DNA of 64,000 nt. Origin: Bremia lactucae (lineage: Eukaryota > Oomycota > Peronosporomycetes > Peronosporales > Peronosporaceae). The DNA lies in contig NW_027152182.1 in assembly GCF_004359215.1 (NCBI RefSeq), forward strand, positions 24,273 through 88,272, written 5' to 3'. Under the pieces are notes generated by a model. The model was not told the DNA's origin, did no database searches, and was given only the letters and a program-made list of their open reading frames with translations. A program made the translations under genes and the position numbers. This document shows, piece by piece, positions 1 through 64,000 of the stretch (positions are counted from its first letter, which is position 1; each line of letters starts with the position of its first letter).

Positions 1-515
1 AGCACACACCCTAGCACAGCGAGGAAGCGGTTTGCGCCTGCTTCTCTTGCGTGCAGTGAGGTAGTTGTGGTGGGCGCGCAAGCGACCTCACCCAACACAC
101 TAAGAACTCTGGTGAAGTGACGTCACGGGAGCGGTAATCCGTCTCCTCGTGCGCACTTCCCAAGTAGGTACTAATTTTCAGACTGATTTATATTTAATAG
201 AATTAAATACAAATACCTATTTTTACCAATTAAAATGTTATCTCTAAAGATATCATTGAATATGTATTGCGAGCGTATCTTTATAGATACCTCGCGTAAC
301 TGATGACGCTAGCCGTCATCATGGATGACGCTGGGCGTCATCCCTCCTAATGTGAATGCACCCATGTGCATTACATCCACAAGGGTTTGTCACAAATGTG
401 CACCACACCCGAGTGTTGGGTCTAATTACTATTATTTAGTAATTGACCATCCCCTTAAGTACCAAATGTACTTAATGGGGACTGTGTAACATTAGGGCAA
501 CTCTATCCCGTTACA
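1..515 (-). repeat. LTR of family A, truncated by window edge
   Basis: Long terminal repeat that ends in CCCGTTACA. It aligns along its length with the copies at 8580-9134, 36255-36803, 43562-44037 and 50642-51075, which begin TGTAGGC or TGTAAGC; about 45 bases are missing at the left edge. It carries the palindrome TGACGTCA at 118-125. In complete relatives the gag gene lies on the minus strand next to the TGTAGGC side, so this copy is written in minus orientation. Whether it is a solo LTR or belongs to an element to the left cannot be told. Confidence 0.85.
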
Positions 516-753
516 GACACCATCTCTGGTATAGAACCAATACAGGCTGAAAAATTGGGAGCGTGAATGTCCCGGCCTCGAAGAGGCGTATTGTCTCTAC
601 TCTAAGACAGGGGAGATGTGAAGCGTTTATACCCTCACAAAGTGATACGAGTGAGCAATTACATACGCTTGTAAATGTGTAACCGGTAACATAGAGCGAG
701 AAGTTAGCCTTGCGGCAATCCCTTCGTTACATGCTCTTTTAGAGCTAGACGAA
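516..753. other. No independent gene; spacer leading into a Gypsy pol remnant
   Basis: No credible separate ORF. The later part probably belongs to the protease-RT linker of the plus-strand pol that follows, because the codons just downstream match the acidic linker of other copies. The junction with the LTR at 515/516 is where the 5' half of element B1 (gag, protease, 5' LTR) has been lost. Confidence 0.5.
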
Positions 754-3700
754 ATGTCGATTGAAGAGTGCGGCCGAGCCTTAAAGGCGGGCGACTTATC
801 TGAGATGGTGGTCATTCGACTAACGATTAAGTCGAACTCATCGTCACTTCTGGACGAAGCTGTCATGGATGACACAAAAGCTGCACTTAGTGCGCGGAGT
901 CGGTCATCGATCCCTAATGATCTTACGAATCCATTTTATTCCTTGATTAAGGGATTTCAAAATGTGGTATGTACCAATCCACCATCTATTTTACCCCCGG
1001 ATAGAAGTGTCCGTCTAAAATTGACTTGGTTTCGGGAACCAAATACTGTGTCACATGACAGTGGCCTTTACCAGGGGAACAATGTGACGTCATTGACGAT
1101 TTCTTCCGTGGTACGAGAAAGCAAATCTCCTCATTCGATACCGACATTTTGTGTCAAAAAGCCAAATGGCAAATGGCGCATTGTACATGCTTATATAAGC
1201 TTGATGCCTTTATACCAGCACAAACCTCCATTTCTAGGAATGAGGTTTTGTGCTGATATATGGGCATTACAATATGGTGGGATGTACACTGCACAGTGCA
1301 CTTGACTTAAGTGATGGTTATTATCAGCTGCTCATGCGATCTAGTGACATCCCGCTTACAGCGGTTAGCACCCCAAGCGGTATGCTATGGGAGTGGTTGG
1401 ATATACCACAAGGGCTTTTAAACGCCCCGGCAACATTTAATCGTCTAGTGACGCAACTTTCCCCCCTCATCGAGGTTATGCACAGACTTATTCGATGACG
1501 TTTTTGTCCATAGTCGTGCGGAGCAGGGTCGGTCGGATGCGGAAAACCATTAAGACCATTTGCGAGCAGTGCTCAAATGTATATGCACAAATAAATTGTA
1601 TGCCAATGCATCTAAATGCATTTTTGGCGCAGACGAAATTCCTTTTTTAGGATGGTTTATTGGAAAGCGAGGCCTTAGAGCGGATCCCGCTAAGGTCAAA
1701 GCCATAGTAAATTGGCCGGTTCCTAAAAACCAAAAGGATTTGCGTAAGTGGTTGGGTCTCGCCAATTATTTACACAAAATATAGCGAAAATTACGCTGAT
1801 ATGGCTAGGCCATCATCTAACCTCCTTCAAAGGATACAGAATGGTGCTGGACTAGCACCGAACATAATGGTTTTCGAACAGTTTTAAAGATAGTCTTATC
1901 CATGACCCGATCCTGGCACTGCCAAATCCGAATTGGCCTTTCAGTGTCGTCTGTGACGCATCGGATTTTGCCATTGGCAGTGATCTGTTACAAACAGATG
2001 TTGATGGTCGTGAACGTGGTATTGCGTTCGAGTCTAGACAGCTTAAAGCTGTGGAAAAGAACTATCCAGTTCATGACAAAGAGTTACTTGCTGTGAAGTA
2101 TGCTCTCGTCAAATTCGGAGTTCATATGCTCGGCTCTAAGCCGTTTGTGATATATACAGATCACGCGTCATTACGCACGGCGACTAAGTCGCCCCATCTC
2201 TCACAGACAATGGCCCGATTGCTATCCTTTTCGCGATATACAACTTTGAGGTGAAGTATAAGCCTGGCAAGCAGAATGCTTTGGCTGATGCGTTATCACG
2301 CAGGCCGGATCATGAGCTCTCTCTTTTAACGACTATAATGTCGCCTATTACTGAATTAATCCATTCGGTCTACGCCAACGATGAATAGTGTGTAGCTCTG
2401 CTGCGAGATCTAATGAGCACTGGCTCGGGTTTTATATTGTCGGCGTGTTTGCGTGCAAGGTTACATCGATTTTCTATCCTAACGACATGTTTCTTTATCG
2501 CACGTATTCTGCGGTTCTTCCGCGCGTCGTTGTTCCTCATGATGAGGATTGAAGTACCGAATCCTCAATGAGGCACACGATACTGTCAATGGTGGTCATC
2601 TCGGTAGAGAAAAGACCGACGGCTCTGTAAGCCAGATTTATTGGTGGCCCAAACTTTATAAATGGGACAGCACATACGTTCGCACATGCGAAACTTGCCA
2701 ACGGGTTAAACCCTCGGCTCGTGCTGCTGCGCCGCTGGCAAGTCTGCCCGTACACATAGCGTGTTGGGAGTCCATTACTATGGATTTTTTTCCGGTGCAC
2801 CGAAAGATTCGGCCGGTTACTCCGGCATAATTGTCTTCGTTGACCGATTGAGCAAAATGGCTCACTTAGCGGCTGTGCCGGATACCATAGATGGTGAAGA
2901 TACAGCAAGGCTGTTCATCGATCGCGTGTTTCGTCAACATGGTTGGCAGTGGCAATTGTCTCTGATCTGGTTCCCGTTTCACGGGTAAATTCTGGAAATC
3001 GATTTTCCGAGTGCTTGGCAATAGATTGGACATGTCCACCGCGGACCATCCGCAGACCGATGGTCAAACCGAACATGTCAATCGCGTCATTGAAGACTTT
3101 TTACGCAGTGTGTGTGCTCAGACACCAAAGCGCTGGAGCTTAATGCTCTCAGTGGTGGAATTTGCGTTAAATAACGCTGCCTATGTCTCTACAGGCTACA
3201 CTCCGTTCTATGTCAACGGTCTCACTCACCCACGCGTTCCGTTAACGTAACCACTGCGTGGCATAGGGCTTGGTGGGAAAAATTAGATCCGAACCGTGTG
3301 TCGGAGGGGAGAATTAGCCGATAGGCTTGCTGATATCAGCCCTTTACCATTTGGAAACAAGTAAGCAAGTTTCTCGCGACGCAATTTGGTGTCTTAAGAC
3401 ATGTACGTGACACGATGGCTGATTGTCAAGACAAACAAAAAGAACAAGCAGATGCCAAAAGCAGAAGCTGTATTAATTCTTATGTGGTCGGAGACCGAGT
3501 TTTATTAAACGCTAAAAATCCACCTACTAACTTGTTTTCCGCGGTCTTCAAGACCAAAATGCGCCGCGCTTTAATGACCATTTACGGTCGTGGCCAAGAA
3601 GGGCCTAGCTTATACGCTAAACCTTCCTAGCAAGCTGCGTACACACCCAGTGTTTTACGTCGGCTTGCTTAAGCCACATCGGGACCCTTCCCACGTGGAC

Positions 3701-4130
3701 GTGAAGGCGCTTGCGCCAAGAGAGGCGGTCGTGCCGCAGATTGCTGCATTCTCACCAGGATGTCCAGCTGGCCCTCTACGAGGTTGCTGACGTTCCAGCA
3801 CCAGAAGACGGTTCTAAACCGCATCAAAAGAGCCCTCAACCCGAGCAAGCTCTCACGACGATGTTGCACCTTGTGCTTTAAAGCATCAAAGGCCTCCGTC
3901 GAGATTTCCCATCCCTCTCTCGCGCTGCTTGATGCGCGAGAGAACCTTCAGTTTTACGTGGAAAACTTTTAAAGCGATGTCGTCGTAAGCGCCAAAACCA
4001 GTATCTGGTGAAGTGGCTGGGGTACCCCTCTTCTGAAAACTCTTGAGAGTTTGTCGTTCCTCTTCGGCAAGATTGCCCGTACGCCGTTGACGTTTTTGAG
4101 CGCCACGATTAGGGTCAACTCGCGTTAAAC
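754..4130 (+). pseudogene. pol: Ty3/Gypsy pol remnant of element B1 (RT, RNase H, integrase, chromodomain)
   Basis: Decayed polyprotein running through several frames. An RT N-terminus resembling LPPDRGVRHEIDL lies near 1000; the RT catalytic site reads LFDDVFVHS near 1485-1515; RNase H has HDKELLAVKYAL and YTDHASLRTA at 2070-2180; the integrase zinc region (CETCQRVKP, about 2690), a core Asp near 2780 and the QTEHVNR Glu helix near 3065 follow. A GPY/F-type HPVFYVGLLKPH sits at 3645-3690 and a chromodomain with YLVKWLGYPSSENSWE near 4000-4050. Stops and frameshifts separate these blocks, so it cannot make a full protein. Gag and protease are absent on its 5' side. It is the plus-oriented body of the element whose 3' LTR is at 5110-5548. 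Confidence 0.88.
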
Positions 4131-5021
4131 GACGCTTTGCACCAGTAAAAGTGGGATTAGGTGGATCGATAGCCTCAGTGTGGCTTTGATCCATGGTTGC
4201 ACGGTCAACCGAAGCACTGAAATATCGGCTAGACCTATCTTCGTTTGTGGCATAAATGTCGAACGTAGCTTGCCTTTGGCCTTAAGCTTGGCGAAATCGA
4301 ATTGAAGCTTCCGTTCAAACGAACATCAGCCACATCCGCAGACTCTCTAATATTCCAAATATTGCGGAGGCGGCGGGACCGATGGACCCAGCTCTCAAAT
4401 GAAACTTCGATTTCACTTCTTGTTTCATTGGGGAACAAAACGATCGGAAGTCCCCTCATTGAGGCCACCGAAGCCCCACGGGCTTTATCACGTAAATGCG
4501 TCAGATACTGACTTCGCGTCATTACCTTTGGCGTATGATATCATTCATGAAGACCGTCGCGAGTTGCGATCTCCTCCGGCGTCCTCGCAGTGAAACCGGA
4601 GATTTAGATGGCCAAGCTGTGACCAGCGATCTCTTTGAGACGTTTTTGCACTAAGTGGAGTGAAGCTGTATTCACTATGAGCTTTAGCTTTTGCTATCTC
4701 TGCAGCTCGACGACGAGCTTGTTCCTCAAGAGGATTGCCCATTTTTGCTCTTCATCGAGCGGATTCGTGATAATGTTGTGCTCAGGGCCATGTGTGTCCT
4801 GCTCAATGCAGTTAAGATATCAGCGGCACCACGTTCTGGGAACGGATTCGGGGCCCGCCGACGTTCATCGGGAGGAGAAGGTGTATAAGAGCGACGCTCT
4901 TGTTCCTCATCTCTAATGGAGTGTGACTTTCAAAGTCCACCATTCCCTTATCGTCGACAAAGGTGCTAAGAGTCTGTGACTCACGCTTGATTGTCATGGG
5001 ACAAAGGAAAGAAAAACACAA
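3886..5021 (-). pseudogene. Antisense ORF of element B1, overlapping the chromodomain
   Basis: Minus-strand frames between the B1 LTR and the end of pol, read towards pol. Segments around 5021-4812, 4742-4545, 4522-4235 and 4194-3886 can be joined only by assuming frameshifts. The same protein is readable on the plus strand at 9720-10560, with shared pieces such as SQYLTxLxDxARGASV and the RLRxIWxIRES stretch, so the translated sequence is conserved between two independent copies. Its function is unknown. The position (convergent with pol, adjacent to the 3' LTR) matches antisense ORFs in the D, E and F families. The part below 4130 lies opposite the chromodomain and could be partly a shadow of it. 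Confidence 0.6.
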
Positions 5022-5097
5022 TCAAATGTTTAGCTGTTTAGGTTCCGACCTTAAAAGAGGAAATAAAGTGAATGTTGTCACTCGGTGTCAACAGTCT

Positions 5098-5109
5098 GAT
5101 GGGGGAGGG
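5098..5109 (+). other. Polypurine tract of element B1
   Basis: GATGGGGGAGGG lies directly against the start of the LTR (TGTAGTGGGG), as expected for the plus-strand priming site of a plus-oriented LTR retrotransposon. The other B copy has the reverse complement of a purine run at 9622-9633, next to its LTR. Confidence 0.75.
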
Positions 5110-5548
5110 TGTAGTGGGGCACACATTGGTTGGAAAGCCGTCGTTGTGGTACATTTACTTTATGGCTACCATTTTCCGCATTCTAAAATCATTTTATGTG
5201 GGTAACAATTGTGGTCGCCGTCAGATAAAAATCTGGCGACCGAAAGCTATTTTAAATTAGCTAGGGTAAGGCTATAAATTAAAAAATAATTAAAGTGCAG
5301 TTCCCCTTTTGATCTCAAAGCGTTTAGTGCCTTCCTAAGGCTTTCGAATTGATCTGGGGAAGATAGAAACCTTTCTATGGTACATACTCTCGGGCACTAG
5401 TTGCCCCTTGGTTCTACGAACCCCTGCATCCCTTGAACTAGGAATCAGTAAGCTTTAATAGCTTGTGCGACTCCCTGAGTTGCTAAACCCATTAGTTCTA
5501 TAGAACTAAGAGACTCTCTGCGTTTAGGAGCGAGGTAGCTCCGCTACA
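5110..5548 (+). repeat. 3' LTR of element B1 (family B)
   Basis: LTR bounded by TGTAGTGGGG and CTCCGCTACA, 439 bp. The reverse complement aligns with 9140-9621. The base after it (5549) enters the RNase H coding region of the minus-strand element C1, so B1 is nested inside C1. No second B1 LTR is found to the left, and no target duplication can be assigned. Confidence 0.85.
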
Positions 5549-6960
5549 AGATTGCTTCACTGATGTGAACGCATCTTCTTGTTCTTTTTACCAAACCTAT
5601 TCTGCGTCCTTATTAAGGAGGTCAGACAATGGTTGAGTTCGCTCAGCAAAATTTTTGCTATACTATGCAAGTAATTAGCGAGCCCTAGGAATTGGCGCAA
5701 ATCCTTCACATGTCGTGGGGTTGGTCATTCCTTTAATGCTTTTACCTTGTCTGGGTCTGCTCGTACACATGTGAATCTACGATGCAGCCCAGCACAGGTA
5801 TCTCGGGGACCCACGTAGAATTGGGGTCCTCCAGAGTTTGCAACACAGCGTCTAAATGACGCTTGTGCGACTCTATTTTGCTCAGCTCGTCCTCGGCTTT
5901 ACTATGCACGAATACATCGTCAAAGTGATGGGGCGCGTAGGCACGGTGCTGGCGCATCACATGATCCACCACTTAGTTGAATGTCGCTGGTGCATTTTTC
6001 AAAACCTTGGGTAATTACAAGCCACTCCAAAAGCATACCACTTTGGGGTGCTTATTGCCGTTTTTGCTACATCGAACTCTCTTATGCGTACCTGATAGTA
6101 TTCATCCTTTAAATCCAACGCTAAAAGGATACTTGACTTTTCCATGGAGTCCATCAGAGCATCTTTCCGCGGGATTGGCGTTTGCTACTGTATGTTCGCC
6201 GTGCTCAGCTTATTGTAAGCATGAACCACGCGCCATCCACCTGTGGGCTTACGCACACAGAAGGTCAAGCTGCCCGCCTTGGCTTGCTTGTCGAAGAACT
6301 CATCGATATAATCGACTTCTTTTGGCAACGGCCAGTGCCTGGTCACACAATACTTGGTGCCAGATTTGAGGTCAATTTTGTGCTAGATGTCCCTATCTGC
6401 TGGTAGGCGGCTCGGCACTTCTTCTGGGAACACATCGCGATGTTTCCACAGTGCCTCAAAGAACGAAATGTCTTTCAAGGCATCCCATCCTTGAGCAGCG
6501 AACCTTTTATTTTTGTCCGTTCTGGGACGCTCTCGTCCATTGTGGACGACGAGCAACAGTCCACAAAGTTCTCTTCTGGAACTGGCATGACTATTTCGTG
6601 GATCTTTCCTTCCTTTAATTCGGCAAGGATCATATCCTACGACATCTCCGGGGGTCTAACTATCTCCTCGGCAAATTTTAAGACATTCTGGGGCACCTCA
6701 AATGAGGATGCTTCCGCAATTTCGTCTTGACGGCCTCGAAAACCTCGTTCGAAGGCTTGTCCTCTTCAATAGGATCTGATCCAAAGGTCACTCGTTTAGA
6801 CGTGCTTTTGATCGTCCTAATCTGTCGGGTACTCGTTCTCCGAGTAATCACGACCTTTGACTGGGAAGCGGGTGTCGTAGCTCTCCTGTCTAACGCACCC
6901 CTTCCAATTGCATCAGGATCTAGGCACTGCGCTGGTTCATGCGACGCTTGACTTCCTGTC
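5549..6960 (-). pseudogene. pol: RT fragment of element C1, cut by B1 insertion
   Basis: Minus-strand RT and start of RNase H of an A/C-family Gypsy element. The palm motif reads HHFDDVFVHS (about 5940-5910; Tyr to His compared with YFDD). The primer-grip and fingers regions are recognisable up to the LPADR-type RT N-terminus near 6400. It ends abruptly at 5549 within codons matching FTSVKQS of the 61-64 kb copy, exactly where LTR B1 starts. The rest of RNase H and the integrase are missing from this side. Confidence 0.85.
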
Positions 6961-7630
6961 AGATCGCCGTCTACTGCCCTGGCTTTCGGCTCTGTGCAGG
7001 ACATTTAGACGCATGACAATTTGTCATAGTCTTATTCACTACCCCAGCCTCTCCGAGCTGGGTAGGAATTTGCATCACCTGACATCCCTTCAACGAACCC
7101 TTAACTGTGTTTGACACGACATAAGTGCATGGCCTCTCGCAGGAGCACATCCTTTCCGGTGTCCTGCGTAGAGTTTGCAAATGTGCGTGTACGCCAGTCT
7201 ATCCATGGTTGGTGTTTTGCCAACCATGGCATGCCTAGGATGAGGTCATACGGACTCTTCATGATTAGCACTGTGAACTTCTCTGTACAAGAGAAGTTAC
7301 TAAAGCTGAAGGCGAGCTCAACTTGAACTCCCTCAGACTTTACGAGCGCGCCGTTCGCTTAACGAACGGTCGCCTCTTCTCGCTTGACATCCTGGCAAAG
7401 CAACTCAAATACCGTCGGTCTCTTTCTTATTGCCGCGAGTTTTACAAAATTCTGTGATGCACCCGAATTCACCAGGAGGGTCATCACCTGGTCATAGCCT
7501 CGTACTTGAGCGCTATAGACCAGCAGGGCCTAGGTCCGAAATTTTGGTACCTCAGGGACTAAGCTACCCATCTGCTCGATAACTCTGAACTCAGTAGTAG
7601 CTTCACAGCGTCAGTAGGGCATTCGGCCCC
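6961..7630 (-). pseudogene. Aspartic protease region of element C1, catalytic Asp changed
   Basis: Retropepsin-like segment on the minus strand. The active-site stretch reads LLVNSGASQNFV (about 7490-7445), whereas the related copy near 49,350 reads LLVDSGASQNFV, so the catalytic Asp has become Asn by a G to A change. The C-terminal part has LILGMPWLAKHQPWIDW (about 7250-7190), the hydrophobic-hydrophobic-Gly motif of retropepsins. Stops occur between pieces. It sits between gag and RT as usual. Confidence 0.82.
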
Positions 7631-8545
7631 TACTGCGTTCCTGCATTTCCCGACCCCTTAGTGGTCGATGAAGAACTCATGCGTCTCGCACGCAGGTTCT
7701 TGCCATCGCCCTTTGGGAAGGGAGTCCTCTTGCTGGAAATCTTTGCCCCAGCAGGGACCCTGGCATAGCAGCGAGCCATCATATGGCCGCGCTTGCCGCA
7801 TTTGTAGCAGACCACGTCTGCACTGCCCAACTCCGTGGGAGTGGCATCTGACCTCTCGGCCGACGGCTTATACCAAGCTGTCGCCGAGGCATTGTTGAAA
7901 GATTGCTCCTCACCTTAAGCAATATGGATTGCCTCTTCCACCGTCGACGGCACCTTTCTAAAAAGGGCCTGTCGCGATGGGCCATGCCGTAGTCCGTTCA
8001 TAATTGTGGGCACCTTAATGTGCTTCGGAATCGGACCTACGAGTAAGCCCACTCTGAGGCCTTACCGCGCAGATGCAGCATGGCGAACGACACCATCCGG
8101 CTGTCGTCCTCGATGAGCTGACACCGCATTGCTCCACGGCTAAAAGCCAGTGGACGATCGTGTGCGCTGCAGTTCCATCAAACTTAAGCAGGTCCATCCG
8201 AATGGACCTCGGCTGATGCGGCCGGGCAGAGAGCATCTCAACAGTCCTGTTGAGAGCCTCGCTCTGAGCCTGCTCATGCCTCAGCTCATCCTGAGTCTGA
8301 GTGACGGACTCCGCCGCAGCATGGCTCTGTGCCTCGGACGCGGCTCTCCGCTGTCCGAGGACGAATGCCTCAAACTGCTCCAACTGAGCAACATATTGCT
8401 CAGGAGGACTACCCAGGAGCCTGGCCGGGGTTTGTTCACCAAGTCCCTGCGTCATAAGCCCTGCCACCTCCCGATGATAATCGGAGAGATGGGGAAATGA
8501 GCCCAATCGATATTAAGGCTCATTCTCACGTACACGCTCAGAGAT
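7630..8545 (-). pseudogene. gag: Gag remnant of element C1 with CCHC zinc knuckle
   Basis: Minus-strand gag beginning soon after the primer-binding site. The N-terminal half is Gln/Glu/Ala-rich (VAQLEQFEAFVLGQRR) and probably helical; then comes a piece of the Retrotrans_gag capsid domain (HIKVP, RHGPSRQALFRKVPST) and a zinc knuckle CYKCGKRGHMMARC near 7805-7765. Compared with the copy at 35.2-36.2 kb about 200 bp of the capsid domain are missing near 8035. The frame that gives the best match has no ATG start, which fits decay. Confidence 0.82.
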
Positions 8546-8566
8546 GCGGGTCGTGGGATGGATTTT

Positions 8567-8577
8567 AAGTGCTACCA
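8567..8577 (-). other. Primer-binding site of element C1
   Basis: Read on the minus strand, two bases after the LTR comes TGGTAGCACTT, starting TGG as tRNA-primed sites do. The same motif follows the LTR in element D2 (43,007-43,017), and close variants follow LTRs at 50,641 and 53,112. The primer tRNA would end AAGUGCUACCA; its identity was not determined. Confidence 0.65.
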
Positions 8578-8579
8578 AG

Positions 8580-9134
8580 TGTAGGCAGACGGGCACGTCT
8601 ATTTTGGCCACGCTCTACTGAAGCTTTCACCTTAGAACAGCGAGGAGGCGGTTTGACCGTATACTCTCACGTGCAGTGAGGAAGTTGGTGGGCGCCTAAG
8701 CGACCTCACCCAACGAACTATAAGCCTAAGCTTAAGTGACGTCACGGGAGCGGTAATCCGGCTCCACGTGCGCACTTACAAGCTAGGAAGTAGATTTCAG
8801 ACTGATTTATATCTAATCGTATTAAATATAAAACCTATTTTAACCAATCATAAATGCCATCTTTGTAGATATGCACTTAGTAGCATTGCGAGCGTATTAT
8901 TTTAAATACTACGTATTTTGGATGACGCTGGCCGTCATCACGGATCCCGCTAGGCGCCATCCTTTCCAATGTGAATGCACCTATGTGCATCACACACACA
9001 AGGGTGGGTCACAATGTGAACCACACCCAAGTGGTGGGTCCAATTACTTCACTTAAGTAAGTGACCATCCCCTAGAGTATACAAAGTGTACTTAACGGGG
9101 ATTGTGTAACATAGGGCAACTTTAGCCCGTTCCA
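8580..9134 (-). repeat. 5' LTR of element C1 (family A)
   Basis: LTR with ends TGTAGGCAG and CCCGTTCCA on the plus strand, 555 bp; in the reading direction of its element it starts TGGAACGGG. It contains TGACGTCA at 8737-8744. The last base is followed by only five bases (ATTAA, 9135-9139) before the next LTR, of family B. Confidence 0.88.
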
Positions 9135-9139
9135 ATTAA

Positions 9140-9621
9140 TGTAGCGGAGCTACCTCGCTCCTTGAGTCAAACAAAGACTTATAGACTCATAGAGTCACTT
9201 GTTTCTATAGAACTAACAGGTTTGACAACGCAGTGAGTTGTACAAGCTCGTAGAGCTTAGTAAATCTTAGTTCAAGGGATTCAGAAGTTCGTGGAACCAA
9301 GTGGCAACTAGTCCCGGAAAGTATATACCTTTGAAAGGCTTCTATCTCTCACAGATCAATGCGCAAGCCCTAGGAAGGCACTTGACGCTTGAAGATCAAA
9401 TGAAATCAAAAGTTTATTTGATTATTTGAATCTAAAAAACATATCCTAGCTAAATTAAATAGATTTTGCCGCCAGATTTATATTTGGCTGCTACCACATA
9501 TGTTACTCATAATAAGTGGGATCTTAGTGATTTACAATTTTAAATAGAATAAAAGGGTATTTTATTCATAACATAAATGTACCACAACAACGGTTCACTA
9601 ACCGTACTGTGCTACATTACA
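9140..9621 (-). repeat. 3' LTR of element B2 (family B)
   Basis: Starts TGTAGCGGAG and ends near ATTACA, 482 bp; its reverse complement aligns with the B1 LTR. It sits on the left of an antisense ORF and a minus-strand pol end, so it is the 3' LTR of a minus-oriented element. The neighbouring 9622-9633 is pyrimidine-rich (ccctttcccatc), the complement of a polypurine tract. Confidence 0.8.
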
Positions 9622-9639
9622 CCCTTTCCCATCAGACTG

Positions 9640-10600
9640 TTGACATCTAGTGACAACATTTGCTTCATTTCCTCTTTGAGGTTGGAATATAATCAGCTAC
9701 CGTCTGGTTGTGTTTTGCATTCCTTGTCTGGTGACAATATGCGTGACTCACAGACTTTTAGCACCTTTCTCAACGATGAGATGATGGTGGACTATGAAAG
9801 CTACACTCCATAGGAGGATGAGGAAATGGAGCGCGGCTTTAACACGCCTCGTCGTGTGGACGACCTCGGCGGGCCCCAAATCCGTTCCTAGAACGTGCTG
9901 CCGCGGATGTGTTAGCTGCATGTCACAGGACATCGGACCCTGAGTCCAACATAATTACGAACCCGCTCGATGAAGAGCAAGAGCAGGCAATCTTCATGGA
10001 GGAACCACTCGTCATCAAGATGCAGACCTTGCAAAAGCAGAGCTCACAGTGAATATCGATTCACTCTACTTATGTGAGAAAGAGCGCCTCAAAGCGATTT
10101 CGGGTCGCAGCTTGACCATCTGGACCTCCTGATACAAGGCGAGGACGCCGGAGGAGCCCGCTGCTCTCGACGCTCTTCATGAGCGATACCTTACGCCCAA
10201 GGCAATGACGCGAGGTCAGTATTTGACGCGTTTGTGTGATCCGGCCCGTGGGGCTTCGGTGACCTCAATGAGGGAACTGCCAATCGTTCGGTTTCCAAAC
10301 GAGTCAAAAAGCAAAAATGGCGCTTCGTTTTGAGAATTGGGTTCATCGGGCTCGCCGCCTCCGCGACATCTGGTCGATAAGGGAGTCTGTCGATGTGGCT
10401 GATGTTCGTTTGGAACGGAAGCTTCGCTTCGATTTCGCCAAGCTTAAGGCCAAAGGCCAGTAACGTTCGGCGTTTATGCCTCAAAACATAAATAGGCCTA
10501 GCCAACACCTCAGTGCATCAGTTGCCCGCGCAACCATGAATCGAAGCCGCACTGATCTGAAAATCCATATATTCCCACTTCGATTGGTGGGCCGTTTGAC
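9640..10600 (+). pseudogene. Antisense ORF of element B2
   Basis: Plus-strand frames starting beside LTR B2 and reading towards the minus-strand pol end. The N-terminal piece has SQTFSTFLNDEMMVDYESYTP-like sequence (about 9750-9810), followed by an acidic/basic middle and SQYLTRLCDPARGASV (near 10,215-10,260). It matches the minus-strand ORF at 3886-5021 piece by piece, with different stops and frameshifts in each copy. No known domain is recognised. Because two copies keep the same translated blocks, it was probably once a real gene. Confidence 0.6.
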
Positions 10601-11012
10601 GCAAGTTGACCCTAGCATCCTCGTTTATTGGGCCAGCTGGACATCCTGGTGAGAATGCAACAATCCGCGGCACGATCGCCTGTCACGGCGCAAGCGCCTT
10701 TAAGTCCGCGTGGGAAGGGTCCCGATATGGCTTAAGCAAGCACTGGGTGTGTACGCAGCTTGCTAGGATGGTTTAGACCGGGAGAATTGAGCTCCAGCGC
10801 TTTGGTTAACACTGCGCAGATCGTCTTCGATAGCGCGATTGACACGTTCAGTCTGAACATCGGTCTGCGGTGGTCCGCTGTGGATATGTCCAATCTGGGG
10901 CAAAGCACTCGGAAAATCGATTTCCAGACTTTACCCGAGTGGAGTTTGCGTTAAATAACGCTGTACGTGCCTCTACAGGGTATACTCCGTTCTTTCTGAA
11001 TATTTATTTGTA
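10600..11012 (-). pseudogene. Scrambled pol end of element B2
   Basis: The minus strand at about 10,780-10,620 gives the same GPY/F region as B1, and 10,930-10,790 gives an integrase piece around QTERVNRAIED. From about 10,930 to 11,005 the integrase sequence continues on the plus strand (VEFALNN, STGYTPFFLN). The strand switch marks an inversion or join inside the integrase gene. The rest of B2 is absent. Confidence 0.7.
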
Positions 11013-11103
11013 AATTAATATTCTCCAAATATTCTCAACCTTTTAGTAATATATTAATTATTACCTTTAAATGTTGATCTCATGTAACAATACACCCCGT
11101 TAC
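11013..11103 (-). repeat. LTR fragment of family D
   Basis: Short end piece of an LTR that ends in CACCCCGTTACA, matching the right ends of 36896-37335 and 43020-43449. It is followed by a pyrimidine-rich stretch (ACTCCCTTAAACG), the complement of the polypurine tract. It is the remaining part of the 3' LTR of the minus-oriented copy that follows. Confidence 0.75.
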
Positions 11104-11200
11104 ATCAACACTCCCTTAAACGACATCACTCTGACTGTCATTGGATAGCGTGGTCACTATAAGACTACTTAATTAAAAACCATGTTGATTGGTAAGAACC

Positions 11201-11486
11201 ATCATTTTTAATTCTATCGCATGGTTTGCAAGTCCATGCGGTGTGCGAATAATGCGGCGCCTTCGGCTGCGGTTCATGCAGCCGCGGGTGACGCATTATT
11301 GTCTCTTGTGGCAGAAGTTCCGTCTGCCGTAGTATCGTCTTCTCCCGCAACTCTAAATGTTGCGGGTGCACGTGGTGAGTCACCACGCGAATGCGACAAA
11401 TCTTTGGAGGTCGACTATGAGTGCGACTCGGTCGAAATTTCGGACTCGGGAGAACAGAACAGATGCCTGATCATCGTCAGGCGGCT
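11201..11486 (+). repeat. Exact 286-bp direct repeat, copy 1 (start of D antisense ORF)
   Basis: Identical base for base to 12,313-12,598. It holds the first 88 codons (from ATG at 11,221) of the D-family antisense ORF, with an Ala-rich stretch and an acidic SLEVDYECDS segment. It stops at the undetermined base 11,487. Exact identity in an area where other copies differ by many per cent implies very recent duplication or an assembly error. Confidence 0.9.
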
Positions 11487-11487
11487 N
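11487..11487. other. Undetermined base (N) at the centre of an inverted join
   Basis: A single n lies between a plus-oriented antisense-ORF start (left) and an inverted, diverged copy of the same region (right). The left and right arms are homologous but not identical, so this is either a real head-to-head join of two elements or an assembly bridge of length one. Confidence 0.95.
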
Positions 11488-11846
11488 TATCAGGCGACTG
11501 TTCCATTCTCCCCGAGTCGGCCATTTCGTCCGACTCGCATTCGTAGTCGACCTCCAAAGAGGGGTCGTATTCACGTGGTGAATCACCACGTGCACTCGCA
11601 ACATCTAGTGTTGTGCGAGTGGAAGATACTATGGCAGACGTTCCGTCTGCTGCAAGAGATAACAGTGCGTCACCCGCGGCTGCACGAACCGCAGCATAAG
11701 GCGCAGCACTATCAACACCCCGCATGAATCTATTCTTCATGCGATGGAATTTAAAATGATGAATCAACATCATTTTAATATTTAGTGGTCATATAGTGAC
11801 CACTCCATCCAATGACAGTCAGAGTGGTTGTCGTTTAAGGAAGGAG
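11488..11846 (-). pseudogene. Inverted copy of the D antisense-ORF start with polypurine tract
   Basis: Minus-strand ORF from 11,773 to the N, about 96 codons, with an Ala-rich start and SLEVDYECES, clearly related to the plus-strand ORF on the other side of the N but about 20-30 per cent different. At 11,835-11,846 the plus strand reads TTAAGGAAGGAG, a polypurine tract placed directly before the LTR at 11,847, so this is the 3' end of a plus-oriented D-family element whose body is missing. Confidence 0.75.
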
Positions 11847-12304
11847 TGATAAAACGGGGTGTATCGTTACATGAAACTAACACTTAAAGGTTGTTAATTA
11901 ATATATTATCTAAAAGGTAGATAATATTGGGAAGATATTACTTAAAATAGTAATGATCAGAGTCCTTATCCATAAATAGGTATAGGGCATTGTATCTATT
12001 TATTCCGCAGACTAATCAGCAGTAGATGTAAACAAAAGAGGAAATACAGATAAGATAGGATAAGAATTCAATTGCATGTTTAGTATTAGTCTATAATTAA
12101 GTTAGCATTTACAAGATAGATAGAAGAGATACTTAATTATATTAATACAGTTTTCATTTTACCCTTTTTAAGCTAGTTACCTTAAAGAGAAGTCTTCCTC
12201 TGCACTTACTAGTGTACGTGAAATAACGTAAGGCACCACTCGCAACTGAAGCAGTGCGAAGTGGACTTGTACTGAAGCAGTACAAGTTGTAGTGCCCCGT
12301 TACA
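11847..12304 (+). repeat. 3' LTR of a D-family element, plus orientation
   Basis: Begins TGATAAAACGGGGTGTATCG (degenerate TGTAACGGGG) and ends GCCCCGTTACA. It aligns over its length with the solo LTR 24,464-24,913 and, inverted, with 36896-37335 and 43020-43449. It lies between the two exact 286-bp repeats. Confidence 0.85.
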
Positions 12305-12312
12305 CCAGAACT

Positions 12313-14150
12313 ATCATTTTTAATTCTATCGCATGGTTTGCAAGTCCATGCGGTGTGCGAATAATGCGGCGCCTTCGGCTGCGGTTCATGCAGCCGCGGG
12401 TGACGCATTATTGTCTCTTGTGGCAGAAGTTCCGTCTGCCGTAGTATCGTCTTCTCCCGCAACTCTAAATGTTGCGGGTGCACGTGGTGAGTCACCACGC
12501 GAATGCGACAAATCTTTGGAGGTCGACTATGAGTGCGACTCGGTCGAAATTTCGGACTCGGGAGAACAGAACAGATGCCTGATCATCGTCAGGCGGCTTA
12601 CGATGATCCTCTGAATGAGGGGGCTAAATCGGATGGATGTGCTTATAGCGTTCGCTGTTTTGCAATTTACCAGGGTATCTTATCATAGGTACTGATTTTC
12701 CATTAGAAGATTCTAAAAGCTCCTGTTTGAGCCAGAGTCAAGTGCTCAGCCAATAATAACAGCAGGCAAGCGAATCTGCATGTTACTATTGCTGCAAACT
12801 CTGGATTAGCCACTTTCTGATTTTTAAGCATGTTTGGTGCCGACGATGACGATGATTCCTCATCGCCAACACCGACTCCCGTGCCGTCACCAGTACTTAT
12901 TCATGTGCGTGGTGATGACGATGGCGTAAGCCATCGTAATAAAAGATCATGTGGTACGACTTCTTCAGTAATACCACTCAGGGTAGCGTAGACAATAAAA
13001 TGTATTGTCTTGCCTCTGAGAAAAAGCCGGGGCTTTTGCCCGAACGGCTAGTCAGTAGCTTCTCTGGAGAGACTACTCCTCACAATAAGTATCCCTTATT
13101 TATTGCGACAAAGCTATATGGTCTTGATCCCAGCCCGAAGAACGTTCGCGCTGAAGAAGATTTTATCTCGATGCTTTTCTTTAGCATCGATGGTATAGTG
13201 GCAACAACAAGCGTTGATGCAAGCCTGGAACGCGTTTATTCGCAATGTCAAAGACATTGGACGCGAAGCCTGACTTTAAATACTTAACACGATTCGCGTT
13301 AAGTTTGACAAACGAACTCCAACCGGTGCAAGGTATAAATTGCATCGGTCGACTCGTGAGGCAGGACTTCCGTGCCTCACGTGGGGTGATCCTTGTCCGT
13401 GATGTGTCGACAACACGAAATGAGTAAAAGAAGATGTTTACTCCCTTTCTTCGCCCTGGGGAAGGACTCGCATCTCTATCGAGATGCGCGATGCGATTGA
13501 CGTTTTTCAATCGATTTACACGCGCCAGAGGCGCGTGTTTTTCCGATGGATCAGAAGATCCATCTCGTCATACTGACGGAAGAGGTCCTCAACGTCAACA
13601 ACTGGCTGGGAACGAGGTTCCCAGCTGTCACGCGAAGGTAGATAAACGAGCCAGCGAATCAGATTACTCGTTTGCTGCCCCTTCATATCACGGTGGTTTA
13701 GAATACGTTTCGCATAGAAACGTTGACCACCGTGGGAATCCACCAATGGTTGTGGTGGAGGAGGAAAAATTAGATCGAACCGTGTGTCGGATCTAGAGTC
13801 GAAGATAGACAAACTCGATCGCTACCTCCATGTATCGGAGGAGAAACTTGAACACGAGCGCGATAAACGTCGCACGTTGGAGCAGACCTTTGCAAGCTCA
13901 CTATATCGAACGGTTGGAACCATTCGAAGAGTGCGTACTCATGTTGGAGTACGAACGGAAATATCACGCTCTTCGTGATGAGCTGCCATCAGCTCATCAC
14001 GGTTTCGAGGATCTTCGGACCCGACATGAGAATCTCCAGATTCAGCATGAGAATCTGGTTCGTGACCACAAGAATCTTTTAGGAATTCTTGAAAAGGGTG
14101 GTCAGATCCGTCCTCGGAAGGAACCGCGTACTGATGGTACGGGTGGAGCC
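12313..14150 (+). pseudogene. Antisense coiled-coil ORF of element D1
   Basis: Plus-strand gene of the D family, convergent with pol. In order: Ala-rich N-terminus from ATG 12,333; acidic segment; a middle part (12,949-13,287) sharing blocks with 37.9-38.2 kb; a Ser/His/Gly-rich part (13,434-13,796) lying opposite the chromodomain; and a coiled coil (SDLESKIDKLDRYLHVSEEKL, then YERKYHALRDELPSAHHGFE and HENLQIQHENLVRDH) to about 14,150. The frame changes several times, so this copy is broken. No enzyme motif is visible. Its amino-acid pattern recurs in D2, E1, E3 and, more distantly, F. Confidence 0.65.
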
Positions 14151-17018
14151 GACCAACGTACAAACGTTAGATGCGTTCGCATCCTACATAGTAATTCTAT
14201 TGTGTATACGTTGCCTCTGCGATGTAGTACACCGAATGGCCCAATGAACTTGGGTAGTAGCTTACTGCTACCGACATTAGTGACTACCCGATTAGGTTAA
14301 GTTTACCGTAGAGAGTAGTACTAGCTCATTAATTTTAAATGAATGAACATTTGCTGTTCCATGTTTGTTCGCGTTCCGTTTCTGACGGTCCACTGCGATA
14401 GCAATGGAATCCTGCACGAAACGGATTGCTGATTCTCGAGCCAGCAGAAATTCCTCTGCTGACTCATTTGTTTTGTCTCTTTCAGTGCGCTTTGTGCGCA
14501 CTGCCATGAGATCTTTCTCATCTTCGATATCGATTTCTTCGACATCGACATTGCTCGTGTTGTTGTTAACTTTGACGCGTGATGCGCTGAGCCAGAAGTG
14601 GTTTTGCTCGTGCGAGTCCACCTCCTTCCTTAAACTAGAGGATCCCTCTAATTGGGTGGGTATGCGAGGATGGCGTAAGCCACTAACGAAGAACGGTGTG
14701 TGCGTTGTAGGCGCATGCACCGAATTATTGATGGCGAATTCGACCATCGGTAAAAACTCGCTCCAATTCGGATACGATTGAACGTAACCTCGAAGTATCT
14801 CTTCGAGGGCGCGATTTACGCGTTCTGTTTGACCATTCGTTTCTGAGTGATCGGATGTTGACATAGGCAGCCGTGTTTTAAGAGATTGGAATACAAATTG
14901 CCAAACTCCGCCGTGAACCTTGGATCGCTATCCGAGACCAGTTCACGAGGTTAACCCTGGAGTTTAAATACCGTGTCGATAAAGACACGGGCATAACCCG
15001 CAGCCGTAATCGACTCTGGTACCGCAGCAAGATGTACCATCGTGCTGAATCTGTCGACGAAAACAAAGATTCCATTGTTTTTGTGGTCGTCTTCGGGATA
15101 TCCGAAGACGAAGTCCATAGATACGGACTGCCAACACTCTGCCGGACGTGGTAGAGGTTGGAGAGGTGCACGGGATGAAAGGCTAGGCTTCACCCGTTGA
15201 CATACCTCACAAGCACCAATGTACTTGCGCACGAACTGATACTAGCGGGGCCAGTTAAAGTCGCGACTTACTGTAAGATAAGTTGTTTCACGTCCACGAT
15301 GCCACTTGTTGGTGCATCGTGACACTCATACATGATGCGCAAGCGCAAATCATTGTGAGTTGGGACGTCGACACGTGTAGTGTCGCCGTCAACGGCTGTG
15401 TATCGATCGGATGACGATCGATATAAAGCCGGTGAATCTCTAAAAGATTTAACGGTTGTATATTAGATGATTCTTTAAACACAGAAGGTCCTTATCTTCT
15501 GCGTAGGTTTTACCTTTTGTCATCAAACAAGGTTGATGACGGAACACTTGAAATGAGTGTTGCAACGGTGCGATTATTTTCAATGATGGAATGTGCAGCC
15601 GGGTCGAAATCGGGTCGGCGTGATAACGCGTCAGGGACGACATTAAGTCGTCCTGGTTTATACTCCACGGAAAATTATACTCCGCGAAGAAGGATTGTCA
15701 CTCGCCATTCTTTGCGAGAGGTGTGGGGACGCATGGTCCGTATATACGATGAACGGTCTATGTCCGAGTAGATAGGCCCTGATTTAGCTATTGCATATTT
15801 CATGGCAAGAAGTTCCTTGTAATGCACTCGGTAATTGCGTTCAGCTGGTTGCAGCTGACGCGATTGGTAACAGACGACGTGCCGCGCCTTCTGTATCGTA
15901 TCGCATTAACGCACAGCCGATTGCGAAATCGCTGGCGTCACAGATCACATGGTATGGTCTGTCTTGATCTGCAATCGCCAAGATGGGCCATTGCATCAAG
16001 CTTTGCTCGATACTTTCAAAGGAACGCTGACAATCAGCGTTGTATAAACATTTCTCGTCTTTTCGTCGGCATAATTGCGTGAGTATTTGTGCAAGTACGC
16101 CGCTAGCCCAAGGATCTTCTTAAGTCCCTCGACATCGACTGGAACTGACCAGCCGGTAGTTGCCTTGATCTTTTCGGGTCAGGGCGCTCGTCGTGTTTTT
16201 CGACGATGCACCCAAGAAATATTTTTTCGCTTGCAGCGAATATACACTTCTTGAGATTTGCATACAACTTATGCTTCGCATAAGTGTAAGCAGCTGACGA
16301 ACGTGACTTTTATGAACTTCCACGTCCGTTTTTCCGTATAGGCGGGCTATGGACGAATACACCGTCGAAATAACTCGGTGCGAATTCTCGCACCGGTCTA
16401 AACAGATCCGTTACGCATCTGTTGAATGTTGCAAGGGCATTACTTAGCCCCTGTGGCATTACTAGCCATCCCAGAGCATCCCAGTGGGAGTGCTCACTGC
16501 TGTCTACGGGATGTCCCGTTCACGCATAAGAATCTGATAAAATCCATCCATCATATCCATTGACGAAAAGATGGTACTCTTAGATATACCACCTATGATT
16601 ACGTCTATTCTAGGTATCAGCGTTTGAGCCGGTACCGTTGCAGCATTCAGTTAATTGAATGCGTGTATAATCTGCCACCCTCCTGTGGCCTTTCGCACAT
16701 AGAAGGTCAGAGAGCTATGTGGGAAGGTTGACTCCCTTACATGGCCTGCTTTTAATCGATCGATAAAGAATTTAGTAATCGATAGTACTTGTTCTTGAGG
16801 CAGTGGCCATTGCTTCATGACACAGTACTTTGAGCCCGGTTGAGCTCGATCTCATGTCGAGTGCCTTTATCCTTAGGCAACTCGCATGGAACTGTTTCAG
16901 GGAATACATCACTGAGTTCCATCAAATCCTTGTATAAAGGATTTGTCTTAAGTGACTCCCAGGATTGAGTAGTATATCTCTCAATCCGAGTCTTCACATC
17001 GAGGACACTTTCGTCCAT
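13516..17018 (-). pseudogene. pol: Pol of element D1 (RT, RNase H, integrase, chromodomain), RT active site damaged
   Basis: Minus-strand Ty3/Gypsy chromovirus polyprotein. The RT start resembles LPKDKGTRHEIEL (about 16,880); the RT catalytic motif reads SYFDGVFVHS near 16,370-16,345, with Gly in place of the second Asp of YFDD. The integrase zinc region (CEVCQRVKP) and core (SMDFVFG, VDRFSTMVHLAAVP) lie at 15,232-14,951 and the QTERVNRALEE helix near 14,830; a Glu/Asp-rich insert (VDVEEIDIEDEKD) follows the core. GPY/F and a chromodomain (RFYAKRIL, SRDSWEPRSQ; 13,722-13,564) finish it. Several frameshifts are present. Confidence 0.9.
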
Positions 17019-17056
17019 CGATGAGCTGCTGAGAACCCGTTCGTTCTCTGCAAAAA

Positions 17057-17725
17057 TTACTGCTGACGTATATCGGTTACGAATTCGTCCTCTGTGACGA
17101 GTGCGCAGATCTGCTTGATTTTACCACCATGCAGATCTCTTAAGAACCGCTTGGGTTCTAGGGTTGGTAATTGAGTTATCTCCGAAGTTAACTTCGGAGG
17201 CGCATACAGATCAAGAGTATAAGCGCCTACTCTTGAACCGTTATTAACCAACACATTTAATGTCTCGGTTTCTACCTGGGATTTAGGATGCCGAGGGATT
17301 AATCCCTTGGGATGCTGAAGTCTAGTCACTTCAGCATTAATTGTTTGAGGAGATTTCTCCTCAAGTACGTGGGGACTTATTCCCTCAACGTCTTCCGACT
17401 GTGATTGCGCTATTTCAGTCGGGTCCTCTACGGTCGACTCTCTACTAGGCCTAGGATCATCGTGTTGTCCCTTTGGGGCAACCGGTATACTCCTTGAATG
17501 TCGCCCACTAAGCGTACATTCATGTCTCCATCCACTCGACTTATTCGAGTGGTGAATCTTAGGCGCTGCCTGTGCATTAACACAGCCGCAGGCAGCTGAC
17601 TCCACAATGTGATTGGTAATCACACTGTGATCCTGTGCAGTTGTACTAACGACCGTACCACAAGTAAGGCCATCGCACTCACTCGTACTACATCCACACG
17701 CTTGTGGACGCTCCAAGACGTTCAT
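17057..17725 (-). pseudogene. Protease-RT linker of element D1
   Basis: One open minus-strand frame of 222 codons. It follows the end of the protease (palindromic codons at 17,728-17,753, then NVLERPQACGC) and leads to the RT N-terminus. It is rich in Ser, Glu, Pro and Cys/His pairs and has no catalytic motif. The same segment with the same CGC-ECDGLTCGTVV block occurs at 41.1-41.3 and 51.45-51.55 kb. The aspartic protease itself is lost beyond 17,755. Confidence 0.75.
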
Positions 17726-17755
17726 CAGATGGCCATCTGATGAACGAGAGACAAT

Positions 17756-18342
17756 TATTAAATTGTTCTAGAAGGGACAACAGCATTGTGAAGCGAACCA
17801 CCTGCTGACTTGCCGTATTCCCAAGCCTGCGTACGGAAGAATATGCACTAAGATGCACAAGGTCATGGTTTTGAGCACCATTATCTATCTCCAACTTCCA
17901 AGCTCTTTGCTTTAAAGTGACTTGGAAAGGATAGTTCAAGCACTTATGGCTTCGCTTACTTGAATTTTCGGGACGGTCTGGGTCATGATGGGATACCAGC
18001 ATTCTTGTATTTAAAAAAATCTTTACTTGCACTTCGTTCTAGGACGGTTCCAACTTTTCTAAACCGCGCAAAAAAGTCAATGGAAAGCCGTCAGATAACG
18101 CCGCAGTTGGTGATCGTGCACGGAGAGTTTGGCGTTGATCTATGTAATGCAATGTGATACGCTGTAATTCAGAAATTAAATTGACTAAAAACTGCATGAA
18201 GTGAGTTTAGAAATTCTCTTCCTAAAATGTGGTTTTACTCTTTTTAAACCCATACGGCAATTTTTCGTTCAATAGTAGTAATTGTCCCGTCCTATCCTAT
18301 ATATTGATGTTTTGTCCTCTTTTTTAGCGCTCAGACTCATGT
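17756..18342. other. No gene seen; D1 truncation point and 3' flank of the phosphatase gene
   Basis: Sequence after 17,755 does not match the protease of other D copies, so the element is cut here. A 114-codon minus frame (17,688-18,032) mixes retroelement and flanking codons and is not convincing. From about 18,160 the sequence is AT-rich and probably holds the 3' UTR of the phosphatase gene, which ends at 18,343. Confidence 0.5.
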
Positions 18343-20123
18343 TTACGAGGAACTTTGCCACACTATTTCTTTCGCCTCTTTAAACATCACAACGACACAT
18401 GTCACATTATCGGTCGACCGCTGATGAAAAATGGCATACTCAATAAGCGCCTACACAAAGAAAAACGAGAGAGAATCGCGCCATTAATCCACCACAAGCA
18501 TCATCTAGCACAATCCACTCACTCACACACCTCAACAGCCCGTTGCACATCTTTCAATTCGACAAGTTTTCGACGAACAAAATCCACAGCTTCTTGATCT
18601 TTCAACACATCATACAATCCGTCACTTGCGAGCATCACAAACTCGCACTCGTCTGTTAATTCCGTGACGGTAAACTCTGGCGTCGGAATCACTAATGGAC
18701 CTTTTAAAATATCGTTGGGATTCACCGGTAATTCCTGCGAATTGTACTCGTTCCGTGCTTTCGTGTCAATGTCATCGACCAAAGGCTCGACGAGATCAAA
18801 CGACTTGAAAGGGGCGTCGCCAAAGGCACGCGAGACGGCCAATTCGCCCATAATACGTCCGTGAATCACAAAGCCGCCAGTCTCTCGAATCCGCTGCGCT
18901 TCGTCCGTTCGACTGGGTTTATGATCATTTGAAAGTCGTTCAGCTGTGCCATTGCGACTCAAGACAGTGCGCGAGTCTCCAACGTTGGCCACAAAGAGAT
19001 ACTTGCCCGCCACAAAGACTGTCGTGGCCGTGCTTCCAGCTTGCGGACGATCCGAGGTCCTTAAAAATTCTTCATCCGTACGTTCAAACGCATTGGTCAA
19101 GCGCTTCATGATGATTGATTGCAATTCCTCAATTGTCATTGTTAGTAAAGGTTTCAATTCACTCGTGTGCATGAAAAACGCGGTAATGAGGCTATGGTGG
19201 AGCACGTCACTCAAAAACGAAGATGCTTCGTCACCGCCATGGCCGTCATAGACAGCAAAGAATGACTGGGGATGCAATCCCAAACGACTTAATGGTTCAA
19301 TACACAAGTCTTGAATAATCGTATGCGCGTCTTCCATATGTTTACGAGCGCCCATGTCGGCATGCGCTCCAAAGTCAAACCGATTGACAGTTAAACACGT
19401 TTGTGCCACGAGTAAATCGTCGCCAATTTCCAGTCGATAGGGTTCTTGATAACTTCCCACGAGTTTCATAAATGTCCCATTCGTCGAGTTTAAATCAATC
19501 AAATAAAATTGATTCGTCAATTCATCAAACCAAATTGCAGCATGTTTTCGAGAGAGTTCCCCATCACTTGTATGGATTTGATTCTCCGCAGATCGACCAA
19601 TTCCTGCACCTTCTTGTGTAATCACAAACTCCGTGCCAGCTAATTTGCCACTTAATGCCGAGACCGTAAGACTTGGCAATTCTTCGTGAAACGATGTAAC
19701 AAGAAAATCCGATTTTCCAACTCGAAATGCCACGTGAGGCTCGAGAGGCCATTGCATACGATCGCCCATATTTTCGTCATTTGCTTGGGTTTCCACGGGA
19801 CTTAACCGCACAAACGTGTCCCCATTTGCTTGGTCGCCATTGACTAAATAGAAACGCCCGTGACTATACAGCACACGTGCGTGGTCGGTCTCTGCAAGGA
19901 GTGTATCGGCAGGTATACTTGCAATATTCTCACAAGTTTGGCCAATACCGCCTCCTTTCTCATCAAACGTAAAGCTTGTGACGGTATCTTCTTCGGTAAA
20001 CGCCGTCATTTTAAGCACCACGTGGGTCCATGTGTGTTCGAGATACAAAGGCACTGGATCGTCTTCGACTTGGTCAGTAGCGAGATGATCGTCTATTTTG
20101 ACCGATTCAGGCACGGAAGGCAT
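18343..20123 (-). CDS. PP2C-family Ser/Thr phosphatase with two N-terminal FHA domains
   Basis: PPM/PP2C metal-dependent phosphatase. A first, degenerate FHA-like fold (about residues 33-140; no clear phosphothreonine pocket) is followed by a typical FHA domain (151-248; IGRS, LSRKHA, STNGTF), expected to bind phosphothreonine peptides, and then the PP2C domain from 252. Visible PP2C motifs are KHMEDAH (E264/D265), FAVYDGHGG (D293), GSTA, GDSR, and ASDGLYDV (D501). The large exon ends in frame at TGA 18,519, too early for the family; an 80-bp intron (18,451-18,530, GTGTGT donor, TAG acceptor) splices to 18,343-18,450, which supplies ALIEYAI and the final STDNVT motif. The first in-frame ATG is used as start, but the frame stays open upstream, so the N-terminus is probably longer. 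Codons are intact, unlike the surrounding repeats. Confidence 0.92.
18451..18530 (-). other. Intron in the FHA-PP2C gene
   Basis: Donor GTGTGT after codon 531 (AVE), acceptor TTTGTGTAG, 80 nt. Without splicing the protein lacks the last PP2C motif; with it the frame continues into 35 more residues and a TAA at 18,343. The donor fits the GTRNGT pattern usual in oomycetes. Confidence 0.88.
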
Positions 20124-20402
20124 TTCTTTCGAGTCATAAAGCTTGTCGTTTTCAACAATCGCGTTGCTGCTAGACGCATTATTGCCGGTAGGAGTACTAT
20201 CGTTCTCCTTTGTCGGTGGTACATAGCTCCCGATACTGCTAGTATTGGAGCGAAGAAGGCGATGAACGCCTGATGTGCGGGCCCGTTGGAAAGAACTCGC
20301 TAATCGGACATCGGATTCTACGTGTTACAACGCGTATTAGTGTCTAAAGTCGCATCATGGCACGAAAAAGGACTGCAACATGGCCACGTACGTGGCGGTT
20401 CT
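20124..20402 (-). other. Probable upstream coding extension and 5' intron of the FHA-PP2C gene
   Basis: The phosphatase frame stays open upstream of its first ATG for about 67 codons (to a TAA near 20,334) with natural-looking composition (VRLASSFQRARTSG, YVPPTKENDSTPTG). Just upstream is a plausible acceptor (ACACGTAG, with CTAAT about 20 nt before it) and, 74 nt away, a GTACGT donor. That intron would join the exon to a short frame reading VVVRKHENDPDRRRS. No ATG is visible in that frame, so the true first exon is unresolved. Confidence 0.45.
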
Positions 20403-21022
20403 AATCGCAAATGAGTCGAACGTCGACGATCCGGGTCATTCTCGTGTTTCCGTACCACTACAAACCACACGATATTGTCACAAAGGAAGAGAGTGTGCTT
20501 TAAATGGCCACACGATGTCACGTGCCTTGCATCTTGAGCGTCTGGACATCCTGCGCGTCCGCCATGGCGCGTCTTCTAGCGTGATGTTCTCGGTATTAAA
20601 TCTACTCGTGGCAACACGAGAGATTCGGCGGTTTGATACTGAATCTTGCAATACGTTGCAAAGAATTGGCACTTGCGTACTAAACGCGCCCCACGAGGCG
20701 TAACAACGAGCCAAAGAAGAGTTGCAAGGTCTGCCAAGGGGCGAGGATGTCTCTGCCACTGCGGAACGAGATCGGACGCACTTGGTGTACATCACATCAG
20801 TCGGTTGTTTTTATTTTTTTTAAAGAAAACCTTTCAATCTATATATTAATTTGTTTTTCACGAACAATGAAAAATTCGCAATTTAAATACAAATTTACAG
20901 GAATACAATCGCCAAAAGTATAAATTAATTTGAATTCCATTTTGACAGACATCCGTAGGTTTACACACAACCATGGACAAACTTTTGAGGGACATTAAAA
21001 TTGGTCAGGACTCGTAAGTCGC
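20403..21022. other. Intergenic region between the two host genes
   Basis: Probably promoter and 5' UTR of the phosphatase gene and the 3' UTR of the membrane protein gene. A minus-strand frame at 20,478-20,795 (105 codons) and a Kozak-like GCCATGG at about 20,564 (short frame MADAQDVQTLKMQGT) could be first-exon sequence but neither can be joined with confidence. The part from 20,800 to 20,990 is AT-rich and has no gene. Confidence 0.4.
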
Positions 21023-22936
21023 TCAATAGTATGAAGCGTCCGTAAATCGAGAATCTTTGGTCCGATAAAACGAAGACGCGTCATGATTGCTACTATCCCC
21101 TCGTCGGCGGGGTGCACCAGATGCCTCAAACTCGCTAAAGCCGCTGCTTTGAAAACTCGGGTCGCCATTGTAGTGGCTCTGGTCGTAATTACTATTCGTG
21201 GCCGCAAAACTCTCGTCGCCCATATATCTGCTCTCATCTGCCGTGGACATGCGGTATTCTGTCTGGCCGGACGCTTGAAAGCGCGTTTGGCCGTGATAAT
21301 CACTTGCTGACGTCGATCGCGAGTCTTTGGGTTCAAAAAACGACTCGTCCAAAGACAAATCCGGTCGCTTTGTCGTCTTTTTCGACCCTTTTTGACCCAT
21401 TCCATGCCATCCATTCGACAGATCTTGAATCGAATCGCCCCCAAAATCGCTCTCGTCCTCGGAAGCAAGATCCTCTCGATGTCGACTGTCATACTTTGAT
21501 TGAAAGTGATTCCCCGAGTGACCAGAGCTATACATACTTTGACCATAAAACGACGACGACTGGGACGAGTATTGCGAATACTGACTCGTACCGTGTGAAG
21601 AATTTGTTTGCGCCATTGGTGGCAAGGACATTTGAGAATGCGCTAAAGCGATTTGGCTTCGTGGTGTCAACATGTCGAGGTTTGGATCATTGTACGTAAG
21701 TCGACCTCCATCGTGATCGTAAGGCTCCTGATCGAATTGGCTATTGCCAGGATTTGGCGGGTAATTGTCGTCACTAAACCCTGTTGGCGACATGTTGTGA
21801 TTCTGATGATAATTTGCCGCCACTGTTGACGCTTGAGCCACGCCTTGAGTGTGATCGTGACGTCCTCTTTCAAGACCAGGGTCGTCGTCTTGGACCAGTT
21901 GATTGGTTTTCTTGTATACAAAGAGGGCGACCAGTAACACAAGCGCAATCGCGCCTGCCATCATTAAACCAAGCATTAACGTATTTGATGCAGTACTCGT
22001 GGCATTCGATGCTGCATCAGCTAATACGGACGCCGCGGCCGACGGCGATCCAGACGACGAAGATGATCGCGACGTATCTGCTTCTTGCTTTGAATCCGTA
22101 CCATTGTCGGATAAATTGTCTTGTTTCGTAGTCTTGTCACTTGTTTTACTTGTCTTTAAATCGACTGTATTTGATTCGAGAGTCTCTTGAATCGTACTGG
22201 CATCCTTCTTCGTAGGAGGTTTCAAAGTCTGTTGGGTCTCGTTTAAATCACTTTTAGAGCCTACACTGGCATCGTCGTCCGATCCAGACTCGGGATCGAT
22301 GATTTGTTTCCTCACTTTTAAAGAAATTGATTTCGGTGGTGCATTTGGCACGGGTTTCGACTCCTCTGGCTTGATTTCAACTTCAGTTGGAGGACTGGAG
22401 GTTGGCTTGTCAAAATTAGCATTGCTGTCAGCCGTGGGGATGGCGTCGGACACAGGCGCTGTCTGTTGAAGAAGTGGGGACCTTGTAAACGTAACCTCCG
22501 TGGTCTCGTCCTTTGGCTTTACCACACCAGTCGCTTTGTCTCGATTGGCGTCGCGCTTTGCAGGATCGACGGGTTTGTTAACAGGTAAAGGTTTGTCGGT
22601 AGCATCTACGTCCTTATTATTCACTCCCGGGGAAGCACTTGTCAAAGGCGCCCGTGTACTTGGTGCGTCGGTTGGTTTTAAAACCTCGGGCGTCGGTGTC
22701 GAGGGCTCTGCTGGTTCCGACGAGTCCGACGATGCATTCTGGTCAAGCAACCATGGCCGTTCTGGTCGTTGCGTCGCCAACGTTGGAACACGTCCATTAT
22801 TGAGATCCTCTTTAAAATTCAAGACCGTTTCTGGATCCCCATCGCGACTTTGCACTGCAAAAATCTGTGCATTGGCCTGTGAATTCATGAGCAGTACCAC
22901 CAGCACGAATCTGAGCCACCGTCGGTGGACCTGCAT
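21023..22936 (-). CDS. Single-pass membrane protein with signal peptide and long polar tail, function unknown
   Basis: 637 residues from ATG at 22,936; this start is chosen because the frame before it opens only with a TTG and the ATG begins a signal peptide (MQVHRRWLRFVLVVLLMNSQANA, cleavage probably after Ala23). The ectodomain to about residue 319 is rich in Pro, Thr, Ser, Lys and Asp and likely disordered or O-glycosylated. One membrane helix lies at 320-341 (LMLGLMMAGAIALVLLVALFVY), followed by KK, giving type I topology. The tail of nearly 300 residues is rich in Ser, Tyr, Gln, His and Asp (SQYSQYSSQSSSFYG; a repeated S-x-F/Y pattern to the end SYY), which suggests phosphorylation. No known domain is recognised. 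It lies in the same direction as the phosphatase gene, 0.9 kb upstream of it. Confidence 0.82.
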   Translation of the reverse strand: MQVHRRWLRFVLVVLLMNSQANAQIFAVQSRDGDPETVLNFKEDLNNGRVPTLATQRPERPWLLDQNASSDSSEPAEPSTPTPEVLKPTDAPSTRAPLTSASPGVNNKDVDATDKPLPVNKPVDPAKRDANRDKATGVVKPKDETTEVTFTRSPLLQQTAPVSDAIPTADSNANFDKPTSSPPTEVEIKPEESKPVPNAPPKSISLKVRKQIIDPESGSDDDASVGSKSDLNETQQTLKPPTKKDASTIQETLESNTVDLKTSKTSDKTTKQDNLSDNGTDSKQEADTSRSSSSSGSPSAAASVLADAASNATSTASNTLMLGLMMAGAIALVLLVALFVYKKTNQLVQDDDPGLERGRHDHTQGVAQASTVAANYHQNHNMSPTGFSDDNYPPNPGNSQFDQEPYDHDGGRLTYNDPNLDMLTPRSQIALAHSQMSLPPMAQTNSSHGTSQYSQYSSQSSSFYGQSMYSSGHSGNHFQSKYDSRHREDLASEDESDFGGDSIQDLSNGWHGMGQKGSKKTTKRPDLSLDESFFEPKDSRSTSASDYHGQTRFQASGQTEYRMSTADESRYMGDESFAATNSNYDQSHYNGDPSFQSSGFSEFEASGAPRRRGDSSNHDASSFYRTKDSRFTDASYY

Positions 22937-24458
22937 TGTCCAGCCTCCGGAGCCCGAAGCGTCACGCCAGCGCAACTTTCCTGGAATCTGCGCTGAAGGT
23001 TCGATAAAAACAGCTCTATTGTTCCCTGCACCAAAGTCTTGCGTAACCCTCTTGCCGGAATCAATAGCAGTCCACTTACTTGCCACTATCAATTCAAAAC
23101 GAGGTTGATCACGTGACAAGGCAAACTGTAGGAGTCGTTATTTTGAGCTTGTGCGGCACTGTGCCTTTAGCCGCATAAGAGTCAGATGTAAAAAACTCGC
23201 GAGTTGCCCGTGTCATGCACACACATGTCTTGGTTCTGCACCGACGTTCTTGGAAAAAGCAATCATCGAGAACAGCTGTCGGCGCCAGTCTCGACCAATT
23301 GATACATACGGCAAGCGGCGGAATATCCGATCGCGTGATTTGTGCGTATTTGGCGTGAAACTTGGTCGCTCTCTGAGCTCGATTGGCGGCCCATTCAGTC
23401 GGTTTAGTCGGGAGGGGTGTGCAGTGCATTCTATATTGATAGAAACATTTGCTAAGATTCGTTCTTATTCCAGCTGACGGCTTTACGACAGACGCACGAT
23501 ATGGCAACTCTAGCGTAAAACTACATAACCTATAGATATTATCATTATATTTCACTTGGATTATTCGAGGTCCCTTACTCCAGCTCGCGTCCCCGTAGAT
23601 TTCTCTTTTATGAAGCCAAAGCCTGGTAATATAGGCGATAAAGTTTAGCTTTGACCAAAAAAATAGTCATTCGCGCTAACGATCGGGACTGTTTATATTT
23701 AATAAAAAATGCTTACAGGAAACTGTGTTTGTATTTGTCAGGATAGCCTGCTATGTTATGGCTCAGCTGCGACATATAGGACGCACTGCAGCCAACGAGC
23801 TTACAATCGCACGAATTGTAAGCCTACGGACTCGGGACTATTGCGCCATATAAAGTTCAAGCATGAACAATCCAATATATGTGCATTATCGCGATTGTCT
23901 TCTGTGTGTTTGCGTGTTGACAACTTTGTCTTGCGTTAATTCTCTTTCAACATGCGACTATGTTACATACTGGTTACAGTCGAGGCTGTTTCCTCGTAGG
24001 AATAGTTTACCCAATAATTGTAAGCAGAGAAATAGTTGTTTTGACAGGGAAAAAATGATGCGTCTTTCACGAAGCTGGCTCACATACCCAGCTAGAATTT
24101 ATGTGACGAGCAAAATCTGATATGCTGTAGAATTTTTGCTTGAAGCTCTAGATGTTGAGAATGTTTCACATTTGATTGAGCCAGACAAAATTTACCTTTC
24201 ATTTGAAGTAGAAAAATGAAATGAACAGAAGAGCCTGTCTTAAGAAAATCCCGAGTTAATTAATAAGATTCTTAAATTATTCATTTAACTTCGTCGTTAA
24301 TCGAGCACATTTAATGATTAATAAACCTTTGTAATTTAATTATTAAATGCAATTTGAGGTCCCTTTTTTTAAATTTATTATTCATATAATTTTTCTTGAT
24401 GAAAAAAATCAGATACTGTAAAATAATTGAAAGCACTAAACACGTCTGAAGAAATCTC
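22937..24458. other. Intergenic, no gene supported
   Basis: 5' flank of the membrane protein gene, then increasingly AT-rich DNA. Open frames at 23,151-23,477 (+) and 23,109-23,555 (-) overlap each other and show no domain; 23,709-24,120 holds only short frames. The part next to 24,458 continues the reading of the pogo-like element on the minus strand across the LTR insertion. Confidence 0.5.
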
Positions 24459-24463
24459 GTATG

Positions 24464-24913
24464 TGTAACGGGGTGTATCGTTACATGAAATTAACACTTA
24501 AAGGCTGTTAATTAATATATTATCTAAAACGTAGAGAATATTTGGAGGATATTACTCTATGTAGTTATGTTCAAAATTCTTATCCATAAATAGGTATAGA
24601 CCATTTTATCTATTTCGCAGACTAATCAGCTGTAGAGATAAACAAAAGAGAGATACAGATAAGATCAGATAAGTATTCAATTGCATGTTTAGTATTAGAT
24701 TATAATTAGGTTTGCATTTACAAGATAGATAGAAGAGATACTTACTTATATTAATACAGTTTTCATTTAACCCTCTTTAAGTTAGTTGCCTTAAAGAGAA
24801 GTCTTCCTCTGCACGTACTAGTGTACGTGAAATAATGTAGGGCACCACTTGCAACTGAGGCAGTGCGAAATGGACTTGTACTGAAGCAGTTCAAGTCGTA
24901 GTGCCCCGTTACA
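24464..24913 (+). mobile_element. Solo LTR of family D with perfect 5-bp target duplication
   Basis: 450 bp, from TGTAACGGGG to CCCCGTTACA, flanked on both sides by GTATG (24,459-24,463 and 24,914-24,918). It has no internal retroelement sequence, so it formed by LTR-LTR recombination. It interrupts the 3' part of the pogo-like transposase remnant, hence it is younger than that element. Confidence 0.93.
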
Positions 24914-24918
24914 GTATG

Positions 24919-26505
24919 TCAGGCTGAGCGATTTGGTTTGTGCGGATTGCTCCAACGCTGTCCTTCATCTGCTGTACGGACTTGAGAAAACCCAGCGCGC
25001 CGCCATCCTGTTGCAGCCAGATTGTCTCAAGCAACTCGAGTGCTTTCTGAGCATCTACGACAGCGATTCCTGCTCGTCCTCAGGCTGAGTCGGGAGGTGG
25101 TCCTCAATGATTTCATCCACGTCTGGAATGTATGATGTGATCCGCTCGGTAGGATAGTCTAGCAGGTTGCGGATGTTCATCACGATAGGATACCTGAAGC
25201 GTCTAATCTGATGTTCCATCTCCACCATGACTTCATTGTCAAGGCACTGCTCCTCTAGGACTGGTGCAGCATCAGCTGGTTCTGACCGGATGTTGCAATG
25301 CCGGTAACAGTTATGGATGGTCTCAATGCGGACATCGTTAGACCAAGTTGAGACTGACACCTAGATAGCATGAAAGATGTTTATCTTTGCCGGCTCAACG
25401 ACACCATTGTCGAGATCCTGAAGGAGCATACGGGAGAAGCTGCGCCTAGTAGGCTTTGAGGTTGCGTAGGATACCCTGGTCGCACGGCTGAAGCTTCGAC
25501 GTCATGTTGGGCGAAATATAGTAGATTGTCGTGTTGCGAATTGCGATTCGCTGCGACAGATCAGCAAGCAGGACGTGTGCACTGCAGTTGTCCAGGATCA
25601 GCAGCACCTTGCGGTTTGCCATTCTCCCATCGAAGTCCCTCAGTCACTCCAAGATGATAATTTGTGTTATCTAGGCCTTCTTGTTGCTGCGATACTGATA
25701 GCCAAGGTTCTGGAGATTGACATGGCGGGAGCAGCGAGAAGTGGCGTAGTGCCAATGATCCATAGGGGCCTCTGTCGGACCCATCACCATTGCAGTAGAC
25801 AGTCACATTTATTCCTTGTTTGCTTTCACCCCTTCAGCTCCCTGTTGCAAGCGAAGTGTCAGCTTGAAACAGAAGAGTTGCATTAGCCACCAGATAACAA
25901 AATTTGGTGTCCTTCGCAGAGTGCTTACCTGCATCCGATAGAACAAGCCAGTCTCACCCATGTTGTAGATATTCTTCCATTTATACTAATTGAGGACCTC
26001 GCATAAGGGAGAAAGCGCATCCTCCTCATCAACCATGTCCATCGCGCCGCTCTCTCCGAACTGCGATAGGCGCGGATTCCATTCAGAGCTATATAGGATT
26101 CCAGCCATCCGTTGGAAAGCTGAAATAGTTCATGTCCTGGACAAAGAAGGTCCAAAATCCGCTCTGCATGTTCACGGGCAACGTCTCCGCTAAGACTGAT
26201 ACGATCCGAATGGGCATTAAACCAAGCCAGCAGAGCTGATTCCATCAGTGAATACATTACTGCTGTCTTCTGAAAGTCGAAGATGGTCTGCCTTCTTCTT
26301 CGGCGTGCTGGAGACCGTCGCCTGGCTGACCCCCAGCTGATATTTGTCCTGAAGTCAATTGACAAGCTGTGCCTAGATCAGTGCGGGATTCTATGTGTAA
26401 TGTTTGCAGAGAGCCACACGGACATCGTCCGTCATTGTGGCGTGCTCCTCCCAGAGGCATTGTTGATGCGCTGCTGAGTTCTTCTTGGGGATTGTGGGAG
26501 AGGCC
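24919..26505 (-). pseudogene. pogo/Tigger-like DDE transposase remnant with CENP-B type HTH
   Basis: Minus-strand remnant. An N-terminal HTH resembling TMTDDVRVALCKHY and QAQLVNWLQDKYQLGVSQATVS (about 26,440-26,310) precedes a CENP-B/Tc5 type HTH (LESALLAWFNAHSDRISLSG, LSNGWLESYIALNGIRAYR; about 26,250-26,070), then NIYNMGETGLFYR (about 25,975-25,930) and the DDE core block VLLILDNCSAHVLLADL (about 25,610-25,560) with MTSKLQPCDQGI after it. The C-terminal part runs through 25,360-25,055 and ends at the solo LTR. Stops and frame changes show that it is inactive. In the intact family it would cut and paste DNA at TA sites. Confidence 0.85.
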
Positions 26506-26560
26506 TTTCTTTTATAACCACATCCCTCCAAAAAAGCGAAATAATTAATTTATCTGTGGG

Positions 26561-26645
26561 ATACTACACCTGTCTAAAATTCTAAACTTTTTAAATTTAT
26601 CAGGAAAGGGCGTCCCAACATTATTAATTTAGACAGGTTATACTG
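26561..26645. repeat. Right terminal inverted repeat region of the pogo-like element
   Basis: Read inward from the right, the end is CAGTATAACCTGTCTAAATT, followed outward by TA (26,646-26,647), the usual pogo/Tigger target. A second, inverted partial copy (ACACCTGTCTAAAAT) lies at about 26,568-26,583, so the terminus itself is a small inverted repeat. The left terminus was not located. Confidence 0.6.
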
Positions 26646-26647
26646 TA

Positions 26648-27463
26648 GTCGTTATTCAAAAATAGTCACAAATCTGAGTATTGTTATTTAATATTTCTCA
26701 ATTGAAACGTATGATGTTAGCATACTCGCCGCTATCGACGTGTACACGCCCGTCGAAAGGTCGGTGAAAATATACTCGTCTTGTTCCACGAGACGGAAGA
26801 GTCATGCCGGTAACCTCCCAGATGGGAAGGCTTTTTATAAATCTTATACACGATTTGCGTTCGACAAGTCTCATTTTAAATAGCTGAGCTTCTAACGCGA
26901 TAGTGTCATAAAAATCATTTTCCAAGTCTGAGCATCTTCACAAAAAGATGCATGATACTAGCTAGACTCATTCACGGTCTCAATTGCCAACCCTACTAAA
27001 GCATGGGCTATTTGCGCACGTACAAGCACTAAATAGCTCATGGCGTAAGTAATCAAGCGTTTGCGGGCCAAGACTTTTAAGGGGACTAAATAATCATGAC
27101 GGGGCATATATTAAAGCCCACTCGCGCCCACCTATTATTTGCTGCCTGATTACTATTGCTCAAAGAGCGCATCCGCAGCGACAGGACCTTCCATGAAGAA
27201 TTAAGCAACTTGGAACGAAAAATCGAGGAAATAAGAGCCTACAGAATTCATAGTATCATTCTCCTGATCGAATAAAGAATCCGTACCATATGAAGTGCCG
27301 AAAACCATATTTTTTATGGCTGTGCCAAATCGAAATTGTGCACTGCAATTTGCCAGAGTAGCAACCATGCAACGGAATATAAAATTGTAATGGGGCATAC
27401 TTCGGTTGAAGTGTACAATTCACAACACACCTTTTGCTATTAAGAACTTAGATAATAAATAAA
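26648..27463. other. No gene supported; two short minus frames of unknown nature
   Basis: Minus frames at 26,698-26,925 (75 codons) and 27,201-27,398 (65 codons) show no domain and no shared frame. The region is otherwise AT-rich. It separates the pogo-like element from the Mutator-like element. Confidence 0.35.
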
Positions 27464-27464
27464 G

Positions 27465-27613
27465 GGGAATGTTATTTCCACCCCACCATTTCGTTATTTC
27501 CACCCCATGCAAAAAAATACCGTCGCTGCCAACTTGATTCCGATTAGCCAATCAGAAGCATTATGTATAACGCTTCGCATATTTATTTATATGGGCGGAA
27601 AAAGACAAATAAG
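27465..27613 (+). repeat. Left terminal region of the Mutator-like element
   Basis: Starts near GGGGAATGTTATTTCCACC, with the motif GTTATTTCCACCCC repeated at once (about 27,494-27,508). The stretch AGCCAATCAGAAGC at 27,546-27,559 and the following TATAACGCTTCGCATATTT are found inverted near 29,935-29,965. Imperfect long TIRs are typical of MULEs. Confidence 0.62.
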
Positions 27614-27670
27614 GGGTGGAAAAAATAATGACGGGTGGAAAAAATAATGACGGGTGGAAATAACAAATGC
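27614..27670 (+). repeat. Three tandem copies of a 19-bp subterminal repeat
   Basis: Unit GGGTGGAAAAAATAATGAC begins at 27,614, 27,633 and 27,652, the third partial. The inverse motif (TTATTTCCACCCC) occurs twice at the left tip, so the end has inward and outward copies, which could be transposase-binding or hairpin-forming sites. Confidence 0.85.
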
Positions 27671-27699
27671 TGGGGTGGAATGGCAAGTTGATGAAGTGG

Positions 27700-27955
27700 A
27701 TAAAAAATACTTATTTAAGAGCCAGATATTCGGCGTTAAGGGCACCTGCGTGCATTGTGACCCTTATTCCTGCAAATACTGCAAAGTCTTCAACGAATTG
27801 CTGCTTATACAATCTCAAATTCAGATGGATAAAAGGACTTATTTAAAAGAGCCAGAGATTGAGCGATGGGGCACCTGCGTGCATTTTGACCTGATTGTAT
27901 GCAAAGTTTCGAGCAATCCGCTACTTGAACAAACTCAAATTCAGATGGATCTCGT
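27700..27955 (+). repeat. Two diverged direct repeats of about 125 bp
   Basis: The block starting GATAAAAAATACTTATTTAA at about 27,700 is repeated from about 27,828. Both contain GGGCACCTGCGTGCATT and CAAATTCAGATGGAT. A plus frame of 112 codons spans both copies (27,654-27,992) and gives the repeated peptide GTCVH...TQIQMD. It may be a terminal array of the element and not a gene. Confidence 0.75.
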
Positions 27956-27979
27956 TGCCTTGATGATTGATGCACATTA

Positions 27980-29860
27980 TTATTTTTTGTGACGGTCTAG
28001 ATCCAGTTGAGCGACCACGAGTACGCTAAGGGACAGAATTCTTGGAGCCATATCATCCAGACTGCAATTTATCGTAGCTGTTCCCATAATGGTTTCTTGA
28101 TGGCGATACTCCACCATGTTGTAACGTTCTTTGACAGCCTCTAATATGGTGGCAACATTTTGTCTACCCACTTCAGGCATGGCTGCAGGCGCAGCTGCAT
28201 CCAAGCGCCATTAATGGTGGAAACTCTTAACAGTGAGAGGGCGGCCACTTCTTAGAAAAGCAGATTATTTGATGCTGACAGGGTATTCCATTCTTGAATT
28301 ACACGCAACTGAACAGGTTATGGTGGCATTGGTAGGATCTTCAGATAACTCATAGCTCAAAGCATTTTCCTAGTGCGTATATTGAAATGCGGCGCACTAC
28401 AGCAAAGAAAGGGATTTTCTGTGTTTGTGCATGACTTGCATTCGCTCCTACGACAGCTAAACACCAAGATTTTCAATCTGGGCTTAAGCAGCATGAGCTA
28501 CGCGAGTTTGTACATCACCCAAGTTTTTTCCGGAACACTTATGTAGCTCTTTAACATATGATGAAGCCCTTCAGCTCTCGATGATGTGACGTGGCCAAAA
28601 TGCATGCAATTCCTGGTGTATGCGTAAATAAATTAATTTTTATGTGTCAGACAGGTGGTATCCGGATAGGCCAGCATGTTAGGCAGTGCAGTATATGTTG
28701 AGTGCATGCTTATCATGAGATTGATTTACACTTCCTCTGATTTCGAATAGATTACATCTGTCCGACTCTTCACGAATTTATTCCAGTCATCCCCAGGTCC
28801 AAAAAACTTACGACAATTTGCTAGAGCGTTTTTTTAAATATGTTAAACGCATAGAAGATGGGTTGAGGTGGGAAATGTTATTTCAGGGCATTCTTTAGGG
28901 CAAATTCTCGGTCTGTTGTGATTGTCTGTGGCAGTTGATCGAGAGCCCAAAGGTAGTCCGCTTCACGTTCATGCCTGATGAAAGCAATAGCAATTGGGAG
29001 GAAGTGTTGAAGCTTGTGACACCAGTGATATGGAGGATCCGGCATTATGAATCGATCACAGATATCCTTACGCTTTGGTGGTGGACTGCACCTATCTAGG
29101 TGCAGTCCGCCACCAAAGCGTATGGATGTCTGTAAAGGAGTTCCACAGATTTTTGGCTGGCATAGAATAGGTGTGAAAAGATGATGATAATCATCTTTCA
29201 CACCTATAAACCCACTCTGCATGATGCAGAATGTCAAATAGAGCGTCCAGTGGTGTACGATTGCGAAGCTCTTCTGCTCGCACCGCTGGCGCTCGTTGTA
29301 GATTGTCCTTCCTATTGCTTTTGTGCTGGGATCTATTTGGCGTAGGGTTGTGACAATTTCTTTCGGCGCAATCCCAGCCTTAAGAAGTTTTTGTACTAAC
29401 AAATTTTGCTCTGATTGAAAGCGTCAGGCAGTCGGATGACTACTTATGTTGTCTGAAGGTTCATGATTATGTTCCCTATGAAAAGTTCGCAGTTGCAAGC
29501 TGTTATCGCTTGGTAGACGCCCTGATAGACGAAACGGGCAATTAGTCAATCGGCTCGCAGAGTTTCGCGGCAACTCAAGTCATGTTGCTGCCCTTTGCAG
29601 GTAGGTACCACGTCGATCGCATTACAAAATAATCTTCTTTTTGTCGGAATTTAGGGTAGACACAGCATATCCTTCTGCATGAGCGAATTCGCGAGCTGCA
29701 TCCGTCAGGGCCATTGTGCTGGGAAAGGATGCATTGGGTGGTGTGGTGGAAGCATTGTAGAACAGCCTGACAAGGAAGAAAGTAGAAATTGAGTGTGATA
29801 TAGAGAATGTATTGTGATTGATAATAATTCGTAGGACCCGCTTGTTTACAAGTCAAAAAG
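27980..29860 (-). pseudogene. Mutator-like (MULE) transposase remnant
   Basis: Minus-strand DDE transposase of the Mutator superfamily. The DNA-binding half includes LLKAGIAPKEIVTTLRQIDP and SIxRTIYNERQ-type sequence (29,402-29,280). The core has WALDQLPQTITTDREFALKNAL (28,960-28,880) with the Asp of TDRE. Downstream pieces CRKFFGPGDDWNKFVKSRTD (about 28,820-28,760) and NCMHFGHVTSSRAEGLHHMLKSYI (about 28,610-28,540) match the conserved MULE C-terminal block (HFG..TSR.E..H..LK). Frameshifts and stops are frequent. Two hairpin-forming duplications interrupt it at 29,071-29,120 and 29,167-29,207. Confidence 0.83.
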
Positions 29861-29924
29861 AAGGATATGGAGAGTAGATCAACTTGACCCAGCCCGATTC
29901 AAAACGATGTTTTTTTATCGTGAA

Positions 29925-30040
29925 AAAAAATATGCGGAGCGCAATAAGTAAGGCTTCTGATTGGCTAAAACAATCCCATTTTTATGTAGGTGATACGAAA
30001 TACGAGTAGTAGCCACCAGATAGAGATCTGGTGGAATTAA
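29925..30040 (-). repeat. Right terminal region of the Mutator-like element
   Basis: Contains the inverted copy of the left end: GCTTCTGATTGGCT (29,952-29,965) and ATATGCGGAGCGCAATAAG, complementary to the segment around 27,546-27,595. The identity is partial, about 50 bp. The exact tip and target duplication were not found. Confidence 0.55.
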
Positions 30041-30604
30041 GGTAAGGTTCCACATTTTAAATTTTAATTAAAGTTTAGTTTTTCGTATAATCTTAATGAA
30101 TTAAGTCCGATTCGCCAATCTACGCCTGAGTCTTTATAAGTCCGAGCGTCTGCTGACATAGATCCATTTCTCAAACTTTTAGGGGTGAAACGCGTAGCGT
30201 TTGATAACCTTACAAATTTGTTTGGGCTGGATCGTAGAGATCACATCCTTTTCAGGGCCCAAAGGTTCTTGTTGCAAGGCTTAAAGCCTTTCTGCAACAT
30301 GAATCTTTCTATATCGGACCACTTAGCAGCATTTATGCAACTCGGTAAATTCCTGTACCTGATCAGGAGCCTAAGGCTTGCCCTCTTGTTGTCAGTGTTG
30401 AGACATATGAGGACAAGAGAGAGAAAATCTCCTTGTTTGGATCGAAACATATGGAAATGGCCATACCCCTGCCATGATCCTAACAGAACAACAAAAGTGG
30501 TGATGACAACTTCTTAGCTCGGTGGTGAAGCCTGTGAGTGAGCATCACATGTAGCACGTACACAGACGACGCATTTCCCACGCTGGATTCGCACCTATTC
30601 GCAA
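30041..30604. other. Mostly unassigned; weak plus-strand coding traces
   Basis: A plus frame of 110 codons at 30,185-30,517 and an overlapping frame with IPVPDQEPKACPLVVSVETYEDKREK (about 30,340-30,420) look like pieces of one frameshifted gene of unknown origin. No motif identifies it. The first 100 bases are AT-rich. Confidence 0.3.
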
Positions 30605-30648
30605 TGAAAGTTGCCCCACACAAGTGAAGTAATTAGACCCACCACTTG
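30605..30648 (+). repeat. Short LTR-A remnant
   Basis: The reverse complement, CAAGTGGTGGGTCTAATTAC followed by TTCACTT and GGGGCAACTTT, matches the end of family A LTRs (for example 9030-9125). It directly abuts the family E LTR, so that LTR inserted into, or recombined with, an older A LTR. Confidence 0.6.
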
Positions 30649-31133
30649 TGTAACGGGGCACCTTTCAATAGTACTGATCAGTACTAGTTAACCTTACACT
30701 GATTACAATGTAGGTGAGATGCCTCGAAATTACACGTACACAAAGTTACAGAGGAAGGTTTCTATGGATCTTAGGGTCTTTAGCTTACAGGTCTAGACTA
30801 AGGCTTATCAATAGAGAATAGTAAAGCTGTATTAATGTATTTAGTTTCCTAAGTAACGATCATCTATCTACTTCTGAACGTATTATATTAATATTTAACT
30901 AAGGATGTCGCGTCCTTGCGATCCACACTATCCTTGTCTTATAATGATTGACTGGACTGATTTAGACTTAAATCAACCGATCAATAGACCTAATGTTTTA
31001 TTGTATCAATTACCAAATTTGGTAATATGAGTACTATTTAAGTTAAAATTAATGAAGATATAATTTCGTATTTCTTTGTTTATTTCCTCTTATAGGAAAT
31101 AATACCTATGAAACGAGACACCCCATTTCATCA
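30649..31133 (-). repeat. 3' LTR of element E1 (family E)
   Basis: From TGTAACGGGG to about CATTTCATCA, 485 bp, aligned with the LTRs at 53,113-53,581 and 53,599-54,096. The pyrimidine-rich CCCCACCTTAAC after it is the complement of a polypurine tract, so this is the 3' LTR of a minus-oriented element. Confidence 0.8.
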
Positions 31134-31274
31134 CCCCACCTTAACTAACAGTCACTATTGCGACTGATGTAGGGTGACCGGAAATACTATTATGTCTTTC
31201 CGTGTAATTTTGCATTATTGATTTTAATCAAAATACCGTTATTATTTGCCTTATTGATTTTGACCGAGATCAAC

Positions 31275-32940
31275 ATGGCGACAAACAAGTCTGTGCGCGT
31301 GGCCCGTGAGGCCGCAAAGCTGGCAGCTGCACGGATTAGTGCAGCTGTTAGTATTGCAAATGTTTAAGTAGACGCTAATGCGTCGACTGTGTGGAATACG
31401 TAACCTCCTACCCCAATTGAAGGTGACTGAGATATGTCATCTGATAATATAATTGCAGGTGACGGTGACAAGTCACCTGCTACACCAATTGTAGGTGACT
31501 GGACCAAGTCACCGGCACCGCCCGACTCAGTGGCTACTGTAAATGCCGCCGGATCACCTAAGGACGAGTCCGTTAAACCTTTGGTTTCTAATGTGACAAC
31601 CTAAGAGGTGATGACGAGTTTGGTGGGGAGTCATCGGATGGTGACTTCGTGGGCGATGATCACTCTGGTGACTAAGTATACGTCACTAGAAACTAAGTGA
31701 TCTGTAGGGAAGAGTGTTACTGGTGGTGCTAGTTTGCATACGCCAGGAAAGGAGTGATTCTAGGGATTGCTTCAAGGGCCAAGTTAACGTTAACATGCGC
31801 CATCAAGAGAGGAATCGCAAAACGTTGCGGCTCGCTCCTGAAAATAGACATAGTTTCCCCTCGAAGAATAACCTAATTCGTTGGTCTGGTATGACAACGA
31901 TCGATATCACATTCCGTTATTTGACTCAGCCAGGCTTCACTGGTGAGAATGAGACGGAATTCTTTATCGGCATCGGTAGTACTCTTCTATGCGGGGGAAG
32001 GATGCAAACCTTTGCTCCAAGCTTGGACAGCCTTTGTGCTCAATATGCAAAACATAGGCCTGACAAGCTAAATGCTCTCCGTGAACGGTTCGAGAAACGG
32101 ACCGTAGTCGGTGCACACTATAAGCTACAACGTTTGTCTAGACAGGCAGGAATTCCTTGCCTTTCGTGGGGGGACTCATGTCAATGCTGTTTTAAAGGGG
32201 CAGGTCATGCCTCTAAAGAAGCATGTACCCCAAAGCTTGAGGTAGAGAGCAAAGAAATATTCCCTTAAAGATTCTCATTTGAGGACGCTCATCTAACAAG
32301 ATGCATCAAGGGATTGAGAACCTTCAATACTATTACGAGCGCGGGAAACGTTCGTTCTTGATGGACTCTCTGTCGAGGCGGATGTTCTCATCGTACTGCA
32401 AGACGAGACCCGTCCAACATCAGTTGGGAACGAGGTTCCTAACTATCATGCGAGGGTGGATACCCTCGCCAACGAACGAGATGACTCGTTCGAACCCCCT
32501 TTACCTCACGGCGGTTCAAGAAGCTTTCAACATGAAAATGCTTCTCATCACTCGAATTTGTCAACGGATGTGGAGGGGGGGGAATCGGGATCGACTCATT
32601 TGACGAGCCCGAATCAACATCGTGATTGGACCACTCCTCTTATTATCTAAAGGAGGATCTTGATCACGAGCGAGCCCATCGCAGCGAGTTAGCGGTGACT
32701 GTCGACAATGTGTTTCGTGACCATATGAAAAATTGTGCGCAGGTTGCGACTGAACAAATGGCGAACAAGAGGACATGTCAGTCCCTTCAAAACGAGCTGG
32801 TGACAGCTCGTCAGAAGATCTCTTCCTTGAAGGAAAGAGTGGATCGTCTGGTTCAAGAGAATCAGACTATGTTCCGAGACAACAAGGCTTTGGCTCGAAA
32901 CCATCAGGCTTTGGCGATGCCCTCGACCGTTCCGGTGTAA
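31275..32940 (+). pseudogene. Antisense coiled-coil ORF of element E1
   Basis: Starts at ATG 31,275 with VRVAREAAKLAAARISAAVS, the same start as in E3 (54,404). A stop follows after about 30 codons, and later parts are open at 31,714-32,268, 32,301-32,603 and 32,626-32,940. The last piece is a clear coiled coil of about 100 residues (KEDLDHERAHRSELAVTVDN, QSLQNELVTARQKISSLKER, VDRLVQENQTMFRDNKALAR) with regular hydrophobic spacing. A Glu/His/Gly-rich part before it corresponds to the DNA opposite the chromodomain in D copies. No enzyme motif. Direction is opposite to pol. Confidence 0.68.
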
Positions 32941-33505
32941 CCCGGAATTGGAAGAAGCCTCGTACCCATAGATACCCAACATAAAACGTAGGATGCGCGC
33001 ACGCATACCACGAGGCAGCGATGTAGAACACAAAACGGCCCAATATACCTGGGCAGTAATTTATCACTGCCTTCATCACGACATGTTTCAGAAGGTCAAC
33101 CGTAGACAGTACGACTGGGTTATTAGAATTAATTGATGGTATGTTGTCTTCCGTTTCTGTTGGTCCACCGCATCAGCGATGGACTCCTGTACAAGACGGA
33201 CCCATGCTTCTCAAGCCAAAAAAAATTACCTGCTATCTCTTTTTTTGTTTTCAGTGCGACCGGCTCGCACTGCGGTATTTAAATCTATTCGTTATTAAGA
33301 GTATTATCGTTCTCATTAATAATTTTCTTTTTGATGTTAAGTCTTTCAGCATCGTTATTAAAGTCAGTAATAACATTATTGTTATTACTGAGTTTGTCCA
33401 CCTCAATGTAAATTAAATCAACATTAGTATCTTTCGCATTGACCTTAGTGCTAATGCGTGATGAGCAAGAGCTAAACTTTTTTTTTGCTCGAGCGAGTCC
33501 TTGTA
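32941..33505 (-). pseudogene. Integrase C-terminal end of element E1
   Basis: Minus-strand remnant with a GPY/F-like AHPTFYVGYLW (about 32,990-32,960) and, upstream of it, the diverged tail of the integrase with the acidic insert seen in other D/E copies. It stops near 33,505, where the strand of the pol sequence switches to plus. The true chromodomain, if kept, lies opposite the antisense ORF at 32.4-32.6 kb. Confidence 0.6.
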
Positions 33506-34879
33506 TTCCCTAGATAGTTCCATGCGAGTTGCCTATGGATTAAGGCACTCGACATTAGATCGAGCTCAAACCGGGCTCGAAGTACTGTGTCAGTGAAGCA
33601 GTGGCCACTGCCACGTGAAGAAGTACTTGCGATCGATAAATTCTTTACCGGTCGCGTAAAAGCGGGCCATGAAAGGAGGTCAACCTCCCCACATAGCTCT
33701 CCAACCTTCTGTGTGCCGAAGGCGACAGGAGGGTGGCGGATAGTGCACGCATTTAATAAACTGAATGCTGCAACGGTACCGGCTCAAACGCCGATACCTA
33801 GAAAAGACGTAATCATAGATGGTATGTCTAAGAGTACCATCTTTCCGTCTATGGATCTGATGGATGAATTTTATCAGATCCTTATGCGTGAACAAGACAT
33901 CCCGTACACAGCAGTGAGCACTCCCAGTGGGATGCTTTGGAAAAAGCTATTAATGCCACAGGAGCTTAGTAACGCTCCTGCAACTTTCAACAGATGCGTA
34001 ACGAATCCGTTGAGTCCGGTGCAAAAATTCGCACCGAGTTATTTTGACGATTTTTTCGTCCATAGTCAGACAATTGACAGAAAGGCGGACGTGGAAGTTC
34101 ATAAAAATCACGTTCGTCAGATTTTTACATTTATGCAAAAGCACATGTTGCACGCAAATCTCGAGAAGTGCATATTCGCTGCAAGCGAAAAAACACTTCT
34201 TGGGTGCATCGTCGGTAAACACGGCGTGCGCCCTGATCCCGAAAAGATCAAGGCAATTACCGACTGGCCATTTCCAGTCGATGTCAAGGGACTTAGAAAG
34301 TTCCTTGGGCTAGCGGCGTACTTGCACAAGAACTCCCGCAATTATGTTGAGAAGGCAGATCATCTCTCTCGTCTCTTCAAAAAAGACGGAGAATGGTTAT
34401 GGCACGCTGATTGTCAGCGTTCCTTTGAAGATATCAAGCAAAGCTTGATGCAATCGCCTATCTTGGCGATTGCAGATCAAGACAGACCATTCCATGTGGT
34501 CTGTGACGCCAGCGATTTCGCAATCGGCTGTGCGTTAATGCAATACGATACAGATGGCGCGGAGCGCGTCGTCTGTTACCAATCGCGTCAGCTGCAACCA
34601 GCTGAACGCAATTACCCAGTGCATGACAAGGAACTCCTTGCCATGAAATATGCATTGGCTAAATTTAGGATCTACCTCCTAGGAGATAGATTGTACAACG
34701 TATATGCGGACCATGCGTCATTATGCACGGCCGTAAATAGCCCACACCACTCGCAAAGAATGGCGAGGTGTCTTTCCTTCTTCGCGGCGTATAATTTCTC
34801 CGTAGAATATAAACCAGGACGACTTGATGTCGTCGCTGATGCTGTTCGTCTTCGGGAAATCCGAAAACGAAGTCCATAG
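33506..34879 (+). pseudogene. pol: Inverted RT-RNase H block, uninterrupted 430-codon frame
   Basis: D-type pol segment on the plus strand between minus-strand integrase pieces. The RT part has KQWPLPREEVLAIDKFF, TPIPRKD, the catalytic SYFDDFFVHS (about 34,030-34,060), the FLGLAAYLHK thumb and then RNase H with CDASDFAIGCALMQYD, HDKELLAMKYAL, YADHASL and EYKPGRLDVVADAV. All expected RT and RNase H acidic residues are present and no stop interrupts 33,587-34,860. It lacks protease, integrase and a start of its own, so it is best seen as a recently moved fragment. Its last 20 codons are foreign (junction near 34,845). Confidence 0.85.
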
Positions 34880-35104
34880 ATACGGACTGCCAACATTCTG
34901 CCGAAGTGGGAGAGGTTAAAGAGGTACACGGCGGGGCTTCACCCGTTGACATACCTCGCAAGCACGAATGTACTTGCGCAAGAATTGATACTGGCATGGC
35001 CAGTAAATGTCGTGACTTGCTGTAAGATAAGTTGTCTCACGTCCACGATGTCCACTTGTTGGTCTTTGGGCACTCATACATGATGCGCAAGCGCGAATCA
35101 TTGT
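34850..35104 (-). pseudogene. Integrase zinc-binding fragment, D type
   Basis: Minus-strand piece with SGHRGRETTYLTAS, QYQFLRKYIRACEVCQRVKP and SMDFVFGFPEDE, i.e. the HHCC domain and the first core Asp of integrase. It matches D1 (15,232-15,080). It lies between the inverted RT block and a C-type gag, both unrelated junctions. Confidence 0.8.
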
Positions 35105-35109
35105 ACAAC

Positions 35110-36230
35110 TTTGAGCTTAGGGGTAGCTTCAGAGTCCGCATCATTAGGGCATTTCGACCCTACTGCACTTCTGCATTTCCCGACCCCTCAGTCGTTGATG
35201 CAGAACTCAGGCATCTCGCACGCAAGTTCTTGCCGTCGCCCTTTGGGTAGGGAGTCCTCTTGCTGGGCGTCTTCGCCCCAACAGGGACCCTGGCATAGCA
35301 AAGAGCCATCATATGGCCGCGCTTGCCCGCATTTTAAACAGACCACGTCTGCATTGCCCAACTTCAAGGGAGTGGCATCTGACCTCTCGGCCGACGGCTT
35401 ATACCAAGCTATCGCCGAGACACAGCTGTAGGATTGCTCCTCAACTAAGGCAATTTGGATTGCCTTTTCCATCGTCGATGGCACCTTTCTGAAAAGGACC
35501 TGTTGCGATGGGCCATGCCGTAGTTCGTTCAAAAACATGGGCACCTTAATGTGCTCCGGGATCTGACCTACAGTAATGGACGCCGACAGCGAGCGCATCT
35601 CTTGCACATACTCTTGCAGAGATCGCTTCGCCTGTCGCGGTCCAAAGAGGCGCGCCTGAAGCAACACTTCGTTGTTCGGCGGCTGGTACATGGCGCGAAT
35701 GTTTTTTTTTAAGATCGCCCATGTAGGGAACGCCTTTCTGTCCGCCATAAGCGCCGAGTAAGCCCACTCTGAGGCCTTACCACGCAGATGCGACATGGCG
35801 TACGACACCATCCGTGATGAGATGCGCGACACCGCATTGCTCCACAGCTAACAGCTTGTGAACATTCGTGTTCGCTGCAGTTCCATCCGAATGGGCCTCA
35901 GCTGATGCGGCCGGCAGAGAGCATCTTAACAGTCCTGATAAGAGCCTCGCTCCAAGCTTGCTCATGCCTCAGCTCATCCTGAGTCTGAGTGACGGACTCC
36001 GCCGCAGCATGGCTATGTGCCACGGACACGGCTCTTCGCTGTCCGAGCACGAATGTCTCAAACTTCTCCAACTGAGAAACATGTTGCTCAAAAGTTTGGC
36101 CAGGGCTTGTTCACCAAGTCCCTGCGCCAAGTGCCCTGCCACCTCCCGATGATTCTCGGAGAGGTGGGGAAACGAGCCCAATCGATGTTGAGGCTCATCC
36201 TCACGTACACACGCAGAGATGCGGGTCGTG
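35110..36230 (-). pseudogene. gag: Gag of element C3 with capsid domain
   Basis: Best preserved C-family gag of the window. The minus frame 35,832-35,188 (214 codons) has the Retrotrans_gag capsid core: SYAMSHLRGKASEWAYSAL, AILKKNIRAMYQPPNNE, ARLFGPRQAKRSLQEYVQEM, HIKVPMFLNELRHGPSQQVLF. The zinc knuckle follows but is shifted by one base (CLKCG, then out of frame). The Gln/Glu-rich N-terminal part is at 36,181-35,969. The protease and pol of this copy are absent; a D-type integrase piece follows instead. The LTR beside it is at 36,255. Confidence 0.85.
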
Positions 36231-36254
36231 GGAAGGATATCAAGCGCTACGAAG

Positions 36255-36803
36255 TGTAAGCGGCACGTCTTATTATGGTAACGCTCTACTTAGACACACA
36301 CCATAGCATAGCGAGGACGCGGTTAAACCGTCTTCTCTTGCGTGCAGTGAGGTAGTTGTGGTGGGCGCCTTAGAGACCTCACCCAACGCACTTAAAAGTG
36401 TCGTCACGGGAGCGGTGATCCGGCTCCTCGGATTATCGCTCCCGTGACGACACTTTTACCGCACTTACCAAGTTGGAAGCAGCTTTCAGAATGACATAAA
36501 TCTAATCGTATTAAATTTATGTACCTATTTTTACCAATCAGAAATGTCATCGGTGTGGATAATTCTATTATGTATGGCTAGCTTATCTTTCTAGATACCT
36601 CGCGCAACGGATGACGCTAGCCGTCATCCCTCCTAATGTGAATGCACCTATGTGCATCACATACACATGAGCTGGTCACAAATGTGAATCACACCCGAGT
36701 GGTGGGTCTAATTACTTAATTTAAGTAATTGACCATCCCCTTAAGTACACCAAGTGTACTTAACGGGGATTGTGTAACATTCGGGCAACTTTAGCCCGTT
36801 ACA
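36255..36803 (-). repeat. 5' LTR of element C3 (family A) with inserted hairpin
   Basis: TGTAAGCGG to GCCCGTTACA, 549 bp. At 36,394-36,414 and 36,437-36,457 it carries a perfect 21-bp inverted repeat (starting AAAAGTGTCGTC) absent from the other A LTRs, which have only the first arm. Confidence 0.88.
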
Positions 36804-36895
36804 GAATTGGTCAGAGAATTCTCAAGCGCCAGGAATTAACGCTGAGTACTTTATCTAGGAGGCGGAATACAAGAGATGTTTGATATGAGCAAAGT

Positions 36896-37335
36896 TGTAA
36901 CGGGGCACTGCTGACTTGTACTGCTTCAGTACAGGTCCACTTCGCTCTGCCTCAGTGGGAGTGGTGCCTCACGTCACTTCACCAACACTTGTACGTGGAG
37001 AGGAAGACTCTCTTTAAAACACTTGATATAAAAGGGTTAAAGATTACTGTATTAAATATAATTAAGTTCTTCTCGTTTTATATCTATTTATGCTAACTTG
37101 TTTATATACTAATAATAAATATGTAATAAAAGTCTTATCTGTCACTCTCTTTGCGCGCGTCCAGCGCTGACTGTACCGCGGAGCAAGTAAATACAATGGC
37201 CTAAATCTACCAATGGATAAACTTTCCGAATATTACTTTGTAAAGTAATATTTCTTAATATTCTCTACCTTTTAGATAATATATTGATTAACAACCTTTA
37301 AGTGTTAATTTCATGTAGCGATGCACCCAGTTACA
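36896..37335 (-). repeat. 3' LTR of element D2 (family D)
   Basis: TGTAACGGGG to CCCAGTTACA, 440 bp. It pairs with 43,020-43,449 in the same orientation. The pyrimidine-rich TTCTCCTTAAAAAG after it is the complement of the polypurine tract. The 92 bases between this LTR and the LTR of C3 show nothing. Confidence 0.88.
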
Positions 37336-37463
37336 TCACTTCTCCTTAAAAAGACAATCACTCTGACTGTCACCGAATAGAGTGGTCACTATAAGAACAC
37401 TTATAAAAACGATGTTGATTGGTCAGGACATCATTTTCAATTCTATCGCAAGGTTAAAAGTCC

Positions 37464-38980
37464 ATGCGGTGTGCGAATAGTGCGGAGCCTTAGGCTGCAG
37501 TTCATGCAGCCGCGAGTGACGCATTATTGTCTCTTGCGACAGACCTCCCCCACTCTAAATGCTGTGCGTGCACGTAGTGGGTAACCACGCGAATGCGACC
37601 CCTCTTTGGAGGTTGAATACAAATGCAAGTCGGACGAATCGGCCGACTCGGAGAGAACAGAACAGCCTTCAAATGAGGGGCTAAAATCGGATAGATGTGC
37701 TATTTTTTAGCATTCGCAATAGCATATTCAGTTTCGACGATGAGAATGATTCCTCATCGCCAGCACCGTCTCTCGTGTCGTCACCCGCACATATTTCTGT
37801 TCGTGGTGATGACGTAAGCCATCGTAATAAAAGTTCTTGGGGTACCCCCGCTACAGTGGGTACCACTCAGCGGAGCGTATACAATAAAATGTCTCGTCTT
37901 GCCCTGAGAAGAAGCCTTGGCTTTTGCCCAAACGGCTACTCAATAGCTTGTCTGGAGAGACAACTCCTCAGGATAAATATCCTAATTTATTGCGACAAAG
38001 CTACATGCCTTGATCCCGTGCGAAGAACTTTCGCGCTGAGAAAGATTTTCATTTCGATGCTTTTCTTAAGCATCGATGGTACAGTGGCAACAACAAACGA
38101 GATAAAATCTCGTTGATGCAAGCCTGGACGCGTATATTCGCAATGTCAAAGACATTGGACGCGAAGCCTGGCTTCAAAGCCTTAACGCGATTCGCGTTAA
38201 GTTTGAGAAATGAACTCTAACCGGTTCAAGGTTTAAATTGCATCGGTTGTCACGTGAGGCAGGACTTCCATACCTCACGTGGGGTGATCCATAATCGTGT
38301 TATGTTGACAAACGAAACGAGTAAAAGGGGATGTCTTTCCCTTTTCTTCGCCCTGGGGAAGGGCTCGCATCTCTATCGAGATGCACGATGCGAATGACGT
38401 TTTGCAATCGATTTACAAGCTCCAGGGGCGCGTTTTTTTGGATGGGTCAGAAGGTCCATTGGATGGGTCTCGTCATACAGACGGACGAGGCCCTCAATAT
38501 CAACAACCAGCTGGAAACGAGGCTCTCAGCTATCATGTGAAGGTGGATAACCGCGCCACCGAACAAGATAACTCGTTCGCTGCCCCTTCACATCACGGTG
38601 GTTTTGAGTACGTTTCACAAGGAAAGGCTGACCACTGTGGGAATCCACCAAAGGTTGTGGCAGAGAAGGAAAATTTAGATCCGACCCATGTGTCGAATCT
38701 AGGGTCGACGATCGACCGCTACCTCCAAAAGTTGGAAGATGGACTTGATCACGAGCGCGGTAAGCGTCGCTCGTTGGAGCAGACGGTGAAGGCTCGCTAT
38801 AGAGATTTGTTGGAAGACCTTTCGAAGAGTCCGTACTCCATGTTGGAGTACGAACGGAAATATCTCGCTCTTCGTGATAAGCTTTATTCTGCACATCGCG
38901 GTTTCGAGGATCTTCGGACCTGGCATGAGAAACTACAGATTCAACAAAAAAATTTGGTCGTGACCACAAGAATATTTTAG
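37464..38980 (+). pseudogene. Antisense coiled-coil ORF of element D2
   Basis: From ATG 37,464, parallel to the D1 copy. The N-terminal part is frameshifted; the last 199 codons (38,381-38,980) are uninterrupted. This stretch contains the Ser/His/Gly-rich part lying opposite the chromodomain, then a coiled coil: STIDRYLQKLEDGLDHERGK, RSLEQTV, YERKYLALRDKL, RTWHEKLQIQQKNL. The minus strand is open across 38,526-38,969 as well, where it reads the chromodomain and its linker, so both strands look coding over 444 bp. Function is unknown; capsid-like or regulatory roles are guesses. Confidence 0.72.
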
Positions 38981-40804
38981 GGATTATTGAAAAGGGTGGT
39001 CAGATCTGTCCTCGAAAGAAACCGCGTACTGATGGTACGGGCGGAGCCGACCAACGTAAACGCAGAATGAGTTCGCATCCTACGTGGCAATCTTATTGTG
39101 TACGCATTGCCTCTGCGATGCAGTACACGGAAAGACTCAATGAACTTGGGTAGTAGCTTACTACTACCCACATTAGTGACCACACGCTTAGGTAAGTTTA
39201 CCGTAGACAGTAGTACTAGATTATTAATTTTAAACGAAAGAACATTTGCTCTTCCAATGTTTGTCTGCGTTCCGTTGCTGACGTTCACTGCGTTAGCAAT
39301 GATATCCTGCACGAAAAGAACTACTGATTCTCGACCCAGCAAAAACCCTTCTGCTGACTCATTTGTTTTGTCTTTCCCAGTGCGCTTTGTGTGCAATGCC
39401 CTAAGGGCTTTCTTATCTTCGAAGTCGATTTCTTTGACATCGACATCATTCGCGTCGTTAGCAACTACAACGCGTGATGAGCATGAGCCAGAAATAGCTT
39501 TGCTCGTGCGAGTCCCCCCTTAAACGAAAGGAACCCTCTAATTGGGTGGGTATGCGTGGATGGCGTAAGCCATTCGCGAAGCACAGTGTATGCGTTGTAG
39601 ACGCATGCACCGAATTATTGATGGCGAATTCGACCATCGGTATAACCTCGGTCCAATTCGGAAACAATCAGGCGTAACTTCAAAGTATTTTTTCGAGGAC
39701 GCATTTACGCGTTGCATCTGACCATCTGTAGCTGGATTATCAGAAGTTGACATTGTCAGCCGTGTTCCGAGAGATCGGGTTGCCAAAACCCCGCCGTAAA
39801 CCGTGGAGTTTGAATACCTTGTCGATTTTAAGACACGGGCACACTCCGGAGCCGTGATCGACTTTGGTACTGCAACTAGATGTTCCATCGTGCTGAATCT
39901 GTCTACAAAAACAAGAATTCAATTGTTTTTGTGATCGTCTTCGGGAAACCCGTAGACGAAGTCCATGAATACGGACTGCCAACATTCTGCGAGAAGTGGT
40001 AGAGGTTGGATAGGGGCACGGGATGAAGAGCTAGACTTCACCCGTTGACATACCTTTAAGAACGAATGTACTTCCGCACGAACTGATAGGCGGGGCCAGT
40101 AAATGTTACGACTTACTGTAAGATAAGTTTTCTCACGTCCACGATGCCCACTTGTTGGTGCATCGTGACACTCATACATGATGCGCAAGCGCAAACCATT
40201 GTGGGTTGGAACGACGACACGTAGAGTGTCGCCGGCAACGGCTGCGTAGTACAGTAAGCCATTGCGTGTTGTGTATCGATAGGATGACGATCGATATAAA
40301 ACCGTAAAACCTTAAAAGATTTATCAAATGGATTCATCAGATGATCCATTAAACGCAGAAGGTCCTTGGTCTCAACAGATTCGTTACGCATCTGTTGAAA
40401 GTTGCAGGGGCATTACTAAGCCCCGGTGGTATTACGAGCTATTTCCAGAGCATCCCACTGGGAGTGCTCACTGCTGTGTACGGGATGTCTTGTTCACGCA
40501 TAAGGATCTGATAAAAATCATCCATCAGATCCATAGACGGAAAGATGGTACTCTTAGACATACCATCTATGATTACGTCTTTTCTAGGTATCGGCGTTTG
40601 AGCCGGTACCGTTGCAGCATTCAGTTTATTAAATGCGTGCACTATCCGCCACCCTCCTGTCGCCTTTGGCATACAGAAGGTTGGAGAGCTATGTGGGGAG
40701 GTTGACTTCCTTTCATGGCCCGCTTTTACTCGATCGGTAAAGAATTTATCGATCGCAAGTACTTGTTTACGAGGCGGTGGCCACTGCTTCATGACACAGT
40801 ACAT
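38526..40804 (-). pseudogene. pol: Pol of element D2, RT catalytic part and most of RNase H deleted
   Basis: Minus-strand pol. The RT start is intact for about 120 codons (KQWPPPRKQVLAIDKFF to SGMLWK; 40,804-40,439), then LSNAPATFNRCVTN near 40,380-40,430 joins directly to sequence that in D1 lies after RNase H (DRHPIDTQ, 40,310-40,260). The YFDD palm and nearly all RNase H are gone. Integrase pieces (HHCC near 40,200-40,050, core near 39,985-39,740) and the acidic tail (39,396-38,977) are frameshifted. GPY/F, linker and chromodomain (SYLVRWRGYPPSHDS) end it. A non-autonomous element flanked by two LTRs. Confidence 0.85.
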
Positions 40805-40999
40805 CGAGCCCGGTTTGAGCTCGATGATATCAAGTGCCTTTATCGTTAGGCAACTCGCATGGAACTACTTCAGGGAATACATCCCTGAGTTCTATTTAAT
40901 TCTCGTATAGAGGATTTGTCTTAAGTGACTTTCAGGATTGAGTATCATTTCTCTAAATCCAAGTCTTCACATCGAGGACACTTTCGTTCATTGAAGAGC

Positions 41000-41640
41000 T
41001 GCTGAGATCCCGTTCGTTTTGTGCAATAGGTCGACTCTATTCTCGACCTAGGATCATCGGTTGCCCCTTTAAACAACCGGTATATTCCTTGAATGTCACC
41101 AACTAGGCGTACATTCATTTCTCAATCGCTGCTTGTGTATTAGCACAGCCGCCGGCAGCTGACTCCTCAGTGTGATTAGTAATCACACTGTGATCTGGTC
41201 CTGTCGTACTAACGACCGTACCACAAGTGAGGCCATCGCACTCACTCGTAGTACATCCACACGCTTGTGGACGCTCCAAGACGTTCATCAGATGGCCATC
41301 TGATGAACAAGTGGCAGGCATCTTTACGGATCGATGCTGCCAGCTGATCCTTGGCTCGTATTTTCTGAGCCAAGGTAAACCTAGGATGACATCAAATTTG
41401 TCATCCAAATCCAGTACGATGAAATCATCATCATACTGTAAATCTCTTAACGTGTAGTGAAATTTCACTACGCGTTTCATTACTGTTATCGATGCGCCTG
41501 TCGCTAGACGCACCGTCATCCTCGTTGGAGGGATGTCGCGCTCAACATATTTGAGCCTACGACCCTCTAGTGACTGGCGACGAATAAAGTTATTCGACGC
41601 TCCGCAGTCCACTAGAGCTCTAAGTTACAAATCATTTGTC
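41000..41640 (-). pseudogene. Aspartic protease and linker of element D2
   Basis: The open minus frame from 41,612 carries a retropepsin-like domain: LVDCGASNNFI (active-site Asp present; Cys in place of Ser/Thr), then RLATGASITVMKRVV and VILGLPWLRKYEPRISW. After the palindromic codons at 41,284-41,309 the Cys/His-rich linker begins. The frame breaks near 41,115. The segment includes the conserved perfect palindrome discussed separately. Confidence 0.85.
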
Positions 41641-42760
41641 ACTTTTAACTTCAAGGTGATGAGGTATCCCTCATCATCAGGTGCAGAGACACATAATGAT
41701 TGTGTGTCTGGAGCAACTTTAGTCAAGAGATTTGCAAATTCTCTTGAGTTGCTGGATCAGTAGGGCGCTGCGCCGCTACTGACCCCGAAAGTTTTTTTTG
41801 CGGTCCGCCTCGCTGTTGCGATTTCGCAACAACGTCGGACCCCCGACCGTTGCCCTTTTTGGCATTCGGTCCATTATTACGTTCAGTACCTCTCGGTACT
41901 GGGCGTGGGGCACTACACTCCTAAGCGTAATATCCTAACTTTTGGCAGCGATGGCATTTCTGCAATCGCTTATTGTTTGAAACGCGAGGTTTCTCGCTTT
42001 CGACATAAGAGAGGTCCATAGTTTCCGGAGCTCCAAGCTCGTGTTGTCTTAGAGGACGACGCGATGACAAACTAGCTTGTGCCTGTCTCAAGCTAAAGTC
42101 TTCGTGTTCCGCAAACGGATATTGCTTCTTCAAGCGTAACCAGTTCCAAGCGGATCATGTGGGTCTCCATGGGACCATCCGTAAGAACACCATAATCAAC
42201 GTGCGTTCATGAACTTAGTTATTCGTGATACAACTCGCTAAGAGTCGTATGTGCTAGGCAATAGCGTGAACATCGCATCGCGCTTGCCTTGCTTGAGTTT
42301 CAGAAGTTCTGATCGAGCTCTCAACTTAACCCTTGGCGGTTCAGACGTATGTTTGAGCCGGGTTATAAAAGCCTCTAGCGACTCAAAGACATATGGATCG
42401 CGCAACTTAAGGCCTAGTGTCCAAGTTTTGGCACGACTTGCCAAATTTGACTGTGCAAATGCGACTTGCATTTGCTCGTCGACGATGGGACGAGCCCTTA
42501 TGGCATCGGCCAACTCGACGAACCATTTTAAGAGGGAGTCTTCGTCGACTCTTCTATACTTATAGATGTCAATTTTTAAGATTTCGAGACGACGCGGAGA
42601 CGACGGTGTGCGTCACCCCAGGTACAAAGGTCTGTCTGTACCTTTTAACCTCAACAGTTCTGCCTGTTGAGAGCCTTGCTGATTAAGAAAGGCTACTTTT
42701 TCCTTCATCTCGTCAAGTTCATGTTGTATGAACTTCGCGATGGCTGATTAGAGGACATCT
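41641..42760 (-). pseudogene. gag: Gag of element D2
   Basis: Minus-strand capsid region at 42,513-42,238 (IRARPIVDEQMQVAFAQSN, KTWTLGLKLRDPYVFESLEAF), a gap of lost capsid sequence near 42,140-42,240, then QASLSSRRPLRQHELGAPET and the zinc knuckle start CHRCQKLGYYA (about 41,955-41,925). It matches the fuller copy on the plus strand at 59,504-60,215. The gap removes about 150 bp. Sits between protease and primer-binding site, as expected. Confidence 0.82.
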
Positions 42761-43006
42761 CTGTCCAAACTGGACAGCATGGCCAAGATGGCATCATTCC
42801 CTGCCCATTTGATCTGCCTACAGTAACAGCTACACAAATATGTGCTTTTAAAGTGTTTAACTACGGTCGAACTCATTCGTTTTGACCGCACTCCTTTCTA
42901 TGTCACTTAGAAAGGAGTAGTTTTCACGCGAAACGTGATGCGTATTTGCATTATCATCTAACATGTCCATGTTAGATAATGAATTGTGGTCCTTGGACGG
43001 ACTACA
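42761..43006. other. Leader region of element D2
   Basis: Lies between gag and the primer-binding site; a short minus frame (42,857-43,102) runs into the LTR and is not convincing. Confidence 0.4.
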
Positions 43007-43017
43007 AAGTGCTACCA
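43007..43017 (-). other. Primer-binding site of element D2
   Basis: The minus strand after the LTR reads CC then TGGTAGCACTT, identical to the site of element C1 although the LTRs belong to different families. Confidence 0.65.
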
Positions 43018-43019
43018 GG

Positions 43020-43449
43020 TGTAACGGGGTACTGCCGACTTGTACTGCTTCAGTACAAGTCCACTTCGCACTGCTTCGATGCGAGTAGTGCCTCACGTAC
43101 ACTTGTACGTGCAGAGGAAAACTCTCTTTTATAACACTTGCTTTAAATAGGGTTAAAAGAAAATTGTATCTAATATAATTCAGTTCTTCTGTTTCTATCC
43201 ATTTAATACTAACTTAATTACAAACTATACAAAACATGTAGTAAAGTCTTAACCGTCTCTCTCTTTGCGCGCGTCCAGCGCTGACTGGACCGCGGAGAAA
43301 GTAGATATAATGGCCAATATCTACCAATGGATAAGCTTTCCGAATTTTACTACGTAAAGTAATATTCTCCAAATATTGTCTACCTTTTAAATAATATTAA
43401 TTTACAACTTTTAAGTTTTAAATTTCATGTAACGGTACACCCCGTTACA
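43020..43449 (-). repeat. 5' LTR of element D2 (family D)
   Basis: TGTAACGGGG to CCCCGTTACA, 430 bp. It pairs with 36,896-37,335; the two LTRs are clearly similar but differ at many positions, so the insertion is not very young. The flanking five bases (AAAGT and TAAAA) do not match, so no target duplication supports a single insertion event. Confidence 0.88.
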
Positions 43450-43561
43450 TAAAAGTATTTGATGGTTATAATCAATGCTTAGAGGTACGCCAAATAGATG
43501 TGGGTACTTGTCGATCACAGCAAGTCTAAAACTTGCGTATAATACGGCATTTAAGCGAAAA

Positions 43562-44037
43562 TGTAGGCGGGCACTTCTATTGCAGCCATGCTTTACTATG
43601 CACACAATTTCAAGCACAGTGAGGAAGCGGTGTGACCGTCTTCTCTCACGTTCAGTGAGTTAGTCGGTGGACGCCTAAGCGACCTCACTCAACGAACTAG
43701 GTACCTTAGGACAAATGTCGTCATGGAAGCGGTTACCCGGCTTCACGTGCGCACTCGTTATGTAGGAAGTAGTTCTAAGACTGATATATATTTAAACGAA
43801 TTCAATTTATTTTTTTTCTTAACAAATCAATAGATTCCACCTCTAAAGTTGTGCACTCCTACATTGCAAGCGTATTATTCTGAATACCTCGGATTACGGA
43901 TGACGCTAGCGTGCCAAATCTTGGGCTTCAGGGCTCAAGCTTCATGATCGTCATCCCTTTCAATGTGAGTACACCAATGTGCATCACATACACAAGAATG
44001 GCTCACTTTGTGCACTACACCCGAGGGGAGGTCTCCG
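43562..44037 (-). repeat. 3' LTR of element F (family A), one end lost
   Basis: Starts TGTAGGCGGGCA and aligns with other A LTRs up to about 44,037 (CACCCGAGGGGAGGTCT), after which the usual CCCGTTACA end is replaced by unrelated sequence leading into the antisense ORF. The end loss removes the polypurine tract. Confidence 0.8.
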
Positions 44038-44081
44038 TACTGCGCTGTGCACATTTAGTGTGATATCACACGGCGCCTGAC

Positions 44082-45416
44082 ATGCCACCTAAGAAGGGCA
44101 AAGCTAAAGGGTTGTCTGAAAAGACACCCACACAACCACGCACAAAGCGCACGCGCAGCGATAAAACGTCACCGTCACCTAGCGCCACAGTAACATCGCC
44201 GACAGCTGCTGCCGCTGCTGTTGCGCTGTTAGCTGAACTTAATGATCCATCCCACTTTCGCAGTGAGGATGTAGATCCGTCGCTCGTTGTTGACTACAAT
44301 GAGTTGTCACCGCTGCAATCACCTCATAGTAGTGATGAGTTCAGCGAGCTAATGGGGAAGGGTAATGGCGCTATTTTGCCCATCCAAACTTCACCCATTG
44401 CTCCTAACATGAAGACGCCCATCGTTGCGAGGGCAAACTTGCCTTTAGTCAACAATGTAGCTGTCTCGTCGTCTGCGCTAGCTAATGCAGCGACCATTCA
44501 TGAGAGCACTGCCCATAGAGGTGTAGCTGCTTCTCAGTTGGGTAAACTCCCCAACATCTGTCGTTCAAACATTCACACACAATAGGTCTGACGCAGAGCC
44601 TGAGTGTAAAGCTCCACCGACGGCACGTAAACGTGTCCAGTCGGTGTCACAAGCCAGTCGTATTGAACGCGGCTATATGACTGGAAACAGACCCCTTACG
44701 CCACCTCCATCCAAATGGCCTCGTTCGGACGAAACTAGGGCGTCGCTCCTAGAGCGTGCCATTAGAGACGCTCATAATTATTATGGCGTCTACAATTCAT
44801 GGAAGGCTTACGGAAGAATATTGGGCCGTATTTCCCCAATCCCGGTCGTGTCGCATTCGAATAAATCAACTGACCAATACGAAGCAGAATTCTTGCGCCG
44901 CTTTCAGCCACATTCCGATGTGGCGAAACAATGGTCGCAGCGAATTATTTTCGCTCGCTTGCTTGGAGAGAAATCACGAGCGGTACTGTACCCCCCCTGT
45001 TTCTTCTCATCACGCTGCTCCTGCTAGTCCATTCGGAACTAGCGGAGCGACAACTGGTGCATCTTCTCAAAGGCAGACACTAGGCCCGGTACATTAACTG
45101 TTTCCCAAGAGTCGAAACTCTTCGGGCATCCTCTCCATTGGACGAGGACCTGAAGCTTATGCTTCAAGGAGCGGTGGGCAAGCAACCTTATAACAAGGAA
45201 GCGTTGGGTCTTAGCAGCACCCACCAATGCAGGCAGCGCCCGATAGGAGTGGTAATTACACCCACCTATTCGCGGCAGCCTATCCTTCTTCCGTTCAGTT
45301 GCAGGCGCTGCTGAGCGACGTTAGACTCACGGTCGGCGTCACCATCGGTCTCCTTAGACGAGTAGGGTATGTGATCTCTTCTAATTCAACATACCATTAT
45401 AGACGATCCACGTAAA
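44082..45416 (+). pseudogene. Antisense ORF of element F
   Basis: Begins at ATG 44,082, 167 uninterrupted codons: a Lys/Arg-rich start (MPPKKGKAKGLSEK, a possible nuclear signal), a Ser/Thr/Ala-rich stretch, then VDPSLVVDYNELSPLQS and an acidic-Ser patch. After a frameshift, 44,644-45,027 reads SQASRIERGYMTGNRPLTPP and a helical region (AIRDAHNYYGVYNSWKAYGR, QYEAEFLRRF). Further frames up to 45,416 lie opposite the chromodomain. The SLxVDYxE-acidic motif is shared with the D ORF (SLEVDYECDS), suggesting common ancestry. It is convergent with pol. Confidence 0.68.
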
Positions 45417-48400
45417 AGACGGGGAGCGTCTTCATATACGGCGAGAGTGTGATCCTAAAATTTAGATCTTCAACCTCCTCGACCACCGTAGACGGCTCGA
45501 TGAAACGGGCCAAAATATTTCGTAGTATCTTCAGGATGTACAGCAGCTGCATTTTTAGGTAGGGAAGCAATATTTTTCCCACTCTAAAGCATTCACTGCT
45601 TTTGCAACCATGTTAGTCCGCGTATTGTTTTTTCTTGTCCTGTGCGCTTGCTATCGCGTCCCAGACTAGCGGACAGAGCGTTGAGCCTCGCTCATGCTTT
45701 AGCATCAAACTCGCCTATGACACCACCCGAGAGGTCGGTCTTAGGACGTAATTGTCAATAACGAAACATCGTTATCGTCTAGTAGCACAAGCAATTCTTG
45801 CCGTGACTCCGAACTGACACCCTTAGGCGTCGTGACCACTGCTAAACTGGCAGGGTCATGAGTCAAGTATCTGCCGTCGACATGATAACCTCACGGCTCA
45901 TCGTTATTTCGGCGAAAGTATGCCCCTCTTCCGCAATTACACCGAGGGTAGTAATAGGCCCCCCACTAAAACTCGGGCTGCGCACAGATGAGACTGGCGT
46001 CCGAGGATGGCGCAACCCGTTTATATAAAATGGTGTCTCACCCGTACTGGCGTGGGCACTATCATTAATAACAAATCCACGAAGGGCAATTGTTTGCTCC
46101 ATTCTTCGGGAGTCGCTACCGTGCGCAATACATCCGCGCGACCCGATTGGCACTTTCCGTTTGGCCACCTATCTGGGGATGATTGGCTGTAGACATTGGA
46201 GCTTGCTACCCAGCAGCTCAAACACATGACGCCAACGACCCGACGTAAAACGTGGAAACCGGTCCGATACTATGGACCTGGTCATCCCGTGTAGTCGTTA
46301 CTGATGATCCAAGAACAAGAAAGTTGCCTCCTTGCCTGTGATCGTGGTGCTTCATGGTGCTAACTGAACCATTTTGCTCAGTGCGTCTACAAAGACGACG
46401 AGCCTCGTCCGATCCTTGTGGTCAGGCGGCATGCCAAACATGAAGTCCAGACTGACCGACTTCCAACAATCCGTTGGAATCGACTTCGGCTTCAATTGCG
46501 CACTGCTGGACGGTGCAGTGAAATTTGCAATACTTCGTTAAGCTGCTTATGATTATTACTCGCCGTAGAACTCGGAAATTCTGACACTGTTCGCAGGAGC
46601 AAATATAGTTGGCCATCCATCGATATAGGTGGGGCCACCAAAATCCTCTCACATCGTAAGAATTTATTTTCACGGCCCAGATGCTTACTTAATGGTGCTC
46701 GTGAAGTATTTTCAACTTGAGATCTCTATATAGATTCTTAAGGGATCACAAGGTGACAGCTGATGTCATAAAAGACCATCGCCGTAGCTAAATCGACCAA
46801 GCTTAGCCCTCAGGTGCGACGGAAGGGAGACCTTTCGTCCACCGAAGTGATTCAACAGCAGGCGACAATGTTCTTCCGGACTGTAGCTCTCCTTTATTTT
46901 GTAGGTTGACGAGCTTGTCACGTGATAGACCTTCACGGCTACCAACATCGACGACTTAACTTGTGCCGTAGCACTAGACACACTTCCCTGGTGCCTTGCC
47001 TCGAAGTCTGGTCTGCGCGATATCGCTTCAGCCAAGGCATTCGACTAACTGGCTTATATTAAACTTTGGAATTAAATCCAGAGAAGAATGTAAGCGATCT
47101 TGCCATTCTAGGCGAGAAGTGCGGTGAATTTATTGCAGGCCGCGGTGATGCGTAAATCCGTATAACCACAAATAACCCCCATTCGGTGCCCAATAGGTGT
47201 CCTCGAAACTTGAGAAGAGCAAACTTTATTGAAAATAACTCCTTGTCATGCACAGGGTAGTTCAGTTTCGCGGATTTTTAAAGCCGGGACTGATAAGAGA
47301 TGACACAGTCAACGCCGTCGTCATCCTTATGCATGAGCGCGCTGCCGATTACAAAATTGCTTGCATCGTAGACGACGCTTAAGGGCTTATTTGCTTCTGG
47401 CAATGCCAAAACCGGTGTCTCTACAAGAAATTGCTTCACTGATATGCCCAACGCATACTTTTGTTTCCTTGACCAAACTCATTCCCCCCCCTGCGTTCTG
47501 CGTTCTTTTTGAGGAGGTCAGACAAGGGATTAGTACGTTCTGCATAATTCTTGATGTGCTTATGCAAGTAATTAGAGAGCCCTAGAAATTGGCGCAAATT
47601 CTTAAATGTCGAGGGATCGGCCATTCCTTTACAGCCTGCATCATAGGTACACATGGTGTACGAGCAGTCTAAGTCTGCTCGCACACCATGTGTACCTATG
47701 ATGCAGCCCAGCACAGGTTTCTCGGGGACCTATACGACGCACTTTTGCAAGTTGACGTACAATTGGGCGTCACCCAGAGTCTGCAACACAGCGTCTAAAT
47801 GACGCTTGTGCGACTCTACTTCTCTCAGCCCGTCTTAGGCCCAACTGTGCACGAATACATCGTCAAAGTAATGAGGCGCGTAGGAACGATGCTGCGCATC
47901 ACGTGAGCCACCACTCGGTTGAATGTCGCCAAGTCGTTTCTCAAACCTTGGGGCACCACAAGCCATTCCCAAAGCATACTGCGTCGGGTGCTTATTGCCC
48001 ATTTTGGCTACATCAGACTCTCTCATGAGTACCTGGTAGTAGTCATTTTCTAAGTTCAACACTGAAAAGACAGTTGACCTCCTCATGGAAATCAATAAGA
48101 CATCTTTACGCGGGATAGGCGTGCGCGCCGGTATGGTGGCCGTGTTCAGCTTATTGTTAGCTTTAACCACGCGCCATCCACCTGTACACAGAAGGTCGGA
48201 CTGCAGTGAGGTCACTTGCTCTCAAGTACATGTCCCGCCTTGGCTCGCTTGCTTTTTCGGCAACGGCCATTGCCTGCTTGGTGCCAGGTTCCAAATCAAT
48301 TTCGTGCCCGATCCCCCTATCGACCGGTAGGCGGATCGGCTTTTCTTCTGGGAACACATCACGGTGTTTCCACCATAATTAAAAAGGGGGCTGTCTTTCA
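45039..48400 (-). pseudogene. pol: Pol of element F, YFDD kept but frame broken
   Basis: Minus-strand A/C-family pol. The RT has TPIPRKDVLL (about 48,130) and a catalytic site APHYFDDVFVHS (about 47,895-47,850) with both Asp residues. A 32-bp-arm hairpin at 47,636-47,706 interrupts it just after. RNase H (HDKELFSIKFALLKF, 47,253-47,200), an integrase zinc piece (YICSCEQCQNF, about 46,615), later integrase pieces (46,168-45,863), a GPY/F-type LPVFYVDRL (45,420-45,397) and a chromodomain (QRFLVIRLLAHRSLKHK, VQWRGCPKSFDSWE; 45,200-45,090) follow. Numerous frameshifts. Confidence 0.85.
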
Positions 48401-49470
48401 AGGCATCCCATCCTTGAGCACGAATCGTTTCTTTTCGTCTGTTTCCAAGACACTCTCGTCCATTATGATGACAAGCAGCACTCCACCAAGTTCTCTTCTG
48501 GAACTGTTGCGACTACTTCATGGATTCCTTCCTTTTATTCGGCAAGGTACAGATACAAAGACACCTCCGGGAGATTCACTATCTCCTCGGCAGATTTTCA
48601 AGACGGGCTAGAGCACCTCGACTGAGGATGCCTTCGCCATTTCGTCTTTGACGGCCTTGAACACTTCTTTCGAAGGCCCGTCCCCTTTGACCGACACTTA
48701 GTCGTAGGTCACTCGTTTTGACGTACCTTTGATCGTCTTTAGTTGTCGGTTACTCGGTTTCCGAGTCACCACGACCTTTGACTGGGAAGCGGGTGCCGTT
48801 GCTCTCTCGGCTAACGCACCACTTCCAAACGCACCAGGCTCTAGGCTCTGTGCCGGTTCTTGATCTACTGTCACAAGTTCTCGGCTCGGTGTAGGATCAG
48901 TGGATGCATGACTACTTGTCATCGTCCTTCTCGCTACACCAGTCCCTCCGGGCTGGGTAGGACTTGGTGACGTTTGACATCCCGTCAACGCACCCTCAAC
49001 TGTGTTCGACACCACATCAGCTGCATAGGCCTCTTACAGGAGGACATCCTATTCGGTGTCCTGCGTAGATTTAGCAACGGTGCTTGTACGCCAGTCTATC
49101 CATGGTTAATGTCTTGCAAACCATGGCATGCCTAGGATGAGGTTATACAAATTTCTTTCTACAATAGAAGTCACTTAACTGAATTCGAGCTTAACTTGAG
49201 CTCCCTCAGACTTTACGAGCACGCCGTTTGCTAAACGAACCGTCACCTCGTTTAGCTTGCCATCCTGGCAAAGCGACTCATAATCGCCGATCTCTGTTTA
49301 AAAGCCGCGAGTTTCACAAAATTCTGTGAAGCACCCGAATCCACGAGAAGGGTCATCACATGGTCATAGCCTCGTACTCGAGCGCTATACACCAGCAGGG
49401 TTAAGGTTAGAACTTTCGGCACTTCAGGGACTAGCTACCCATTTGTTTGATAGCTCTGAGCTAATGGGTA
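48401..49470 (-). pseudogene. Protease and protease-RT linker of element F
   Basis: The minus strand at about 49,370-49,315 gives VMTLLVDSGASQNFV, with the catalytic Asp kept, in contrast to element C1. The linker (49,015-48,698) contains SQSKVVVTRKPSNRQLKTIK, the same stretch as in C1 (6900-6800) and the 63.6 kb copy. Several stops. Confidence 0.8.
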
Positions 49471-50610
49471 GCTTAGAGTTCGCGTCCGTAGGTCATCCCG
49501 CACCTACTCCGCTCCTGCATTTACCGAGCCCTCAGGGTTCGATGCAGCACTCATGCGTCTTGCACGCCGGTTCCTGCCATCATTCTCCGGGTAGAGAGCC
49601 CTCTTGCTGGGCGTTTAGCATCAGCAGGAGCTCTGGCATAGCAGCGAGCCATCGTATGGCCGCGCTTGCCGCACTTGTAGCAGACTACGTCTGCATTGAC
49701 CAACTTCATACGAGTGGCATCGAGCCTATCAGCCGACGGATTACTAAGCTGTCGCCGAGGCACTGTTAAAAAATTGCCTCTCAACTAAGGCAATATGGAT
49801 TGCCTCTTCCATCGTCGACGGCACCTTTCTAAAAAAAAGCCTGTCAAGGTGGGCTGTGCCGCAGTCCAATCATGAACGAGCACCTTAATGTGTTTTAGTG
49901 TCGACTCACACTAACGGACGACGAAAGCGAGCGCATCTCCTGCACATATTCTTGCAGGGATCGCTTCGCCTGTCGCGCTCCAAAAAGCGCGCCTGAAGCA
50001 ACACTTCGCTGTTCGGCGGCTAATACGTTGCGCTAATCTTTGTCTTGAAGATTGCCCGTTAAGGGAACGCCTTACCGTCCGCCATAAGCGCCGAGAAAGC
50101 CCACTCTGAGACCTTGCCGCGCAAATGCTACATGGCGTACGACACCATCCGGGTGTCGTACTCGATGAGCTGCGCCACACCGTATTGCTCCACGCCTAAC
50201 GGCCAGTAGACAATCGTGTGCGCTGCAGTTCCATCGAAATTGGGCGGGTCCATCCGAACGGACCTCGGCTTATGCAGCTGAGCGGAATCCATCTCAACAG
50301 TCCTGTTGACATTCGTTACGCCCGCTCCGAGCCTGCTCATGCCTAAGCTCATCCTGAATCTTAGTGACGGACTCCGCCGCAGCTTGGCTGTGTTCCTCGG
50401 ACGCGCCGCTTCGCTGTCTGAGCACAAATACCTCAACTGCTCCAACAGAGCAACATATTGCTAAGGAGGACTGCACAAGAGCCTGGCCAGGGCTTGCTCT
50501 CCAAGTCCCTACGCCAATTGCTCTGCCACCTCCCGATGATGTTCGGAGAGTGGGGGGAATGAGCCCAATCGATGCTAAGGCTCATCCTAACTGACACGCT
50601 TAGAGAGACA
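49471..50610 (-). pseudogene. gag: Gag of element F
   Basis: Minus-strand pieces: Gln/Glu-rich N-terminus at 50,520-50,290, capsid pieces at 50,180-49,870, and the zinc knuckle CYKCGKRGHTMARC (about 49,690-49,645). The order and spacing match C1 and C3. Stops and frame changes break it. Confidence 0.8.
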
Positions 50611-50641
50611 GGTAGAGAGAAGAATTACAAGTGTTACCAAG

Positions 50642-51075
50642 TGTAGGCGGGCATTTATAACGCAGCCACTCTCTACTATGCACACACCTTCAAGCACTGT
50701 GAGGAAGTGGTGCGACCGTCTCCTCTCACTGCAGTGAGGTAGTTGGTGAACGCCTAAGCAACCTCACTCAACGAACTAGGTACGTTAGGACAAGATTCGT
50801 CACGGAAGCGGTTACCCACCTTCACGTGCGCACTGTTATCTTTTTAGGAAGTAGTTTTAAGACTGATTATATTTTATAGAATAGAATATACTTCTTTTTT
50901 AAATAATCAATAGATGACACATCTTTAGATGTGCACCCCTACAGGGTGACTCACTTTGTGCACCACACTCAAGCGGAGGTCTATTTACTTCACATGAGGT
51001 AATTAACCATCCCATTAAGTATACCAAGTGTACTTTATGGGTTTGTGTATCATAGGGCAACTTTAGCCCGTTAGA
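50642..51075 (-). repeat. 5' LTR of element F (family A)
   Basis: TGTAGGCGGGCA to CCCGTTAGA, 434 bp. The minus strand next to it reads CTTGGTAACACTT, a primer-binding site with one change from the C1/D2 motif. It pairs with 43,562-44,037. Confidence 0.87.
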
Positions 51076-51448
51076 GAAAGAACTAGCATTCCGCACTGCA
51101 CTACGGCTAAAGCTGATTTATTTAATATTTACGTTAGTGTCCTGCTATTCACGAGTTATTGAATCTTGTATGGGACCTTAATAGTGGCGCCAGATCTGTA
51201 TGGTGCTTTTCAGTGCAACAATCATTACCTAACTTTCGGCCCGAGCAAAGACCGATCTGGCTCTACATTAACTCAACAGTGAATGCGAAGGATACCGAAA
51301 AAGCCTTTATTGCCCACTAAGGGCAACTTAATTCGTTGGTATGGAATGACCAACGAACGTTACAAAAATTCGTTGTAAGACTAATCCACGCTTCACAAGC
51401 CAGGTTTTCATCGATGCCTTTTCCGACATCGGTAGTTTACATACGAAA
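51076..51448 (+). pseudogene. Fragment of an E-type antisense ORF
   Basis: From about 51,300 to 51,440 the sequence matches the plus-strand ORF of E1 and E3 (region around 31,860-31,980 and 54,965-55,100, for example AATTCGTTGGTATGGAATGA). The 200 bases before it are unassigned. It stops at a junction with D-type protease-linker sequence. Confidence 0.55.
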
Positions 51449-52100
51449 TCACAGTGGTACTAACGACTGAACCACAGGTGAGGCCATCGCACTCACGCGT
51501 AGGAAATTCACACATGTGGACGCTCCAAGACGTTCATCAGATGGCCATCTGATGGCCATCTGATGAACAAGAGGCAGGCATCGTAACGGATTGATGCTGC
51601 CAATTATGCATTGCTCGTACTTTCTGAGCCGTAGTATTCGCAGGATGATATCAAATTTGTCATCCAAATCCAGTACAATGGAAAAATCCTTGTACTGTTT
51701 CTCTTTTACGTGTATCTACACGTTTCTTACCTGTTACTATGCGCCTGTTGTAAGGCACACTGTCGTCCTCGTTAGATGTATACCGCGCTCAACGAACTTG
51801 AGCTTATTATAATCTAGCAAACGGCGTCGAACGAAATCTTTGGCGCCACACAATCAGGTAGGGAGCGAAGTAACAAATCATTTATCAATTTGATTTGCAA
51901 GGTGATGAGGGCAACGCCATCACCAGGGGCAATAACACACAGTGACTGTGTGTTGGGAGCAATTGTTGACGTTGCTGGATCAGTATATCGCTCCGCATCT
52001 ACTGACCCCGACCGTTTCTTACGGCCTGCGTCGCCGTTGCAATATTGCAACCGCGTCGGAACCACATCCTCCGCCTTTCTTAGAGGTTGATCATTTTTGC
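51449..52100 (-). pseudogene. D-type protease fragment
   Basis: Minus-strand remnant with the palindromic SDGHL codons duplicated (51,532-51,568), VLDLDDKFDIIL (51,690-51,640) and diverged protease codons to about 51,890. It matches 41,270-41,640 of D2 and lacks RT, RNase H and integrase. Joined at its left to an E-type antisense fragment. Confidence 0.7.
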
Positions 52101-53095
52101 TTAGTGGTTCTTGGCACTGGGTGATCCACCTGTTTTGCCTCGATTAAGAGACGCTAGACCAAGCTGTCTCAATAGAGGAATAGAAGAGATTCAGCCCGAA
52201 ACAGGCTTTCGTCCACTCGATTCCTATCGTCCATTGATATGACAAGAATTCGAAGGTCCAGAATTAATAAATCTGTGTTTATTTGAGAGCGAGAAACCTC
52301 GCTCTTCAAGTTGCAATAGATTGCAAAGATGCAATCACTGCCAGAGACAGAGCACTTCCCGTATAAGTAAAAATTTCTACTTGACGGGACCATCCAAGAC
52401 CTGTTCGTTCATTAATCGATTTATTCATAATATAACTCACTAGATATCGTGTATGCTGGGCGTTAGCCTGAATGCAACGCTTGCCCTGCTTCAAATCCAG
52501 ACATCTGCTCGAGCCCTGGATTCGGCACGTGGCGGCTCAAACGTTTGTCTCAGCCGGGTCTTAATTACCTCATACAAATGTGTCGTGAAGCTCGAGCCCG
52601 ATTGCCCAAGATTTAAGGCGTCCGGACAAGATGGACATGCCAAATTTACTACGTCGTATCGTCATCGCTGCGGCTTTAGTTCGACGAACCATCTTAACAA
52701 GGAGTCGCCTGTGACTGCCTTAGACTTGAAGATATTAAACTTTAGGCTTTCTGGTCGATGTGAATGCGTCGGCCCGCCAGCAGCATGTAATTGGTGCTAT
52801 CTCAACAGATATGCCTGTTGAGAGCTTGCTGGTAAAGCACTTTTTCTGGGGCCGCGTCGAGTACATGTTGAATGAAATTGGCGATAGCCCCATGTTGATC
52901 GTCCTTTGGTAGGGCGAACATTGCGCTAATGGCTGGACCACCTACAGTCGCGCTCATACGTTCGACCGCTTCTCATTTAGGGTGAACTAAGGGATCCGAC
53001 ATGGTCATGTTGGGTGAAGAACGAGGGAGCTTCCGCACCCCTTATGAAGGCTTCCACACCAAGCGCGGGTGTTTGTATGTGGTATCTGAACAGAT
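52101..53095 (-). pseudogene. D-type gag fragment
   Basis: Minus-strand codons match the D2 gag: the stretch 52,620-52,480 parallels the capsid piece with a RLRQTFEPPRAE-like sequence, and 52,330-52,230 parallels the region before the zinc knuckle. No continuous frame of length. Lies next to the primer-binding site and LTR E2. Confidence 0.6.
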
Positions 53096-53112
53096 CACGG
53101 AGTGCTACAAGG

Positions 53113-53581
53113 TATAACGAGGCACCTTTTGTAAGTAATGTCTCAGTACTAGCTAACTGATATTCGTGAAGGTAAAATGCCTCAAAACAGTTCGCGTACA
53201 CGAAGTGCAGAGGAAGGGCTTTGAGATGCTAAGAGCTCCTAGCAGCTGAAGATCAATACTAAGGAGACTTAGCAAAGGAACAAGTAGAACGGTACTTATA
53301 AAATAAATTCCTGTGTCATGCGATCTAGTTTAAATGACTTCTATGTATTAATTTAATCATGTATTGCGACTCATTGCTCACCGCCCATTCGTGCGACTAG
53401 CAGTGATTGGCGGAGTTGATTATAAAATATATATAACTGATGAGCAGAATTGTCACATTGCCACTACAAAATTACTGTGTTTGGTGGTATTCGCAACATT
53501 ACGAATAAGAAAAAATGTAATTATCCTTTATAATCCCTCTTAGAGGAAAAAATGTATATGTACCGGGACAGTCTGTTACAC
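53113..53581 (-). repeat. 5' LTR of the rearranged element at 51.3-53.1 kb (family E)
   Basis: Starts TATAACGAGGCACC (degenerate TGTAACGGGG) and ends GTCTGTTACA, 469 bp. The minus strand beside it reads CCTTGTAGCACT, a degenerate primer-binding site, which makes this a 5' LTR. Confidence 0.75.
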
Positions 53582-53598
53582 TAAATGTCTGTTTTTTT

Positions 53599-54096
53599 GA
53601 AACGTGGCACCCTTTGCTAGTACTGATAACGGCACTAATAAACCTACACTGATTATAGTGAAGGTGGGGCGCCTCGACTACTTCACGTACACGACGTGCA
53701 GAGGAAGGTTCTAAGTAGCTAAGAAGTCTTGGCTACTAAAGGTAAATTCTAAGGCTGTAGAATAGAGTAAAAGTAAAACTGTATGGATATATTCAGTCTC
53801 TACGTAACGATCTTCTATCAACTACTGACTTTATTATATTAATAACTAACTATGTCTGGCGCACCGCACAATCTTGTCTTGTGACGATTGGCGGGGTTGA
53901 TCCAAACTTGAATCAACCAATCAATAGAACTGATGTCTTATTGCGTCAAAATTATTAAATATGGTAGTATGGTACTATTAAGTAAAATTAATAGATAATA
54001 ACTTTGTACTTCAAAATTTATTACCTCTTATACGAAAAAATATTTATTATTTCTCTTATAGATAATAATAGTTATGAATAGGACACCCATATGGCA
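53599..54096 (-). repeat. 3' LTR of element E3 (family E)
   Basis: Starts TGAAACGTGGCACC and aligns with E1 and E2 LTRs up to about GGACACCC at 54,088. Only 17 bases separate it from the previous E LTR, so two E LTRs stand in tandem. Confidence 0.75.
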
Positions 54097-54245
54097 CGCA
54101 TCGGAAGTAATTTGCACTTACCAATAAGCATCCCTATTTCGATGTGATGAAACAGCGTGGCGAAACCCAGCGCGCATCAACGCCGACGTCTGGGATGGAG
54201 TCCACAGATTTCGGAATGTGTGACTAAACTGGGCGAAAAAGCATT
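54089..54245. other. About 150-bp insertion at the LTR-polypurine junction of E3
   Basis: In E1 the LTR end and the pyrimidine-rich tract before the antisense ORF are contiguous. Here unrelated, GC-richer DNA (including GCGTGGCGAAACCCAGCGCG) separates them. It matches nothing else recognised in the window. Confidence 0.6.
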
Positions 54246-54403
54246 CACCCTTTCCTTATCCAACAGTCACAATAGTGACTGATGTGGAGTGACAGAGATA
54301 TACTATTATGCCTTTCCCTGTAAATTTTGCAGTATTGGTTTCTTATTTGAAACTTCAATTTTATTGCATAATTGATTTTGCTCAAAAATCGATTCATTTG
54401 CGC

Positions 54404-56071
54404 ATGGTAACGAAACCCGTGCGCGTCACCTGTGAGGCAGCAAAACTGGCAGCTGTTTGGCTCAGTGCAGCTGTTAGCGTTGCAAATGTTTCAGTAGATG
54501 CTAATGCATCTACATGCGGGAAAAAGTCACCTGCTACTTCCATTGTAGGTGACTGGGCAGAGTCGGCGTCATCGCCCGACTCAGTGGCAACTGTTAAGGC
54601 CTCCGGATCAACCAGGGCCACGTTCGTTAAACCTACGGGTTCTAATGTGACCACGAAAGAGGTGATGACGAGGTTGTTTGACACTTCGTCAGACCCTTTT
54701 GGTGCGGAGTCATCTTTTGATGACTCCATGGACGACGATAACTCTTGTGACGTCAGTATGCATTATCAGGTACGAAGTGATCGTAAAATTCACTTCGGTA
54801 AGCTTGCTACTGGTGGTGCTAGTATGCATCACTAGGGACGGATTAATTCTAAGGATCACTCTGAGAGTAACGTTAGCGTTAACGTTAACGTTAAAGTTAA
54901 CACGAGTCAATGTGAGAGGGACCGCAATGTTTTGCGGTTTGCTCCCAAAACGAAGCCTTGATTATCCTCTAAGAGCAACCTAGCTCGTTGGCCTGGTAAG
55001 ACCAACGATTGGTACCAAATTCCGTTATTCGACTCGTCCAGGCTACAAGCTTGGTGAGAATAGATTTCAACATCGATGCCTTTTTCCGACAACGGTAGCA
55101 CACATGTAAGCAGGCAAAAAATATCACTTCTTTGTTCCAATGAGAAGCATTTGTACAGAATGTGCAAAGCATAGGCCACGAGGCCTGGCTTGACAAACTG
55201 GATGGTTCCGTAAACGGTTCGAAAAGCTGACCGTAGTCGGTGCACGCTACAAGCTGCACCGTTTGTCTAGAGAGGTAGGGTTACCTTGCCTCTCGTGGAG
55301 GCGCTTATGCCCATGGTAGGGTTACCTTGCCTCTCGTGGAGGCGCTCATGCCCATGCTGTTTTAAGGGGGTGCAGGTCATGCCCATAAGAAGCACACTCC
55401 CTAAAAGACCCTCATTGGAGGACGCTCATCTCTTGTGAGATGTGGAAAGGGATTTACGAGCCTCCAATCCTTCGAGCGCGGGAAGGGCTCGTTCTCTGAT
55501 GGACCCCCGTCGAGGAGGATGGGTCTCGTCGTACTGTCCTACGAGACCCGGTCCATCCATCATCAGCTCTTGAACCAGCCCACGGTGGTTCGGGAAGCAT
55601 TCAAAAAGGAAACGCTAATCACCACTCGAATCCGTCAACGGCTGTGGAGGAGGAGGGAAAAACGGTTTCGCTGCGTTCGCCGAACCCGAGTCAACATCGT
55701 AACTTGGATCTCACCCTCCATTTTTCAAGGGATGACATTGATCACGAGCGATACCGTCGTCGCGAGTTAGCGGTGACGGTTGATAATGCTTCTCGTAACC
55801 AGTTGAAAAATTGTGCGCAAGTTGCGAGTGATCAACTGGCGACGAACTGACATATCAGTCCCTTCAAAACGAGCTGGTGACAGCTCGTCAAAAGATCTCA
55901 TCCTGTGAGGGTGTAGTGGACGTCTGGTTCGTGGGAACCAGATTCCGTCCCGAGACTATCATGCTTTTGCTCGGAACCATCAAGATTGGTAGACGCCTTA
56001 GACCGTTCCGGGGTGATTCGGAATCGGAAGAAGACTCGTACCGATGGTACGGGCGGAGACGCCCGACATAA
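54404..56071 (+). pseudogene. Antisense coiled-coil ORF of element E3
   Basis: ATG at 54,404 begins VTKPVRVTCEAAKLAAVWLS AAVSVANVSVDANAS, aligned with the E1 start; 144 codons are open to 54,835 and end in an acidic stretch (SSFDDSMDDDNSCD). Later pieces at 54,678-54,983, 55,435-55,770 and 55,644-55,850 are in other frames. The coiled coil (RDDIDHERYRRRELAVTVDN, KNCAQVASDQLATN) matches E1. A 41-bp tandem duplication at 55,274-55,355 shifts the frame. It is convergent with the E3 pol. Confidence 0.68.
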
Positions 56072-58740
56072 AATGTAGGATGCGTATGCATCGTACGAGG
56101 CAGATCGATCGTGTACGAATTGTCTTGGCGATGTAGTTGACGAAATGGGCCGATATACCTGGGCAGTTATTAGTACTCACACTCACATTCGTCACTGCAT
56201 GTTTGGGTAGGTTTACCGTAGATATTAGGACTAGATCATTCAAAAAAATGAAAGAATGTTTGCTCCTCCATTTTTGTCAGAAATCCGTTCCTGTCGGTCC
56301 ACCGCATTAGCGATCCACTGTTTCGCTAACCAGCAGGAATTCTCCTGCTGACTCGGTTTTGTTTTCGTCTTCAGTGCAACCGGTGCGCACAGTGAGATCA
56401 TCATTGTTCTCACTAGTTTTAATTTTCGATGCTGGGTCTTTCAGCATCATTATCAAGTCAGCAATGGTATTATCGCTATCGCTGAGTTTGTCCATCTCAA
56501 TGTTGATTGAATCAACATTGGCATCCTTCGCATTGAACGTAGAGCCAATGCGTGATAAGCAAGAGCTAGATTGTTCTATGCTCGAGCGAGCCCCCCTTAC
56601 TCTCAAGCAAGGAACAAGGTGGGTATGCGTGGGTGGCGTAAGCCGTTCACGAGAAAATGTTCTATGGTAAACAACAACTCCTACAACATCAGGTTCTAAG
56701 TTTAAAGTCGAAATATCGTGTCAACTTATACACAAGCACAGCGTTCGGCTTTGAACGACTCCGGGACTGCGCAATATGGACCATCTTGCCGAAACGGTCA
56801 ACCAACACAAGAATACCATTATTCTCGTGATGTCTTCGGGAAATCCGAAGACGAAGTCTATAGATATGGACTGCCAACACTCTGCCGTAATAGGCAGAGG
56901 TTGCAACGGGATGAAGCACTAACTTCACCCGTTGACAAACTTCGCAAGCACGTATGTACTTGCGGACGAACTCATACTAGCGTGGCCAGTGGACGTCGCG
57001 ACTTATCGAGAGATAGGTCTTTTCACGTCCACTATGACCACTTATTGGTACATCGTCGCTTTCATACATGATGCGTAAACGCAAATCATTATGAGTGGGG
57101 ATGACGACACGAGGTGTGTCGCCAGCAATCATTGTGTAGTACCGTAAGCCATTGCGTGTTGTGTATCGATCCTCAACGGATCGATACAATTTCGACAATC
57201 CTTTTAAGGATTGTTGTGATGAATTTATAAGGTTATCCATCAATCCTTCGTTAGCTTTATCTTCTTGATAGGCTCTTCTAATGTCGTTGAGTAATGTTGA
57301 CGGCGGGGCACTTATTGTTGCAACAGTGGGCTCATGCTCACTTTTTGTTGTTGCTTATCCTCACTGTTGTTTTGCGCAGCCAGATCAAAATCGGGGCGGC
57401 GCAGAAGGGCATCCCCGACAACATTAAGTCGTCCAGGTTTATATTTCACGGAGAGTTGTACTCCGCAAAGAACGACAACAATCTCGCCATTTTTTGCGAG
57501 AGGTGTGGACTGTTTACGGCCGTGTGTAAAAAACCATGGTCCGTAGAAACAATGAACGGTCTATCTCCCAAGTGATAGACCCTTAACTCAGCCAGTGCAT
57601 ATTTCATGGCAAGGAGCTCTTTGTCATGCACTGGGTAGTTGTGTTCAGCTGGTTGAAGCCGGCGCGACTGATAGTAGACGACGCGCTCTGTGCCGTCTCA
57701 AAGGAATGCTGACAATCAGTAGTTCCATGACCGTTTTACTTTTTCTTTAACAAAAAGAAAAAGATGTACTGTCATTTCGGCATAATTGCGAGAGTAATCA
57801 TAGAAGTACGCCGCTAAGTCGAGGAATTTTTGAAGTTTCTTTCCTATCGGCTAGCATAGGACAGTCAGTGATCGCCTTATTCTTTTTCGGATCAGGGCGT
57901 ACACCGTGTTTACCCACGATGTACCCAAGAAGCGATATTTCGCTTGCAGCGAATATTCATTTCTTGAAATTCGCATACAACTTGTGCTTGCATAAGTGTA
58001 AGAACCTTTCGGACGTGGATACGATGTACTTCAACGTCCGACTTCTGTTCATGGCTCTGCTATGAACGAAGACATCATCAAATATCTTGGTGCGAAAATA
58101 CTGCACCAATCGCAACAGATTAAAAACACATCTGTTGAATTTTGCAGGGTTTTGAATTTAGAAAGGATACCCGAAATGCTATAAAAGTACATTTAAAAAG
58201 ACCTGAGCTGACTTTACCTTACTAAGTCCCTGTGTCATGAATAGCCACTCCAATAACATTCCGTGTGGGGTGCTTACTGCTGTGAACGGGATATTCTGTT
58301 CATGAATAAGGATCTGATCGATCCCATCCATCAGTTCCATTGACGATAAGATAGTACTCTTTGACATACCATCAATTATTACGTCTTTTCGTGGTATAGG
58401 CGTTTGAGCCAGACCGTTGCAGCGTTCAATTTATTGAACACATGCACAATCCGCCACCATCCGGTTGATTTACGCAAACAGAAGATCGGAGAGCTATGTT
58501 GGGAGGTTAATTCCCTCACATGGCCCGCTGCGAAGCGATCGGCAAAGAATTTGTCGATCGCTAATACTTGTTCGCGAGACAAATGAACACTGTTTCATGA
58601 CACAGTATTTCGAACCTGGTATCAGGTCGATTTCGTGTCGAGTGCCTTTATCCTTAGGCAACACGCACGGTACGGATTCAGGGAATACATCCTTAAATTC
58701 AATCAAATCCTTATATGAAGAATTTGTCTTCAAAGACTTC
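55888..58740 (-). pseudogene. pol: Pol of element E3 (RT, RNase H, integrase)
   Basis: Minus-strand pol. The RT N-terminus is at 58,733-58,490 (VFPESVPCVLPKDKGTRHEI) with fingers at 58,580-58,380. The palm reads KIFDDVFVHS (about 58,085-58,055), keeping both Asp residues but not the Tyr. RNase H has HDKELLAMKYALAELRVY (57,631-57,580); the integrase has ISGHSGREKTYLSISRDVHW (57,050-56,980) and a reduced core. The acidic insert (VDSINIEMDKLSDSD) is at 56,530-56,470 and GPY/F (HPTFYVGRLRPY) at 56,085-56,050. Many frameshifts. Confidence 0.85.
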
Positions 58741-59503
58741 CAGGAATGGGACGTAGATGTTCCATCGGAGTCTTCTCATCGAAGACACTTTCGTCCATCG
58801 AAGAGCTGCTGAGAACCCGTTCGTTTTCAGGAAATACTATTGCCGACCGAATATCGGCCACGTTGTTGTCATCCGTGACAAGTACGCAGATCTTCTTGAC
58901 TTTGCCACTACGCAGATCACGCAAGAACCGTTTCGGTTCTAGCGTTGGCAATTGAGTTGTCTCCGAAGTTAACTTTAAAGGCTTTATCAGATTAAGTGTA
59001 TACGCGCCTACATTTGATCCGCTGTTGTTTATTAAGACAATTAATGTCTCAGTTTCCTCTTTAAAACTTATTACCAAAGGTACCTGGGAACTTTTGAACA
59101 CAGGTTTCTGGGGACTTATTCCCGCAGATATTTGAAGACTTATTTCTTTAATTTTTGTTTGAGGAATATCCTTCGCAACTGCCTATGGCTGTGACTGCGC
59201 AACCATAGCGAGATTCCCTCCGATCGACTCTCCATTCGATCTTGGATTTTTGCACTGTCTCTTATCGACGGGCGTTTGATATTTTCCTTTGCGCTTGCTT
59301 GGAAAGCAAGCATCCTTTTTTCGTACGACTCAACTTATTCGAGTGATCGAACACCAACGCCAACGCTAGATACCGACGGTTGTGCTTGTGCACAGCCGTC
59401 GGTATCTAGCTCCGCAGTGTGATGAATTTTCACACTGAGGTCTTGTGCAGTCGTACAAACGACAGAACCACAAGTGAGGCAATCGCACTCACTCGTAGGG
59501 CAT
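58730..59503 (-). pseudogene. Protease-RT linker of element E3
   Basis: The open minus frame 59,101-58,730 holds ETETLIVLINNSGSNVGAYTLNL and KRFLRDLRSGKVKKICVLVTD, the same linker as D1 (17,300-17,090). The Cys-rich part (59,480-59,440) is degenerate. A 21-bp hairpin lies at 59,365-59,410. The protease and gag expected next are replaced by plus-strand gag from 59,504. Confidence 0.75.
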
Positions 59504-60215
59504 GTACCTGGAATGACGCATACGCGTCGTCCCGAAACTCTAAAGATTGATATCTCTTAGTATAGGGGAGTCGAAGAAGACTCCCTCTTGAGATGGTTTG
59601 TCGAGTTGGACGATGCCATAAGGGCACGTCACATCGTCGACGAGCAAATGCAAGTCGCATTCGCTCAATCAAATTTGGCAGGTCGTGCCAAAACTTGGGC
59701 ATTGGGCCTTAAGTTGCGCGACCCATATGTCTTTGGGTCGCTAATGGCTTTTAAAGCCCGGCTCAAACAGACGTTTGAACCACCTAGGGCTGAATTCAGA
59801 GCTCGTTCAAAGCTTCTGCAACTCAAGCAAGGCAAGCGTGATGTTCACGTATATGCCCAGGACATACGACTCTTAGCGAGTTGTTTTACAAATAACCCAG
59901 TCCATGAACACGCGTTGATTACGGTGTTCATGCAAGGTCTTACGGATGGTCCCGTAAAGACCCACCTGTTCTGCTTGGAACTGGATACGATTGAAGAAGC
60001 AATATCCGTTGCGGAACAGGAGGACTTTAACTTGAGACAGGCCCAAGCTAGTTCGTCATCGTATCGTACTCCAAGACGACACGAGCTAGGAGGTCCAGAA
60101 CCCAAGGACCTCTCTTACGTCGAATGCGAGAGACCTCGTTTTTCGAGCAATAAGCGATAGCAGAAATGCCATCGCTGCCAAAAATTAGGACACTACGCTC
60201 ATGAGTGTAGTGTTC
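59504..60215 (+). pseudogene. gag: D-type gag in inverted orientation, nearly intact capsid
   Basis: The plus frame 59,588-60,160 (190 codons) has a complete Retrotrans_gag capsid core (IVDEQMQVAFAQSNLAGRAK, LGLKLRDPYVFGSLMAF, LKQGKRDVHVYAQDIRLLAS, LITVFMQGLTDGPVKTHLF, ISVAEQEDFNLRQAQ). After one TAG (60,159) the zinc knuckle CHRCQKLGHYAHEC follows in frame. It is the best preserved gag here, but it lies opposite to the pol on its left (minus) and is followed on its right by an unrelated F-type antisense ORF, so both edges are junctions. Confidence 0.87.
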
Positions 60216-61249
60216 CACGCCCAGTATGCTCCGACCATAATTCATAATGTTTCTGACAAAGAAGATTCGGAGCCTAAAGCTCCGCCGACGACACGTGAAC
60301 GTGCTCAGTCAGTGCCACAAGCCAGTCGTTTAGAACGTGGCTTTGTGACGGGTGGCCTCGTTAAACGAGCCAAGAGCGTCGCTCTTCTAGAGCACATAGT
60401 TATTATGGCGTCTTTAAATCATGGAGGGCTCAGGGAAAATCGCTTGGAAGTATTTTCCCGATCCCGGTCGTGTTGCGCTCAAATGAAACGCCCGACCAAT
60501 ACGAGGCGCAATTCCTGCACCGCATTCATCCGCATTCATGCGATGAAGCAGCGGTCGCAACGAATTAATTTCGCCCGCTTGCGTGTGAAATAAATCATGG
60601 GCGGTACTGTACCCCCTGTTTCTCTTCACAACGGTACTTCTGATAGTCCATTTGAGAATAGCGAAGAGGCCTCAGCTGATGCTCTTTTTCATAGGCAGCC
60701 ACCAAGCCGGGTACATCAATACGTAGGGTATCGATCGGTTCCCAAGAGTCAAAATTCTTCGGGTAACCTTTTTTATTAAAGCGAAGATCTGATACCGTTG
60801 CCTCAAGGAGCGGTGAGCAAGCAACCTTCCAACAAGGAAGCGTTGATTCCCAGCCGCATCTATCAGTGCAAGCGGCGCCCGATAGGAGCGGCGATCTCGC
60901 TCACCTACTCGCGGCTGCCTTTCCTTCGTCCGTACAGACACAAGCGTTAAGCGCTGCTGAACGACGTTTTGTGGATCTCGAGGGTCAAGTCTTTCGACTG
61001 ACCTCGGATCTTTATGATGTCCGAGCGAAGGCTCGTCAGGGTTATGAATACCTGAAGACTCGCTTGGATCTTCTGGAGAAGATAATGCTGAGGGATCCGC
61101 GTTACTCGCGTGATGCCCCTCGCTCTCTCCGAGTCCTGTTCGTGGTGGGAGGAGTCAGTCGGCTGATAGTTTTTGCTGTCTCCGTCCCCCTCACCCGAAC
61201 GACGCTCGACTCACAGTCGACGTCACCATCGGTCTCCTTAGACGGATGA
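60216..61249 (+). pseudogene. Antisense ORF of element C2 (F type), C-terminal part
   Basis: Parallel to 44.6-45.4 kb: EDSEPKAPPTTRERAQSVP, ASRLERGFVTG (60,260-60,350), then a helical region, and from 60,866 an open frame of 127 codons with a coiled coil (ALSAAERRFVDLEGQVFRLT, LKTRLDLLEKIM). The N-terminal part of the ORF is missing at the junction with the gag block. It is convergent with the C2 pol, whose chromodomain lies opposite 60,700-60,900. Confidence 0.65.
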
Positions 61250-63270
61250 GGTATGTGACCTCATTTGGGTCTACATACCGTTTCATACGACCCACGTAAA
61301 ATACGGGGTGCGTCTTCATATCCGGGGGAAGGGTGAGCCTATAATTTAGGTCTTTAATCTCTTTTACCACTGTAAAGAGCCCAATGAAATGCGGCACAGA
61401 CTTAATGCGCTGACACTGTTTGCAAGAGCGAATATAGTTGGCCACCCATCGATATAGATGTGGCCACCAAAGTTCCTCTGATACTTTTACAAATGTCTTT
61501 TCACGGCCCAGATGCCCACTAGATGGCGCATCATAGAGCTCGTGAAGGATCATCAGCTTGAGATCTGTGTCATGAGGCACATAAATTCTCAAGGGATCAC
61601 AAGGTGACAGCTGATGCCATAACAGGCCAACACTGTCGCTAAAGCGATTTAGCTTAGCTTTCAGTGCGACGGAAGGGTTACCTTTCGTCTACCAAAGTGA
61701 TCCAACAGAAAGCGACAATGGTCGTTCTGACTGTAGCTCTCTTTAATTTCAGAGGCTAATGAGCTCGTCACGTGGTTGCCTTCATGGCTGCCAACCTTGA
61801 CGGCTGAAATTGTGTTTTAGCACTAGAAAACACTTTCCTGGTGTCTTATATCGAAGTCTGATTCGTGCGATAAAGCGTCAGCCAAGGCATTCGACTTACC
61901 CGGCTTATATTCAACTTTTTTAAATTAAATTCAGAGAAGAATGTGAGCCATCTTGCCATTCTAGGCGAGAGGTGCGGTGACTTTATTGCGGTCCGCAGTG
62001 ATGCATGATCCGTATAAACCACAAATGGTTCGGTGCCCAGTAGGTGCACGCAAAACTTGACAAGAGCATACTTTATTGAAACTAGCTTTTTGTCATGCAC
62101 GGGGTAATTCAGTTCCGCGGCTTTTAAGAGACGGGACTGATAAGAGATGACGCGGTCTACACCGTCGTCATCCATCTGGATGAGCGCGCTGCCGATTGCA
62201 AAATTACCTGCATCGTAACGACGCTAAAGGGCTTATCCGCGTCTGGCAATACCAAGACCGGTTCCTCTACAAGAGATTGCTTCACTGATGTGAACGCATC
62301 ATCTTGTTCTTTTAACCAAGCCCATTCTGCGTCCTTTTTAAGGAAATCAGATAATGGTTTAGTTTGCTCCGCATAATTCTTGCTACATTTATGCAAGTAA
62401 TTAGCGAGCCCTAGGACTTGGCACAAATCCTTCACATGCCGTAGGATTAGCCATTCCTTTACTGATTTGCCTTGTCTGGGTATGCTCGTACATCATGTGT
62501 TTCTACGATGCATCCCAGCGCAGGTATCTCAGGAACCCCTATGACGCACTTTTGCAAGTTGACGTACAGTTGGGCGTCCTTCAAAGTCTGCAACACAGCG
62601 TCTTAATGACGCTTGTGCGACTCTATTGCGCTCAGCCCGTCCTCGGTCCTACTATGCACAAATACATCGAGTACTGAGGCGTGTAGGCACGGTGCTGACG
62701 CATCACGTGAGCCACCACTCGGTTGAATGTCGCCGGCGCGTTTTTCAACCCTTTGGGTCATTATAAGCTACTCCTAAAGCAAACCGCTCGAGGTGCATAC
62801 TGCCGTTTGTGCTACATCGGACTCTCTCATGAGTACCTGATAGTAGCTATCCTTTAAATTAAACGCGAAAAAGAAAGACTTCCCATGGAGTTCAACAAGA
62901 CATCTTTCCGCGGGATTGGCGTTTGCTACGGTATGTTCGCCGTGTTCAGCTTATTGTAAGCATGAACCAAGCGCCATCCACATGTGGCTTTACGCACACA
63001 GAAGGTCAAGCTGCAGTGAGGAGACTTGCTCTCACGTACATACCCCCCCTTGGCTCGCTTATCCAAGAACTCATCGATATAATCGACTTGTTCTCTGGGC
63101 AACGGCCATTGCCTGGTCACACAATATTGGTGCCAGGTTCGAGGTCTATTTCGTGCCCGATGCTCCTGTCTGCTGGTAGGCGGCTCGGCACTTTTTCTGG
63201 GAACACATCACGATGTTTCCACAGAACCTCAAAGAACGGACTGTCTCTCAAGGCATCCCAGCCTTGAGCA
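60672..63270 (-). pseudogene. pol: Pol of element C2 (chromodomain, integrase, RNase H, RT)
   Basis: Minus-strand A/C-family pol with: RT fingers at 63,120-62,926 (RQWPLPREQVDYIDEFLDKR), a palm damaged by a 4-base deletion (about 62,665; the YFDD codons are lost), thumb and RNase H start at 62,435-62,157 (FTSVKQSLVEEPVLVLPDAD), RNase H at 62,175-61,900 (HDKKLVSIKYALVKF, YTDHASLRTA), the integrase zinc region at 61,592-61,400 (SSGHLGREKTFVKVSEELWW, YIRSCKQCQRIK), GPY/F at 61,310-61,270 (HPVFYVGRMK). The integrase catalytic core is deleted: the zinc region joins directly to the C-terminal part near 61,390. A chromodomain (NQRFLVGRLLAHRSL) lies at 60,850-60,800. Confidence 0.87.
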
Positions 63271-64000
63271 GCGTACCGCTTCTTTTTGTCCGTTTTTAGG
63301 ACGCTCTCGTCCATTGTGGACGACGAGCAACAGTCCAACAAGTTCGCTCCTGGAACTGGTGTGACTAATTCGTGGATATTTCCTTCCTTTAATTCGGCAA
63401 GGGACAGATCCCACGACATCTCCGGGAGATATACTCTCTCCTCGGCAGATTTAAAGACTTGCCGGAGCACCTCAACTGAAGATGCCTCCGCAATTTCGTA
63501 TTTGACGGCCTTGAACACCTCATTCGAAGGCCCGTCCTCTTTATTAGGGACTGATCCAAAGGCCACTCGTTTAGACGTGCCTTTGATCGTCCTAATCTGT
63601 CGGGTACTCGTTCTTCGAGTCACCACGACCTTTTCTGGGAAGCGGGTGCCGTTGCACTCCTGGTAACGCAACCCTTCCAGCCGCACCAGGCTCTATGCAC
63701 TGTGCCGGTTTATGCGACACTTGACTTCTTGTCAGCTCGCCGTCTACTGCCACAGGCTTTTGGCTCTGTGCCGGTTTATGCGACACTTGACTTCCTGTCA
63801 GCTCGCCGTCTACTGCCACAGGTTTTTGGCTCTGTGCAGGACATTCGGACGCATGACTACTTGTCATCGTCTTATTCACTACCCCAGTCTCCACGAGCTG
63901 GGAAGAAATTAGTGACGTTTGACATCCAGTCAACGCACCCTCAACTGTGTTCGAAACAACATCAGTTGCATTCGCCTCTTGCAGGAGCACATCCTTTCCG
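63117..64000 (-). pseudogene. Protease-RT linker of element C2, running off the window
   Basis: Minus frames 63,686-63,117 and 63,990-63,592. They contain KVVVTRRTSTRQIRTIKGTS, an acidic segment (VPNKEDGPSNEVFKA) and the RT N-terminus LPADRSIGHEIDLEPGT. This shows the full linker that is broken in C1 and F. The protease and gag lie beyond 64,000. Confidence 0.82.
63701..63832 (-). repeat. 66-bp tandem duplication in the C2 linker
   Basis: Two copies (63,701-63,766 and 63,767-63,832) differ at only a few bases and keep the frame, adding 22 codons (repeat of QKPVAVDGELTxSQVSHKPA). The C1 copy near 6,930 has one unit. Confidence 0.9.

Follow-up and report, generated by a model that had tools for sequence, protein, structure and literature searches.

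The window, by which we mean the whole 64,000-nucleotide stretch of Bremia lactucae DNA that was analysed, contains the remains of a gene lying antisense to pol in several Gypsy retrotransposon families. In the D2 copy, a stretch homologous to open copies of this gene extends over 37820-39060 (+). Within the interval 37464-38980 its sole long ORF is 38309..38977 (+; 223 amino acids, from six-frame lists and tblastn), position 38980 taking in the stop codon. This open C-terminal part covers the last of the pol-free region, the linker and the long coiled-coil helices. Upstream of 38309 the gene continues in other frames: tblastn with the N-terminus of genomic copy L022 and with the L020 protein places the N-terminal part, interrupted by frameshifts and stops, at 37420..38308 (+). 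The basic tail, also part of the gene, follows in the next frame (38959-39060, +). Domain matches on the opposite strand mark the 3' end of pol: the linker between integrase and chromodomain faces the antisense gene together with a portion of the chromodomain itself (PF00385; 38529..38999, -), and the SH3/GPY-F-like C-terminal domain of the integrase (SH3_Tf2-1, PF24626) lies at 38980..39519 (-). Both matches are barely above cut-off. Their strand bears out the antisense orientation that a first-pass annotation, made from the window sequence, had given to D2.

The same annotation described an ORF opposite pol at eight places. Judged against open antisense frames elsewhere in the same genome, homologous antisense-strand sequence is indeed present at all eight, but none retains an intact single ORF: every copy is decayed, and the six-frame lists show pieces split by stops and frameshifts. 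The D1 relic (12300..14166, +) was located by tblastn as an N-terminus (12300-12563) and a remainder (12932-14166). Homology and heptad score define E1 (31519..32892, +), with open pieces at 31708-32265 (186 amino acids) and 32626-32937 (104 amino acids, coiled coil), both on the + strand. The remaining relics were defined by homology: E3 (54572..56057, +), F (44067..45310, +), its homologue C2 (60210..61177, +), B2 (9694..10590, +) and B1 (4128..5036, -), where pol lies on the + strand. F keeps two open pieces on the + strand (44064-44582, 173 amino acids; 44527-45024, 166 amino acids) and faces a pol chromodomain match (45042..45320, -).

Several other features of the window were recorded. 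A 292-nucleotide stretch with a D-type antisense N-terminus occurs twice at 100% identity (11195-11486 and 12307-12598, 1112 nucleotides apart). E1 and D2 are spanned by a patchwork of broken elements (31708-38977 and beyond, about 35720-41600) that recurs nearly unchanged. About 5.8 kb of the window is matched at 99.4% by copies L010 and L011, and at no fewer than 10 places (window included) an identical E1 match and an identical D2 match are separated by exactly 6601 nucleotides, with an eleventh in which D2 is 98% identical. The E1 piece is protein-identical at at least 34 places among the matches listed. Either this patchwork was amplified recently as a composite, non-autonomous unit, or it is an assembly artefact. 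Another E-type relic, interrupted by five in-frame stops, shows the same score, identity and stop pattern at at least 28 places, so that broken copies seem to be multiplied too. Elsewhere in the window, a host-type gene piece encodes an FHA domain followed by a PP2C phosphatase domain (18522-20324, -), and a 704-amino-acid open frame (21026-23137, -) has no Pfam match at E up to 1.

Relatives were sought in the same genome (115.9 Mb, 220 contigs). The D window ORF gave 4652 first-look candidates, of which the best 150 were scored; with E, B and F/C as queries the candidates numbered 3828, 2401 and 3044. For the D query 151 matches were counted, 11 of them protein-identical (the window's own among them). 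Open antisense pieces reach 427 amino acids in D copy L020, 472 in L019 (where the frame is lost near the end) and 386 in L022. In the F-family copy L050 a 505-amino-acid piece is open up to the limit of the fetched stretch; two B copies have pieces of 284 and 306 amino acids and one E copy a piece of 341. Piecing together overlapping fragments of several D copies, we infer a protein of very roughly 550 amino acids, about half or more of it encoded outside pol. The gene starts near the 3' LTR, crosses the gap between pol and the LTR and then overlaps the 3' end of pol. In L022, the one copy measured, the LTRs (829-1270 and 9003-9444) are 88.6% identical and in-frame ATGs at 1347, 1389 and 1404 lie 77-134 nucleotides from the LTR edge. 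The pol stretches of the fetched copies include runs of N, which may be assembly gaps; the B. lactucae SF5 assembly is described as 115 Mb with 24 Mb of gaps and with 58.6% of its contig sequence made up of Gypsy elements (PMC6570648).

With thousands of candidate copies in one genome, selection can be measured directly, and as roughly half of the gene lies outside pol the test is a clean one. For the non-overlapping part of D we projected 41 rows (45 minus four near-duplicates) on the frame of L020. For the overlap 43 of 47 rows were used, those at least 98.5% identical to a kept row being removed. All these copies were drawn from the 150 matches that scored best with the antisense protein, and long open frames were part of the reason for picking L014-L028. 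Since this biases the set toward the antisense frame, measurements were repeated outside the search query and on rows unpicked for frame length.

In the non-overlapping part the antisense frame has 0.69 stops per 100 codons (41 rows), compared with 1.86-9.82 in the five other frames. Its dN/dS is 0.47 (codon-bootstrap 95% confidence interval 0.38-0.60), with 0.56 (0.42-0.73) for the N-terminal piece. In a pol-only control the pol frame gives 0.50 (0.39-0.64) and the continued antisense frame 1.07; the antisense protein is therefore kept about as strictly as pol. The value holds outside the search query (0.48; 0.39-0.60) and in the 20 rows unpicked for frame length (0.50; 0.38-0.65). Differences at antisense codon positions 1, 2 and 3 are 0.103, 0.103 and 0.143 in the non-overlapping part and 0.089, 0.090 and 0.126 in the overlap. 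Informative sites shift to pol position 3 in the pol-only control (p 0.035); their counts in the antisense stretches go in the same direction with p 0.06-0.11 each, which is non-significant singly.

Pairwise dN/dS comparisons are non-independent. A second test, which works by columns, sets shared variants (found in three or more rows) against singletons; the former stem mostly from the active lineage, the latter mostly arose after insertion, and variants in exactly two rows were left out. In the antisense frame omega is 0.42 for shared variants and 1.03 for singletons in the non-overlapping part (Fisher p 7.3e-5), 0.42 and 0.96 in the linker (p 0.0012), and 0.52 and 1.05 in the N-terminal piece (p 0.0067). 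Shared variants in the pol frame of the pol-only control give 0.33 (p 3.5e-5), and a non-coding control frame gives 1.06 and 1.14 for shared and singleton variants (p 0.9). The difference between the two classes indicates selection in the active lineage and decay after insertion. As the singletons are neutral, the signal is unlikely to stem from choosing copies by similarity to the antisense protein.

The other families were represented by small sets: five rows for F/C, five and five for B (two references) and seven for E. In the pol-free part, antisense omega is 0.55 (0.42-0.72) for F/C, 0.53 (0.42-0.67) and 0.51 (0.40-0.64) for B with the two references, and 0.54 (0.41-0.70) for E, the last from E rows only because one 'E' set mixed D and E rows and had uncertain overlap limits. 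The other frames give 0.85-1.19, the mirror frame excepted (0.55 in F, 0.69 and 0.66 in B, 0.53 in E). Stops are fewest in the antisense frame in every set: one in 1057 codons in F, 12 in 1294 and eight in 1236 in B, and 16 in 1111 in E. The mirror frame has 56 in F (of 1056 codons), 43 and 41 in B and 27 in E (of 1108), so that stops separate the two frames well in F and weakly in E. We also considered a gene on the mirror '-' frame (omega 0.53-0.69) and rejected it: it shares its third positions with the antisense gene, and stops occur in it at 2.4-6.2 per 100 codons, the contrast in E being small. Codons 241-341 of E have mixed frames, the reference copy L053 seeming to shift frame there. 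These small samples agree with D on constraint of the antisense frame.

The first-pass annotation had inferred a conserved accessory gene of oomycete chromoviruses. As an accessory gene of these Gypsy families it is upheld: in D by dN/dS, by the numbers of stops and by the shared-versus-singleton comparison, and in the small E, F/C and B samples by dN/dS and stops. It had also named stops at neutral rates, or a dN/dS near 1 once overlap is allowed for, as signs of a mere shadow of pol, and the results speak against a shadow. We are therefore highly confident that the antisense ORF is a selected protein-coding gene.

In the overlap the two frames are distinguishable, since antisense codon position 3 faces pol position 2. 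Stops per 100 codons in the 43 D rows are 0.27 in the antisense frame, 0.41 in pol and 1.88-7.35 in the others (an alternative pol density of 0.78 was set aside as it seems to include pol's own stop codon). Among the 37 copies covered over at least 80%, the antisense frame is free of stops in 21 and the pol frame in 17. We shuffled pol synonymously, 500 times each, in the 12 of 43 rows that are free of gaps and have pol open. Eight of these have no antisense stops, three have one and one has three, whereas the shuffles average 7.4-9.1; a count as low as that observed appeared in none of the 500 shuffles for 11 rows and in 0.4% for the twelfth.

The integrase-chromodomain linker of D behaves differently on its two strands: dN/dS is 0.49 (0.37-0.66) for the antisense frame and 1.15 (0.86-1.57) for pol, and shared variants in the pol frame give an omega of 1.32. 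Here constraint falls on the antisense protein while the residues of pol drift, which makes the pol linker look like a by-product whose one requirement is to stay open. Over the chromodomain the values are 0.65 for antisense (0.43-1.03, an interval that reaches 1) and 0.63 for pol (0.40-0.97), and the shared-versus-singleton difference is non-significant for both (p 0.089 and p 0.4). In the F overlap the antisense frame gives 0.85 (0.55-1.33) and the '-' frame, which is also open, 0.61 (0.39-0.98). Constraint of the antisense frame in the overlap is thus evident from D only, the F overlap giving no clear sign of it.

A layout common to the proteins within and between families had also been proposed, and this stands in part. 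D and E are homologous: E copy L053 matches D copy L020 by tblastn at E 6e-33, with 34% identity over 218 residues (37% in the alignment), and in the translated DNA comparison of the pol-free part the antisense frame is best, with 115 bits compared with 64 for the next. (An hhalign probability of 100% for D and E was left unused as the two profiles share rows, and tblastn was taken instead.) F and C2 are close (56-72% identical). F and B show a weak similarity that extends through 76 columns and scores 25.8, while the best of 100 column shuffles reached 18.8. Between the N-termini of D and F only a 13-column patch around DPSLxVDY is common (22.9 against 18.4, none of 100 shuffles), and their C-terminal score was reached by two of 100 shuffles. 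The central domains of D/E and F/B, on the other hand, have no detectable similarity: that of D and F does not exceed shuffles, 13 of 100 being as good, and 39 of 100 were as good for the D and B N-termini. Unshuffled comparisons of E with F, D with B and E with B showed no similarity.

At least two deeply diverged groups therefore appear, from these alignments, to occupy the same slot. They could be different genes captured on separate occasions, as the undetectable similarity of their central domains would suggest, rather than one diverged gene. We consider this unlikely, though it deserves serious attention: the D/E and F/B genes share an identical place and orientation, D and F are alike in charge layout, and the DPSLxVDY patch common to the two was equalled in none of 100 shuffles.

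Four features mark the proteins: a stretch of acidic residues, a central domain, a coiled coil at the C-terminus and a tail that is basic (B was seen in part). Net charge per 40 residues is +5 in D and +8 in F at the start, -4 to -6 in both over about residues 41-150, and again positive through the central domain and the tail. The basic start is missing from the B piece, which stops short of the overlap. The C-terminal heptad periodicity was reached by two, six and two of 300 shuffles in D, F and E. AlphaFold, run on the 223-residue D2 ORF without an alignment, predicts helices at 125-173 and 175-222 with pLDDT 68-80 at 131-210; with a mean pLDDT of 48.5 and values below 50 at residues 1-122, the model is of use for the C-terminal helices only. 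D and E have cysteines in common at the end of the central domain (L020 C160 and C170 are invariant in four sequences), which may bind metal. The profile search recommended in the first-pass annotation was run against Pfam up to E 10, and its matches, on the helical part of L020, are all far below cut-off. No bZIP family is among the Pfam matches of the antisense proteins (coiled coil only). A PDB sequence search with both alignments gave no matches, and the 52 and 50 pattern matches in IMG/VR include no relatives.

Taking the evidence together, we judge it probable that D2 is a decayed copy of a genuine accessory gene that lies in antisense orientation in the pol-to-LTR gap, overlaps the 3' end of pol tail-to-tail and was under selection, and whose product would be regulatory, expressed from a 3' LTR promoter. 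For the regulatory role taken by itself we would give roughly even odds. A promoter within or adjacent to the 3' LTR, pointing in the antisense direction, would drive the gene, and the position of the gene fits this. The product, with its acidic N-terminal stretch and basic ends, would be nuclear, would self-associate through the coiled coil and would regulate transcription or silencing of its own element, as HBZ does for HTLV-1. Convergent transcription across pol may itself damp the sense RNA. The nuclear and regulatory roles are our best guess from composition and a low-confidence model. Such a protein may exert control over the retrotransposons with which this genome is filled (58.6% of contig sequence is Gypsy; PMC6570648).

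The selected protein might instead serve as a structural or assembly factor, for example one associated with particles or tethering the integrase. The long coiled coil would suit this, no DNA-binding domain was recognised by Pfam, and the 2401-4652 first-look candidates per query would suit any protein that the element needs. Nevertheless, a separate gag domain exists (Retrotrans_gag, window 59561-60157), the sense RNA would be an easier source of a structural protein, and the acidic stretch and basic tail would seem to resemble those of regulatory proteins; we regard a structural role as rather doubtful. It is very improbable that the antisense RNA alone matters, as double-stranded RNA, silencing decoy or counter-transcript. 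Convergent transcription over pol could yield double-stranded RNA, and in Phytophthora infestans small RNAs of both orientations are reported to map to Gypsy elements (PMC3522703), but selection here tracks codon positions and keeps amino acids, which an RNA role would not do. As for an ORF held open by pol codon usage, part of it does face pol with both frames open, but stops, shuffles, dN/dS and the shared-versus-singleton comparison rule this out for practical purposes: about half of the gene lies outside pol and is equally constrained, pol synonymous shuffles give seven to nine stops against the zero to three observed, and in the linker pol is neutral where the antisense frame is constrained.

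On the reading that we prefer, a regulatory accessory gene, a broader proposal can be put forward tentatively, at slightly less than even confidence. Chromodomain Gypsy elements of stramenopiles would have evolved, independently of plants and deltaretroviruses, a fast-diverging antisense regulatory gene, running from the 3' LTR tail-to-tail with pol, and the long integrase-chromodomain linker of pol would be a neutral mirror of the antisense coiled-coil domain, the antisense gene having shaped the overlap. The D linker in any case provides a natural example of a convergent overlap in which one strand is constrained and the other is not.

Some Gypsy elements of plants carry antisense accessory genes, as do a few retroviruses, and it is often debated whether ORFs of this sort function. 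The kind of gene is thus already known from LTR elements. The lineage, the protein and the selected tail-to-tail overlap with pol were not met in the literature searched; within that literature, which has subscription papers and preprints outside it, no antisense gene of this type was found in oomycetes.

Among oomycete elements, Chronos is described as a group of Ty3/Gypsy elements from Peronosporales whose pol ends in a chromodomain; what defines the group is an additional RNase H of archaeal type, placed between RNase H and integrase (PMC5348765). The Bremia elements share the host group and the chromodomain at the end of pol. In the main text of that paper the words 'antisense' and 'opposite' occur zero times. 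In the pol of C2 (61194-62223, -), the only copy measured, about 355 nucleotides separate RT_RNaseH from Integrase_H2C2, a tight space for a second RNase H. A chromodomain following an integrase GPY/F-like module, a feature of chromoviruses, is present in D2 (PF24626, PF00385), and oomycete Chronos and Ectocarpus chromodomain elements have been reported as non-chromoviruses (PMC5348765, PMC12477816).

In setting, the closest counterparts seem to be the antisense genes of the plant Tat/Retand elements (Retand, Grande, RIRE2), which also lie between pol and the 3' LTR and are reported in nearly all recently active copies; their proteins have been proposed to be DNA-binding and regulatory, and that of Grande is reported to be nuclear (PMC11963269). 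Unlike these, the Bremia elements have a chromodomain (PF00385 in D2 and F pol) and are without a TRP28 match. TRP28 (PF04195) was sought in seven antisense sequences at E up to 10, although HMMER filters drop most matches above about 0.1, and in the whole genome, where its absence is weak evidence as control genomes likewise gave none. The Bremia gene also overlaps the 3' end of pol, whereas the main text of PMC11963269 contains no word that starts with 'overlap'. In place near the 3' LTR and antisense orientation, the Bremia gene, known from sequence alone, also resembles HIV-1 ASP and the antisense genes of deltaretroviruses, HBZ among them. HBZ combines an N-terminal activation domain with a C-terminal bZIP and is an antisense gene under 3' LTR control (PMC10186651). 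The Bremia proteins differ in having no bZIP match and in belonging to an oomycete genome. HBZ of HTLV-1 may nonetheless be the closest working analogue (PMC10186651), and the Bremia gene would add another, apparently separate lineage to the LTR elements with 3' antisense genes.
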